Positions 1 to 64,000 of a DNA stretch of 64,000 nucleotides are shown here, piece by piece. Both the position numbers and the translations under genes were made by a program. The notes under the pieces are model-generated. The model ran no database searches. It saw only the letters and a list, made by a program, of their open reading frames with translations, and was not told the DNA's origin. Positions within the stretch are counted from its first letter, which is position 1; each line of letters opens with the position of its first letter. Source of the stretch: Verpa conica (lineage: Eukaryota; Ascomycota; Pezizomycetes; Pezizales; Morchellaceae); contig JAUFSD010000011.1 of the NCBI GenBank assembly GCA_033030425.1, positions 992,001 through 1,056,000 of the forward strand. Reading direction: 5' to 3'.

Positions 1-1
1 G

Positions 2-229
2 GCAACTCAGACATATACTTCGATCTCCGGCTATCAATTTGATCCTTCCAGTATAACAAGCAACATTCATGGCCTGGAACTGGCCACGTATTTCAATCAA
101 CAGGAAATCGATGATAGCCACGGATATGCTGCCACTGGACTGGGTCGGATGATGATGAATCCCATCCCTACGGTCGCCGACCATATATACAATTTTGTTC
201 CTTTCAAACTGGGCGAACAACGCCGATAA
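2..229 (+). CDS. 3' end of a protein-coding gene cut by the left edge
   Basis: A frame open from base 2 encodes 75 residues to a TAA at 227-229. It contains QFDPSSITSNIHGLELATYF and later GLGRMMMNPIPTVADHIYNF, and ends KLGEQRR. Balanced codon use, mixed aromatic and polar content, and the opening being on one frame only argue that this is real coding sequence, the last exon of a gene whose body lies to the left. I do not recognise the family. No start codon can be assigned, because the upstream part is missing. Confidence 0.55.
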   Translation, partial: ATQTYTSISGYQFDPSSITSNIHGLELATYFNQQEIDDSHGYAATGLGRMMMNPIPTVADHIYNFVPFKLGEQRR

Positions 230-3200
230 TACAACCCCACAACGGAGGCTGATCTCTCGGTTCACAGCTGAATTGAGATCTCACACGGGTGGTGAACCCC
301 TGTGGTACAATTCCGTCTGTTCATCCTATTTTCATGTATTTTCACTTAAAAATTGTAGGGTAGCTATGCTTGGTTATTTTGTGTGAATAAGATTCCCCTA
401 TAACCATTGTAAGCTAAACTACAAACCATCATCTAGCATTTCATGCACCTTCCAGTAACCCAAGCAGAGGCTAGAGTATATAATTGATTAAACCAAGGCC
501 GGGTTCCTCTGATAAGTATCTCAATCCAAAGAGATTTTGATGAGGAGTCGTTAGCTTAACCACTAATAATACGACCCCATAAACAATTCTGTACCATACG
601 GCGAATGTGCTCCTAGCATTCATTAAGGTAACATCAGAGTAATACAACGTGACTCGGAGGTCATAACAAGCTGACCGTAGCTAATACCAGTTGATGGTAG
701 TGTCAAGACAGGAATACTACGTACTGTCTATGGATGGCTGGCTGGTTGTCTTTCTGGGCGAAACACCCATAGTCAGGCTTATATATATACGTTGGCATGT
801 CTAGAAGGGGTTATGACTGTTTCCGGGCACGAGAGACAGTGATTGGGCTGCCAAAAATAATTTTATCGAGTCAGAATGGTACGCGCTTGGGGTCAAAGGC
901 TTAACTAGGTGAAGTATAGTGAGACAGATGATATAGCGTTTGTTTAATTCTCACCATTTTGTCACATTAAGAATACCACTCCGAATGCTAGTGTTGAACC
1001 AGCTGGAGGTAAGCATCACTGCTGGTATGTATTCGAGTACTACAATAGATACAGATTGTACGGCTCCGTCCTGCCTGGTCTGCAGACGTAAATCACGTCT
1101 TAATAACAGGTTTCAAAATTTAAAACCAACCTACATTAAACTATATATAAAGTCTCAATTGATTACTTGAAACACAACCCTGATTGCACTAATAATACAA
1201 TACGGAAGCCAGGCCAGTATTAGTTTGTCATATCATGTTCAGAAATGCTACCTTACTAGGTTTCCAGACATACCAAACCGTTGCGGTTGGGAAATATTTA
1301 TGAAATCATAGAGCCCAGTTGAGAAGAGTACGAGTGAGAAACTAGTAAAGAGGTACAGGATTCAAGAGTCTCGGTCTCCAACGAAGATGATAGGTACAAA
1401 GGTAAGACTGAACTACAGTCTCAATTGATACACAAGTCATAATTGAGATATGTACGTTTGCCAAGGTCATTGGCCTTTTATATACTAACCTCATATATTA
1501 TAGGGCTAAAAATCTCGCAGTACTACAATCGTATTGACAAGAGCTGGAGCTAAACCTTGACGTCATCCAATCGGCGTATATGGCCAACATAACGTATAAC
1601 AATTTTACATGTGGTATAAAATGATATTTACTACTAATATCAAAATATATCTCTAGAACACAATTATGGTTGGATGAAGGATATTACAGCCCAGGAGCCT
1701 TATACAACATAAGAAATGAAATTACAGCGTCTTATAATCTACATATGACTACATATATATGAATAACGAAATTAGAAGGTACTAGGCTTCCGGGGGGGGA
1801 CAGACTGCAAGCGTGAGGTGATACGTGTATTACGTCTCTTAATTTCTTAGCTGTATCCTTGCTCCCACACAGATGGTTTAAGACTTACTGCCGAAGTATA
1901 CTGACACAGCCTACAGACTATCTAATATATACGTAGGTAAACAAATACTGTTGGGACATAGCTCCCTAATTATAGATAGCGCGGGTATCAAGTAGGAATT
2001 GCTGGATTGACACCTCGCGGGTTAGTCAGCCGATAGAAGCCGTGGGATGGGATTTCTTCAGGGCTTACAGAAAGCGTGCATTGGTGGGAATATATATAGC
2101 GATTGTGGAATTAGCTCTCTAGAATCTATAGTTGGCTGTCAAGGTGCTGGGAGACTCCATACGCTTCCTCTTTCTTTTATCAAAAATGTTGTAAAATAGA
2201 GAGGGCGAGAGTAAACTAAAGACTTAAGAGGACTCACTCTTGCGAGTGCTCCTATGAGCCCTATATATATATGCTCCTACATCATAGACCCAAAACCTGC
2301 TTTTAATCGGTAATATACCTATTCGATACCCATAATACAACAAAAAACCTCATACGATTTCCGAGTGAGATTATGTGACCCAACCACCTTCCATAGAATA
2401 TTGACATGAATGAGGGTATGAATACAAAGACACTCAAGGTTTATTCTAGTTATATAACGTTAGAGCTATCATTGTGATTGAGTAGTCCTCGATAAAATTA
2501 TATTAGAAAGAAACGAAGCTACTTAAAGGTTGAGGGACCAAGGGCATATCAGCTTTTATCCTTTTGCCCAAGTAGTTTAACTAGTCTCTAGTGATCGATT
2601 CATAGATGGTATTTAAGGTGTGAACGTGATATTATATCTCAGGTCTTCATACTCTCTATCATATTTATTATTTAGTATTCCAGTGGGTGTTCAGATGTTT
2701 TCGCTACTAGACAAGCCCACAACGGCGGGATATAAAATAGGAGAAAACTTTGGAAACACTGAACTGTGTGACAACCTACTGAAATATATGAACAAGCAAA
2801 TAAATTCCCTCATTACGAGGCTTATGTCCATGATGTGATAGAGAACCAAAGAAGGTTAACTACTCAATATTCTCTTGCCTGAGGCGCTTTAGTATATCTT
2901 TAAACTTGGAGGAACATGTTTTTATCAATATGAGGTAGTTTCTGTAGTCAGATTTACCGGGGTATAGATGAGCTTACCTATCTTGGCTCAACGTCACAAC
3001 CCGCCACGTACACTGCCTTATTCATCATACAGCGATCTCCACTTTACAAAACCTGGTCCCCTAAATCATCTATCTCTATAGTTCTGAAATCTACTAACAT
3101 CTAGGCATTTTCGGGTTGTTTGTAGCAGAGAGTATACCAACAGCACGAGACAAGCCCCTTCGTATGGACTTCTTCTATGTGATTTAAAAGGGCTCTGTTT

Positions 3201-5097
3201 AAGTCCTATAGGGTTGTATAAAATACGGTGAAGTATGTGGATGTAACATGCAGAGATGGTTGATGGTGTATGGTGTATAAATGACGACGCTCTAGCGTAA
3301 CTGGAGTTCATTCCTATTTCATAATCAATTCTTAGTTGGTGGAAGTTCGTGGATAGGGAGGCCGCTTTGCTGCATATATATATCAAGGGTAGTTTGTTGG
3401 AATACACGTGATAGCCTCGCAGTCCCCAATCGCTCCCCACAGCAACTATACTACGCTATCATTTGAAGGGAGGAGTACAGTATGTGGACCTTGTCTCATC
3501 TCCCTTAGGGCGTTCGGTTCTTGTATTACTTTTCCATACGGCTTGCCGTTTGTTCGGTCTTTCTATTGAGGTCGGATAGGCTATCCGAGTTCCATCACTG
3601 TTTGAAATAACGTAAAGCAAGGCGGACGCATATAGTGCTCTCATCTGTTTGGCAAGGGAGTACACGTGGAAGATTCAACACGTTGTCTTGTTTGAGGAAG
3701 TATTCTGGGAGTGCGTGTCGCTAAATATCGAAATCTCATCTAGCTGGAGAAAATAATTAGCTACTACTATAGAAAAATATAAAATCAAGCGGCCCCATAC
3801 TGAGATTCCACTGGATTGAAAGGGGAGTATGCCTAAAAGAACTGGTTCATTTAATAGATTTGGAACGTACTCATGGAGTGCATCTCCGCCGGGTAAAGGG
3901 ACTTCAATAAGGTAAAATTATCTAGACGATCGGCCAATTCTTACTAAGCAGAGCTGTGATTTAGAGCTGTGGTGGTTATAGCAACCAGCCCCACCGGGGT
4001 TGGATTCTCCACAACAGGTGATAGAATAGAGGGTGTACCTTAATATGGTATAAAAGCATAGGTTAATCTGGTAGTCGGTGTTTTGAAAATACAATTATGC
4101 CAATCGTCTTAACTCCCACACACCTGGAAGCGTATTTAAGGGATTAGGGGGTTCCGGTGTGTGAAAGTTTCATGAGCTAAGCTGACTAAGACAATATTCG
4201 TTTCTATAGCAACCAGTAATGGCAGTAAAACATTCCTAAATCATTATTCGCCTTTTTGAAAGCATACTTTGAAATACGTAGAGTCTCGTCTTGTCTGTAA
4301 ATTCCCGGCGACAGGTCAACACGTAGGAGGTTTAAGTTGTGGTGTTACTTTATTGAGTGTATGCTCTATCATTAGGGACAGAAGTATATGTACCTCTCTG
4401 AGGAGATAGTACCACTGATAATATAATCTTCATCAACCAAATCAATCGTGTGTTATTCTACCTACGGGTTCCTGTAGGTTATGGAAGAACAGGTCTTCCC
4501 CTAAGTATTGTTTCAGACAAAAAGATCGCGTTCTCGCTCCCCGGAGTCTCCGAGAGTGAGGTTGCTTACCATGCTATATAGGTGTGGCATATCATCTCTG
4601 TCGACCACAGACTATGTTCTTATGTATACAGATACAAAGTCGCTACTTTTCTAAAGCGGGACATATAATTCCTAAGAACTTTATTGGCAGAATAAATTGT
4701 AGTTTAGGTACAGAATGAAATGAATGTTGATAAAACCGCTTCTGGTTTCCTAGCACTACCTCGCCTTTCAGATTCCTTCGTAAATTCATGCAGAGGCTAA
4801 GTATGGCAAAGGCTATTTAGTATCGTATAGGTCAGGAATAAGAATACAGATGGGATTAAGTACCGCTTTATTCAAGATAGAAACTTATATTAATGTTAAT
4901 ATGTTGTTTAACTGACGAGACCTAGTAACAAGTTAGAACCAATTGAAAGCAAATCAACCCAGGAGGATGAAGGCATTATATTACCATATAATTGATGTGG
5001 GCCATGGGATATATATCCCAATGAAGGTATCGTTCAACTAGATTTAAAGGATAACTTAGCCCGAATAGTACATGTATGGAAGGGTCAGATAATGTTA
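230..5097. other. Long gene-poor stretch
   Basis: Only short, compositionally random ORFs are present on either strand, none with paired splice signals extending them. AT-rich runs of alternating TA are frequent. I see no RNA gene or repeat array here. Confidence 0.5.
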
Positions 5098-5134
5098 CTA
5101 TATATGGATACGTACGGCAGACTTGATAGTAAAT

Positions 5135-5998
5135 TTACCTCTTTTTATCCACTGGAGCATTGGATGGGCCTTCACCATTGTCCTTACCCTGTCGATTCTG
5201 GGTTCGTGCGCTCCTCCTGGTGGGCAAAGGTTTTTTCTGGATCTTATGTTCCATGACCTGTGTAATTTTTTTGCCCTTCTTGGTAGCCAAGCGACTCTTC
5301 CTAGTAGCGAAGTGGATTTTCTTGATGCGGGTGAGACTCTTCTTAATAGGAACGAGACTCTTCTCGACAGGCAACGAACCATTCTCGACAGGCAACGAAT
5401 TATTCTCGTCAGACAAGGGACTCTTCTCGCCTTCCTTCTCCTCAGCTGCTACGCGTCGAACTCCATGGTGCCTCCTGGTGGGCAAAACCTTCTTCTGAAT
5501 CTTGCGCCCCATGACCTTCGTAGCTTTGGTCTTCTTGATAGCCTTGCGGCTCTTCTTGACTAGAATAGGGTCCTTCTCGACTTTTTGTTCAGCAATCATT
5601 GTGTGGCGGAGCCCATGAGAGTTCCACTGATGGTGAGTCCAAGTCTCGATCGTCTCGAATGTTTTATAATTGCACACTCTGTGCGGGCATAGGTAGCAAG
5701 AGTCATGATCCATCAGGGGGGTAACTGGAAGCGGACCAGCAACTTGCTGGTTTGCATCCATTTCATGGTCAAAGTGATGAGGCCATCCAGTTACGAGATC
5801 AAGCTCAGCAAGCTCACCAGTCTCGGTCATATAGGTGGAAGAATAGCGACCAGTGGAGCGGTCAATAGGGGTGTATCCGGCATCATAGACGTACCTCTCT
5901 AATTCCTTCATTTTTTCTTCCTCCAAGCGAAGGTCCCTGGGAACTGGAGTTGAAAACATACCCGTAAAACGAATAGTAGGCTTTGAGGACATATTCAT
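5135..5998 (-). CDS. Zinc-finger-like protein with repeated basic tail
   Basis: Single-exon 287-aa protein of unknown function starting ATG AAT ATG (a second ATG lies two codons on). The N-terminal 95 residues are acidic/mixed. Residues 101-128 carry a C2H2-like arrangement: C101, C104, C109, H122, H123 and H128, which fits C-x4-C-x12-H-x5-H. The rest is strongly basic and repetitive: a block KVMGRKIQKKVLPTRR at about 161-176 recurs as QVMEHKIQKKPLPTRR at about 247-262, separated by degenerate SLPVE / SL-P-IKK units (about 201-226). A nuclear, nucleic-acid-binding role is a reasonable inference from the zinc ligands plus basic tail, but this is not shown. No neighbouring partner is apparent. 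Confidence 0.65.
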   Translation of the reverse strand: MNMSSKPTIRFTGMFSTPVPRDLRLEEEKMKELERYVYDAGYTPIDRSTGRYSSTYMTETGELAELDLVTGWPHHFDHEMDANQQVAGPLPVTPLMDHDSCYLCPHRVCNYKTFETIETWTHHQWNSHGLRHTMIAEQKVEKDPILVKKSRKAIKKTKATKVMGRKIQKKVLPTRRHHGVRRVAAEEKEGEKSPLSDENNSLPVENGSLPVEKSLVPIKKSLTRIKKIHFATRKSRLATKKGKKITQVMEHKIQKKPLPTRRSARTQNRQGKDNGEGPSNAPVDKKR

Positions 5999-6728
5999 TT
6001 GGATGACTGGGGATGTATTTCTGAAGGATTTATGATGATTATAGTAGATAGCGTCCTTGGAGGGCGAAGATGGTGATAATGATGATAATGATGAGGGTGT
6101 TTATGAAGGAAGAGTGGGAGCAAAGGGCTAGAGTAGGGGCCAGAAAGTTCAATTTATCGGTATCTACTCTCAGTCATGTGAGATCACTCACTTGAGGGTA
6201 ATGCTCCTAGATCTTCTACATACGTTTTGGGCCTACCTATCAGCTTGACACGCATGGAACTATTTAGAGATCGATGGCACCAACCACTAACGTATAACCA
6301 GCATGGTCATTGGCCCTCGCCACCGTTGTACACAATGAATAACGAGATATTATCTTTGGTCGTAGTCGCTAAGAAGATATATGCGGGCATGTGGAACTAG
6401 CTAGCTAGTTAGTTAGAAATGTGTTCTCAATGAATATATATACTAAGCTAATTAAACTGTCACAGTACCTAGTTGAAGCGGTAGTAGGTGTAAAACAAGG
6501 CCCGCATCATTACACAAACATTCTAAGTTCTCTTGAGCAGGTTCAATAATATAGACGCTTCTGTCTGCGAATCGATTGTGATATATTCCCAAATGTATCT
6601 TGGTTATATATCTTGAAAGTAAAATTCATAAGTTTTCAATGACCACAAAGTAGCTACGTAGTCTATCCCATGATTTATTTATCCTAGAGAGCAGAGTCGC
6701 CCCGCTATCCCACATTCCTCCGGCCCAA
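5999..6728. other. Intergenic region with no gene seen
   Basis: Contains a short GAT/GAA-rich stretch just upstream of the 5998 start (about 6060-6120), which would be 5' leader or promoter of that minus-strand gene. Nothing else recognisable. Confidence 0.4.
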
Positions 6729-7470
6729 TCACAGTCTAGTAGCACAATCTGTAAGACGGACAAGCTCTTGCTCATTTTGATCCGCCCACTCATCACCAAA
6801 CTCGTCCTCGCCTCCCCCAACAAGCACCATATCGCTAGTAGTAGCTACCAACGCTTGATGCCTCAAGGTTACTTCATTCTCTTTGTTGACCGCCCTGATG
6901 GTACTTGGTCGTGAATCATGGGGCCGGAATCGACTGGCGGACGAGAGGACTCTCTCGGCCTCTCTATGGACCGCTGCATGGTCTTTGAAAGTTAGCGGTG
7001 CCCCTTTGCAGCTATATATTCTAAATACAAGGAGTGTGACGGAAACCTTTCCCACTCATCAGAGTCTTATTTCCTGCTGTATGGTATGGCCTCTTTGCCA
7101 CTCGGTTCGTTTCCGTGGTAATCAAACTCTACGTAAATACGTCAGTGACATTATCCGACGCACTCAGAATAGCTGTCCCAGTCTTTGGAGTAGTTACCCG
7201 CTTGGTGAAGACAAACCCCTCAATAGAGTCTTGTCCTTCTTTGCGTGGGGCTGCGGAGCCCTTTTTTTTGTTTTCCTTTCGTTTGTTTTTCTCTGTCTCA
7301 CGGTTTTTAGCTGCCCTGTTACGAGCTCTTTCATTCTTGCGTTCCTCCTCCATTCTCGCAGCACGCCTTCTATCATTGAGGAGCGATATCCGTAGCTCCT
7401 CTTCAAGACGCTGATTATAAAGTTTTTTCACGTCATGGCTTTTCATGGGGCGGATCCATCCTGATGACAT
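6729..7470 (-). CDS. Two-exon charged protein, unknown function
   Basis: Exon 1 (7470-7141) starts ATG TCA TCA and encodes a highly charged, predicted helical region: RLEEELRISLLNDRRRAARM, followed by an Arg/Glu/Asn/Lys-rich run up to about residue 71. Exon 2 (7046-6729) encodes a second region with an acidic end (GGGEDEFGDEWADQNEQELV). A 94-nt intron (7140-7047, GTATTT...AAAG, with CTCTGAT as branch) joins them in phase 0, giving about 215 aa. The acceptor is AAAG rather than YAG, so the join is less sure than the two frames. The basic segment NRAAKNRETEKN faintly recalls a bZIP basic region, but no leucine zipper follows. Family unknown. Confidence 0.5.
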
Positions 7471-7817
7471 GGTTGATTTAATGAGGGTTGGTATGGGGGG
7501 TTGAAAGAGTGTTGGCGAGGGGAGGTGAGGAGGAGAGGTCTTCTAAGGTAATTGTAGCTGAGACCTTCTGGTGTTGGAACCGTTATCCTAGCAATTTGAT
7601 GAGTTTGCTACACCTGGTTGATTTGGAGATAATGTATTGTGTAGGAGTATGAGATGTGAACTATGTGTGAACTCTATCGTATTCACCTACAGCCCATCAA
7701 TGTACACGTACAGGACGGGTACACGAACACACCTGACCCACTCTCCACGTACGTGGAGGACTAACCGAGGGCAACGACGCTCAATTGGGAAAATTGTGTA
7801 TGTGTTCGAGTTCATTC

Positions 7818-8336
7818 GGGAACGCCGCTTATCCAGGAGTATATCTGGATAGACAGGTCCACCACAGAACGTTCCTGAAATATGGGCCAGTTTACCAGGG
7901 AACGGAATCATATATCGGATAAGAAGCAGTCCACTCAGGAACGGCACAGTTTAATCAGGAACGCAGCTAGAGTATGCAACAAAAATGTATATATATATTG
8001 ATACTATAAGCTGGAGACTCTACATGATGATGTATGAGAACCCATTACTACACACTATACTTTGGAGTGCTTTGCCTCTAGCTAAACAAAACTTCCCCCA
8101 CAGATTGGTTTATACATACAGTAGGCCCTCTTTAGTGGGTATGATATATGAGAGAGATGTATATTATCTATTTGAAAAATTATAGAGTAATAGTGGCATC
8201 CTCAAAACAATTCGCTCTTGCTCCTTCGCGCTCCTCCGGGCCAAAATTATGGATGGTGATGATTCCTCCGTTATAATAAACCGTTAATTCTCTGGTGGAC
8301 CTGTCTATTCAGGAACGTTCCTGAATAAGTGGCGCC
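7818..8336. mobile_element. MITE-like element with ~45-bp inverted termini
   Basis: Left arm 7818-7868 and right arm 8291-8336 are inverted copies: both read AATAGACAGGTCCACCA-like in one direction, with GGCGCCACTTATTCAGGA / GAACGCCGCTTATCCAGGA at the outer ends. The right arm contains the palindrome TTCAGGAACGTTCCTGAA. The motif CAGGAACG recurs several times inside the left half (about 7868-7970). There is no coding capacity, so it would be a non-autonomous element of about 520 bp. The target duplication is not clear. Confidence 0.6.
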
Positions 8337-8847
8337 TCATACTGGACTAGAACACCTAGATCGGTCCGCCCCGTGCGTGACCTATACATATATATGCGAA
8401 GAAAAAGCATGTGTATCATGCTTCGAAATAAAACTCTGGAGTACCCCCGGCCTACCCCCTCTTACTATATGTTGCTATCATAGAGTACGCATTTAATAGA
8501 TTCGTACTACGGCTCGTTACATTCGGTGTGGCAATGGGCGATTAATTACTCGCTTGTTCATTTCCATTAATTAAGCAATATACCCTCCGTGAGAACTATA
8601 CATGATTGCACTGCTAAAAGATAAATTCTTTGCTTTACAATATGGCCGGCTCGCCGATATATACTGCATACACTATAGCGTCAGGCTGGGAGGAGTATTC
8701 CTCCGGTAGAACATGTATCCTTCTGCCTATTTCAATTACAGGACCACGGTCAAGTACGTAGACATATATATATGAATATCAGGTTTAAACAACTCGCCGC
8801 CTGGTCGGCTAACCACACAAGTTTCATCATCGGATTCTTTCCTTTGG
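8337..8847. other. Intergenic region, nothing recognised
   Basis: AT-rich, with no credible ORF or repeat. Confidence 0.4.
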
Positions 8848-9510
8848 TCATTCATTCTGATTCTCTAGGTCTCCAGGGAGCGACGCGACTAGCAAAGCAA
8901 ACTCCTTATCCTTGACCAATTCTCTCATTTCCTTACCGAGTGTTATGAACCAACAGTCTTCAGTCAAAGTAGGTATCAAATTGTAATCAGCACTTAGGAG
9001 TTTCGCTCTGAGCGCTAGTCGGAGCAGGGAAAGATTCCTGGCGACCCAGCACCAAACTGGAAGCCAGGATACGTCGATAGTAGTACTGGTTCCTGTATAG
9101 AATACATCTCGCCGTGAGTAGGGCTGAGAATTAATGATATCGCCCACCTGCCTCACTTTATCCTTGCAAACAAGGCACCCAAATGATGTCGGCGGAGCGC
9201 CTGGATCAAGCCATGCGCCCTGGTATAACTTGACTGTGCATCGTCTACATGAGGTATGATAACACCCACTATACACGACGCTGGCAGGCACAAGAGTGCA
9301 CCCAATACATAGGTGTGTCTCCAGACCAATTCTCTCACGGTCCTTTGGGGGGATGACGTTTGTGTAATCTGATGGAGTTAATATAGTGACGGTTGAGCGG
9401 GGTGTTTGTGTGGAAATGAAACTGTCACGAATACGCCCAACAAAACTTGGATAGCTGGTCTGAGGCAGAGGCTCCTGTCTTTCATCCCACGAGATATGTC
9501 TTCTATTCAT
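8848..9510 (-). CDS. C3HC4 RING-finger protein
   Basis: 220-aa protein. The frame extends upstream to 9552 without an ATG, so the start is placed at ATG 9510 (MNRRHISWDERQ). Residues C68, C71, C83, H85, C88, C91, C112 and C115 form a complete RING pattern: C-x2-C-x11-C-x1-H-x2-C-x2-C-x20-C-x2-C. By family knowledge RING domains of this type usually act as E3 ubiquitin ligases, but a RING alone does not prove activity. The C-terminal 100 residues are helical and lack a second known domain. An upstream exon ending near 9552 is possible (a CTATAG lies just before). It is isolated, with no operon-like neighbour. Confidence 0.75.
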   Translation of the reverse strand: MNRRHISWDERQEPLPQTSYPSFVGRIRDSFISTQTPRSTVTILTPSDYTNVIPPKDRERIGLETHLCIGCTLVPASVVYSGCYHTSCRRCTVKLYQGAWLDPGAPPTSFGCLVCKDKVRQVGDIINSQPYSRRDVFYTGTSTTIDVSWLPVWCWVARNLSLLRLALRAKLLSADYNLIPTLTEDCWFITLGKEMRELVKDKEFALLVASLPGDLENQNE

Positions 9511-9552
9511 ATTGAGGTGACGTTCCAGAGGACTTCGATGCTCTATTTTCAC

Positions 9553-11125
9553 GGACTATAGACTAGCTGGTGAGTAGACGTGATGCAGCTATTTCAGTCC
9601 TACTTATGTATTTCATACACAGCTACCGACATGATAGTTAGTATATCAGGATCATCTTCTTTCCGTAGGTCCACCAAATTGGTTCAAGTACCTTTCAAGA
9701 TCGCAAAGGATGAATACTTGCCTGTAGATCTCACCTTTCATTGTTCTACTTGTTTGACCTAACCTGAACGAAAGGAGCTGTTGGTAAACAGCGTGTCTAC
9801 AGATAGCGTAAATCTAAGAGGATGTATTGCAAGCGGTAAAAGGAGCTTATCGAAGAGGTTTGGAAGGTCGCTGTGTTTAGGTTAAGTTGCTGTAAATGGC
9901 CAATATAAAAGCTTCAGTCATCAACTAGAAATGAATTTTATGTGATAAAGTCAAGACCGGCTGATAGGGTACTGTATCGGGGATTTTATCTCTACAGTCA
10001 CGCTTGTCAACAGCTGTTCCTATTTGGGCTTAGTGTAATCCAAGCGTAGCTTCACAAACTATCACCCGATGAAACCTGGAAACGTTCTAACCCATAATCC
10101 ACCTGGATCCTCAAACATAGCTCGCGCAGGTTACTTCATCAATCTCGCAACTTTCATACATTCGGATATTTGGAGCACCCACGACGATACCAACACCCAC
10201 CGACCGATTAAACCGACGACACACATATAGAAAGGTTGAGTATGATCGGTAAGTACAGCCCTTCGTGTGAAGACTAGAAACCAAGGGAGATCATATTCAG
10301 GCTTGCCCAATACGAGGGCCACGTCATTCGCTTCACTCCTCGCGACGAGGTAAATGGTATTACGACTAGAAAGATATAAGGCGCTAGCTGATGAAACCAA
10401 CAAAGCTGGCCACAACTTCCCATTCGGCGATAGAAGAACAGAGCTATCTTACCAAGGCGCTACCTAGTAGCTCTGGAGTCTATCTAGAAAGTAAGTATTT
10501 TCTGTACGGTCGGTATTCAAGCCCGCTGCCGTGTGCCCGTTATTACGATCTTGTTGGCTGATCCTTTGTGAATATACATTAGTTGTCATTCATCCCATTG
10601 TAAGGCTGTATTGGACGCCTATTGACCACAGACGCATTTATCATTATATGCGCAGAGAAGAGCCACTATACATGCGTGCCTAAAAACATCATAGATGGGG
10701 TCGATTCTCAATCTTTCTCGCGTAAATTTATATAGAGCACCCATTAAGGGCTAATACGAAGTGTAGGATCATGCTGGTCTCGGATCGCACCCCGAAAATG
10801 TCTCGCCATCAGGTCTCTACGGCTGGACGATGCCAGACAAGGAGCCATGAAACCACTCCCTTCAGCTCGCAATGTTGCTAAGTAACCAAACCAAATTAGA
10901 TTTAACGTTCTAATTTTATGCACTATGTATAGGAAGTAGAGAGTGTAGCACTAGCAGAAATCGATCACAGTAATAGAGGAACAGTTACTAGTGCAGTAGT
11001 ACGCACAACTATACCTGTTTGTACCTCCTTTCTTCTACTGAATCTGTTGTAATGTATACATTATATATGCTAAGTACAACCGCAGGTCCTAACACCAACG
11101 TTAACCACCAGTCGTGTGTTAAAAC
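9553..11125. other. Mostly non-coding; weak coding trace at 10131-10433 (-)
   Basis: On the minus strand a frame open from about 10433 to 10131 encodes roughly 100 residues including NTIYLVARSEANDVALVLGK and LGKPEYDLPWFLVFTRRAVL. Amino-acid texture is protein-like but there is no ATG and no convincing acceptor, so it may be a gene relic. The rest of the stretch shows nothing. Confidence 0.3.
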
Positions 11126-11485
11126 ATGATAAGGTTTTCATTGAATCAGGCTGAAATTGCCTTAATGGAACTTGAAATAGAGGAAAGGGTGATTACCCCA
11201 GAACTACCGCCAACGGATCAGGGGATCTGGGTAGACCGTTCCAGTACCCCCTACAGCTTATCATCACATACCCCGACTAGGGAAGCGGCTACCGATAGTA
11301 CTGATAATGGATGATCCTCCATCTCAAATGGTAGCCTGGAGGATGAACTTCCCATTCTTGAGCCGCCGAGTCCGGTCCCCCCACGAAACCCTCTTGGAAA
11401 ATATTCTACCACACCTGACAATAGCGTTATGTACGACAAGCTACCTATATCTCTCGAGCCAGGATACAAAGTCCCCTCAGAATAA
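11126..11485 (+). pseudogene. ORF broken by one in-frame TGA
   Basis: From ATG 11126 a frame runs 62 codons to TGA at 11312-11314 and continues in the same frame for another 56 codons to TAA at 11483-11485. Both halves have protein-like, Pro/Ser/Glu-rich texture (first half MELEIEERVITPELPPTDQG, second half LEDELPILEPPSPVPPRNPL). There is no splice-site pair that would remove the TGA. The simplest reading is a short disordered-protein gene inactivated by a point mutation; stop readthrough or an unannotated intron is less likely. Confidence 0.45.
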
Positions 11486-12923
11486 AAACGGAACCATACG
11501 TAGATTCAAACGAGATTCTATTAGTTCCCTGCCCCGGTCTTGCGTTACAATTGCCAAATGCAAGTGTGATATTGTCATAATGGGTTTTACCCATCGGAGG
11601 GGCTGCAAAAGTAAGTAGGTCAAGGAGATTGAGTTGGGGGGTGTATGAGCAATATATAGAGTAGGAACAAATAATCCCAGGCAAGCATCCACCGCGAAAG
11701 AATATAAGGCAGTTGGGACGAACGCCCAGTCATTTCAAGATAATCAAACCTGTAGGGACACTCCCAAGGTGGCACTCTCGCCAACAAACAGTGCGAGAGT
11801 CCGAGGGTGAACCGCACAATTGAGACTAGCAAGTGCTGCGCTTGCGTTCAGAGAGGCTTATTACCTCCTAAAATCTGGAGTCGCTACTCTATTATGGTGA
11901 ATACTAGAGAGACCCCTTAAGCGTCTGCTGACTGGAAATATATTCCTGTTTGTGTGACGTTTGGATATCTGATGAATTGTTGGGGATTAATTACAAATAG
12001 GTCCGGTAGAGCCATGTGCGGGGCTGAAAGGATTGCAAAAATGGCAGCGGTGTTATTTTTCGAATGAGGGTGTCTCATATATGGGTGTCATAATTTTCAG
12101 AGCGTAGAGTATTTAATGGTAGATCCTCTAGCTTCTATTCTATCCATAGATATATAATGAATCATGAGTATATACGTACAAAGGCCCAGCCTAAATTGTT
12201 ATTCAGTAATATATATATAACATGTGGCGACAACCAACCTGACACATTCGTGAGATGGCATATATATAGAGACAGTACTTCTCTAGGTTTATAGCAGCTT
12301 CGTCTAATTAGCTCAAGCCGTACCTGTTCCTCTATTGATAAATTCATTTCTTCCCTACTCGGTTGAGACAGATGTATCTGTTGGTGCACGTGGTTGACAT
12401 CAGTGAATGGCTGTAATCCATGTGACAGGTTGCAAAGCAATCAGTCCACATCCATATTACGAGGATCAGTCCTCCTCGATCTCTTGCAACTATGTTACCG
12501 ATTCTGTACTATAAAATCAGGGCTCTCCGCCAATCTATCATTTTTTTTTAGGTATTCAGAGCTTTAGGGTCTACTGCAGGATAAAACCTGCTTTACAGCC
12601 AGTCCAACTCAAGAGACATATACAAGTATGTGCCTGATTTATAAGTTGCTGAATACCATTTAGCAAACTGTACAAGATTGCTTTACAATTGAAGCGTGAT
12701 GTGTTTTCATCTTAGAAGCATTGTCGTTTGATTTACTGAGGATCACCCACAAGCTATCTCGATTAATCATTCTTCTTACTAACTTTAAATTTAACAATCA
12801 TGAGTTTACTTTGACTCCCTGTTTCCATAGAGATTATGACCCTTCCCCTGCGCTGCCATGTTAACCCCCACTCACTCTTTAGTACAATGAAGGACCTCTT
12901 GGACGATATTCCAATATTTCAAC
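11486..12923. other. Intergenic; weak coding trace at 12162-12440 (-)
   Basis: A minus-strand frame includes SREEMNLSIEEQVRLELIRR, which looks protein-like, but it lacks a start and splice support and includes TATATA runs. Otherwise nothing seen. Confidence 0.3.
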
Positions 12924-13836
12924 CTAGTCAACTAGGTATCTGCCTCGATACCTGTCTCGGTGCCCTTCAAAAGACTAAGAGTCAGTACAGTGCAAGCATG
13001 GCAAGTGAGATAGGTTCAAAAGAAGCATACCATTCCTGCCTGAGGATCGTTCAGGTTCATTAGCGCCAAGGTCATGCCATTGACGCTCTGTCCATCAAAT
13101 CCCCTATGTAACCTCTTATACCAATTAGGCTTAGAATCTCCTTCCCCTTTGACCACAGCAGTGGCACTGTCCAGCGCGACCTGCATGCCAAGCACATGGC
13201 AGCTGAAGGTCAGTCTCTTGGAGCGACTGACGCTGGCCTCCTTGAACATGTAATGGGTGATTGTAATGAAATCACCCATACAATTCACGCTACGGCTGAG
13301 GGTGCACGCAAGGTCATAAACTTGATTCAGTGTCATGGTTTTTCTATCTGTAGTTGCCATGCCCTCGCCAATGAAGATCGAGGCAAAGGTATCAAGAATT
13401 TTGTCAATGGCACGGTGGAGACGATTGTCAGTGTAGCCAGGGAGATGGATTGCAACGCGCGGAAAGTTGGGATTTGCTGAGAAATCACTATCGGGAACCG
13501 ACGCCAGCAGAACAGAGAACCGCTGAACGGCTTGGAAACAATAGACAGCACGCTTGATGCATTCGACCGTGGGGACCATAGACTCGTGATACTCCAGTTG
13601 GGAGATAGTGTGAGAAACGGCGAGCACCGCAACGAACCTATCATCGCTAGACATATTTGGGGTGATTTTAGGCCAACAGGGGTTATGGTACTCCCTAATC
13701 ATAGTTTTTCAGTATGGCATCATCAGAAACATACATGTAAACATGCCATGCTCCACTCATGAGGACTTACCCGCTATCTATGTGAGACTGTTCTAAATCC
13801 ATCTGAAGTTTGAGGTCTTCGTAGCGGAATAGCGGG
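12924..13836 (-). CDS. Multi-exon helical protein, unknown function (5' end unresolved)
   Basis: Main exon 13694-13031 encodes 221 residues of mixed helical protein. It is joined downstream by a textbook 56-nt intron (13030-12975, GTATGC...TACTGACTCTTAG) to a 16-codon last exon ending TAG at 12924-12926. Upstream, an intron 13770-13695 (GTAAGT...ATTAG) joins in frame to an internal exon 13836-13771 encoding LFRYEDLKLQMDLEQSHIDS, itself preceded by a TTGCAG acceptor, so at least one more 5' exon must exist beyond 13837. The LxLDLEQ-like segment faintly recalls fungal HeLo-type N-terminal domains, but this is not enough to name it. A Trp in SKPNWYKR lies in a position reminiscent of the 34-56 kb family (see findings). 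Confidence 0.6.
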
Positions 13837-16800
13837 CTGCAATAGGGAGTAAATATAGTTAGGAGGGCCTATTTACTATATCTGATGGGGTTTGACCAAC
13901 GTACTGTTGCTTTTGCAGTATTGAATAGATATCCGTAGCTCTTGTGCTTGTGCTTGCTGGTGATGTCGGAGAAAGGTAGTTTTAGCAATGATGTGGGATG
14001 GGAGAGGGCAGGATCAGTGAAGTGGGGTGGGGGAGCGAGATGAGAAATGTCACAGTGCTTGGGGCAAACAGAGGAAAGCCCTCCAAAGATGAGCATGCCC
14101 TGAATGATAAAGTAATAATCATATCAATCACAGCAGTCACATTAGCAAGCAGCAAGTACCTTAATCCACAGAGTCGACCAGTTAGCGAAGTGACTTATGA
14201 CTGTATAATTAGAACAAGATCGAATACTACAGATAAACCCAATGTGTAGCAACACCTCAAGCATAACCATAATCAGACAATGATACATGATGAGCACCAC
14301 TTTAGAGTAACAACCTGGTACGCCAGAGAATGTATTCTTGAGTCGTATATGAACTCTCTTTACAGATTGTCCCCAATAATATGGCTCGCAAGATTGCCTA
14401 ATCTATAGTGCCCGATTTTCAAGACTCGTAAGATCGATACATACTCCAACACATGAAACGTACCCCCGAGACGCAACGCAACGACCTGCCTGCGCTAGAA
14501 CCTCCATTTCTAATCAACAGGGAGGTATGGAATGTTGATCATTCTTGGTATCGATCTCTCTATCGCCACCAATAACACTGAATAATATTATTGTAGACCT
14601 TAATAATTTACATGACAATAAATTCCATGTCGCATAGATGACTATTCGTATAATATACCCGTCGAGGGTTGGAATTACTTCATACTGTAATTAATGGCGT
14701 GCTCTTTTCATTTACCTATACAAATGTAGAGGAGGATGACTTTTAGGACTCAGCAGAAGTTGGATATGTATACGCCTGTTATATAGCACAAATGTTTTAT
14801 CACAAGATAATGCATGTAAGTTGATATATAACTAGTAGTAGGTACTTTCGTATTTTGACCTTTGCCACTGGCTAGCCTCACTATACATATGGGTATCAAG
14901 ATAAGTGCTAGTCACCAACTATCACTCGCTCGAGGGTTAGGTTTCATGTCTGAGTATAGATATACGATGTAGGGATGGGACCAAATTGTTTTGTAATACA
15001 AACAATTGTTGTCACACTAGTGACTAGTGGCTGTACTAGTAGTTAGCACCAGGTGTCTTCTCTGGACTATAGGGGAAGGTTTTAAACAATAGGCTAAGAG
15101 TAAACTGGAGGACAGATATAACTAAAGAACAAACTTGATTGATACCTAAAGAAAGACGCAGGAGAAGCCTGCTTATATAGTTACAAATCCACTTAACATA
15201 GAAAACATTCCGTAATCCCAATACAAAGTAAAAGCCAATCCGTTACCATACAATTCTTCCGATACTCGGATAGAATTTCCTTCCGTCGGTTATACTATTC
15301 CCCCGCTTGGTTACCCTGCCGGACCATCCGGGATTCTATTCCTCCGGTGTTGCCACACCCCGTATTCGCCACACTTAACTTCACAGAGTGTCACTTATTC
15401 CAACAGAAGGCTCACCGCTTATACCCGTCTTTCTTTCTGTACTTATAACAATATACATTTTCTTTCTTCAAAAGATTTCAAAGAGCTATAACTGAGTTTA
15501 TTCTGAAAAAAGCAGGTTTAAATACAGAGATGGAGAGCGTTTCTTTTCTGGAGAAAGACACGTTGCGTTGAGGTATTATGATAGGTATTTGGATTACTGG
15601 AAAGACAATAAGGGAAGGCACTCTACGACGGGTAAATCATTAGAAGACACTGGCTGTGGGGACCTCTAATATAAAGGGAATTTAAAAGAAGGAGAACCGA
15701 GGCTATACGTAGAAGACAAGGAAGAAAAGAAGGGGGAGAGGAAGACCGGAGGAGGGATAGGGGACCGGTGGAAAGATGCAAAGGAAAGTAAAACATGAGG
15801 AGGAGATTTGAGTAGTTTAGGCAGTAGTTGGTTTTTTTTTGTTTTGTTTTTCTTTATATTTTGTTTGATTATTTTGTTTTGACTTTGGACCAGAATACCA
15901 TAGCCCAAGGGCTTCATGTATTTAATGGTTAATTCATCCATTAATTCATTCTACGACGCATAATAAATTCTGATAACGGCTTGGTGCAACAGGCATCATA
16001 TATTATATAAGCCGATAACTATCTCGCTACTCTGTATCTCTTACCCTAAAGTCTACCTGGAGCTGATATATAGTCGTTCGAACATGGGCTCAGTAGATCA
16101 ATAATCTGTGTTCACTACTATGTCAACACAGTAAGCTCAAGGTGTAAAGATTGTATTGTGTTATGACAAACTCTGTATGAATCTGTGCACATACGCATTC
16201 TAAGCCCTATCACTAGAAGATATATAAAATGCTACAAGTCTTCAAGTACGCCCGCGGCCGGTGGCTCAATTATCCTTATTAAGTCTATATCTTCTTTCCA
16301 GGAGTACATGACCGAATAAACGATAATTCTCTTATATTTGCGAGCTGGCATCATGTTAGCTGATGTATAAAAAGAGGGATAAACCGCAGAGTGTGGGACC
16401 CCAGATTAAGGAAACAGAGCCCTATTAGGCTCAAATGAGACCTCAAGTTTGATCACACGGTAAGGTTAAATCTTCTGGGTCGAAATAAGTACAAACAAAC
16501 GAGGGTTTCAGTTACACAATTTTACCTATCAAGAACTAAGTATGGTGTAGGCCTATCTACAACAATCGACCAACCCTCCATCGACCTTGTAGGTGCGTAC
16601 CTAAACCAAGGTATTCATCTCCACGGTAGATTCTTTACCGACCGAAAATATCAAACTCTCACGGGAGGCCAGAGGTGATGGTGTCTTAGTGCAATCGAGT
16701 CTCGCCACACATATCGCAAGGTTGCCATGGCGACCAATATCCCGGCGATCCCGCGAGTACAACTTGGTAAACGCCTTATTGACAGAGGCCTTCTTGTACT

Positions 16801-17770
16801 TCTTTGCGTGATATAGTATGGCATATCTGTAGAGATGGTATCCGTCAAGGATTGGCGCTTCCTCAGTAGGCGCCATCCTAAGTATGTAGTTCACTAGGGG
16901 TGTTAGGGTTCTGGTACGTGGCAGGGTGTGGGTGTTTGGCGCAGTAATTGAAGCTATGCGAATATGGGCAGATCGTATCAATCAGCTACGGTATAGGGGG
17001 ATACCAACTAGATGAAGTAGATAGAATAGTACGTACCTTGAGATTCGATTCGCGGTATCTCGGATTTTTACTTGAAATATATGGTTAATAGATGAGGAGG
17101 TAATTATACACATATATATGTCGAGAGTAAGCCGGTGTACGTTGGGGCTTGGGTCCTCTTTCAATGTGTCATATTCTAGCAGGAGCATGTAGTGCAATAC
17201 GTGTTTTTTCTTTGCCTCTCCCGCGAACCAGGGTAAAATTCTCCGTCGACAGCTTCATGCGACTTCAAGGAAGATACTTAATCAATGTACAAGCAGAACT
17301 GAACACAGAGGATGAAAGGATAAACGCGATATAGATCCTCCTAAATACAGTCTTGTCTATCGAGATGTCATGTGATTGGTGCATGGATGAAGCCTAGAGG
17401 GTGATCAGTCACCTATATATGCAGGCTAGATAGCTATCACGTAGGAGAGGACAGCAGCTATAGGTTAACGGGGCCAGCATCCTCTGAAAGAAATACTACG
17501 TTCGATCTTTCTAGAATCTGGGTAGCATGGTAGTCTTCGTTTTTGTTAGAGGTGTCTTTGGTGAAATGTAGGGCAGTAAAACCCTAACTGCCCCACAACG
17601 CGAAATGTTCAAGCCTTTCATGTCAATAAGTTGCGTCTCGCTTCTACACTACCCCAATAGCCACAAATAATACGTTACTTTTTTCCAGGCAACCATACAA
17701 ACACCCACAGTAACTCTGTCCATAACAGAGCTGTAAACACTGAGCTTTAATTGGTTAATTGTTATATATC
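13837..17770. other. Long intergenic region; possible small gene at 16601-16876 (-)
   Basis: May contain the missing 5' exon(s) of the preceding minus-strand gene (within 13840-14100). At 16876-16601 on the minus strand a 91-codon frame beginning MAPTEEAPILDG contains YHLYRYAILYHAKKYKKASV; it is protein-like but unsupported by neighbours. A T-rich tract lies at about 15830-15880. No repeats recognised. Confidence 0.3.
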
Positions 17771-18691
17771 ATGTCGCGCAACGGGGCCATGGTGGAGCGA
17801 GAGCCAGATGATCCATACACAAATCCACTAAGTTTTGCGAGCGTTACAGACTACCCCGTTGATGAATACGAGCCATTTGATGGAGGTTACCCTGTTCTTA
17901 CTGCCCGGCATGCTGAAGCCGGCATTTGGCCATATCAAGAAAACACGCCGGCCTTCCAGCCCTTCTCTTGGAGGGGAACTGGAAGGCTCCGCAGAGCAAA
18001 GAAAGGAGTCCAACTTCGACCTAAACCCGTCCTAAGGTCAAGAGGGAGGTCTCGCGGTACGGACCCCTTCTTTGATCTCGTCAACAGTAGTACAGAGTGT
18101 AAGTCTCCCTACATAAACATCTCTATGACGAAGGATGAAATTGCTGAAGCCAACCTAGGCCCTCCTGTCACAGCAATTCGCATCGACCCTCATACGGAAG
18201 TTGATAGAAAGGCGCAGCGACCATCCACCACCACCGAAAGCCATTGCTCTAGCTCCCCCCTTCCAAAAACTACCCAAATACTACCCAAATCACTCAGAAA
18301 CTCAATCAGTGAGTGTGGATCGGTCAGATTTGTTGCAAACAGCAAAGGGAATGGTGGTAATGGTAGTACGAGAGCGGCCCCCAGAAACAGATCGTCCAAA
18401 ATCCTCCTCAAGCCAAAGACCCCATACCCGGAATCACCTGGTACACCACTTAATGAAGATCGGTCTTCCGAGCCGGTAGTGTTACACCATGAGCTTCCGT
18501 CTCTCATCGATGAGCTCAGGGAGAAACGGGACGTGTTAGAAGAAGATACCGGGTACCGCATGCCCGTTAGAATTGGATCACCAAACCTCTCGATCTCGGA
18601 AAGGTCAATGGAGCAGCAAGGAGCCTTTGGTACGCTGAAGAGAACTATGCGAAACCTCTTCCAGACGTTGTCAAACAAGAACATCAGCTAG
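17771..18691 (+). CDS. Disordered basic/Ser-Pro-rich protein
   Basis: Single-exon ORF. The first ATG is at 17771 (MSRNGAMVERE), giving 306 aa to TAG at 18689-18691. The sequence is low in hydrophobics and rich in Ser, Arg, Pro and Glu. It has a basic patch around residues 72-96 (LRPKPVLRSRGRSRG), an acidic helix SLIDELREKRDVLEEDTG and an amphipathic basic C-terminus (TLKRTMRNLFQTLSN). There is no signal peptide or membrane segment. The PVLR-x2-GR-x2-G element recurs in the 31.2-33.0 kb gene. Function unknown; it belongs with the other disordered proteins of the window by style. Confidence 0.65.
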   Translation: MSRNGAMVEREPDDPYTNPLSFASVTDYPVDEYEPFDGGYPVLTARHAEAGIWPYQENTPAFQPFSWRGTGRLRRAKKGVQLRPKPVLRSRGRSRGTDPFFDLVNSSTECKSPYINISMTKDEIAEANLGPPVTAIRIDPHTEVDRKAQRPSTTTESHCSSSPLPKTTQILPKSLRNSISECGSVRFVANSKGNGGNGSTRAAPRNRSSKILLKPKTPYPESPGTPLNEDRSSEPVVLHHELPSLIDELREKRDVLEEDTGYRMPVRIGSPNLSISERSMEQQGAFGTLKRTMRNLFQTLSNKNIS

Positions 18692-18995
18692 TTTAGCTGT
18701 AGCGAAGGCAGCATGTGTTGGGCTATCTCGCTAAACCTTCCTTATACGACTTGACCACCTGATCTCACTCTACGCCTAGTGGTTAGATTCCCCCCTCCGT
18801 AATTCGTAGGTTTTAGTTAGCTAGTACTTTCATGATAGTCCCAACTAGCTAGCTATTCTGAATCAGCCAGTACTAAATTTGCATATCAGATGAATGTATA
18901 GCGCGTTGATTACGAGATACAATTACATATAACTATCTTATTCGTATCCACTTCGTTCATTACTTCGAAACAATATAAGACTTAAAGTATTAATC

Positions 18996-19002
18996 GTTAC
19001 TT
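18996..19002 (+). repeat. Target-site duplication, left copy (GTTACTT)
   Basis: The 7-mer GTTACTT immediately precedes the left terminus of the 5.6-kb transposon and is repeated immediately after its right terminus at 24642-24648. Confidence 0.85.
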
Positions 19003-19116
19003 TACGGGGGCCTGTATGACTACAACCGTCACATCAACTAATTTAGAACAACAAAAAAAAATTAAATGAAATAAAAATTAAAAACAACAAACTGCCACCA
19101 CAATAGTATATTTATA

Positions 19117-21042
19117 CTACTCATTCTCTGTATCGCTGCCACAGTTTTGATTTATAATGCCTATATCTAAATATTCATCTACATCTAAATCTAGTTCATG
19201 TATTGATAATAAATCGCTACAGGACTCTCTTTGTAGCTCAGGCGTCCACTGATATGTGTTAAGCGGCTGTGGACATAATGAAAGATTTTGTCCATCTTCA
19301 ATGAGATTGACTATAACTTGACGGAGATAAAAGTATGCGACACGGTGGAGAGGGAGTTTGTTACCACTTTGAGGTTCTATATAAACTGATTCATACTTTA
19401 TAGGGTAGTCGTATATACCAATACTTTGAAGAATGGTTATACACTTATTGAGAGTATCAGAGGGAAGATATTCATTCGGATCTATTTTATAACTATAGTA
19501 TTAGTAATTTGAAAAAAATGGAAAAATAGTTATGGTACCATAATCGGTAAGATCAGCTTGAAGTCTTTTTAAAACGGTTTGATCTGGTGGTGAGCCATAG
19601 TCACGTATACCATCAGGTGGCGTGAAGTATAGTACAACTGGCTGTCCAATAGGAAGATTTGGACGGTTTTTTTGATAGCGAATTCTGTGAGTATTCCAGA
19701 GTCGAACATACTCATATATTTCTTCCCGTACAATTGGCATATATATATATAACAGTGCAATTTTGTCTGCAAAACTGCCTGTGAAGTCACCAGAATCGCG
19801 TAGATTATCAAAATAGTTCTAAATGTTTACATTGAAAAGTAAGTAAGTAAGTATTTAGATACTAGTAAACTGGTAGGGTTTTATACTTTCCATGTACTAC
19901 TTTGACTTTTGCTCATTCCTCTCCACCATGATTCAATACGTTGATTGAGAGTTGATGTTCCATACCAATAGATCTGGTTAAATTGTATATCGGGATTTTT
20001 AGCCTTATGAAGCTGCCAGTGGGCATTGGCCATCATAGTGGTTTCAGTTCCCCGATCTGAACGGATAGCATTAGGCAAAATATTTGTTTCTTCTATTAAG
20101 TCAAGATATTGACGGAGAACAGCTATACCAGTTCTGCATGATATACCGACATGGATCCAAGACACGTATCTTGCATATATTAGTTTCAGATAGAATAAAA
20201 GGAACCCGATACTAACCGAGAATAAGCGTCAATGCCAGCGTAGACTTCAATACCATACTCACTCATTTTATGATGACCATCGACGGAAAGAACATAGTTA
20301 ACGCCAGGTACACTAAATATACCACGAGGAATTTTCTGCATTCCAAATACACGTTCAGATACTCCAATTGGATCAATAGTTCAAAGAATCTCAAACATTC
20401 GATCTCGAGCTACTGGTATACCACATTGTCTCATGCGCTGGTATGTAAGACGTCGGCCATATAAAGATGTCTGACCAGATTCAAGCTGCTGTTCTAGTAC
20501 TCTCCGCATAACAGTGTTATGTTCAGGAAAGTCCTTCCGCTCAATTCGCCGACGCATCCCCACCGCTAGACGCAAGCGTACCATCCTTTACTGTCAGCTA
20601 TTTAAAAATAGTAAAAGAATATAATAACTCACATATTATTACTAATACTATACCCTTTACGGTGGAGATACTGAAGGATATCCTCATCGGAAAGACTAAA
20701 TTCATAAAATAAAATCCATGATTCAAGTTGGATTGCATGAACGCTAGTAGGAGATAGTTTCATATCATTTTTATGGAAGCTTCAAGTGCTAAGCACACGT
20801 TCTAATGTGCTTTTTAACGGGAAGTCTGTTGAGATTTGAGAATGTGCTTGTGCAGCTATAGCGAGATTTGGATAGTTGTGCCGTAGTTGTTGTTGTATTT
20901 GGTCAACTGTGCGGTTTTCGAGTATGTACCATGACCAAATAAGGTATTTGAATGGCTCCAGGCTTGTTGTATGTGGGGGCATTATGTAGAATTGGATAAC
21001 TTTGAATTTTTTTGATCGGTAAGTAGATATTGTGGGCACCAT
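19117..21042 (-). pseudogene. DDE/rve integrase-like transposase with two premature stops
   Basis: Reading exons in order from ATG 21042: an N-terminal helix-turn-helix-like part (LEPFKYLIWSWYILENRTVD), a linker, then the catalytic core with VDGHHK (first Asp), SDRGTE (second Asp) and NQRIESWW (Glu), as in eukaryotic integrase-core proteins with the NQR[IV]E motif. It ends GSDTENE-TAG at 19117. Introns are at about 20630-20585, 20217-20165, 19880-19820 and 19545-19500. Two in-frame TGA codons interrupt it: 20782-20784, where the family has Trp (TGG to TGA), and 20381-20383, where Arg is expected (CGA to TGA). Both are the transition type produced by RIP. Expected product: the strand-transfer enzyme of the surrounding element, now probably inactive. 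Confidence 0.75.
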
Positions 21043-21125
21043 ATTTATATAGCTACGTATTTCTCTAGATTCCTAATATACTCACAAGCTATTCTTTCTT
21101 TCTTTCTTACTCAATCGATTTAAAA

Positions 21126-22531
21126 ATGACTCATTCACCACCTAGACCCAATGATCCTTACTGTTCTCGATGCTGGCAGTTAAAGTCAAATTTCGTTGGC
21201 ATCTATCCATTGGCTCCTCGGCCTAATCCTTTATCATATCCTCCCAACGTAGCTGAACAACGGTGTCCCGGCTGTTGTCAAATTCGCCCATATGAACAAC
21301 TTTTCCCAATTGAGCATATTCCTGAAAAGAATATTTTGGTGGCTGATAGTAGCTCAAACCTTTCAAAAGCTTCACAAAAAGCAGCCGGAGAAGCTTTATC
21401 CCAATTATCTATTCCTTGTACCTCCCCTCCTACACGCTTCTCAACCTATTCATTGCTAGAAAATGCAATCAATTCTGCAAAATCGGGTTATGCCAATTCC
21501 GCAAAAGCAGGAAATTTAAAAGACTTCGGGTTTAAACGCAAAGCAGCCCCATTTAAATCGGTATCTGGACTATCGAAACCTTCCTTTGGACAGCCAAGTA
21601 GTTCTTTTCCACCTACAACAACTCAGAAACCGCATATTTTTGAAAGACGGTTACGGCTTCTCTACCGACATGAAGATGCAATAAAGCTACTAGAAATTGT
21701 AGGGAGTGAAATCTGGCGGCCAGATAGTGCAACTCTAGACACAATTATTCCTGCCGGCATTTTTTCATGGAGTGGTTTTCTTGAACAACAAGTCCTTCGA
21801 AAAACAGGCCTTTGGCAAGAATTTGGGAAGCCATTTTGGAGTAATACACCACCTGTTTGTAAGTATGTCATTGTTCACTTTTTAATATATATACTAATTT
21901 AGTTAAATAGATCCATATATAGAAAAGGTTACTCTGTTGAGTGCATGGAACAAACGTACTGGTGGAGATCGTTTGCCAGATATAATATATACTGGTAGAG
22001 AAAAACAGACTTTACGACGGGTACTTATGGAGTTCTTTCCAGAAACACAAAAGGGTCCAACGCCATTCGTATATCTTGTAATTGAGTATTCGATTCCATC
22101 TACAGTTGAAGATTATCAAGAGGAGGAAACAGAACCGGATACTCCCAACTATTATAATACTACTTCACCGGATTTGGTGGACGTTGAAGCTATTATCCCA
22201 GAACTCCACCACCAAAAAAATATAGAACAGCTATCACAAGCGTCAATTTCACCTCTTACACTTCCGAAGTCTTTAGATTTGCCAGTTTCCACAGAATCTG
22301 TAGGGGAACCTATAAGTAAAGTATGTTTGCGTTTACCCTTATATTTATATTGAAGCTTATTAAAAATTTGTATAGAGAGATCATACAGAGATTACGATTT
22401 CTTCTGCGAGCTCTAGTCCTGTCATACGGCCTCGAACAAGGGCATATAAACGTGCTAGGTCAAATACGCGAGCTGCTCGAGAGAAAGTAGCCGGCAATAC
22501 TGGAGATGAGAATAGCTGTACTGGAGAATAA
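21126..22531 (+). CDS. Transposon-encoded Cys-motif protein, unknown function
   Basis: Three exons, 21126-21858, 21911-22320 and 22376-22531, with donors GTAAGT and GTATGT, join in phase 1 and phase 0 to an uninterrupted 432-aa protein. The N-terminus has two CxxC knuckles (CSRC at residues 14-17 and CPGC at about 49-52) that could form one zinc site. The middle is Ser-rich. The region RLRLLYRHEDAIKLLEIVGS through WRPDSATLDTIIPAGIFSWS looks folded, and the C-terminus is basic (RPRTRAYKRARSNTRAAREK). It is transcribed divergently from the integrase with only 83 bp between starts, so the two probably share a promoter. It may be an accessory transposition or regulatory protein; this is inferred from position only. 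Confidence 0.7.
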
Positions 22532-22689
22532 GTCGGGAATAATTGAAGTATGGCAATATATGGAGGATAAACAGGCAGAGAATAAGGGGCGGTAATGGCA
22601 GAGAATATGGGCCATAGAGTACATAAGATCTCTAATAAATGGTATGAAGTTTCTTTATCAAATGATGCGTACAGTGAGCCAAACGACGG

Positions 22690-22746
22690 GGTTCCAAGGG
22701 GCTTGCCCTTTGGCCCGGTTCCGCCTCCCCCGAGGCGGTGGGCAAA
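22690..22746. repeat. GC-rich hairpin inside the transposon
   Basis: CCGCCT and AGGCGG pair around a short loop, with TTGCCC / GGGCAA pairing outside it. It lies in the gap between the convergent ends of the plus-strand gene and the oxygenase gene, and could act in transcript ending or be a degenerate inserted element. Confidence 0.45.
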
Positions 22747-22945
22747 AAATTGAATTTGGGGCTAAATTGCAGGGGTTTTGGGAGACTTTGGGGACTATAC
22801 TGGCTCAATAAAAAGTTCTATAAACCTCATATATAATATACCAAATTATTAAAATTAATTATTAAATAAATATAAGTATCACATATACCCCACCTGATCA
22901 CATATACCCCCTCCAAAAAAAACCCGTACATATAAACTTTCCCAA

Positions 22946-24303
22946 CTACAAAGGCTCAGTATTCACCCATATATTATCATGGTTAAAGAATACTAAACTA
23001 GTTCTATCTCCTTCAAAAGAAGTTAAATAATGCTCTAATAGCGCTGCCTTAAATAATATAATATCCCCAGGCTTAAAGTCAATTTTTACCCGGAGGTCCG
23101 GAAATACCAAATATCCACCCCCTTCTGCCCAATGGCCAGAACAAGTCATAGCAGTATATCCATCTTTTCTATCTTTAATATCCCTATGAGATCTAACTCT
23201 TAAATTCTTTAGCACTGCTAGTCCATGGAAACAAAAGCGGCGGCTTGTAGCGAAAAGGCCTATTTTTTCGTTTAATTAGCAAAAAAGTCTACCCAGGAAC
23301 GGCAGGACTAATATTAAAGTTAAAAAAATGCGAAAAATACCCGAATTGATCTATTTTTAGCACCAAGAACGTTGGGGTTAAATAGAGAGTATAGAAGAAG
23401 TATTAGGGTCTTAAAAAATATGCGGAAATGGCGGAAATGACGGAAATAGCTATTTCTAGCGCTGGAGGTAGTAGCAGTTTCTAAGCGAAAAAATTATACT
23501 TACTCCATGCTGTGTTTTTGGCTGTTCTTCTCACTCTGGACAGTGAAGACCAGTATTCATTAGGGTCTATGACCGAAAATAAAATCCCTATAATTTGTAG
23601 AATAGGTGCAATTGACTGAAAGAAAGTAACAACAGTATTAAGCCTATATATTTAGTTTAGAACAAAGTCTCGGCATTAAGGGGAACGCTGGCACTTACTT
23701 ATAGCCTGCATTCATGGACTGCCTAGAAATGACCGGATTTTGCGTTTTAGCTTGTCCTTGAGCATACCACCAGGCAAAATGGTATACTCCACATTCTCCA
23801 AGCTCTCTTTTAGCTGTACTATGGCGCTTGTCTGTAGGTGGTGGAGGGGGTGGAGGATATGATAAATTAAGCTTATGAAGTGAAAGCTCTAAATCATCCA
23901 AAAACCGCTGCCCATGCAGAGTACCAAAAGGCTCTAAAAGCCCCTGTTTCCAATATATAACCAAATTCTCCGAATTTTGAAAAGGACTAGAAGGGCTAGA
24001 GGCACTAGAGGGGCTGGAGCGAATGCAAGTATTGGTAGTAATTAAAGTGAAATTTTTGGCTAGAATGGCTGCCTCTTTATCTGTCCTATGAGGGAGGCCG
24101 ATTTTCGATTTTTGTAGAAGCTGGAAGTAAGTAAAAGAGCTGATAAGCTCTTGGAACCGGGAATGATAGGTTTTAGAAGTATGAGATACAGTTCTATGCT
24201 GCTCAGGGGCTTCAAAGGAAGTTTGTGGCTGCTGAAGAACATAGTTTTCCACGAATTTTGCAGTCATACTATTTTCATACTGTTCAGAAGTAAGGGAAGC
24301 CAT
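22946..24303 (-). CDS. TET/JBP-like 2OG-Fe(II) dioxygenase, transposon cargo
   Basis: C-terminal exon (about 23275-22946) contains the double-stranded beta-helix core: HRD of RSHRDIKD (HxD iron ligands), FKPGDIILFKAALLEHYL (distal His) and GDRTSLVFF (Arg for 2-oxoglutarate), with GGYLVFPDL and HDNIW as in fungal TET/JBP-type oxygenases. Proteins of this class oxidise methylated bases in DNA; whether this copy does is inference. The 5' exon starts ATG 24303 (MASLTSEQYENS) and is joined by a 55-nt intron (23698-23644) to an exon 23643-23504 encoding VIDPNEYWSSLSRVRRTAKN, with a GTAAGT donor at 23503. The path across 23503-23275 is unresolved. No stop is seen in the assigned exons. Confidence 0.65.
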
Positions 24304-24641
24304 AAGAAAAGGTAATAGCAAGAGAAGGTAATAGCAAAAGGTGAATTCACTGCAGATGCTATTTCCAGACGGATTCCTAGGAGAGGCAAATTTGCGGCAC
24401 TCTTTGGAAGCGTAAGAGGAGAAAGAGAAAGGGGGAAAGGGGTTAAAAAAAAGCGGAAATATAAGTCATGTTACACAGTAGGGTAACTCACTACCGCCTG
24501 CCTGCTCCCTTTTTTTTTTTACAATTCCATTTTTTTTTTTTTTTAATTTCACTTTTATTTTTTACTTTTCTAATTTTAATTTTACATTTGCCATGGTTAA
24601 ATTCCGTTGATGTGACAGTTATAGTGATACAGGCCTCCGTA

Positions 24642-24648
24642 GTTACTT
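24642..24648 (+). repeat. Target-site duplication, right copy (GTTACTT)
   Basis: Identical to 18996-19002 and directly adjacent to the element's CCGTA terminus. Confidence 0.85.
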
Positions 24649-25529
24649 CATGGATATGTGTTTAACTGAAGATGTCAATGAAATACTCATTCTTATGTAT
24701 ATGTATAGGAAAGACATTCGAGATGATCAGGCTAAAAATATTCCCTAGAGATTTGCTTCTTAAAAAGAAGAGTGCTCCGACTAGCTGGTATCTCAGCTCT
24801 ACAAGGTCTGGCCCACTTTCTCGTTAGCACCTTTAGTGATATAAGAATACATATGTATTTTCATACATTTTAACAACGCACATATGGCTATAGCTAGTAT
24901 AGCGTAGTCGTTCAATTGGAATAGGGAAATAGAGTGAATGTGTATATATTGTTATAGAGATGGTATTCTATAGAGGAACATTTACACGTTCATTAATTAA
25001 TTCATACGTCTGAATATAAGAGACTTCAGCCTGCAGCCGCATAACCTCACTAAAACAACGGTAAGCACAAATCAGCAGCACAGCAGAGTTAAACCTGCTG
25101 TAGCAATCCCATTTTACCTGTTACCCATATACTGTGTGTTTTCTGATGTGGTTATTATAACTATATAAGAAAACAATCAAACTGTAAGCTAAGGCACGCG
25201 TAACGACAAGTGACGCATAACGATTGTATTAAAAATAATGATCTAGCTACACTAAAGTGCTTTTGTACATGGGACTGGTGCCAAGGCCGGTGCCAAGAAA
25301 GCACGTGACCCTTCCCGTGACTATATGATGGCTATGCTATTGTAGGATGACGAATATATGTACCAAGGGTAATCAACGTCAGGATTAATCATATTGTTTA
25401 TCGGAGTATGTATTCTAATGGCTACATATACATAAGCAGTATTGGATAAGCGGTTGCCACACTAGTGGATATGGTTGTCACAATATTTGACAGGTTACGA
25501 TGGAACAGTTTCATACCCCTGACGTTATA
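24649..25529. other. Intergenic, nothing recognised
   Basis: No ORF of note. TA-rich. Confidence 0.4.
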
Positions 25530-26073
25530 GGTCGGCGGCACGTAGCTACAAAGGTCCAATCTGCAGATTTCGCAGATCTAGGAGTGGCAACGCCCAGGGC
25601 TAAAACACCAACTAAAATGAAAGTTCACTTAAAAATATTCAGAGAGGACTGTTATTAGGTCAATATTAAGCGAAATTTTTAAATTTTTAATTCTTTTTTA
25701 GAAAGGAAAAAGGTAAGTTTTATTTAGTGGGGCTATTTAGGTGGGTTATTTTTATTTATTAGTTTTGCAGTAGTTATTGTGAAGGTTGTAAAAGATCGCT
25801 TATTTGGCACTTTTTGGTTGCTACAGGAGTGTGCTACAGGAGTGCTGCGGCTGCACCTTTTCCTCGCATGTTAACTGTAAACTTTTGCTTTAATCTTCAC
25901 CAGTACAGCTCTGTCTGAGAAAATAATTAAACATTTAGAAATCTCACTTATTATTAATCTAATAACAGCCCTCTCTGAATATTTTCAAGTGAACTTTTAT
26001 TTTAGTTGGGTGTTTTAGCTCTGGGCGTTGCCACCCCTAAATCTGATTGGACCTTTGTAGCTACGTGCCGCCG
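25530..26073. mobile_element. Non-autonomous element with ~110-125 bp inverted termini
   Basis: Left arm about 25530-25657 and right arm about 25960-26073 are near-perfect inverted copies, starting GGCGGCACGTAGCTACAAAG and running through TGGCAACGCCCAG and TAAAACACC to AATATTCAGAGAGG. There is no coding capacity in the middle. TATA lies at both outer borders, suggesting TA target use. Its right border coincides with the TA flanking the pogo element, so the two insertions are adjacent or nested. Confidence 0.75.
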
Positions 26074-28209
26074 TATAACGTATCTGACGGGGAACTCGGA
26101 CACGACCGAGTAACCGGACACCGACTTGGAGCCAACTCACCATGCATTCGCTACCTTTAGCAACAGAGATACCAAATAGTAACTATCATGCCAGCGATAA
26201 GAAAGCGTACAGCAGCATTCTCAAACAAGGCAGAAATCCAGAGAGCTATACTAGACACTAACTCTGGCAACTTTCCCTCGGTGCGTGCTGCAGCCAGAGA
26301 ATACAGTATTCCTCTTTCTACACTCCATGACCGATTCAAAGGCATAAAACCTCGGTCCCAGGCACATGAAACTCAGGCACTTCTCACCCAAGAGCAGGAG
26401 GAAGGAGTGGTTCGCCTCTGTCTAAAGCTAGATGGGTGGGGAAACCCATTGAAGTTACCATATGTACGAGCTCTAGCAAGGCACATGCATCCTACTCAGC
26501 AGCTTCCAGGAAAACATTGGATATCACGGTTTTTAGATCGTCATCCTATTATTGCCAGCAAGGTAGCCACTCGAATCGATAGACAAAGGGCAACAGCAGA
26601 CAATCCCCAAGTTCTAGCACACTTTTTTCAACTACTTGAGAAAATCATCAAAGAGTATCAGATAAAGCCAAAAAATATATGGAATATTGATGAAAAAGGC
26701 TTTATGAGAGAGAAAGCACAGCAGTGCCGTATTATTTGCAGGAGGGAACGGAGAAATCCTCGTTTAGTTCAGGATGGTGACCGAGAAATGATTACTGTTA
26801 TAGAAGGAGTATCTGCTACTGGTAACCTCCTTCAGCCAATGGTAATTCTCAAAGGAAAAGCACATACTGCTGGCTGGTATAAATATGTATCAGCTTCTGA
26901 GCCGGCTGTATTTGCTTACTCAGATAAGGGGTGGACGGATAATGAGTTGGGAGTTGAGTATTTGGTGCAAGTATTCGAGCCAGGCACTTCTGGCGTGTAA
27001 GTTTTTCCCCAAAGTAGAAACAAGTATTGATATATATTAAAACTAACTTCAAAACTATGATTAGTGCAGCAGGAGATACACGGCTACTGATTCTGGATGG
27101 CCATGGTTCTCATACCAGTCCTGAGTTTCTCTTATATGCTCTAGAACATAATATAATTGTTCTTTGCCTACCCCCACATGCCAGCCACATCCTACAGCCA
27201 CTTGATGTTGGTCTGTTTGCTACCTTACAGTGTTATTACTCTTCTGAGCTTGATGAATGGACTCGCCATGGTCTCTATACTATTCAGAAAGCGGAATTCT
27301 TTAAGTAAATATCATACATTCTATTTTGATTTTATGTACTAATACAGGTGTCATAGGCTCTTTATTGTTGCTCGAAAGCAGACTTATACACAATTAGCAA
27401 TAAAACAAGCCTTCTACAAGACTGGGATATGGCCAGTTAGTTCTAGAAAAATCCTTGAAGGCCCATCGAGAAAGTTAGGCAGTACAAGCTCAGCAATACC
27501 CAACTCACAGATAAAGCTTCCTACTACTCCTAAACGTGGACGAGAAGCTTCCATGCTTCAGAATGAGCTCTGTAACCTCATTGGCACTTCTCATCCAGAG
27601 TCTTTTCGTCTGAAAGCTGGTATAGAGAAACTGGTGAAATATGGAGTACAGGCTAATGCTGATCTCGATATTGAGGTCTTCAGGCACCAACAACTCAGAC
27701 AGCAGCTACGACAGAGACCTGTAAGGGGTGTGCAAGATAGAAGAGTGCTTACTAGAGCTCGTGTTATCACCAACACAGATATTGTTCACCTGTTGCAGGA
27801 GCGAGAGAAGCAGGACCAGAAGAAGGGTATTAAAGATAAATTTAAACTCCAGAAGCGTCAACAAAAAGTAGCTATTAGTGTATCTACAAGTGACTCAGAC
27901 TGCTCGAGCTCCTCTTCTGATACTACTAGTGAGGTAGAGAATGAGTTGGAGCTATCTAGTAGTGAGGTTGATAGTGTAGTTGAAGAATGTATTGTGGTTA
28001 GAGGAGAGGTAGATTAAATATCTAAGGTTTTAAATTGTATATATTAAGGCGCAGTTAATACATCAATCTCTTCTTTATATAGTCCTCAGCTCCTCAATAT
28101 ATTATCTTTTGCTGATATTATATACTGGGTTGGTGGTGGTGGTTGGTATTTTCTGTAGTTGGTGTCCGGTATCTACATTGTGTCCGGGTTCTAGGTACGG
28201 TACGTTATA
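26074..28209. mobile_element. pogo-type (Tc1/mariner superfamily) transposon, apparently intact
   Basis: Element 26076-28207, flanked by TA at 26074-26075 and 28208-28209. Terminal inverted repeats of about 51 bp align without gaps: left TAACGTATCTGACGGGGAAC, right (reverse complement) TAACGTACCGTACCTAGAAC. Each TIR contains CGGACAC twice, a likely transposase-binding repeat. It encloses one full-length transposase gene. TA duplication and DD35D catalysis are standard for pogo-group elements. Confidence 0.85.
26188..28017 (+). CDS. pogo-family DDE transposase (three exons)
   Basis: Exons 26188-26996, 27065-27304 and 27348-28017 (introns of 68 and 43 nt with GTAAGT/GTAAAT donors and ACTAAC/ACTAAT branches) join in phase 2 to an uninterrupted 572-aa protein. 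Residues 8-52 form the psq-type helix-turn-helix (SVRAAAREYSIPLSTLHDRF), about 66-130 the CENP-B-like second DNA-binding domain (LPGKHWISRFLDRHP), and the catalytic Asp triad is D168 (WNIDEKGF), D281 (LILDGHGSH) and D317 (LQPLDVGLF), a DD35D spacing. The C-terminus is a Ser/acidic tail (SDSDCSSSSSDTTSEVENEL). No stop or frameshift, so the copy could be active. It catalyses cut-and-paste transposition into TA. Confidence 0.88.
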
Positions 28210-29213
28210 GGTCTCACCCCAACTCAATGCAGCTATCTTACAGGTTTTACTCTATGAAATAAGAGCTTTCCGCCCATCACCTTTCATCTCGAGAGGTGGG
28301 AAGTTCATACCTCCAAAGCTCTTCGAATGCCAGGAAGCACTGATATAGCGCATATAATATAAGTAAGACATATTTAGTTTCGCAATACAGATCGTGAACC
28401 AAAGAAATAACTATTGATGAACTATGTCATTCGTAAGAGGCTATCAATTGGCGGTACGCAGGGCATATAAATAATGACTAAGGCGTACTTCATGGCCCGA
28501 GTATTATACCGGCACCTAAAGATTGGGGTGGCTGAGTAACATAACAGACATGTATGCATTACGGAGATAATGGGAGTATGAATAACCGATTGGTGAATGA
28601 AAAGTACATACGCCCTATTGATATTGGCTTGAAGGTTTCTGTTTACAACTAAATATTTTACACATATAGGGCAATGGTAATTCTCACCTTATTGTCACTA
28701 TGCTTCGATCGCTACCATGGTGGAGTAGCTTCCTTTGCGTATCATGAATGAGATCAGTCAAGTACATAGAGTAAGACGTAGTACGAAGAAACGTTGAGGA
28801 GCTGACAAATCCATAATGATTGTTGTGTAAGAGAGGGAGAGGGTCTCTGTGTATTCCTGTCCACTACTCTCAAAAGCTAGATCAGGGTCAAGTACCTGAT
28901 ACCATTTAGGCTATGATTCTAGCGTGTGCCGCAGCGGGAACTATGCCGCAAAACTTGACACTTCCGGTAATTAGCCCGGGGTGTTCCGCAGTGGATATAT
29001 TACCACAATAGGTTGCATAGAATCAAAGCCTACTTAAGGTGTGTATGTGGGCTAGAAATTCACCACAAATCTTCTGTGCTGGTAATTCAATTTGTTGTTT
29101 ACTCCTCTACCAGCACAAACAATACTACATCTCATCGACTTCCTTACAAGAGCTAGACGAGAATAAGCATTGATTCTACTGCTCTACTTACCAATCGAAT
29201 CAGCAATCAAGAC
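28210..29213. other. Intergenic; 5' region of the next gene
   Basis: No ORF or repeat recognised. The last 100 bases before 29214 are C/A-rich, as in fungal 5' leaders. Confidence 0.4.
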
Positions 29214-30323
29214 ATGCATCCATCTACCTTAGGGCAACCCCTCGTCTTCCATGAGGAAGGTTTAAGAGCCCATTCATCAAGTGTGGACGGTCTCGGTACT
29301 AAGCGTTCTGCTATTCATCAGATGAATAGCCACGGTGATGATCATGAGTCTACTATGTATACTCCCATCACTTCACAACCCCACTCTAAGAAGGAGGTTT
29401 GCGTTGGAAAGCCTACCACCCCTATCTCCCATGTCGGAAATCACCGTGAACCTGCCCAAGGTCACAGAGGCCTTGAGCGGGAAGTTTCGATAAAGACAGT
29501 ATGCATGGCTGCCAAAAATAACGACACAATGGAGGCCAACAGCATTCATGAGAGCGATGGATCTTGTGACAATGGGGCTCATCTCGATTCACAGGCTCCC
29601 ATTGTTACTACGACTGCAGGTGCTTGGGTACCGGCCCACATCATCCTTAATAGGTTCCCAAGTACAGAATTCACGTTGTACGTGCCGCAGCCATCCACAG
29701 AGCCTCGCCCTACCATGAGAAACCGCATTAAGCAGCATTCTCCTCCATACACTCCTGCTATCTCGGTCGGTGACTTCGCAGACGACCAAATCGATATCAC
29801 TGTGGATGTGATCTCCGAACTACACATTCACCCAGCTCTTAGGAGAATGAAAGGCAGTGGTAACCTCCTAGGACCACGTCCAATGCCGAGATCACTCACT
29901 CCCCCACCTGAAGGACAGAAGGAGCATCAGGATACGCACAGGAAGGAATCCCACCACGCACGCACCTTGGGTGGAATTGGTGGTTTGTTATCCGGCGGGA
30001 AGAGGGAACAGACGGCAGTTGCCAGCGCTAGTTCACCTAATTTACCCTCCTTCTTTGTTACACCACCTCAGTCTATTCGCTTGAGCATCTCTTCATCTGA
30101 CTACACTCCGGCTACGTGGGTCACAGCCGGGGATATGGCGAACAACAGGTTACGTATTGCTAAGGCTGAACTTGAGTGCACCAATACCCGGAAGAGGCAT
30201 AATACTATCGGTCCTCGTCGCTCTGCCGTTCGGGACCTAATGAAGCAGGGAGGCTCCTCAGCTAGAGCAGTGGTCGTGCGCTGCCGCAAATCTCTTGGAA
30301 ATATTCTCGGTGGAGGAAAGTAG
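29214..30323 (+). CDS. Disordered protein with internal repeat
   Basis: Single exon, ATG 29214 to TAG 30321-30323, 369 aa. His/Ser/Pro/Thr-rich, with little predicted fold. Two related segments stand out: YTPAISVGDFADDQIDITVD (about residues 182-201) and YTPATWVTAGDMANNRLRIA (about 298-317). They share YTPA, then V, then GD[FM]A[DN][DN] and an alternating hydrophobic strand. The C-terminus is basic (RCRKSLGNILGGGK). No signal peptide or transmembrane span. Not recognised. Its codon use is more GC-rich than its surroundings, which supports real coding. Confidence 0.7.
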   Translation: MHPSTLGQPLVFHEEGLRAHSSSVDGLGTKRSAIHQMNSHGDDHESTMYTPITSQPHSKKEVCVGKPTTPISHVGNHREPAQGHRGLEREVSIKTVCMAAKNNDTMEANSIHESDGSCDNGAHLDSQAPIVTTTAGAWVPAHIILNRFPSTEFTLYVPQPSTEPRPTMRNRIKQHSPPYTPAISVGDFADDQIDITVDVISELHIHPALRRMKGSGNLLGPRPMPRSLTPPPEGQKEHQDTHRKESHHARTLGGIGGLLSGGKREQTAVASASSPNLPSFFVTPPQSIRLSISSSDYTPATWVTAGDMANNRLRIAKAELECTNTRKRHNTIGPRRSAVRDLMKQGGSSARAVVVRCRKSLGNILGGGK

Positions 30324-31238
30324 ATAGCCAGGAGTGAAACATTAAGTAGCCACTTCTGCCGAGGTAGAGAGCCTTGATATCTTGAAGTTTGGTACTTTGG
30401 GGGAGCAGATGTCATTACGCCTAGTCATATGCATGGATGGTTATTCGGGCATGTCTATGTTCTTGCGCCTGTGTGGAGTACATTAAAATTATATGTTCAT
30501 TCTTACCGATATCTCTTTGAATAATGCAATACATTAATTCATTCTTTGGGGGGCGTATCTTCAGCTGGTGTTTTCCGCATTTCTCATGGCTGTGTTTTGA
30601 GGTTATCTTGCTAAAGATATATATACATTCTTTTTCAGTGGGTAAACGCATTTTTAAATCTCAATAACCTCATAATTATTTGATATGAGGATCCCCAGTT
30701 ATAAAGGGTACTCTTGCATCGGGCATGGGCTCTATCTATTACTTGCCCGTTCGTATAATGTTTTCGATAAGCGATTTACCATTGCTATCACTCGGTCATA
30801 ATGTCTTGGCGCTTTGGTAAGCGACACCATTGTGGATGGTAGACTCAACAACAGTGTATTGTGGGGGCTGTTAACTGTGTAGATCGCACGTACATACTCT
30901 GTGGTCATGAAACAATCACAAAACATCGGTATCTAAACTAAACGGCCAAATCATCTACCGGATATATATTCATCAAATCAATATTCCTTTATCCTCTGTT
31001 TTACACCAGCTCTGTTTGCCGCGCCACCCTTACACATTGCTGAGTTCTTTCAGGCGTACACGAGGCAGAAGTCTGGCCTAAAATCCGCTATAGTCACATT
31101 GCCATAGGTAGAGGTCACATCCGTTAAACAAAGCTAAGGTTTAGCCTCTGGACTACAAGACTGGGGCGTTAATGTATTCACCTAGTTCATAGCCCGTGCC
31201 GCTCCGTTTCTGACAGAGTCTATATTAGGTTGTACGAA
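30324..31238. other. Intergenic
   Basis: Short spurious ORFs only. A YAG-type acceptor at 31228 (TATATTAG) just before the next start leaves open an upstream non-coding exon for that gene. Confidence 0.35.
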
Positions 31239-32980
31239 ATGAATACGCATAGGATGACCTCGGAGAAGGAACCTGCGCTGGAACATCATGGGCTCTTCCC
31301 GAGAGGCTCACATTCCGACGTACCTCTAGATACATATCATATACCGCTCACATTGACACCAGAGAACGTACGGAGGCGGCAATCCACAGGGCTCGAGCTA
31401 CTCGAAACGAGGTCGGTCTCTTCCAGGTTTGGATTGGGTAATCCTAAGTTTCAATCAAAAGAAGAGATGGACGACTGGATCGACGAGATCCCGGAGGCAG
31501 TCAAAGCATGGAAGTCAAATATACAGCGTAGCTCAGGATCGAATAGTCATAAGGTGGGTAGTCGGAGGGGTAGGGGGGTCCTCTTCCAGAAGTCTCAGGA
31601 TTATGGGTCGAACAACTCCAGTATTCACCGGGTACTTTCCATATCAGACGGATCTGAGCTAATACATGATCGGATTGCGACTAACAATGAGGATACATCT
31701 CCTGAGAAGAGGCAATCCCACTCACATAGGGATTTCCAAACTGGAGCCGCAACGATCAAACCTCGCGTAGAGGGTGTTCGAGCTGGATCGCTTCATACAT
31801 TTGTTGCACCCCCGCACTCTTCGAGTACTAAAATTCCCTATACACCTATTACTCGGTAAGGACATACATCCCTGGCAGCACCCCTGATTAAAGTCACCTT
31901 TTCTGACTATTATTATATAGTGAGACATCATATGCTATGGGGAGCGCCACGTCACACGACAGTAATGATATAATTTCCTACAAGGGGGATTCCGACGATC
32001 CAGTCTACAGTGAGAAGCATGACAACAAGTGTGAGAGGCCTAGGAGCTTACAGCCAAAAGTATCGAAAAGGGGTGGGGAAGAGCTAGAGGCTCCTACCAA
32101 AACATCTCCACCACCCGCCAAAGAGGCGCCCGTGAATTCAGATAATCGAAATACAACTTCAGTATCAGTAATTGGAATTTTGCAGTACCCGAAAGAAAAT
32201 CGTGATGACTATATGTCCTGTAACAGAGAACGTCAGCGACAACCGAGCATCACGTGCGCTACAGAGGATGTTAAAGTTGAAATCGGTGCAGCGGAGCCAA
32301 TATCAGGAGTACAAGGGCTAGAGGGAGAGGTAGATCCGTATTCAAAAAACCATTCCCGTAGGCCTAAAACTGGAGAAAGCGACTACGACTATCCAGTCAT
32401 TTCTACAGCCCTGGGAAATCACGATGTTATAAGTCGTAGCAAAGAGCCATTGATGCGTCCTATATACCGCGATGGCCAGATTGTTCTATACCGGCCGGTT
32501 TTACGGAGAGGCAGAAAGGGTGCGACTTTAGAGCCAGCAAAGTGCTCACCGAAGTGTGTGTGGTCCACGAATTTCTTCCTCTCAAAACTATCACACCGGT
32601 GTATAACGCCACCCCGAAAGGGTTGCTTGTCATCTTGCTGCCGACGTTATGATGTCACCAAGTCCTTTTGCGGAGAACCATGTTGCTTCCAGGACTACGC
32701 CTGTATAACCGCTAGTAATAGTACTCGGAGGACGAGAACTGATACTAGCGTTAAGGGAGCATGGGTAAGTGAGTCTGAAGACACATATCTAGCCAATTTC
32801 AAGATAGGTCTTCCATGCCCTTTTCGCCTTCGCAGACAATTTAGGTCCCTCGAGGGAACACTCTATAAACACACTTGTATCGGTGGCGAAACGAAGCGGA
32901 AATATAGCTTTAAGCGAGCTATAAAAGAAACACGAAAGAAAATCGAGCAGTACTTGCACAGCTCTAAGGTTGGGAATTAG
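31239..32980 (+). CDS. Two-exon disordered protein with Cys-rich C-terminal part
   Basis: Exon 1 31239-31855 and exon 2 31921-32980 are joined in phase 2 by a 65-nt intron (GTAAGG...TTCTGAC...TATATAG) to a 558-aa protein starting MNTHRMTSEKEP. The first 370 residues are Ser/Arg/Glu-rich and low complexity. The motif LYRPVLRRGRKGATLEP near residue 385 resembles the PVLRSRGRSRGTDP element of the 17.8 kb gene. It is followed by a cluster of about ten Cys within about 55 residues (KCSPKC, HRC, KGCLSSCC, FCGEPCC, YAC), which could bind metal. The end is a basic helix (SFKRAIKETRKKIEQYL). No signal peptide. Function unknown. Confidence 0.7.
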
Positions 32981-33408
32981 ATCTTATTTGTACCGCTCTG
33001 CGAAGCTATCGTTGCCGCCCATAGATATCCCAATGGGTTATGTGTTCTGATGATGGCCTGTTTTAATAACGGTGGTTTGGGATACAGCACTTCTTCTTAG
33101 TTTAGTAGGCGCTTATGCACTGTTCCATATTCTCTATCACGTGTTAGAATATAGCTTAGAGTTTGATGTAGGAGGGAAGGGAACTTGGTGTATTCATAGG
33201 TAGCCCTAACCCCTCTTCTCATTTGATTACCTAATCCATACGAGTGATTAGTGGTGATCAATCTCTCCATTGTAATCTGTGCGGAATCACCATAACCCCC
33301 GCCTAACTATGAATACTGTAACAACGTTAATATAAAAACTTTGAGAGGCGGTATGCACGTACTAGGTTGTAGTGGCTGTTGTGTACTTAATAGATAGATG
33401 GCTGGATA
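32981..33408. other. Intergenic
   Basis: Nothing recognised. The ORF that spans the following element's left arm is a by-product of the inverted repeat. Confidence 0.4.
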
Positions 33409-33972
33409 TGTTCTGGGCCACTCGCGAATTTCACGATTTCGCGAACGGACTGCCGTTTGTATGTATTAATGACTCGCCCGGTCCATTCACGAATGGCCTG
33501 GACTTACAGGGATCTTTAAAGGGACCTAAAAAAATGTTGGACCCTCATCAGCCATACTATATAGCTAGGCACCCTATGGGTACCCATGTACTGGGAGTTA
33601 TCTCTCAATTATAACCACCTGGGGATGCTTAGCAATTAAAGAGGTATATACTAACTCAAGTAAAATAATTAGGATCTGGTATTACAATATTAAGATCAAG
33701 CTACCCCCCTAAATTAAGATTATAGGGTTTATATACTAGAGATTAACCACATAAATACTCTAAGTTATTATGTGTTTATTTGGGTGTACAATGTGTCTTC
33801 TCTAAGCTATTAGGGCTGATGAGAGTCTACTATTTTTTTTTTAGATCCCTGTAAGTCCAGGCCATTCGCAAATGGACCGGGCAAGTCGTCAATACATACA
33901 AAGGGCAGTCCGTTCGCGAATGGCCCGGGTCCATTCGCGAAATCGCGAAATTAGCGAGCGGCCCAGAACAGA
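33409..33972. mobile_element. Foldback/MITE-like element rich in TTCGCGAA palindromes
   Basis: Left arm 33409-33515 and right arm 33843-33972 are inverted copies about 110-125 bp long (outer end TGTTCTGGGCC, inner end GGACTTACAGGGATC). Each arm contains several nested TTCGCGAA or near-TTCGCGAA palindromes and CCATTCGCGAATGG-like units. The central 330 bp has no ORF. It would form a long hairpin if single-stranded. The target duplication is not clear. Confidence 0.75.
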
Positions 33973-34802
33973 TAGACCTATCAGTGACTACCAGTGCATC
34001 TATAGATTGTAAGGAAAGACATTTGCTGCTTAAAAGAATGAAATTTGAATTGGGGGACAGACTTTAGTCTAATACTTTGTGTTATGCTTTTTCGAAAGCA
34101 AAAAGGAATACTGACAGATCTGCACTAGCGCTAGGGGAAATTAATCTTTTTGTTTTTCTCATTGATTTAACAGATTCATGTAGTACTAAATCGTTCGTAG
34201 GCAATATGGTATGGGTATGTGCCATCAAGGATCGGCCGCAGGGCAAAATAACAGTAAGAAAGGGGCTTAAGATTTATTAGAGGGATAAAAGTGAACTAAT
34301 CAACTAACATATAGTCATTTAGATACACTGGATATGGGGTGTGCTATGTAAAATTATTCGAGGTATGAGTGAATCGATAAATTATCATAAATCCATGTGC
34401 CCTCTCGGCTGGGGTATTTAGTCAGCTCATCAAAAGCAGAAATAAAAGAAAACGAAAGTAGCAAGGTGTTTCAGACCAACTCGCAAGAGCAGAACCCACA
34501 TGATGTTCCACATGAAACAAAAACCAAAACACAAAATGAAAAGGCAAACTGATTGAAGCCTAGTTATTTCATTTTTCTTCGCATCTCTCCCTCTCGTCCC
34601 CAGAGGTCTCACCGCCTCCACTTTTTCTCCTAACTTTGCGCTTCACTCACTACACCTCTCTCTCACATTTGTTTCAGCTTCTTTCCGTTGAGTTCGACTC
34701 ACGGAAGGATGAGGATAATGGCATGTACATGTATTCTAAAAGTATGAGACTTAAAAACCCCGGGAAAGCAGTAGTAGACTGCGAGGCACTATTTTGGTCC
34801 TA
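33973..34802. other. Intergenic
   Basis: Convergent with the minus-strand gene whose stop lies at 34803. No gene seen. Confidence 0.4.
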
Positions 34803-37415
34803 TTAGTGCCACCAAATCTGCCGCTCAAACTTTGTTTGTAGGGAACGTTTAGGGGTGAGCTGGCGTGATGGCCTTGGCGTAGCAGGATAGTATGTTGGAC
34901 TGCTAGCGCATATAGTGGAATGGTCCTCCGACACTATGCTTGTAGAATCTCTACTTTGACAAGTTGGTTTCTCTTGTAATGGCCTCTGGTCGTTGCAGAA
35001 GTGGCTTAATGAGTTTGGTGAATCGGGTGTACTTCTCCCAGGCTTTCGGTTATAGAACCGGGGGGTCATTGGTGAAGATGTCCCATACTTGGAAGTCTTA
35101 GGTGGCCCCCTCATAGCAGCGATATTACGGATTTGGTCTTTCTCAGATGTGGAGTGATCAACTGTCAACTTCGGATGTAACTCGTTATGAGTAGAGAGTG
35201 TAGTAACTGGCTTCAATGCGCTATGGTGGTAGCAGGTATTGGGTTTGGTACTAGGTCCTGGGGTGATATCTTTCAACGCCGGTTGCGGGGGTAATTTCTG
35301 ACCGCGCATCCGCCCTGTTGCTGCATGACTGGTATCGGTTGGTTTCTTTTGGAAAATTGTAAAGAGTGCACGAGATACAATTGAAGTACTCTCCCGACTA
35401 CGGCTGACCATCTGGGGTGCCACCTCAGATTCTGACTTTTTACGCATGCAAGCTCTGATGGCTATCGCGGAAGCGCCGATTGGAGTAAGTTGTGGTTTTA
35501 GGTTTATTTGGGTGTTGCGAGTCATTTTGATCATATTAGTTCCTTCTGAGATAATTGGAGTAGTATGCCCGGCCTCTGATATCATATCAGTATGTGAGTT
35601 TTGTAGATTACGTTGCTTTTTGTCCACATTGTCCACCTCTAACTCAGAATAAATTTGTAAACCGCTACTCTGCTTCGATTTGCTCTCGGTTGTGTGATCG
35701 TTGTGAGAGTCTGCCGTAACGCAGGTCCTGAGTGGGCTTCCGACCCCCGAACAACGCCTGTGCGCTTTATATCTTCTGCACAACTTGATTGGACTATCTG
35801 GGCGCGGGTTACCACCTCGGACTCTGGAGAAAACCTGGCCTGATCCGGGTTTGCTAGCTTCTTCTCTCAGCAGCTGCATTCTCTTTCCAATTGCCTTTGC
35901 TTGATTAATATACTTGAGGTCTACTGATGCTTTTCCAGTGAAGGTATTGAGGAGTTTGATGCACCATTTTGCTCTCTTGAGTTGCAGATATTCCGTCGCC
36001 TCTTGTACCGTGGAGTGAGTCTCCTTCTCCAGGATTCCGGCTTCCACGGTTACTCCATTAATATAGATGCTCCCCCACGTGATATGCCTGGTACTCAAGT
36101 GCACATTGTTAGGAGGCTTGGATTCTTTATTGGAGAGCTGGGTAGCATCGCTCTTTAGTCTTTCTATGCTAGGATGTTGTTTTAGAACAAACCAACTAGG
36201 GATATTGTGGTCTGTATGTGTCTCCTCATCATCCGTAGCCCTAGCTAGGGGAATGTATCCTGTAGAGGAGACCGTCTAAATAATACTATTGTCAGCGGCC
36301 ACCCGACTCACAGGTTTGCGTTAAGTATTCTGAAAAACGTACGGCTTTTCTCAGAAGAAATTCGATGAATCCTCCTGCAAGTGCCACCTCGATCATGACG
36401 AACCCCTGAGCATCGTAGTTAGTACTTCTAAAGGTAGAGAGAATAGGGCAAATCCATAGTTCAAGTAATGTTGACTACATACCTCTTTTTCAAATATGCT
36501 AGCAATCCTCTGCCAGCTTCTTCCTTCACCATATGATCCGTTACACTAGTTATATGGCTGGTTAGTAATTTACTTGGTATTGTAGTTGTATTTTGAGCCT
36601 ACCAGTTCAGCGATATTCTCCCCTTGATCATACAAGGTACGCTCCAATTCATTCCCGCCGATGTTCCTCACCAGGTCTTGAACGACAAGCTCAATAGCAG
36701 CTTTCTCGCAAAAAGTCTTATGCTCCTTATCCGTATTGTCATACGCAAACAATGCTGTGACTTTCTGATGGGTGAAATCTTCCTGCTTCTGAATGTTGTG
36801 CTTGGTAACTTCGATTGTCGTCGTATGGTCGTACTCGTAAGGCTTTTTATCCTGTGATTCGGTGTATTGAATGCATTGGCCTCCAAAGCTATTAGTTTTT
36901 GGCCCGGCTATATTTGGCACTTTCTCTCCCTCCTTCCACCAAACGGCAGCAGCCTTCTTATGGTGGCTGTGCCGTCCTTTTCTTGAATCGTTGGTTAGGG
37001 ATCTCTTGATTGCATTGGTACGATTGTTGACCACCGTAGCAGAGGGCATTAGAGATGTAGAGACTACAGAGTCATGAACTTCCTCATCGGCTGCTGGTTC
37101 ATCAATCTCGTTCGCTATACGGCTAAGTTTGAAGCTCGTGTAGAGAGGTATAGGGATCCGAGAAGGCTTTGGAGAGTAGCCAGCGATACCTTCCTTGTTT
37201 GGAACTGATTCTGCTGTACGATTATGTTCTTTAGACCTCGGGGCGCCTCGTACTTTCTTTTGCTCATTGTCCTTTGATACCATTGCTCTCCTGTTAGCCA
37301 ACACGTTTGCTGGAAGTAGTGCTGTTTGCTGTCTAGGAGCAATGGTGATGGTCAAAGGTATCGGTTTTGCATCCCAACAAGAGCCGCCTAGGTACGTAGA
37401 AGATATTGGGGGCAT
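34803..37415 (-). CDS. W-x10-G family protein 1 (803 aa), four exons
   Basis: Exons 37415-36603, 36545-36483, 36405-36343 and 36275-34803; all junctions are phase 0. Introns are 57, 77 and 67 nt with donors GTAGGC, GTATGT and GTACGT, and clear ACTAAC/CTGAC branches. The two middle exons are exactly 63 nt. The first has Trp at codon 11 (CNGSYGEGRSW); the second begins GF and forms a beta-hairpin (GFVMIEVALAGGFIEFLLRK). N-terminal of them, exon 1 ends in a helical stretch (AAIELVVQDLVRNIGGNELE). The long C-terminal exon is disordered and Ser/Thr/Lys-rich, with a repeated S-R-[ED]-STSIVS element, and ends QTKFERQIWWH. No signal peptide or membrane span. Function unknown; first member of the minus-strand array. 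Confidence 0.75.
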
Positions 37416-38597
37416 CGATATGGTATTATACCCTTTTCTACCTTAGGTTTTTGCAGTAGGTATTTATCCAGCCTTGTTGCTGGAATTGAAGTTTGAATAA
37501 TTGAGGTTGTAGGTGAGGATTTTTAGATGAATATGACAAGCGGAGAGGTGGGATTCTGTAGGTGGAAGAAGGGAGATTGTCACAGAAGGTAAACAATGTG
37601 CGTGCTGTGTAGTCGTACGTAGCTCTCGTACCAACGTACTCACACCTTATTGAAGAGGTCTTGGCGTGTCTTATGGGAAATCCAAGCATAGCCGCCCCTC
37701 TGTGGAACCATCAGAATATAGTGAATATACATTTTTGGCTGTTATACTACATCGTATATCACTTTCATATCATACTCTTCTTTGTGAATGAAGTATGATA
37801 CTATTATAGATGAATTGGAGAAGTACGTTGTATCCCCCGCAATGAGTTAGTAATCTCTAAACTCGGGCGTCCTAGCTTGCTGTCGATTTCAGCTGTTGGC
37901 CTTTGCTGCTGTTATAACAAGAGCGTATAATTCAGATATACTCATTATGTTTGAGTACTTATATAGTCAGATTTGGCTCACGTACGTTGTTCATGGGGTA
38001 GAAGTGCCATTAGAGCTGTTCCTGTGGCGCAGCGGGGTCCTCACAACAGCTGAATCTGTAAATAAAACACTATACAAGCTATCCTTTTCCTTCGTGTGGC
38101 TTGGTGTATAAAAAGTACCTCTCATACCAGAAATCCAATACACGACGCACGAAGGAAGGTAACTCCCCAATTTTCACTAATAATAACGTTTTTTTATACG
38201 TACTACGCGCTATTACATATTATCTACTGAACTGAAAAAATACAACTAAACCTTACTGCTATAAATTTGAAAGTTAAATCCCTGTTATGTAACTAAACAG
38301 CAATAAGATATGGCGACCGGAACACATCTTAACATATTCTGTAATCAAGAACGGTACTTTTCCAGCTCAATGAGCTACGTACTACGTACTCTACAGATGG
38401 TTTGCATAAGAATACTACTTGAGTTAAGTTGAGTACCCTTTTATTTAATTCTCTCAGGCCTGGGCAGGCGCACAAGTTATATCTACCCGGCCATATTCTC
38501 CGTGACTTTATTCCCCAGTAACAGTATTGCTCCCCCCCACACCCCCTCCTCCACAACTACTCATCAACCAAGTGAGAGCTAGAGTTCCATCTCGGGA
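37416..38597. other. Intergenic between array members 1 and 2
   Basis: Includes the presumed promoter of member 1 (T/C- and TATA-rich on the minus strand) and the 3' region of member 2. No gene seen. Confidence 0.4.
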
Positions 38598-39889
38598 TTA
38601 CTTTGGGGAGACAACACCCATTCTTTCTTCGATCAGAAGCAGCTTCCTATAAGCAGCGGCTACTTGGCGGCGGTGCACTTCCGGAAGGTAGGATCTCTGC
38701 AGATTTCTGATCTTGATACCCATTATATTACGTGAGTCCTCGAGTTTGCGTTGAGGGTCAACAGAAAATGTGTAGAAAGATGGCATCAAAGAGCCTATCT
38801 CAATGTTCTGTCCATTGACGACTTGCATACCCCAAGTCTTCATACGGCCAGTAGAGCGCTCGGTAAATGGTCTGTCAGGGTTGCTGATCTTCCTAAGAGC
38901 CCGAACGGTTGGTATCATAACGGGAGCTTCATGCGCGATGGCTTGTGTAGATGGCATTTTCGCTTTGTTTTTGCTTGAAGAAGTGGGGACTCTGCAAGCT
39001 GCAGGTGCTGGTGTTCTCTATTGTGTGTGATTTTAGTAATGATTCGGGTGTGGCACATAGCCTTCGACAATGTAGAGAAATATACCTTCCACAGGAGGTT
39101 CACATGGAATTGCTTATTACGAATCCTCATGCTGGTGATCATCCACCCCTATAGAATTGACGTTAGTATCTGAGTAGATATAAAGGATATAGAAAAACCT
39201 ACTTGGTTTGAGAGGAGTCTTTTGATATACCCCCATTCCACACCATAGCCATAATGGCCAAGAGACTAAACGTTTCTGTTAGCACTGGTTTATGCTGTAG
39301 ACGAGTCATTTGGGACACAAACGAGTGCTTCGATACTGGATATGCTACTCAGAGTTATAGTCATGAGAAACTGTACTCCCATCTTCTTGATGATAGAGTT
39401 GAATGCGCGTTTCAGATCATAGTGCCACTTTAGCGAGACAGGGGACTTGATTTTCTCAATATTGTGGAAAAGCACGGAGAACATCACTCCCTTATCCTGG
39501 GAGGGTAGGACATTGTCGACCTTCACAGGGACCTTCCTCATCAGACTATCTTCCCCCTTTCCGCATTTTGTACGGGTATCTTGTTTGACGATATCAAGAG
39601 CTTGATTGTTGCTCTTGGAAGCGGTACTAACATCCACTTCTAGCAGTGGTAGATGCTCCTGAGGAAGAGAGATCTTTTCGGGTTGATGGTCTTCGTTCTT
39701 GTGGAATGCTGTGGGCTTAGTAGGACCTGGCTGAATAGGGTCCGGATGGTCATCGTGGGATTTGCTCATTGAGCGGCTAAAGACACTGTCCCAGAAGTCT
39801 CCTGAGACGCTACCTTTTCTGTTCATCTTGGATTCATGTAGTCTTGGGTCATCAGGTACCCTACTTGAAAGTTTAGAAGGGCCTGACAT
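38598..39889 (-). CDS. W-x10-G family protein 2 (370 aa), four exons
   Basis: Start ATG 39889 (MSGPSKLSSRVPDD; the frame is open further but without ATG). Exons 39889-39323, 39265-39203, 39148-39086 and 39017-38598, all phase 0; introns 57, 54 and 68 nt with branches GCTAAC, ACTAAC and ACTAAA. Exon 1 is disordered and ends with a folded part (WHYDLKRAFNSIIKKMGVQF). The two middle exons are 63 nt each: SLGHYGYGVEWGYIKRLLSN with Trp at codon 11, and GWMITSMRIRNKQFHVNLLW starting GW. The last exon is basic and helical (PEVHRRQVAAAYRKLLLIEE) and lacks the FER-type end. The first intron uses the weaker donor GTTTGT. Confidence 0.72.
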
Positions 39890-41254
39890 GGCTTGTGTAC
39901 GGATCGAGGAGATCTGATCAGGAGGTTGATGGAGGATAGAGCTTTTAATGAAGAGTCGTGTGGGCAACTCGGGATTGACCAGGCTGGTGCAATAGGTTGA
40001 TGTTGTTTTGGTAGTGGGAATCGTACGGATTGTTGTGATTAAGTAGGATACAGGTGCTATGAGAGCTGTTCTGGTCTCAGTTACCCTCTCCTCTTGTGGG
40101 GGGCTGAGAATCTAAGGGTTTACTTATCACATACATACAGTCACTGCACACTCTCCAGCCGCAGGTGAGGGTAGGTTGGGGTGAAGAGATATGCCAAGTA
40201 TACACTATCTATGACCTTCTATTGGGGAGCACGTAGGCCCCCGTCCAACGAAAGATATGTATTTAGTATTCTCTGGGTCTCATTTGACCATACTAAGCTA
40301 AACCCTCTCGCTGGGTTTGTTTCTTCAGCTGCTTTTTCGGTCCGCGCGCGGCCTACAATGCGGTAAGCGTAGTATGCTGGCGTAAAGGTGATAGTTAGGC
40401 CATAATCAAAGTCAAGGACGCCTTGGATTTGAATATCGTTTTTTAGCTTGATAATCTTCAATTATAGTACATATCATTATGTTTATTTCTGATCCTTTCT
40501 TACTAGATTTTTACCATGCTAGATGATATATAAACTCTTCCCAAAACTGCCGTCGCCGTGATCAAGGAGATCATTTAATCTCACCATATATATGTCAAAC
40601 TATCGCCTATATACCTTTCTGAACTACGAGAGTCCTAGTTGAAAAGCGTTCTATCAATATATGACAGCTATAGTAGTTATACTTTATAGTACTTCTTATT
40701 TTGCCACTACCAGCTAGCATAGTACTGCTCATGCTACAGATTAACTCGCCTTGCGGAGATGCTAGGGCTCTTGCAGCTAGCTAACTGAGAATTCAATTGC
40801 CAGTTGCAAGACTTCTTTGCGTATGGGATGGGCATGCCTTACTATTGGAGGATCCTGACGTGACCTCGTTGGCCGGGCCAGGGCCCTTGCAGTGCGGCGA
40901 AAGTACCGTTATGGCTGACTAGGAATAAGATAAAGAAGCAGGGCTCAAGTACCCATCTGTATTCCATTAATGATTTCACTGCCTGCTATAGGCTACATAT
41001 ATATATGCAAAGGCCGGTAGTATATGAATGGCATATATATCATATCATTTGAATCTTGAATTATAGTACTACTTGTATCATATTCTTACAAAAAAAGTAA
41101 TACTTGGCAATCTGAAATGAATAACAAGGATTATGGTGTAGAATAACACAATACCAATCCAGCCTTACTCCACCTTTACTATCATGTTTCTGCCCAGCAC
41201 GGTATATCTCCATTTCTTATGCCAAAGCAAACAAGTATTGACCATCTTGTAGGG
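39890..41254. other. Intergenic between array members 2 and 3
   Basis: No gene or repeat recognised. TATATA runs are common. Confidence 0.4.
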
Positions 41255-42906
41255 CTAATTATGTTGCCCTTCTGTAGCGTAAGGATTAAACCTCTCTATC
41301 TGCATCCTGCTCTCCAGCAGCGCATAATTCTTGGCGGTTCGCGAGGCCCATTTAGTTCTACCATCCTTGATAGCAATTGGGAGTGCTAACGCCACCTCAA
41401 CGCCGTGGACTTGGCGCATAAAGCTGAGGTAATCAGCAGATTTTTCACCTTTACGCTTGGCCTGTAGCTCTTCAAAGTTTGGGTCAATAAACACAGCACA
41501 TGCACTAGAGTATGCCCACGACTGGGGATTGGTCGTGAGAATGTTGGACCTCCAGGCAACCTGTTGAATCTCCTTTCTTGGCCTTTGTTTCAATTCCTGG
41601 ATTCTGGGAAAAAGTTTGGCTTTGGTCCTCTGTAGACGTTCCATGGTGCTCGGTACTTGTTCTTTTTTGGTGGTCTTGCCAGCTGGTCCTTCAGGAAGTA
41701 TATAGGACTCGGGACCCTAATTACAAGCAGTTAGTATGGGTTTTATTGAAAGAAGAGATGATTGGGGTGAGACGCACTAATTGTGAGAGGCCAATAATAA
41801 GCTTCACCCTGTCAAACCTGAGGTAGCTCACAGACCATCCCTAAGATAGAGGTTATTAGCGCTACGTTTCTTTCAACGAGTGATGGTTAGTTACCCGCTC
41901 TGTAGTGGCAGTGTTGATGTCTTGCCAAAGGTCCTCACAGCCCCTAAGGCCAGACACCTGGTTTCAATGTGTTAGCTTATATAACGTACAATTCTAAATG
42001 GGAACGTACTAGCTGGCCCATGTCATTTCCATAGAGATCAATACTAGCCCTGAGCGTTGCAATTCCTACTCTGTTGATGAGCATACGAATGAATACTCCT
42101 ATCGCTGCCCTATTCTTCCACCTGAGGCGGCCACCGTTACTAGCATCCACGATATTGAATTTTGTTTCGTCTCTTTGCTCCTCCACTGCTTCTTCCTCAG
42201 CATGTCTATCTCCCATGAGCTTTCTCACATCCTCTTGATTTTGGATAGTATCTTGTCCGTGGCTTGGCCCCCCCAATTTATTTGAAATGAGCCCAATGAC
42301 AGGGGTGTATTTTGGTGGAGCTGTCAAGAGGGTGGCCTGACTTTGTTGTCCATCATGCGGGTGAATTGGGCCTTTACAGGCTCTGCGGGACAATGCAAGA
42401 CACATTTTATTGCTCCTCGCCGAGCCATCGGTGTTACCTATTGGGATATAGTTAGTCCAGGTTATAGACGTGAGAACATATATTGCCTGTCAGGAGTTTA
42501 GCTTACTGAATCCTTGAGTAGCTCTGATGGCTGCCGAGAATTCATAAGACAAGCGGACTTCTGCCCTACGGTTTACCATCTTCATTGGCCCCACAGGACC
42601 TGGGATTTTTGTGCACAAGCAATGTTCCTTGTGATTGTTCCTAAGATCGGATGGCCCTACTGCCATCAATGACCCCGGCTTGTAATTAACCGAGATAGGC
42701 AGCTTTGTGTTAGGACTGTGGGGTTTGATCATAGCCGATATCCTATTATCAGAGGAGACATCATCTACCTCAGTGAAGGTATCGATGGAAACCCTTGAAA
42801 CTACGGAAAGTCCTGTGTTCGTGTTGCTCTGATGGGCAACTTCCCCAGGAAACGTAACAATTGAAAGCCCCGACGCCCTAGCAGCTTTAGCTTTGCTTCT
42901 AGGCAT
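41255..42906 (-). CDS. W-x10-G family protein 3 (471 aa), five exons
   Basis: Exons 42906-42507, 42437-42010, 41957-41895, 41840-41778 and 41716-41255. Introns are 69, 52, 54 and 61 nt with donors GTAAGC, GTACGT, GTAACT and GTGCGT; three have perfect CTAAC branches. Exon 1/2 joins in phase 1, the rest in phase 0. Exons 3 and 4 are 63 nt: VSGLRGCEDLWQDINTATTE (Trp at codon 11) and GWSVSYLRFDRVKLIIGLSQ (starts GW). Exon 2 ends with a helix-like segment (IGVFIRMLINRVGIATLRAS). The C-terminal exon is basic then compact (FMRQVHGVEVALALPIAIKD), without the FER end and less disordered than in relatives. Unknown function. Confidence 0.75.
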
Positions 42907-44275
42907 TATGAAACAGGATAGATGATAAAGTAGATGGATATTGGGAGTTTTGATGATAGAAGATTCAGTTTGGTAGGTTGATGTAGCTGCTGTGTTTGGG
43001 TATGATTAAGGAGAAGCAGTGTGGTTAAGCAGGAGGTAGTTCCTATCATACATCTTGTGGGTAAACAAGAGCTGCGTTGGCTCGGCATCTATGCCCTAGA
43101 CGAGCTGTTAGGGCTTGCACACCGAATGTCCTAGAACATTATATACTAGCCAAGTGATACATCTATGCTCAAGCTTCCACCTATGATGCTTGACATACAT
43201 TGTTTCCGTATTTGATATATACGCAATGATCAACAGTTCACGATTTATTTTGATGCGCAAGTGATGCCTTAAGACTGATTCTCAGGTATCAGAGCATAGC
43301 CAATGTTTGGTTATGCTGGTTCACTGGCTCGTACTCCATAGTGTAGTATTCGGCCTTTAGCTACACCCATCGCTATAGCCATGCATAATGTAGGGTGCTA
43401 TTGGTGTAGTGGCAACAATTGCTTGCTTATGTGTTAGCATTATATATATTAGAGATATCATAGAAAGACAAGCTTGTATATGCGATAGTGGGGTAGTTTT
43501 TTAACTATGAGGAATCTGGGGCTTTGAATTTTGAAGGGACATGCTGGTTTTTGATGATTATTGGTGATTGAGGGCGGTTTTTCTTCAATACGCCAGCTAT
43601 AGAGTTTTATTCGGGGTGATATCAGTGTGAGTCTTATATTGTGCTTCAAAACACATTCAATCATTGACACCGTCTTCCTCCATTTTAATTTTTATATATA
43701 ACATGTGAGGCCTCGCTACGAGCACCATGAACACGGAACCAGTTCCTCAATATATATTATCTACATGATGTGATTCCTATCCAGCTAGGATTGGCTTTAA
43801 AGTGCCAGATGAAGAAACATGCTCTCATTCAACCGTACTAAGACTTACGAAAGACAACCGGGCAGTGTTGTAGCTATAGATAATAGAGAGGATCAAGGAC
43901 TGAATCGACCTACCTGGCTCACAGGATCGCTTGATATTGGAGTTTCTAGCTAGGGTGACCTGGAAGGGACTGGCATTGTTTATCTGTACCTGTGGAATTA
44001 AAGGAAATATCAAGAACATTGACAGAATCAACTTTTATTCATCAGAGCTGCCGTAATCATGGCTGATTATGGGGAGTTCTTCCATAACTGTGTAGCCGTA
44101 AAATAGTATATTAATCATGAAATAGGGATATTGTTACAGCATCTAAATATCCATTGGGTTTGAGGCAAACTCGAGCTATTTGTAAACAGGCCTAAGAAAT
44201 GAACCTCTACTAGGATATGATGTATGATGGGATATTCTCCAGCCATAAGCAACCATGCTCCTTCGTTCCTAGCGC
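42907..44275. other. Intergenic
   Basis: No gene recognised. Possible promoter of member 3 near 42910-43080. Confidence 0.4.
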
Positions 44276-45376
44276 TTAACCTTTATGGTTGTTATACAAA
44301 CGATCCAAATGTTCTCTCATCAAAATCTCCTGTCGGTGAACCCACCTGTCAACTCTGACAATGTTGAATCTCTTCCCAGTATTACTATTTCCCGAGAACG
44401 AGGGAATATCTGGGGTCTCCCACTTCCAACCTTCCTCTTGCTGACCATCTGTTGACAAGACCCAATTCCTGACACGGCCAACGATTTCCGTGCCCCCTTT
44501 AACCCAATAGCCGGGATAACGGGTGGCCACAGCAGTGGTGGTGTCTTCCATAACACCGAACAGGTCGATGCCACTAGCGTCAGAGGCCTGATCAATGCAT
44601 TTAAAGTTGTGTTGGGCGTCAGGAACATCCAGAGCAAACAGAAGCGCGGCATGAGCGGACGTTGGAGTCCATTGGCGGTGTGCATGCTGCCAGCTGGTTG
44701 ACTGTGGTACCAGGGTTTGACGAAGGCTTCCTGGATTCTTTTGGGTGACCATAGGTTTAGGTATGCTCGAATTGAAACGAGTGTTATTCGAGCAGACCCG
44801 AAGAGCGGATGTCTCGTGGAGATATGCCCCGCTGATGTTATTGCTGATGTTTCTGAGAATAGCGTCCGAAGCAAGCACCTGAAGGTAGGTTACGCCAGAG
44901 ATTTCTCCCTCTATGTAGAGCTTGATGGGCTTCTCAGCCAAAACCAACCATTCCCACGATGGTACCCACACGTCCCCATCACACACACCGATTGTGCGAG
45001 TGAGTTCGCTTTCATCCTGCTGGAATTCCTCCCAGCTATTATAAGAACGCCCCTTAGTGTGGACCATATCTCTCTGATGATGAATCGTATTAGCAGAGAA
45101 GCACACGCAATATTTCATAGGCAGCCGGGAACGATTGCTGCCAGCGAAAGAAGCACCAGAGGTAGCTGTACCTTTAATCTCTTTGATTATGATGTTTGTA
45201 AGGGTTAAAGGATACGAGAATATGACTGTTGATCTTGCTGTGCTGTGGGAACATACACTGCAGAAGATGAGGTTGTTTTGGTATCCTTCAAGAACATGGA
45301 ATGGAAGAAAGATACAAATAAATGTAAACATGGAATTCTTGGCGGTGGGGACAGCCATATTCAAGTCACACTCCAT
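44276..45376 (-). CDS. Hypothetical protein with hydrophobic N-terminus
   Basis: Open frame of 366 codons from ATG 45376 to TAA 44276-44278 (another ATG at 45355). Residues about 16-30 (SMFTFICIFLPFHVLEG) resemble a signal peptide or anchor. The rest is rich in Trp, Ser and Asn with several N-x-[ST] sites (NISNNIS, NNT, NSS), which would fit a secreted protein. Near the C-terminus, VRNW-(10 residues)-GW repeats the Trp-to-GW spacing of the neighbouring family but without introns, so kinship is only a suggestion. A second long frame overlaps on the same strand (44874-44320), so coding status is not certain. Confidence 0.45.
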   Translation of the reverse strand: MECDLNMAVPTAKNSMFTFICIFLPFHVLEGYQNNLIFCSVCSHSTARSTVIFSYPLTLTNIIIKEIKGTATSGASFAGSNRSRLPMKYCVCFSANTIHHQRDMVHTKGRSYNSWEEFQQDESELTRTIGVCDGDVWVPSWEWLVLAEKPIKLYIEGEISGVTYLQVLASDAILRNISNNISGAYLHETSALRVCSNNTRFNSSIPKPMVTQKNPGSLRQTLVPQSTSWQHAHRQWTPTSAHAALLFALDVPDAQHNFKCIDQASDASGIDLFGVMEDTTTAVATRYPGYWVKGGTEIVGRVRNWVLSTDGQQEEGWKWETPDIPSFSGNSNTGKRFNIVRVDRWVHRQEILMREHLDRLYNNHKG

Positions 45377-47381
45377 CACTCCTCGGAAACACCTAGAAAA
45401 GCGTGGAGGTTATTATAGGCAACCTGTTTACATTCTCACAGCACCCAACACTGTCACAATGTCCTCCTGCCTGTGAAATCAACGGAGTCTTCTACATACT
45501 ACTAGCTACAAATAATACCTCCACAGTTATTGACTATCTCTTGACCACTGACACACCAATAATGCCCTCGCACCATATAACCCAGTTGTCTGACAGCTGG
45601 GAATGAACTAGCGCCTAATTACAATTCTTCATAGGGTAGAATTATAGCTAAACTAACGACTTTCCACACGTCCGGTGCTTGGAGTGATGAGGTTATACGT
45701 TACGGAGACGCGCTTATTGTGTTATAAGTGCTATATTGGACAGATTGTCATCAGTGATACGATATCTGAGTTGCACTAAGCTAAATGGGGTTGTGTTCTA
45801 CCGCCAGACGCAATCTTTCGGTGAATACTCTTATAAACAGGTCCCCCCCAGACCTTTACTACAAGAACGAAATCCTAATTATACACCCCGCCTCTACGGA
45901 CTGCATCCGAGCTTATAAGCCTGATGCTCCTTGCTGCATACGTCTGCTTCCCTTTTATGTGTACACGTTGGACAGTTCCCAGAAGGGGTTCTACATGTAC
46001 CGGGACAAAGCTGGTGGTGTACATATTCCTTGGAGACTATCTGGTAAATCTGACTGAGTGATTGGAGCAGTCGTAATGACGAAATATAAAGATTAGTCTA
46101 TTAGCTGAATGCTTTCGAAGAAGAATCCTAGACTAGTCGCAAATCTTTTCAAGTAGCATGATTAATTGTCCTTCTGTATAACTACACCAGGCGGCTCATA
46201 GCAATCATATTGGTCTAACAAACAGTACAGTTCAGGGAAAGAAGTGTCCGAACGCACCAAGACATCTTTTAGGCCAGCCTGTTTCAGGTGAGATAATCAA
46301 TCCCCGGCGCTCATGATACCCCAGCAAGCTATTGCTCATAGAGAATAGCTATTCATTTCTTGGGCTTTTAATTTGCTCTAACAGATAAATATAAATATAC
46401 CTACGGTGGTAAATCCTAAAACCCACACCCTCATGGTATAAATATGGCGACATAAAGAATTATGAGTGGTACTCTACTTAGTATAAATAGTACCTTTTTT
46501 AGAGTGACATGTGATGTAAGATATTTGCATATACGCTCTATCCATAGGTTCGAATGATATGGAATTTAGGGCTCATTATACATAAAATTACCTTTTTTTG
46601 TCGCCTTGCCCGGTCTAACTCTATACATTTTTAGTTTGGTATAGAGAACTATATTATCAGCGCTCAGAAAGGATCTAAACTTTATCCATTGTATGAAATC
46701 AAAGTCAACTATGTAAAGAAACCTCGCCTTGACTGACTCTGAAGAAAAATTGCCTTTATAATAGTGACCTCTTGTTTAACAGCATGGATATTAGCGTACA
46801 AATGCACCAACATTCACTGAATCAGCAGTCAAACGCCTTTTGCTTAGCGCTGTACAAGTTGATCCACACGGTTGTCACAGTATGTGACTATTTCATATCC
46901 CGTTACAGGTCTGAGCGTCGCTCCACCCCTTGCTACCGCTAGGGTTATATATTATGAGGAATCTTAGCCTATCTATTTCTTATTGTTCTAAGTTCAGAAT
47001 TCATATTTTTACAGCTCGTTCAACTTGAGTATAGTGGTGCATGCGCGTCAATGTAACATCGCCAGTAGCACGATACAACAGTCGAATCCATAGGGGAAAA
47101 CCACTAGGCTAGATAAATACGCCTACCGATATTAAGGAGATCCTTAAGCTTCTTTACGGACCTTATCGGATACTCCTTCAACTAAAGTGTCATATATGAA
47201 TATTAATGCGGTAATTCAGTAGAAGAATTAGAGAACTAGGCCACTCGGTCGCATTCAAAAATCTTTGCTTAATTTAATGGATATGAAAACTTATATACTC
47301 CTACTTTGTGCGAACGTATAGAGTAAAAGTGACAGTTTACATCTATAAACCATTGAAATCTCGGACTAGATTCTTGCTATC
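45377..47381. other. Intergenic; weak ORF at 45785-46057 (+)
   Basis: A 90-codon plus-strand ORF contains DSSQKGFYMYRDKAGGVHIP, protein-like but unsupported. Otherwise no feature. Confidence 0.3.
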
Positions 47382-49258
47382 CTAATTCCAAACAACCTTT
47401 CGCTCAAATCTTTTAACATTCTCAACGTTCCTAGAGATACCCCCACTCATACGATTGGCTCCTCTTCTGACCGTATTAAGTGGTGCCAGCTGGAGAGATT
47501 TACTCTCTAGTACTCTTTCATTGCATTGCAATGGCCGACACATTTGCTGCTTGTCGGCTCTAGGCTTCCTGAAGGACGTTCGTTGCCCTTGGCAATGTGT
47601 AAGTTCCGGTACTTCCATGCCCTGAATATGGATATTTGCTAGTTGAGGCCATTGCATGAGAAGAAAACACTTTTATTAATGGCATGGAGATTGTTGAGTA
47701 TACCTCTTTTAGCTTGTATAGTCTCAACGCCCCTTGTACCTGGTCTAGCAACGTTCGAATTGATTTTCCTTTGTATCGCTGATGCTGACGTTCTAACCGT
47801 GCTGTTCACCTTGTTTCCCGATGTCTTGCGTATCACTTTATCTTGCTCCGAACAATTGTAGTTGGGGGTGTGTCGTAATGTTTCACCGACATCATCATGA
47901 GCTAGTATTAAAAAGCAAGTATTAGTATGTTCACTCCCCACGATACGGACTTTAAATAATCCCAGAATTTAGGAGCACCGGATAGCGCACCATCACTTAT
48001 ATTCCCTAACCATTCCATAATAGTTTTATACTTTTCACTCCTATGATAAGCCCACCCTCGTGGGATTGTAATACTCCTCTTTTTACATAGTTAGCGATAA
48101 TATAACACAATATACTATGTTGAGTGCCCCCAGCTTACCTCGGTTGACAGGATAAACACAACAGTATCATTGTCCATAAAGGCGTTAATCACAACGTATC
48201 CCTATAACAAATATAGTCAACATCACCTATTACAAACACCCATGTCTCAGATCATAATCCCCATTACCTCCTCATGAAACACCCCCAGTACCTCCAGCCA
48301 CTTCTCCCTTTGACTCCGCACTTGATCCCGCTAATTTAGAGCGTTAGTATTGCACGACAGCAGGCAACAGATGATGTCACTCACAAAATCATGAATGATT
48401 TCCGAGCCAGTATGGATGACCCCCTCCATCACGAGCCTCCCCAGCGTATCTCGTATATCTGTTAACGTCTTACTAACCTTCGAGAGAAATGACAGAACGT
48501 TTCCCGTTACAGATACACCGTTGATGATTGCACAGACACTGACATTTACAGCACGATCATATATGTTGTCGTTATCTCCAGCAGCGCTGGCGGTGAGACA
48601 TCCGCTATGGTTATGTCCCCCTACTACTACAAGGTCAAGGAGTTGGGACGGATTACTTCTTAGAATATCAACTAGGACAAGTCATTAGCTGTGTTTGGTC
48701 TATGAAGGGTTTCTACGTCATCCAAACCAATCTGAAATGATGCATCGTATGTAGCTGCTGATCCTCCAGTGCATGAGGATCCTGGGCCACCGTTCCATGA
48801 GCAGGTACACGGCATCAAGGGTAACAGATGAAGAACGAGGAGAAAACGCTTCCCTATTGATTACCAAACTAGATTCCTTGTAAATCACCCTGTCGCTATA
48901 GCCCACTGTGTTGAGTGGGTATGGTAGGTTGGGGGGAGAGATGGTGATTGATAGATTTATGTCGTTCGTTAGGTTTGGCAGGGTGGAAGAGGTGTTTGTG
49001 GCAAGTGCACTCAGCACCGGCAACAGTCCCTGGGGGCTTTCACCAGCAAGACAATACTTCTTGGCCAACGACTAGTGAAATCCAGACGCTGCGATACTGA
49101 ATGCTCAATAACTACGTACCTATTATAATAAATACATGTCTCTCTCGCAACTTCGGGTAATTGATACCCAGAAAATGAAGGTCCACCAGTACAGCTCTAC
49201 ACGTATAGCTACCCAGGCAGCTTGGTAAGACATGGGTGTAGGATACTGCAGCGGCCAT
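47382..49258 (-). CDS. W-x10-G family protein 4 (about 500 aa), multi-exon
   Basis: ATG 49258 (MAAAVSYTHVLPSCL); exons 49258-49136, 49071-about 48720, 48671-48385, 48330-48268, 48201-48139, 48078-about 47985, about 47910-47704 and 47638-47382. The 63-nt exons are RDQVRSQREKWLEVLGVFHE (Trp at codon 11) and GYVVINAFMDNDTVVFILST (starts GY), flanked by introns with GTGAGT, GTAATG and GTAAGC donors and CTAAC branches. The exon before them contains AIINGVSVTGNVLSFLSKVS and a helix SKTLTDIRDTLGRLVMEG. The C-terminus ends NVKRFERKVVWN. Two joins (48720/48671 and 47985/47910) are not settled in phase, so a frameshift or unusual splice site there is possible. Confidence 0.6.
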
Positions 49259-49945
49259 CATACGGAGATATGAAACGTAAAGAAAATATGAGGAATATAA
49301 TTGGGGAGAGATGAATCTTTAACACACATAGATGATCTGGTATCGATTTAATGCGCTAAAGATATGTTTCAAAATTTGTGATATGTGAAGAAGGTATGGA
49401 GTTGATATACAGTATCTCAGCAACCTAGCAAACTAGGAGTCTCTAGAGAAGCGCTTTCATACCCTCTATATATATCTTCATAGACAAATCGACGATACTC
49501 TAAAACCCCTAATGAAACCCTATCCCAAGCCCCGGATAACATGTAGACGTTACCACAGCAACGCCTGCTGAGTACCCACGCTATACCGTTTTAGGTAGCT
49601 AAATCCCAGCAATATGCTGGCAGTACAGCGCGAGTGATATGCCATGACGCAGTGTGATTTACCATGATGCAGTAGTAATAGATTTCTTTATTTATTATTT
49701 CCTCCTATGTAAAAAATTCGATTGCGTACTTTAATATGGCAAAAGAGAAAGACACGTCAAATGGCAGATTATACATATAATTTGTTAGAACGGTTAGAAA
49801 ACTTGTATTTAAATTGTCTCTTTAAGCCTTATCCCCCACAATCTGTCATATAAAACTACCAACAAAGGCTCTCTCATAATAGAGCAGAGTACCCTGGTAT
49901 GATATTACGGCTAGCTTTGAACCCCTGGTCAGGCGCCAGCATGTA
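49259..49945. other. Intergenic between array members 4 and 5
   Basis: Nothing recognised apart from TATA-rich sequence. Confidence 0.4.
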
Positions 49946-51762
49946 CTAGTTCCATTTAATATCCCTCACGCGCAACTGGCTAGGGGTGCGTTTGATGAGA
50001 TGCGGATTCGATATTTGTTGCTTAAGACCCATTGATGTAGAAGACCTAGAGTTGCTACTTTCTACTCTGATTTCTTCACCAACCCCAGCACCTATAAACC
50101 TTCTAGGTGCTCTATGAGTAGTATCGGTAGCCGTAGTAATGTCGCACATGCTCTTAGAATGTCCCCGTTGAGAGATTAGAGTGTTGCGTAAAGGATTTGT
50201 CAGCTTCTTGGGTACCAGGACAACTAGACTATCAAGCGACCGAGTGGTATTTTGAACCCTATTCGTCTTAGGAATTTCCTCTCGGCCTACCCTTAAAGTG
50301 TCTTTCTGGCCATTAGAGCCGACGGTTTGTTTTGGAAGCTCGTGCCAAGGTGTTCCGCGGTTCCTATCGGATGCTGCTACCCCAGTATTCCCAGAAATCT
50401 GTGTAGTGATATAACCCTCATTATCCCTATCAATCTTCTTTACTAGAGCGTCCCCGAATGCTATGGTTTCTTCGAGAGCTTTCATACGGTGTTGGTCAAT
50501 ATCTATTGATGCACAAGGGTAAAGATTGAGAGCACTCGATGAGGAGTGAAGCTTGTTTGCAGTAGCTACTGAGCTTACCATCAACCCCCTGTAAGGTTCC
50601 TTCGGGGAAACTTTGCCGAGAAACTGTGGTAAATTTGATCTTGGTCGTATGGAGCCAGAAATACTGTGGCCTATATCCGACTTGGTACGGACATGACCAA
50701 TAGTTATAGAAGAGCTGGTGGACATTCGAGGCTCTTCATGATCTTTTCTTGTATTTGACCTGATATCCGCTGTACTGCTTGATGGGCGTAGTTTTTTAGG
50801 TGCTTTGGGATATAGAGGAGTAGGAGTTTGTGCAACCTGGGCCCTCAGGTTCTCAGATGTAGAACTCCCCCGTAGTCTTGGACGGTCCTTAATATTGTAA
50901 GATTGGGGTGCCAAAGCACCTGTTCCGGGACGACCCTGTTGAGAAGAGACCTCAGAGCCAAGATTCCAGCGTGGTGGGGCTGCGAGAGTCGCTGTAGGCC
51001 TTTTCGGTAATGCCATTTTCATAAAGCCGGTAAATTCCTCAACCGCTGTCAGCTGAGATGAAATCCAGAACGAACTACAAAGTAAGGTACCTTCTTATAT
51101 ACAGAGAGACATAGACTTCCTTTCTCGATTGCTGCTTTTGTAATCTCGTAGCCCTATAGCGGCGATTAAGAACGTGGGCAAACACATTTAGAGAGTCACC
51201 ACTCACCCTTCTCGCCAGAACTGCTCTCACTTTTATTGCATTGGAGTTATTCTGTGGTGGTTGCTACAGCTGATATCAGTATGAGACAATTTAAATATAG
51301 GGGGATACATACCATACTCCCCCAGTTCTCATCCAATGAGTCACTGATTGCGGCAAGTCCCTCATCATCAACATTGCAGATTGCTTTCTCAATTACCGGA
51401 ACCATTAACATCATCAACCGTTGTTCGGCTTCATCACTTGCTCCGGAGGGAGGAAGGATGTGAACACGTTGATGACGCTTGTGATGACCATCTCCACCAA
51501 TTTCCGCAAGAGAAGAAGCGCCGGTAACCTGGGACCGCCCAACATTCTCCTTCCCAAGATGGTGGCTATCTTCATCTTCTACACGGGGATCACTCTCATG
51601 AAGGAATTCTTGTAGGGAAATATTTCCTAATGCACCTGGGAGGCCACTCTGTGATTCAGTACCAGTCAATGGAGGAGATGGAAGGTCAAAGAAGTCATCA
51701 AACGTGATTCTCTGTGTTGTACCCGGCGATAAAGGGGTGGTAAACCTGATGTTAGGATGCAT
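49946..51762 (-). CDS. W-x10-G family protein 5 (558 aa), four exons
   Basis: Exons 51762-51313, 51263-51207, 51153-51091 and 51052-49946, all phase 0. Exon 3 is 63 nt and reads GYEITKAAIEKGSLCLSVYK. Exon 2 is 57 nt (19 codons, no Trp): an acceptor 6 nt upstream (ATCAG) would restore 63 nt but puts a TAG at codon 2, so the site seems to have shifted. Exon 1 ends with a helix (LMMLMVPVIEKAICNVDDEG). The 368-residue tail is disordered and carries five or six copies of a Ser-rich motif ending [DN][IL] (GSSTSENL, PSSSTADI, RTKSDIG, HSSSSALNL, HSKSMCDI), possible phospho-binding sites. It ends QLRVRDIKWN. The last intron (38 nt) is short, and an alternative donor GTATAT would shorten exon 3 by 4 codons. 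Confidence 0.7.
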
Positions 51763-53546
51763 GTTCGCTCTGTCGGGGGAGGGTAGTTTGTATGGTGCGT
51801 CGCTGTCACGTACTATGGCGAAGAAAAGCCCTTAGAAAGTAGACCCTTCTCTAGATGTTGCGACAGTTCGTTGTGAGGGCCAAATATCTGTGTGTGGTGT
51901 GCCCTGCAATATAGGGCAGACGCGCATAAAGACCTGCCCCATAGAAAAAACATCTGCTACTTTGTAAATTCCTTGGCAGCTACAGACATTCGGATTCACG
52001 GTACACCCTCCGCTGTCTGTATGATGAATATTAATTTAGTCATTCAGTTTCAAATAGACTGAAAATTCAAATTTCATTTGTTTGTCTATACGGGAATGTA
52101 TAATTGATAGTAATGATTCACTGGATCTTGAAATACATACTCGAGTGACCATTCATGATTGTACCTCTTAACGGTTACCGCCATTGTGAGCCGGACCTGT
52201 GGATCATATCGACAGTAGTTTCCGTACTATCAGAACCTACGTAAAACATAAACACTCTTCCGGATTCCCTATACTCTGTATCAAGTCATTCTCTCTTATC
52301 TAGTCTCCTCCCCCGGCGCGGAGTTGTTGGGAAATAGTGTATACCACTAAAAACTAACATGACAAAATTACCAAGGTGCCGAGATCTCATGCCACAAGAC
52401 CAAAAAAGCTGTTGATACTTACAGTGTTTCTTTCCGCTACAGCTCAAATCTACAAATATCGCCAATATGGAAATATTATTTTGCACCTTTAAGCATTGAA
52501 GGGAACACGGCAGCCTGTCCGCCCTTGGTCCTAGGATTGGACGCCCTACACCCGTAGTCTCTCTCATCCGGGTACTATAAATACCCTAGGGCGGGATATC
52601 AAGGACCGGACGGACTGAATAGACTATAGTCGCCGGCAGGGCGCCAAGATCTGGTGGGTTAGGGTTGATTTAAATGTTTCAAATCTTCAAGAACTCACTT
52701 TAGGTGTTTATCTACGGAATTATAGTTGATATGTCATCATATGAATTGCCGAGAAAGGCTAAATTCTTCCTTCTTAGAGGCCTATAAGCCCCATACATAG
52801 TGTGGAGCTTCTAACCCCGGACGGACTACAACTCATAGTCCGTCCGGTCCTAGGGTGGCTGTAGGGCCCCAGACGGTTGAGAATATATATTAACCATATC
52901 ATCAAGTACTCACCCACCTTATACAGGCTATATTTATTGATTAGTAGGTCAGAATATGTGTCGGGATTATATACTTGACCAGTTCGAAAATATTTACACA
53001 ATAAGAATTGTACATACGTTTGTACGCTAACCCCACAAGTACCAATGTGTAGGCATTGAATACCAGTTTGTCATAATTTGTGTCTATTAGTTTCTGCCAG
53101 TTCCTGAGTTCACCCTAGAACGACATGCAATGTTTAAGAGATAGCGATTTTCCAGTATCGAAGCTAATTCCTACAATGAGCAACGTCTCCGGTTATCATA
53201 TCACGATGCCAAGGGATCGACCGGCATAAACATTACTAGGAATATATATTCGGTATGGAACACGAGAGGTAGAGAAGATAAAATAATATATGATTTATTG
53301 GATAAAGACTACTATCAAGTAATCTATTTTACAGAACGTAATATGGGTATATAAAGTGTGGCTCAACTTTGAGCTTACATGTGTGAATAGTAGGAGGAAC
53401 AGGGGATAAAAGGTAAAGAAATAATATAATACATATAGTTAGTAACCAAGGGAAAAAAAAAAAAACAGGTGCTCCTGCACCCAAGAACAATCTTAACGCA
53501 TAGCACGTTTTACTTTATAGCCACCGCCAAACCAGGCTCTGCGCCT
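51763..53546. other. Intergenic; contains a small inverted repeat at 52582-52870
   Basis: No coding sequence recognised. The inverted repeat is listed separately. Confidence 0.4.
52582..52870. repeat. Small snap-back repeat sharing GGACCGGACGGACT
   Basis: GACCGGACGGACT at about 52603-52616 recurs inverted at about 52836-52850 (AGTCCGTCCGGTCC), with CCCTAGG outside both. The right side is itself a hairpin (GGACGGACTA ... TAGTCCGTCC at 52818-52843). Perhaps a degenerate MITE. Confidence 0.45.
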
Positions 53547-55773
53547 TCACCAGCTAACGCGCCTTTCAAACTTTGTTCCAATGTGGGAACTAGCTCTTCT
53601 CCCGCACTCCGATACCGATAACTTAGCCGGAATACTGTGTCTCCTAACCACAGAAGCCGGAGAGTGGGTATTCTTGCTCATACCCCGCTCTGTTGCTTTC
53701 TTTGTGGGTTGTCCCCTCCGCACCTCCGAGTTGACCCACTTCTCGCCACCAATCTTTTTAATCCATTCAATCATGAAGGATTTTCCGCCGATCTTTCCTC
53801 CACCGATTTTTTTTTCACCGCTCGCGATCACTGAGTTTCTCGGAACGATAACCCTGTCTTTTGAGACTCCACCGCTGCCCCTTGGTTGCTTGACCACCCC
53901 CTTCTCACTCTTTTCAATAATGTTTTTGGGTACAAGTCTACCCGAATTTCTCTTTGTTTGAATAACTTTATTGGAAATCTTTGTATTAGATTTATTATAG
54001 CAATTTTTGCTTCGAGGAACACCTGCAGGGGTAGGTGCAGGCGCAGCCAATAGCAGACTGGCCTTCTTTGTATCGGCGGTGGTATGAACTGGCCCGCTAA
54101 TGATACTAGTGTTAGTGGGTGGAGGAGAGTAAATATTGAACCCAACATTATTTTCCGGCAAATCCCCATCCTTCTTCATTATTTTGTGCTCCCTGCTAGT
54201 TCTGAGCCTAGGGATATGGGAGGAGCTCTTGCTCATGATATATTTAGCCCTCCATGCTAACGCGCGAGAGTACAGCCCAGTGGATGGTGACACTGGTGAC
54301 CCTAAGGATCTAGTGATCGATCTCACACTCGAATCCGAGCTCATGAATTCTGTGGTGGGATTCGTGGTATGGTGCTCGGGTAATTCGACGTTCCCAACTA
54401 AAGGGAGTATGGTTGGAGTTGGTGCTAAGTTGACCTGTGTATTACTCGTGTCTGCTACCTTTTCAGAATGCAGTTTTGGGAATAGGACTCTGGGGAGAAG
54501 GATCGTCGTGTCCTTATAAGACTTAGATGGTGAGGGGATGGTATTGTTGTCACTCCTCCTACATCCAGAGATGCTGTTATCAGAGATAATAGTCGATGCT
54601 CCTGCCACAATTCCTCGTGTGGTGACCGTCGGTGAGATTTGTGATAATCTCAGAGATCTACGTGGCTAATAAACTGTTAGACTTGAGGACGAACCACTGC
54701 ATAATCAACACTGTACCTTAGGAGTGCATTTAAAGTGTAAAAACCCATCGCGATTTGCACAAGAGACGAAAGTGACGTTCTAGATAATGTTTATTAGCAA
54801 TGATAGCAGGGTCCCACTGACAAGTGATGAATCAGCTTACATGTTTTTCCATGATAGTTTCGATTGGGCTTATTGCTGAGGTATTGGGCCGGACCTATAG
54901 CCCGACTGTTAATATACATAACCCATAGTCAACAAGAGAGGTTTAGTGTACTTACAATGGAGAACCTTTCCTTCGTGAGCTCGGTTTTAAGACGACAGTA
55001 TGTGATGTACTTCATGGTACCGATGGTATCCTTAATCTCAGCAATAATTGCTGGGATATTCCCACTTTCGATCACATTGCCGGCAAGATTGGTTAAAGTA
55101 ACAGTCACACCTGGATTAATAAAATGTTCATGGGACTTAGTAGGGGTTATAATAGGTCCCCCAGTACAACTTTGGATAGGTGCATCCAGAGTTGCCGTAG
55201 TGGTAGTAATAGATTGGGTGGTGGTAGAGCGTCTGACGAGTGCAGGGCGTGTGGGTGATCTCTTTCTGGCCTCTGCTGACTATTGAGTCGAATGTTAGCT
55301 ATGAACTTAGAGTTCCGTGGAGCAGGCTTTAAAACATACTACGGCGATACATGGGACAACCAATACGCCGTCATCAATTCTACAAGTCCCAATCCGGTAT
55401 CCCTACAGAGATGTATTAGTATTTGATTACGTTGAGGAGACAATTGAAATTCACCTCGCTCTCCATCTTAGCCTTAATTGGTGCAGTGATCGCTCCTTTC
55501 GGGGTGACCTTAGTGTAAATTAGTATTAGTAAGTATTGAAGTTTTGATTAATAGATATCTTACAATGTTATAGCTAACTGCTAGCAAGGAATTACAGAGG
55601 CTTCTATAAGAGAATGAGGAGGTGATTCTAGTAATAGCGGCAATAGCTTCATTGATCCTGTTTATAGCACTAACTTCTTCGTGCTGAAGAATCTTAGCAC
55701 ACGAAATTGCTCGAATGGGCATACGGGCGGGTGATGCTGCGTTGATGGTGATGGGGGTGATAGAGTTAATCAT
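53547..55773 (-). CDS. W-x10-G family protein 6 with two modules (628 aa), seven exons
   Basis: ATG 55773; exons 55773-55564, 55508-55455, 55402-55340, 55279-54956, 54894-54841, 54779-54717 and 54665-53547, all phase 0, introns 51-61 nt with CTAAT/CTAAC-type branches. The module occurs twice, each time as a 54-nt exon plus a 63-nt exon: VTPKGAITAPIKAKMESE + GYRIGTCRIDDGVLVVPCIA, and VRPNTSAISPIETIMEKH + NVTFVSCANRDGFLHFKCTP. The two hairpins share C7, D11, G12 and L14. Before the second copy comes TLTNLAGNVIESGNIPAIIA and a helix (EIKDTIGTMKYI). The 372-residue tail is disordered and basic, with a Gly/Lys block (GEKKIGGGKIGGKSFMIEWI), and ends GTKFERRVSW. The first intron ends TAAG rather than YAG. 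Confidence 0.72.
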
Positions 55774-57370
55774 TTTGATGTATTATCTAGCTGTTGATGT
55801 ATGTTTTTTGGTGAAGTTGGTGGATAGGCAGGACGGCTAAAACTAGTTGTATCTAATATTCCATCAATCAAATATATACTACTACAGCTGATTATGATTA
55901 TGAAATATAATATACCTTGTGCTGGAAAGGGATTTATTGTTGTGAGGTGAAGATGGTGAGAATATTTGTGGTTACCGTTTGTGTCGAAAAAGCTGATTCG
56001 AAATCAGAGGATGTTTACAGCTACTGAAATTTTCTGGTGGAAGTTTGTTTACTCACTGCTGGTGGGGTTGCCATGGAGCGGATTTGCCGGACTCAGAACT
56101 ACGCGGGTGTGCCATTTGCTCCCAAAAAAGAAGTCCCCTTGCTCATTCTGGTGTGCAATACTATACGAAATACAATGGGTCAGAGGCTGGCCACACCAAA
56201 TGGCTGCCACCCTCAATGATTTCTGTTATCGTCGGTCAGTGCTGCCATACTGTACCTGACTCCCCATGTCAGCGTTAGTAGGAGTCAAAAACTCAGACTA
56301 AGCAGTTATAAAATAATACGAGCTGAAAATCCCAATCTGCGAACCACATGATACTATTCAATGTATATTAATGTAAGAAAGTCATACTGTAGACCGATAG
56401 GAGGGATCTGACCGAGCCGCCGATTGCTGGCCATATTAGCCTGAGTCACAGTTCAAGTAGTATTTTGATATCAGCGGCCCTACCCCATCGATCATCACTC
56501 TCTGGATGGTACACTACAGTAAAACAAGAGTACCGTCCTTACATGTTCCTTTATTTACCTTACTCCTCCTTCTATTAGAACCCTATGTCTCATACAGTAT
56601 GACTACAGTTATGAAATCCTCATGTTATATACATATATTAGAACGAGATATTGGATGACTATAAAGGAAAACCTCAATACCAGTATATGTGTCCCAGTTG
56701 TTAGCTTACCTACAAATTCCATCTTTTATTAAAAGAGGTGAAGTGTATGGAGAAATGGTACATATTGACTACCGTATAACTTTAGAATGGCATTGGGTTA
56801 GTCTCGTGCCCAGCCACTATAGCAGCTAGCCTGCCTGAGGGGCTGGACATGCAATAGGTGGGGATGGGAACGAACCTGGCATTGGGCTAGTTTTAGACAT
56901 CTATTCTGCTCTTGGTAGTCAGGAGCCCTCCGAGAAGGATATTCACGAAGCAGAGATAGACCCTACAGTCTTGCTGGTGCATAGCCATTTCTCATTCAAG
57001 GAAAGCATCTCCATGCGTATTGGTCACTAGGCCTTTTCTCCCCAATACATGTCCAGACCAAAGAACTACCCAAAACTTCCTCAACTCTCACCCATAGCCT
57101 TATCACGTTGAGTTCTATCATATATATTACATGTGACACAACAGCCATCGATTCTCTTAGAACAACGCACCACAAGCTAGATACCACGTATAACAATATG
57201 TATATCCTTAAATATGTCAACCACCAACTAACGACTTCGCTTCTCGGTATGAACATACTTCTTCAATTATTCTAACATATGGGAAACCTCTAGGCGGATT
57301 CGTTATTATCAAAACTTGCTCGCACCACCACCCCTATACCGAAACTACCCACAGACTTCCTTAAGCCCTC
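55774..57370. other. Intergenic
   Basis: Between 56037 and 56280 all three plus-strand frames are open, which argues against any single one coding. The last 60 bases before 57371 are C/A-rich leader-like. Confidence 0.35.
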
Positions 57371-57817
57371 ATGGGACTAACGATGGACAAATCTTACTCC
57401 CCAGACCAAAAGATGGCCGGCACTCCGATATCTACTCCTCTCTCTCCCCGGAAGAGCAGCATCCCGAGAAGATACCACCGAGATTCCTCTATCCAGTCTG
57501 CGACGGGGAAAGAGAACGGTAGTCCCGAAAAGGACATCAACATGACCGATGACTATTGTGATACTCCCGAGAAGATTGCAGCAGATATCAATCAGGTTAT
57601 CCAAGGGCTCAATAATGTTATCGCGGAGGCAGAGGAAGAGAGAGCAGAGGCAGATAAACTGATGAGTAGAGCATTGCGGTCAAGACGCAGATGGGATGTG
57701 ATTCTTCAGAGCGCGAAACATCAAAAGAAAAGAGTCCAAGACCTCCTTTACCCCCCAGAACAGGCGGAAGCGACTCCATCTCCCTCAATGGTGGATCCAA
57801 TTCCGTTGAAAAAATGA
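57371..57817 (+). CDS. Small coiled-coil protein
   Basis: 148 codons from ATG 57371 (or ATG 57383, MDKSYSPDQKMAG) to TGA 57815-57817. The first 60 residues are Ser/Pro-rich with several SP or TP sites (STPLSPRKSS, GSPEKD, DTPEK). Residues about 68-125 form a charged helix with a heptad-like pattern (INQVIQGLNNVIAEAEEERA ... RRRWDVILQSAKHQKKRVQD). No signal peptide. SP/TP sites plus a coiled coil fit a phosphorylated scaffold or nuclear protein, but the family is not recognised. Single exon. Confidence 0.6.
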   Translation: MGLTMDKSYSPDQKMAGTPISTPLSPRKSSIPRRYHRDSSIQSATGKENGSPEKDINMTDDYCDTPEKIAADINQVIQGLNNVIAEAEEERAEADKLMSRALRSRRRWDVILQSAKHQKKRVQDLLYPPEQAEATPSPSMVDPIPLKK

Positions 57818-60800
57818 TACGGTTTTATTAAGAAGGTATTCTTTAGAGGACCCCCTAGGTCGTCCTTTATGAACACTTATTCAACTCATCTGAGTGACCT
57901 GAGAGACTATAGTGATAGTGCAAGTACCACTTGTTCTTAGATATCCTAATACAAAGTCTCTAAAAATACCAAGTCACACATTGAAGTGAATCATCGGTGA
58001 AGCGTAGGATCCGTTGTCGTAGTTGTCAGGCTGCTTTTCAGAACCGCATAATCAGTACAATATCCAGGGGATGAAAATTGCTATAACTACTAACATGCGT
58101 AGGAATGATCCATACTCAGCTCCACAGGTATTATCAACACGATTCTTGAAGATTCATCTGAGCCAGAAAGAGGGTAATAGAAACACCGGCAGAATCAATA
58201 GGCTATATTGGACGGACAAGTATTCTGGCAGCGCTACATTATGTTGCACTAGACAGTGATGTCAGCAGAAAACAGTTTGAGGATCCAGGTCAGCTGTAAC
58301 AAGGCCACTGGAGAGCACATCCTACCCGCTCCAAAACGGCGGACGACTACTTGGCTTAACAACTGATAATAAGACGGCGTATCGTAGGTATTTACACCTG
58401 GCCCTAATAGGTATAAAACTACCGGTAAGTAGACGGTGGTAGAGTACATTGATTTCTCAGGTGGGGTTTTTCTCAGGTTATAATGCTGATGTTTTGCTAA
58501 CGACTATGAGCCTCATTGACCGAGTGATATTCTGTGACTAGTAGGCACTGTTACGGGGGCACGTAGTTAAACATTAGCGGTTCGGCAGTACTCGCAGCTA
58601 GACCACCACAAAATTAAGACGGTAATAAATAATTTTTATTGCTAAGGGCCATATGGAATGTATTCTTGAAATCATAATTGTTGGAGTATCGCCGACAGCG
58701 GTCGATCACATAGGCATGTAGGGTATAAGAGGTGGGGCTTACCCCTCCTCTAGGCGCATTATTGAACTATCATTCTATTACTCGCACCCGTACTTTCACA
58801 ATAATAAATATTTTCTCTATACGGTTTAACTACCCCCCCCTCTAATGGTGGAGTCAAAATACAGAGGTAGTTAGTAGACGTTGGGGAAGGTTCTCACCGT
58901 GGAATTTTGCTTCTACAGTCACCCACCCACGTTCATCACCAAACCCACATTTATTTGTTTACTGTCCTATTCACCTACCTAGATACCTCCTACCGACAAA
59001 CCTATTTGTACCGCTTACCGGATACACCTATACGTTTGTGTAACCTTCACCGGAACTCACGCGCAACGTTACGCAAACTTTTCTCGGTGGTGCCAGAAGA
59101 TTTTGCCTCCTTTGACATGCAGCGCATGATAGCTACACAGATCATGCTAGGAGCGTACCACCTACAATTACACCTGTAGTTGCACAGCAAGATTACTCTT
59201 CAAATCCTTTGGAAGATTTGGAGGGAAAGAATATCACCTTCCAGAACTCAAATATGCCTTTCTATGATAATTTACTAGAGATACCATTGATGAGTGGTAT
59301 ATGGCTTAACGTTTAATTTGCTTTGTATGGACATGGGATACAACTGTTTTTAGATTGGAAAAATGCCAAAGCTAAAAGCTGATTACTTATTCTGTTGTCT
59401 CTTTCCGCTATTTTGGTACTTTTCAATAAACACTTTTTAACTTATACTTTTTTTACTAATAGTTTTTAAATTGTACCTTTATGGAACACTCTTATAAGAT
59501 ATTATATATATCTAAATCTCCGCTATGATTCTTTGGCTTCATTCTAATTCATTACCTTGTCCAATTCAAGAACCAGATTAATTTGAAGCAAACCTCAGGA
59601 AAAAATAGACTCAGCGATGCTGATATAACATTTTCAACGTATAAAGAAAATTCAAACAAGCCATGCAGTTGAACTCCGGTATCCTTGTTTTATGTATATT
59701 GAGTACAGAATATGAGATTTTTAGCATGAGAAATGTTTATTCTTCGATTACAGTTTTTTTTCTATTGCGCAATGTATTGAATACCTTAAGAGGATCCCTG
59801 CTAACAATTTTTTATTCATGTCTAGTGCTCCACTCGCCTTAGTGCGATTCAAGTAATACGTTGTAAGGCAATGAATACCGTATCATTCCCGTAACCCTAA
59901 CCCTGTTCCCCATCGATGCACCCACACTTTGGAATTTGACATAGTTCTTCCGATAGAACTACGATAAGCCAGAATAAATAGAGATCATACCCACTCCATG
60001 GTCTACCTTTGCATTTATGAATGGACTCAACAAATCATGACCCAGTACCCTCCTCTATTTCAGATATAATGGGAGCCGGAGGTCTGGACTAGGTCCATGA
60101 TGAACAGCGATAAAATTATATTCTATATTCAATGTAGATATAACAGTTAACGGAGGTAGAAAAGCGGCGCCCGTAAATTTGGTGAGGACCCTAAACGTCT
60201 ATGTAGGAGAGGTCCTAGGGGATACTGAAAATTGCTACTAGTACCAAAACGAAGGATTAATGAATGAATTAATCATAAGTACATGGAGCCCTAGGGCTAA
60301 GGTACTCGCACCACAAAGCAGGTACAAAGCCCAATCAAAGCAAAAAAAAAAAACACAAACAAAACCAGCAAAAATAAACACGACACAAGTATAAGTAAAA
60401 CCTTTCTATTTTGCCTCTCCTCTGTCTCCCCTCTCTTCCCCAGTTTGTCCACTAGAAATGTCTTCCCACAAATCCCCCCATCTCCACCCTTCCCCTCTGT
60501 CCACTTCCTCCCTCGCACCATCTTCAGCTTGCTCTCCAATTTCCTTCCTCTTCCTGTTTCTTCTTCTTTTAAACTCCCTCCACACAAGGGCCCCCCACGC
60601 CCAACTCTTTGGATCTGCCGGATAAAGAATGTCATCTAGAACACCTAAGGATGTACGGCAATAGAGGTGACACATCTATGTGACAAACTGACTGTACCTA
60701 TGATACGTAGAGATGTGGCCTGCCCCATCATGCATTCTAAGTGCATCGTGCCATGAGTACCCGAAACATCCTTCCCCGGACCCGCTATCAACGGAAAAAT

Positions 60801-61799
60801 GAGAAAGGTCGGTAACTGATTTCTGCTCTGTTCAAATCCCTACTGACATCCCGCAAGCACAGTTAACAATGAAAATGACATTAATACTAATCTCCTACGA
60901 CACTACATGCTAGAAAGCACGTCTAATTAATCGATCATGGAGCCTAACGAATAGCAGGCTTCTTTCTCGTCTGTCTGGGAGAGCCCTTACAGCTACAGCA
61001 GTTGCAGATGACATCAACTACTATAGCTCTAGAAGAATGTGAATTCGTTTCCGGCTACTAAAAACTTTGCTAACTGATGGGGCAGGCAATAGTACCTGAA
61101 ATGGGCATCGGTGACAGACCTCATGTGCACCAATGAATCTCTACAGATCATAACGCTCCGGAAGTATAGTAACAAATACCAGACGTAATGAATATAGGTA
61201 CTAGCATGGATAGTACCAGGGAAGCTTCCGGAGCGGGTATGCCAATAGTGTTATTGCTCATTCCCTAGGTACCAACCCCTGGGCAAGTGGTAGGAATTTA
61301 AACTGATGACTCCAGATACAAGTTCTATATTCATGTGGATCCTCTTGGTGGCATTACACATCCAGCAGCGGGTATAGCTTTTCGGAATGCATCAATATCC
61401 TATCCGCTTACAAGAAAGATACCGTCAATAAGACGGGACCTATTATAGTAATCCTATGAAAGAATCAACAAATGACTCGTGTGGCGGAACTCGTATAATT
61501 GACAATGCCGGAAAATTACTAATATCAAAAGATTCAAATACCCGCTAGCCGAACACCTACCAGGCGTGGCTTCACATTATACCAATTATTATTGATAATT
61601 GCTGCAGGGGAGAACTCAAATAAGCCATCACAAAGAAAATAGAGCTAGACCGGGAGATCAGTATCAGGTGACAGGAGAACCAGTCTCCATAAGAAATTGT
61701 CATAAGCGGGTAAAGCGTGTATATCTTTACAGTGTATGAATATAAATTCTGACAGGAGTTGAGACTTATCCAGTAAGTCTGCATCATCCAAACTACAAC
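57818..61799. other. Long intergenic region with a pyrimidine-rich tract
   Basis: About 60405-60595 is a C/T-rich tract (minus-strand A/G-rich) that opens long frames of low-complexity residues on both strands; I treat it as non-coding. A telomere-like AACCCTAACCCTG lies at about 59891. No gene recognised. Confidence 0.35.
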
Positions 61800-62446
61800 C
61801 TAAATCCATGACCAGCTTATCTTCACTCTTCCGAGCCCTTTATCCGCCAAGACTTCAAACACTTTCAAACTGAAATCTAGATCCTCCGCCAGACATGCTT
61901 GGCACTTGTCCACTACCGTCACTACCACCGAAACATTTTTTCCCGTGTCTTCACTGACCCTAGTTGCCCAGATCTTTGCCCCACACAACGGATTAGTATT
62001 TGGGTTACTCCCCACCTGTACTGCCTCAAAGACAATCTTTGATACAGCCACGATATCTTCGGTAGAAGAGGATGTAACACCGCATGCGCCAAGACCTGGG
62101 TCGTAGTATGTTGCGTCACCTGTGTTGAGCGCTTTGTTGGAAGGGTTCGGGATATACGACTTTGTGCTAATCTGGGTATTAGAAGCTAGAGACAGTGTCG
62201 GAAGCGAAATATTCCGTACCTGTTCTGACCAACGGTCAGCCCAATTGCCAATCCCAGTATCAACGCGAGTAGCGCCAGCGCCGCCCCAAGCAAAACGAGA
62301 AGAAAAACATTCCGGCGAAGCCCAAGGTAGGTACGATCTTTACGCAGTGGGAGATGTTGTGGGAAGAATGAAGGTAGTTTGAACGTTGGTATAGGTATGA
62401 ATATGCCCCGTCGCTTTGGGGGTTCGCTCGTAGATTCGATTGTCAT
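61800..62446 (-). CDS. Membrane-anchored RlpA-like double-psi beta-barrel protein
   Basis: Exons 62446-62220 and 62166-61800, joined in phase 2 by a 53-nt intron (62219-62167, GTACGG...CTTCTAATACCCAGATTAG), give 197 aa. A basic cytoplasmic N-terminus with poly-Pro/Phe is followed by one transmembrane helix (about residues 47-72, Leu/Ala-rich) and then an extracellular double-psi beta-barrel: TYYDPGLGACG, NPLCG (C137), the catalytic-site-like VVDKCQAC (D162, C164, C167), EDLDFS, and GRVKISWSW at the end. This matches the fungal RlpA-like/expansin-related family, secreted or surface proteins that bind or loosen wall polysaccharide or inhibit proteases. Full length. The frame extends 5' to 62497 without an ATG, so ATG 62446 is chosen. 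Confidence 0.88.
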
Positions 62447-64000
62447 TGTGTTGAGCTCCGTGCGTGAGGTGGAAGAGTGATGGTGGGCATTGCGCACTTG
62501 GTGGCGCGTGTTGGTGTAGTGTCGCGATGCAGGGCAGAAAAGGGGTGGCGCGTAGGCGAGATTAACCGAGACGCAAGTGCAGGGTATGTTCCCTGGCAGA
62601 CTACATCATAAGCTTATTGTAATTACAGGGAAGAGTACCAACTACAGCAACCAGGTTTTGCTGATATATTCTAGTGGCGGATCCCTAAGAACAACCCGTC
62701 CTAAAATAACCACGGTATTTATTTTCTTCCTTCAAGGATGGCAAGATCTTACTATGGGTTAAAACTTCAGAGAGCGGGTTCTGAGGAAATAGAGAACGAG
62801 TATACCGTATCGTTTTTAGGAGCTACGTGACCAGCAACCCAAAGGGAGATTTTTTAGGAGTACTCATAACGAAAACGATACTAATACATACGTTTAACTC
62901 GAAATTATTCCTCACACTAGGTAATGTACCCCAAAGTAAGTTCGGAATATTGGTGTTAGACCTCCCGCTACACCGGAAAAGTAAAATATTAGCTCCGCAA
63001 TGCTCATGCATAGCGCACCTCCGGCTTACCGTATAATTGAGTCCTAACATTTCATAGAAGGCTACAGTAGGTAATCCTGTCGGTTATTATGTTACTCCAG
63101 TTCTATATTTGTTAACTAGATAGGTAGGTTTTCGGTTGTGTCCCGTTTTATCAGGTTGCCTAAACCCTGTAGGATACCGGGTTCCGTATATACCCACAGT
63201 ATTCGGTACGCTACCCTACACGGCGCTATAACTACGATGAAAGGTAGAGAATACTCGCAGAATTACGTCTTCTTCTGGGAGAATGAAAATCTAGGAAACA
63301 TGCCATCAGGAATGGTAATCGCGACACCCGCCGAGCCAGACACTAGTGGAATATGGGCCATTGGTGCTAAACATATACCATACTATCCCCTCTACCCGCG
63401 ATACTACTTATTTCTCCACTAAAGATCCGTCGCAAGAGTAGGTAACGGATATGGATCTGGAGAAGTGCCTATGGGAAATCTATCACATGGGCCCTCCATG
63501 GAGGGTTGTGTTTTGGATTAGCTTCAAGAGAAATTCTCAGGTTTCCTGTCAAGAGCATAGCTACAGCTTTACAAAGTTTATATATCCAATGAAATACTTG
63601 CAAGGGCAAGGCATAGCTATAAATAATACTGGGACAAAATAGCGCCAATGCAGAGATAGCCGAGACTTTGTTGCGCCACGGGAAACCCTAACCCTGGAGC
63701 TCCCATAATAATTGGGCTGCTTGGTATGTTTACGAAGAAACTCGATCTAATAGAAGAACGGAAGTTAATAATGAAGGGGAGAAGCCTACAATAATCAGAG
63801 AACCGCATAGTCTCTATGTGCTACTCTATACTAATTGCAAAGGCGGGTATAATCGTGTCTGGTACTTTTCACGCTCTGGTGGTATATAGCATCCGCCTCC
63901 CACTAGCAGAGAGTGAAGCGGAAACTAGAGGTCTCATATTACATAAACACATGAGGCTCCTCTGTGAAACAATGCGTCAGAAAGGATATATGCTGCCGAG
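62447..64000. other. Intergenic to right edge; nothing firm
   Basis: ORFs at 62827-63036 and 63138-63422 (+) have no start context, splice sites or recognisable motif. A second telomere-like AACCCTAACCCTG occurs at about 63686. Confidence 0.35.

Follow-up and report, generated by a model that had tools for sequence, protein, structure and literature searches.

Introduction

In the passages cited here, the RALPH (RNase-like) effectors of powdery mildews are described as paralogs that cannot be recognised by sequence and are tied together by a characteristic intron and a predicted fold; they are short secreted proteins of about 80–130 aa whose genes have one intron (PMC7857584). The wtf genes of Schizosaccharomyces share exon and intron sizes, and the cited section of PMC9562144 gives 13–76% identity for five tested pairs. 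The micro-exon genes (MEGs) of schistosomes, in the part of PMC10526429 used here, form a lineage-specific family with short exons. Fungal allorecognition genes are presented in the cited part of PMC10197012 as highly polymorphic and as belonging to hypervariable families. Here we describe an array of genes in the fungus Verpa conica; searches of one open-access library found no published description of such a family.

Results

Six neighbouring genes with a pair of tiny exons

The window is the whole analysed stretch of 64,000 nucleotides (assembly GCA_033030425.1, contig JAUFSD010000011.1, positions 992,001 to 1,056,000 of the forward strand), and all positions below are counted from its first letter. 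It contains a pogo-type transposase (26161-27000) and an integrase-like fragment (19881-20228). Six neighbouring genes, G1–G6, are located at 34803-55773 on the minus strand. As had been predicted originally from the sequence of the window, each carries a pair of tiny exons with phase-0 borders. G6 is the only member in which the pair occurs twice, so that seven pairs were modelled in six genes. The splice sites in every model are predictions.

G1 (34803..37415) has four predicted exons (37415-36603, 36545-36483, 36405-36343 and 36275-34803) and encodes 803 aa with the first donor at 36602; the alternative donor at 36671 would give 780 aa. The donor at 36602 was chosen, as it gives a gap-free alignment of G1 with G3 over the exon border. 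G2 (38598..39889) also has four predicted exons, and its first donor has two candidates. The donor at 39322 (GTTTGT) leaves a 57-nt intron and the same distance from a conserved glycine to the exon end as in G1, G3 and G4, and the donor at 39376 (GTACAG) leaves a 111-nt intron and a protein of 352 aa. The third intron of G2 has no branch-site match. G3 (41255..42906) consists of five predicted exons (42906-42507, 42437-42010, 41957-41895, 41840-41778 and 41716-41255) encoding 471 aa. The model of G4 (47382..48681) is partial: an exon ending at 48385 is followed by the tiny exons, and the last open frame ends at 47382. This frame, which closes with KRFERKVVWN-stop, is presumably the end of G4, whose start and middle are absent from the model. 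G5 (49946..51762) has exons at 51762-51313, 51263-51207 and 51153-51091 and a tail to 49946. Its third intron can be 53 or 65 nt long with a weak GAG acceptor, or 38 or 50 nt long without a branch site; the best phase-0 version uses the weak GAG acceptor whichever form of the second tiny exon (63 or 51 nt) is taken. G6 (53547..55773) has seven predicted exons and encodes 628 aa. The introns of the array genes are mostly 49–77 nt long. Because the models of G2, G4 and G5 each include an irregular intron or a gap, some members may be decaying.

We also checked the array for duplication at the DNA level. Repeats of at least 24 nt comprise five direct families and five inverted pairs of 25–28 nt, and we rejected a recent DNA-level duplication. 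One of them is informative: the C-terminal coding end is common to G1 and G6 (28 nt, 75%).

The pairs in G1 (36545-36483 / 36405-36343; CNGSYGEGRSWQRIASIFEKE / GFVMIEVALAGGFIEFLLRKA), G2 (39265-39203 / 39148-39086), G3 (41957-41895 / 41840-41778) and G4 (48330-48268 / 48201-48139) each consist of 63 and 63 nt. In all four genes with a 63-nt first exon, tryptophan occupies codon 11 and the next exon starts with glycine and an aromatic residue (GW in G2 and G3, GY in G4), exactly as the original prediction stated. G5 has exons of 57 and 63 nt (51263-51207 / 51153-51091), and both pairs of G6 have 54 and 63 nt (G6a, 55508-55455 / 55402-55340; G6b, 54894-54841 / 54779-54717). Thus, the first exons of G1–G5, G6a and G6b have 21, 21, 21, 21, 19, 18 and 18 codons, all in phase 0. 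G2 also has an alternative first exon of 17 codons, which lacks the tryptophan. The second exon, also in phase 0, has 21 codons in seven of seven copies as modelled, and the claim of a constant length stands with one reservation: in G5 a 51-nt form, with GTATAT as donor, is also possible and has a slightly higher splice score (15.0) than the 63-nt form (14.7). Six of the seven second exons start with G[FWY], and the remaining one, in G6b, starts with NV. When codon usage was summed over the 14 tiny exons with stop codons counted, the phase-0 frame scored +15 bits versus −59 and −103 bits for the other two frames; taken singly, several of the exons do not favour phase 0.

Specificity of the exon pair

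We scanned the window and 100 kb on each side of it on both strands (264 kb of the 45.8-Mb genome) for splice-site combinations with a first exon of 51–63 nt and a second exon of 30–120 nt, using no residue rule. A 63-nt second exon was found at six loci on the minus strand of the array (21 kb). The remaining 507 kb of strand gave 17 matches of all lengths, none of them with a 63-nt second exon, so that the pattern is specific to the array within the scanned region. G2 was missed by the scan because of its third intron, which has no branch-site match.

Residue profiles were built leaving out one member at a time. Among 314 open YAG-63nt-GT stretches, the omitted second exon ranked first in seven of seven cases; with the first two residues dropped from the profile, six of seven still ranked first and G3 ranked 20. 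The first exons of G1, G2, G3, G4, G5, G6a and G6b ranked 1, 4, 5, 2, 76, 1 and 1 among 1043. With the helix block at fixed spacing, G2 ranked only 194 and G4 43 of 4683.

Common descent and predicted fold of the module

The tiny exons belong to a module of about 76 residues. It comprises a helix, a conserved glycine and a second helix, followed by the first tiny exon (exon A), with a predicted helix at its end, and the second (exon B), which is probably a beta-hairpin. The distance from the glycine to the exon end is 19 residues in G1–G4 if the G2 donor is at 39322. In pairwise alignments, 6 of the 21 module pairs have z > 4 (G6a–G6b 8.4, G1–G4 8.3, G1–G3 6.4, G1–G2 5.0, G5–G6a 4.3 and G1–G6b 4.2), and 15 have z < 3. 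Since these six pairs together link all seven modules, the sequences give good support to common descent of the modules and to very large divergence afterwards. Identity to G3 is 8–19%, with intron positions and phase retained. The original prediction that the genes look unrelated was therefore too strong: their modules align, and their C-termini share a motif. Its proposal of common descent and divergence agrees with the scan, the left-out profiles and the alignments; as for the further claim that divergence was very fast, very fast and very old divergence cannot be told apart on one genome.

The two helices before exon A form a helical hairpin in a structural model (pLDDT 79), and the third helix and the beta-hairpin are proposed from hydrophobicity alone. 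Mean hydrophobicity peaks at positions −11, −8 and −5/−4 of exon A and at positions 2, 4, 7, 9 / 14, 16, 18 of exon B, whose positions 10–11 are polar on average over the modules. In a shuffle test, column-averaged hydrophobicity gave p = 0.006 for the helix and p = 0.08 and 0.04 for the two strands. This agrees with the helix and the two strands with a turn that had been proposed; the single sequences are less clear, and their hydrophobicity often has no maximum at the angle of a helix or strand.

Tail and C-terminal motif

The tail had been described as disordered. It turned out that at least three genes share a conserved motif, [KR]FERx[IV]xW, at the extreme C-terminus: G1 (TKFERQIWWH-stop, 34803..34835, minus strand), G4 (KRFERKVVWN-stop, 47382..47414, minus strand) and G6 (TKFERRVSW-stop, 53547..53576, minus strand). 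G5 has a weaker match (LRVRDIKWN-stop, 49946..49975, minus strand), and neither G2 nor G3 has the motif. The pattern occurs at five places in the whole 45.8-Mb genome, three of which are G1, G4 and G6. The other two, on C3 and C19, do not lie at the end of a protein and were rejected. In animals, KFERQ is the motif of chaperone-mediated autophagy; we rejected this reading for the KFERQ of G1, because G4 and G6 carry the motif without the glutamine.

The tail also includes a second conserved stretch, TWG..NG...G followed by helices, in the last exon of G2 (38598..39017, minus strand) and in G1 (within 36275-35832). It is solid between these two genes only; in G3 it is weak, and its extension to G3 and G4 gives z < 2.2. 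The AF2 model of the G2 tail reaches a pLDDT of only 50.

Database searches

The original prediction did not recognise the module. The searches gave no convincing match. In Pfam, nothing exceeded the curated cut-off for the five spliced proteins, the G5 tail and the seven modules. The best matches were single weak ones to UL11 (E 0.04–0.31), at chance level, on which basis we rejected an origin from a known domain. NCBIfam contained no convincing match to the seven modules (best E 0.088, in one member only), and the PDB sequence search gave only chance-level matches (best E 0.14 and 0.038).

A protein search with G3 returned nothing at E ≤ 1, and one with the G1–G3 alignment nothing at E ≤ 10, among 7997 candidates scored. 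For a control protein about 4 kb outside the window, the best match had 39% identity, and its matches carried PF11915. The absence of the array proteins from the protein database is weak evidence, because this database holds no close relative of the fungus. When the genome was queried with six array proteins or parts of proteins, each query found itself and never a sister gene; G1 also found one weak unrelated place.

Secretion was judged by hydropathy. In the five proteins with a modelled start (all but G4), the KD19 maxima over residues 1–30 lie between −1.12 and 0.71, which means no strong hydrophobic segment. Apparently, the family is non-secreted, and the missing N-terminal segment argues against classical secreted effectors. 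We also scanned KD19 over five proteins or parts of proteins and over pieces of G5, G6 and G4, those of G4 lying outside its middle. The highest value, 1.63, occurred once, in the second tiny exon of G1; all other scanned stretches were at or below 1.58.

Discussion

One module of about 76 residues is found seven times in six genes of the same strand, with intron positions and phase kept. The best reading of these data is a lineage-restricted family whose members combine a helix-helix-helix-hairpin module, a long linker and a C-terminal docking peptide; its function can only be inferred. The small domain would bind one partner and the C-terminal peptide would dock on another, so that each protein may act as an intracellular adaptor, with the differences between members carried by the variable N-terminal region and the linker. 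A conflict-type or self/non-self regime may keep the genes, which would fit the strong divergence in a transposon-bearing stretch. We give an even chance to this whole reading, that is, an old tandem array of one family of intracellular adaptors kept under such a regime. A bolder version seems rather doubtful to us: a novel small helix-helix-helix-hairpin domain, a long linker and a fixed C-terminal docking peptide would make up a fungal family not described before, which evolves very fast in self/non-self or drive-type conflict. If it were true, only the splice pattern, the hydrophobic skeleton and the last ten residues would still betray the common origin.

It is quite possible, though we lean against it, that the genes are ordinary duplicates, arisen in tandem long ago in a transposon-bearing region under weak constraint and shaped by age and relaxed selection, with no role in conflict and with some copies decaying. 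Old paralogs typically show low identity with retained intron positions, the window contains the transposase and the integrase-like fragment, and the models of G2, G4 and G5 are irregular. However, the long open frames (803 aa in G1, 628 in G6 and 471 in G3), the retained hydrophobic pattern and the C-terminal motif suggest purifying constraint on parts of the proteins. Nor do we think it likely that the proteins are lineage-specific nuclear regulators that bind DNA through the module, folded like a winged helix with three helices and a beta-hairpin wing. The proposed order of helices with a hairpin immediately after the third, and the positive net charges of three proteins (+31 in G1, +24 in G2 and +19 in G3), would suit such a domain. 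Against it, G5 has a net charge of −8 over its modelled part, and about 10 residues separate helices 2 and 3, which is long for a winged helix. No helix-turn-helix profile matched any of the seven modules in Pfam (up to E 10) or in NCBIfam, and there was no convincing PDB match.

A killer/drive or incompatibility family that evolves like wtf would also consist of multi-exon fungal paralogs with extreme divergence and similar exon sizes. The wtf proteins are multi-pass membrane proteins, whereas the KD19 maximum here is 1.63 over the stretches scanned, and we consider this explanation improbable. A family of secreted effectors that share a fold and a single conserved intron is largely refuted and has very little probability left: sequence-unrelated paralogs with a characteristic intron and a predicted fold do follow the RALPH pattern as far as the cited passages describe it, but G1, G2, G3 and G6 encode 352–803 aa rather than about 80–130 aa, have at least three introns instead of one, and the best KD19 in residues 1–30 of the five proteins is 0.71. 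A chance assembly of splice-like sites picked by eye is practically negligible as an explanation. In its favour are the very small exon size and several weak sites (donors GTTTGT, GTAATG and GTACCT, the GAG acceptor of G5 and the third intron of G2 without a branch site); yet the residue-free scan gave six loci against none, the residue profiles rank all the second exons first, the modules align pairwise, and the C-terminal motif played no part in choosing the genes.

The family escapes an ordinary protein search and comes to light through its gene structure and a C-terminal peptide, and some fungal "orphan" genes may belong to hidden families of this kind. The exon pair and the motif provide a handle for finding relatives and for asking about conflict-type selection.

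Comparison with known systems

Within what the cited sources describe, the array resembles RALPH effectors in that its paralogs are hard to relate by sequence and are tied by gene structure. It differs in protein length (352–803 aa in the four full models), in having at least three introns and no signal segment, and in its phase-0 tiny exon pair and C-terminal motif. With the wtf genes, as characterised in the cited section, it shares a fungal multi-exon structure, exons of similar size and, for some members, very low identity; unlike wtf products, the array proteins show no membrane-spanning segments in the stretches scanned by hydropathy, the direct comparison being limited to a Pfam scan. 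Fungal allorecognition genes (HET, NLR, gasdermin), as far as the cited part goes, are like the array in divergence only, and Pfam found no HET, NACHT/NB-ARC, NLR or gasdermin domain in the five spliced proteins, which do not include a full G4. With the MEGs, in the part of the source used, the array has in common a lineage-specific family with short exons. The MEG products are secreted, and their short exons are regularly interspersed and separated by long introns, whereas each array module uses two tiny exons next to short introns, mostly of 49–77 nt.

The exon pair is peculiar to the array within the scanned region

The window, whose minus strand carries the six genes of the array (G1–G6), was scanned for the order acceptor, open exon of 51–63 nt (exon A), short intron, second open exon (exon B) and donor, with introns before and after. 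A strict scan, with exon B of 63 nt opening with G[FWY], gave five places in the window, all on the minus strand: G1, G3, G4, G5 and G6. The same scan of the flanking 100 kb on each side gave none. A simpler scan recovers G2, plus an alternative 17-codon first exon there. A residue-free scan, with exon B of 30–120 nt, gave a 63-nt solution at six loci on the minus strand of the array, with shorter alternative exons too at some of them, whereas none of the 17 hits in 507 kb of other strand sequence, drawn from both strands of the window and of its 100-kb flanks, was of 63 nt. This agrees with the original prediction that such exon pairs define the array. G2 is absent from the residue-free scan because no branch site is matched in its third intron. 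Codon usage summed over the 14 tiny exons, with stops counted, favours phase 0 (+15 vs −59 and −103 bits), but taken singly several of them do not.

The modules are related

The module comprises the preceding helices and both tiny exons; G6 holds two copies, G6a and G6b. When profiles of six exon B sequences scored the seventh, it came top among 314 comparable open stretches all seven times; without the first two residues, it did so in six of seven (G3 was 20). Exon A ranks of 1043 were 1 (G1), 4 (G2), 5 (G3), 2 (G4), 76 (G5), 1 (G6a) and 1 (G6b). Smith–Waterman alignment over the whole module, with 500 shuffles, gave z > 4 in 6 of the 21 pairs, which is enough to connect all seven: G6a–G6b 8.4, G1–G4 8.3, G1–G3 6.4, G1–G2 5.0, G5–G6a 4.3 and G1–G6b 4.2. 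The remaining 15 pairs had z from −1.1 to 2.83. From the profile ranks and linking alignments we conclude that the modules are paralogous, and the proposed common descent of the six genes holds up. By the same kind of comparison we conclude that G6 contains an internal duplication of the module (54717–55773, minus strand). Two types follow each other in chromosomal order: G1–G4 have a W-type first exon of 21 codons, and G5–G6 have one of 18–19 codons.

Predicted splicing gave stop-free models for G1 (34803–37415, 803 aa), G3 (41255–42906, 471 aa), G6 (53547–55773, 628 aa) and, using a longer first intron, G2 (38598–39889, 352 aa). The model of G4 (47382–48681) is partial. That of G5 (49946–51762) is clear as far as the second tiny exon; its tail is in frame via a weak GAG acceptor (intron of 53 nt, or 65 nt from a 51-nt exon form) or by an intron without a branch site.

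The exon preceding the pair ends in two helices with a conserved Gly between them. AF2 placed helices at 4–26 and 28–44 of the contiguous exon stretches (7 rows; mean pLDDT 79, pTM 0.47). The distance from the Gly to the exon end is 19 residues in all of G1–G4, given the G2 donor 39322, which was chosen partly by that same comparison with G1, G3 and G4. A fixed-spacing profile test gave ranks of 1 (G1), 194 (G2), 11 (G3) and 43 (G4) of 4683. By column means, the end of exon A is an amphipathic helix, hydrophobic at −11, −8 and −5/−4 (shuffle p 0.006). The β-hairpin predicted for exon B is reasonable, though only moderately supported: column means alternate, with a polar turn at 10–11 (p 0.08 for the first strand and 0.04 for the second), but the hydrophobic pattern of helix and strands is less regular in single sequences.

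A shared C-terminal motif

The part after the module had been described as a long disordered tail, which missed a motif at the extreme C-terminus. A repeat search joined the extreme ends of G1 and G6 by a 28-nt, 75% match, translated as TKFERQIWWH and TKFERRVSW; a frame in the 3' part of G4 ends KRFERKVVWN. The motif, [KR]FERx[IV]xW, lies on the minus strand at 34803–34835 (G1), 47382–47414 (G4) and 53547–53576 (G6). G5 ends with a weaker likeness, LRVRDIKWN (49946–49975, minus), and the motif is absent from G2 and G3. A loose form, written only after the motif had been seen, closes 8 of 1231 open frames of at least 60 codons in 264 kb, four of the eight being G1, G4, G5 and G6. A stricter DNA pattern occurs at five places in the whole genome, namely G1, G4, G6 and two that are not at protein ends. 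G1 and G2 share a post-module stretch, TWG..NG...G followed by helices (z about 5); in G3 and G4 its similarity is within noise (z < 2.2). The last exon of G1 (34803–36275, minus) carries SR[ED]STSIVS twice in the tail.

Genomic setting

The genome has 45.8 Mb in 25 contigs, and the window is 992001–1056000 of contig C11. Its introns are short, with fungal-type donor and branch sites, and relatives of a neighbouring protein bear PF11915, a domain known from fungi; both indicate fungal DNA. No tRNA genes and no Rfam matches were found in the window. A pogo-like transposase piece lies at 26161–27000 (plus; Pfam DDE_1, HTH_psq and weak HTH_Tnp_Tc5), followed by a frame at 27343–28017 (plus) without a Pfam match at E 0.01. 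An integrase-core-like fragment (19881–20228, minus; rva_4, E 1.2e-5) and a DPBB_1-type domain (61800–62339, minus; E 2.7e-5) are just under the cut-off. Beside the array are two long polar frames on the plus strand, 29157–30323 (only DUF5870 in Pfam, E 0.012, below the cut-off) and 31907–32980 (no Pfam match), both without the module and the C-terminal motif. G3 and G4 are separated by an open frame of 377 aa (44276–45409, minus), which has no Pfam match and in which the scans found no module.

Database searches and possible function

Neither the G5 tail nor any of five spliced proteins scored above the Pfam cut-off. For the seven modules, Pfam and NCBIfam each yielded a single weak match, confined to one member, and a PDB sequence search gave chance-level matches only. 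A large protein database returned no homolog; the best identity of a control protein there was just 39%. Six proteins or protein parts, queried against the genome, recovered no sister gene: apart from the queries themselves there was a single weak place, found with G1 (E 0.09). The G2 tail alone found only itself. Since sister genes are not recovered, such a search cannot count the family, and further copies may exist elsewhere in the 45.8 Mb, of which the structure scan covered 264 kb.

Of the proteins for which a start could be modelled, five in all, none has an N-terminal signal-like segment. The highest hydropathy value (KD19) was 1.63, in the second tiny exon of G1, and all other stretches scanned reached at most 1.58; membrane segments are usually called from about 1.6 upwards. 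We read the G1 peak as the core of the module and not as a membrane helix. The make-up of the proteins, in which a long polar linker joins a small folded domain to a fixed peptide at the C-terminus, suggests adaptors that would work inside the cell and have two binding ends. The strong divergence suggests conflict or self/non-self use, and a conflict-type role is a tentative possibility, less likely than not. Old duplicates under weak constraint would account for much of the same data, and we rate ordinary duplicates of this kind only slightly below the conflict-type role. A winged-helix regulator is less probable than either.

None of the searched libraries contains this sequence family; evolution of this kind is known already. 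RALPH effectors (PMC7857584) and wtf drivers (PMC9562144) are cases in which gene structure gives hidden paralogs away. By the features tested, the array belongs to neither group, but it presents the same kind of hidden paralogy as both.
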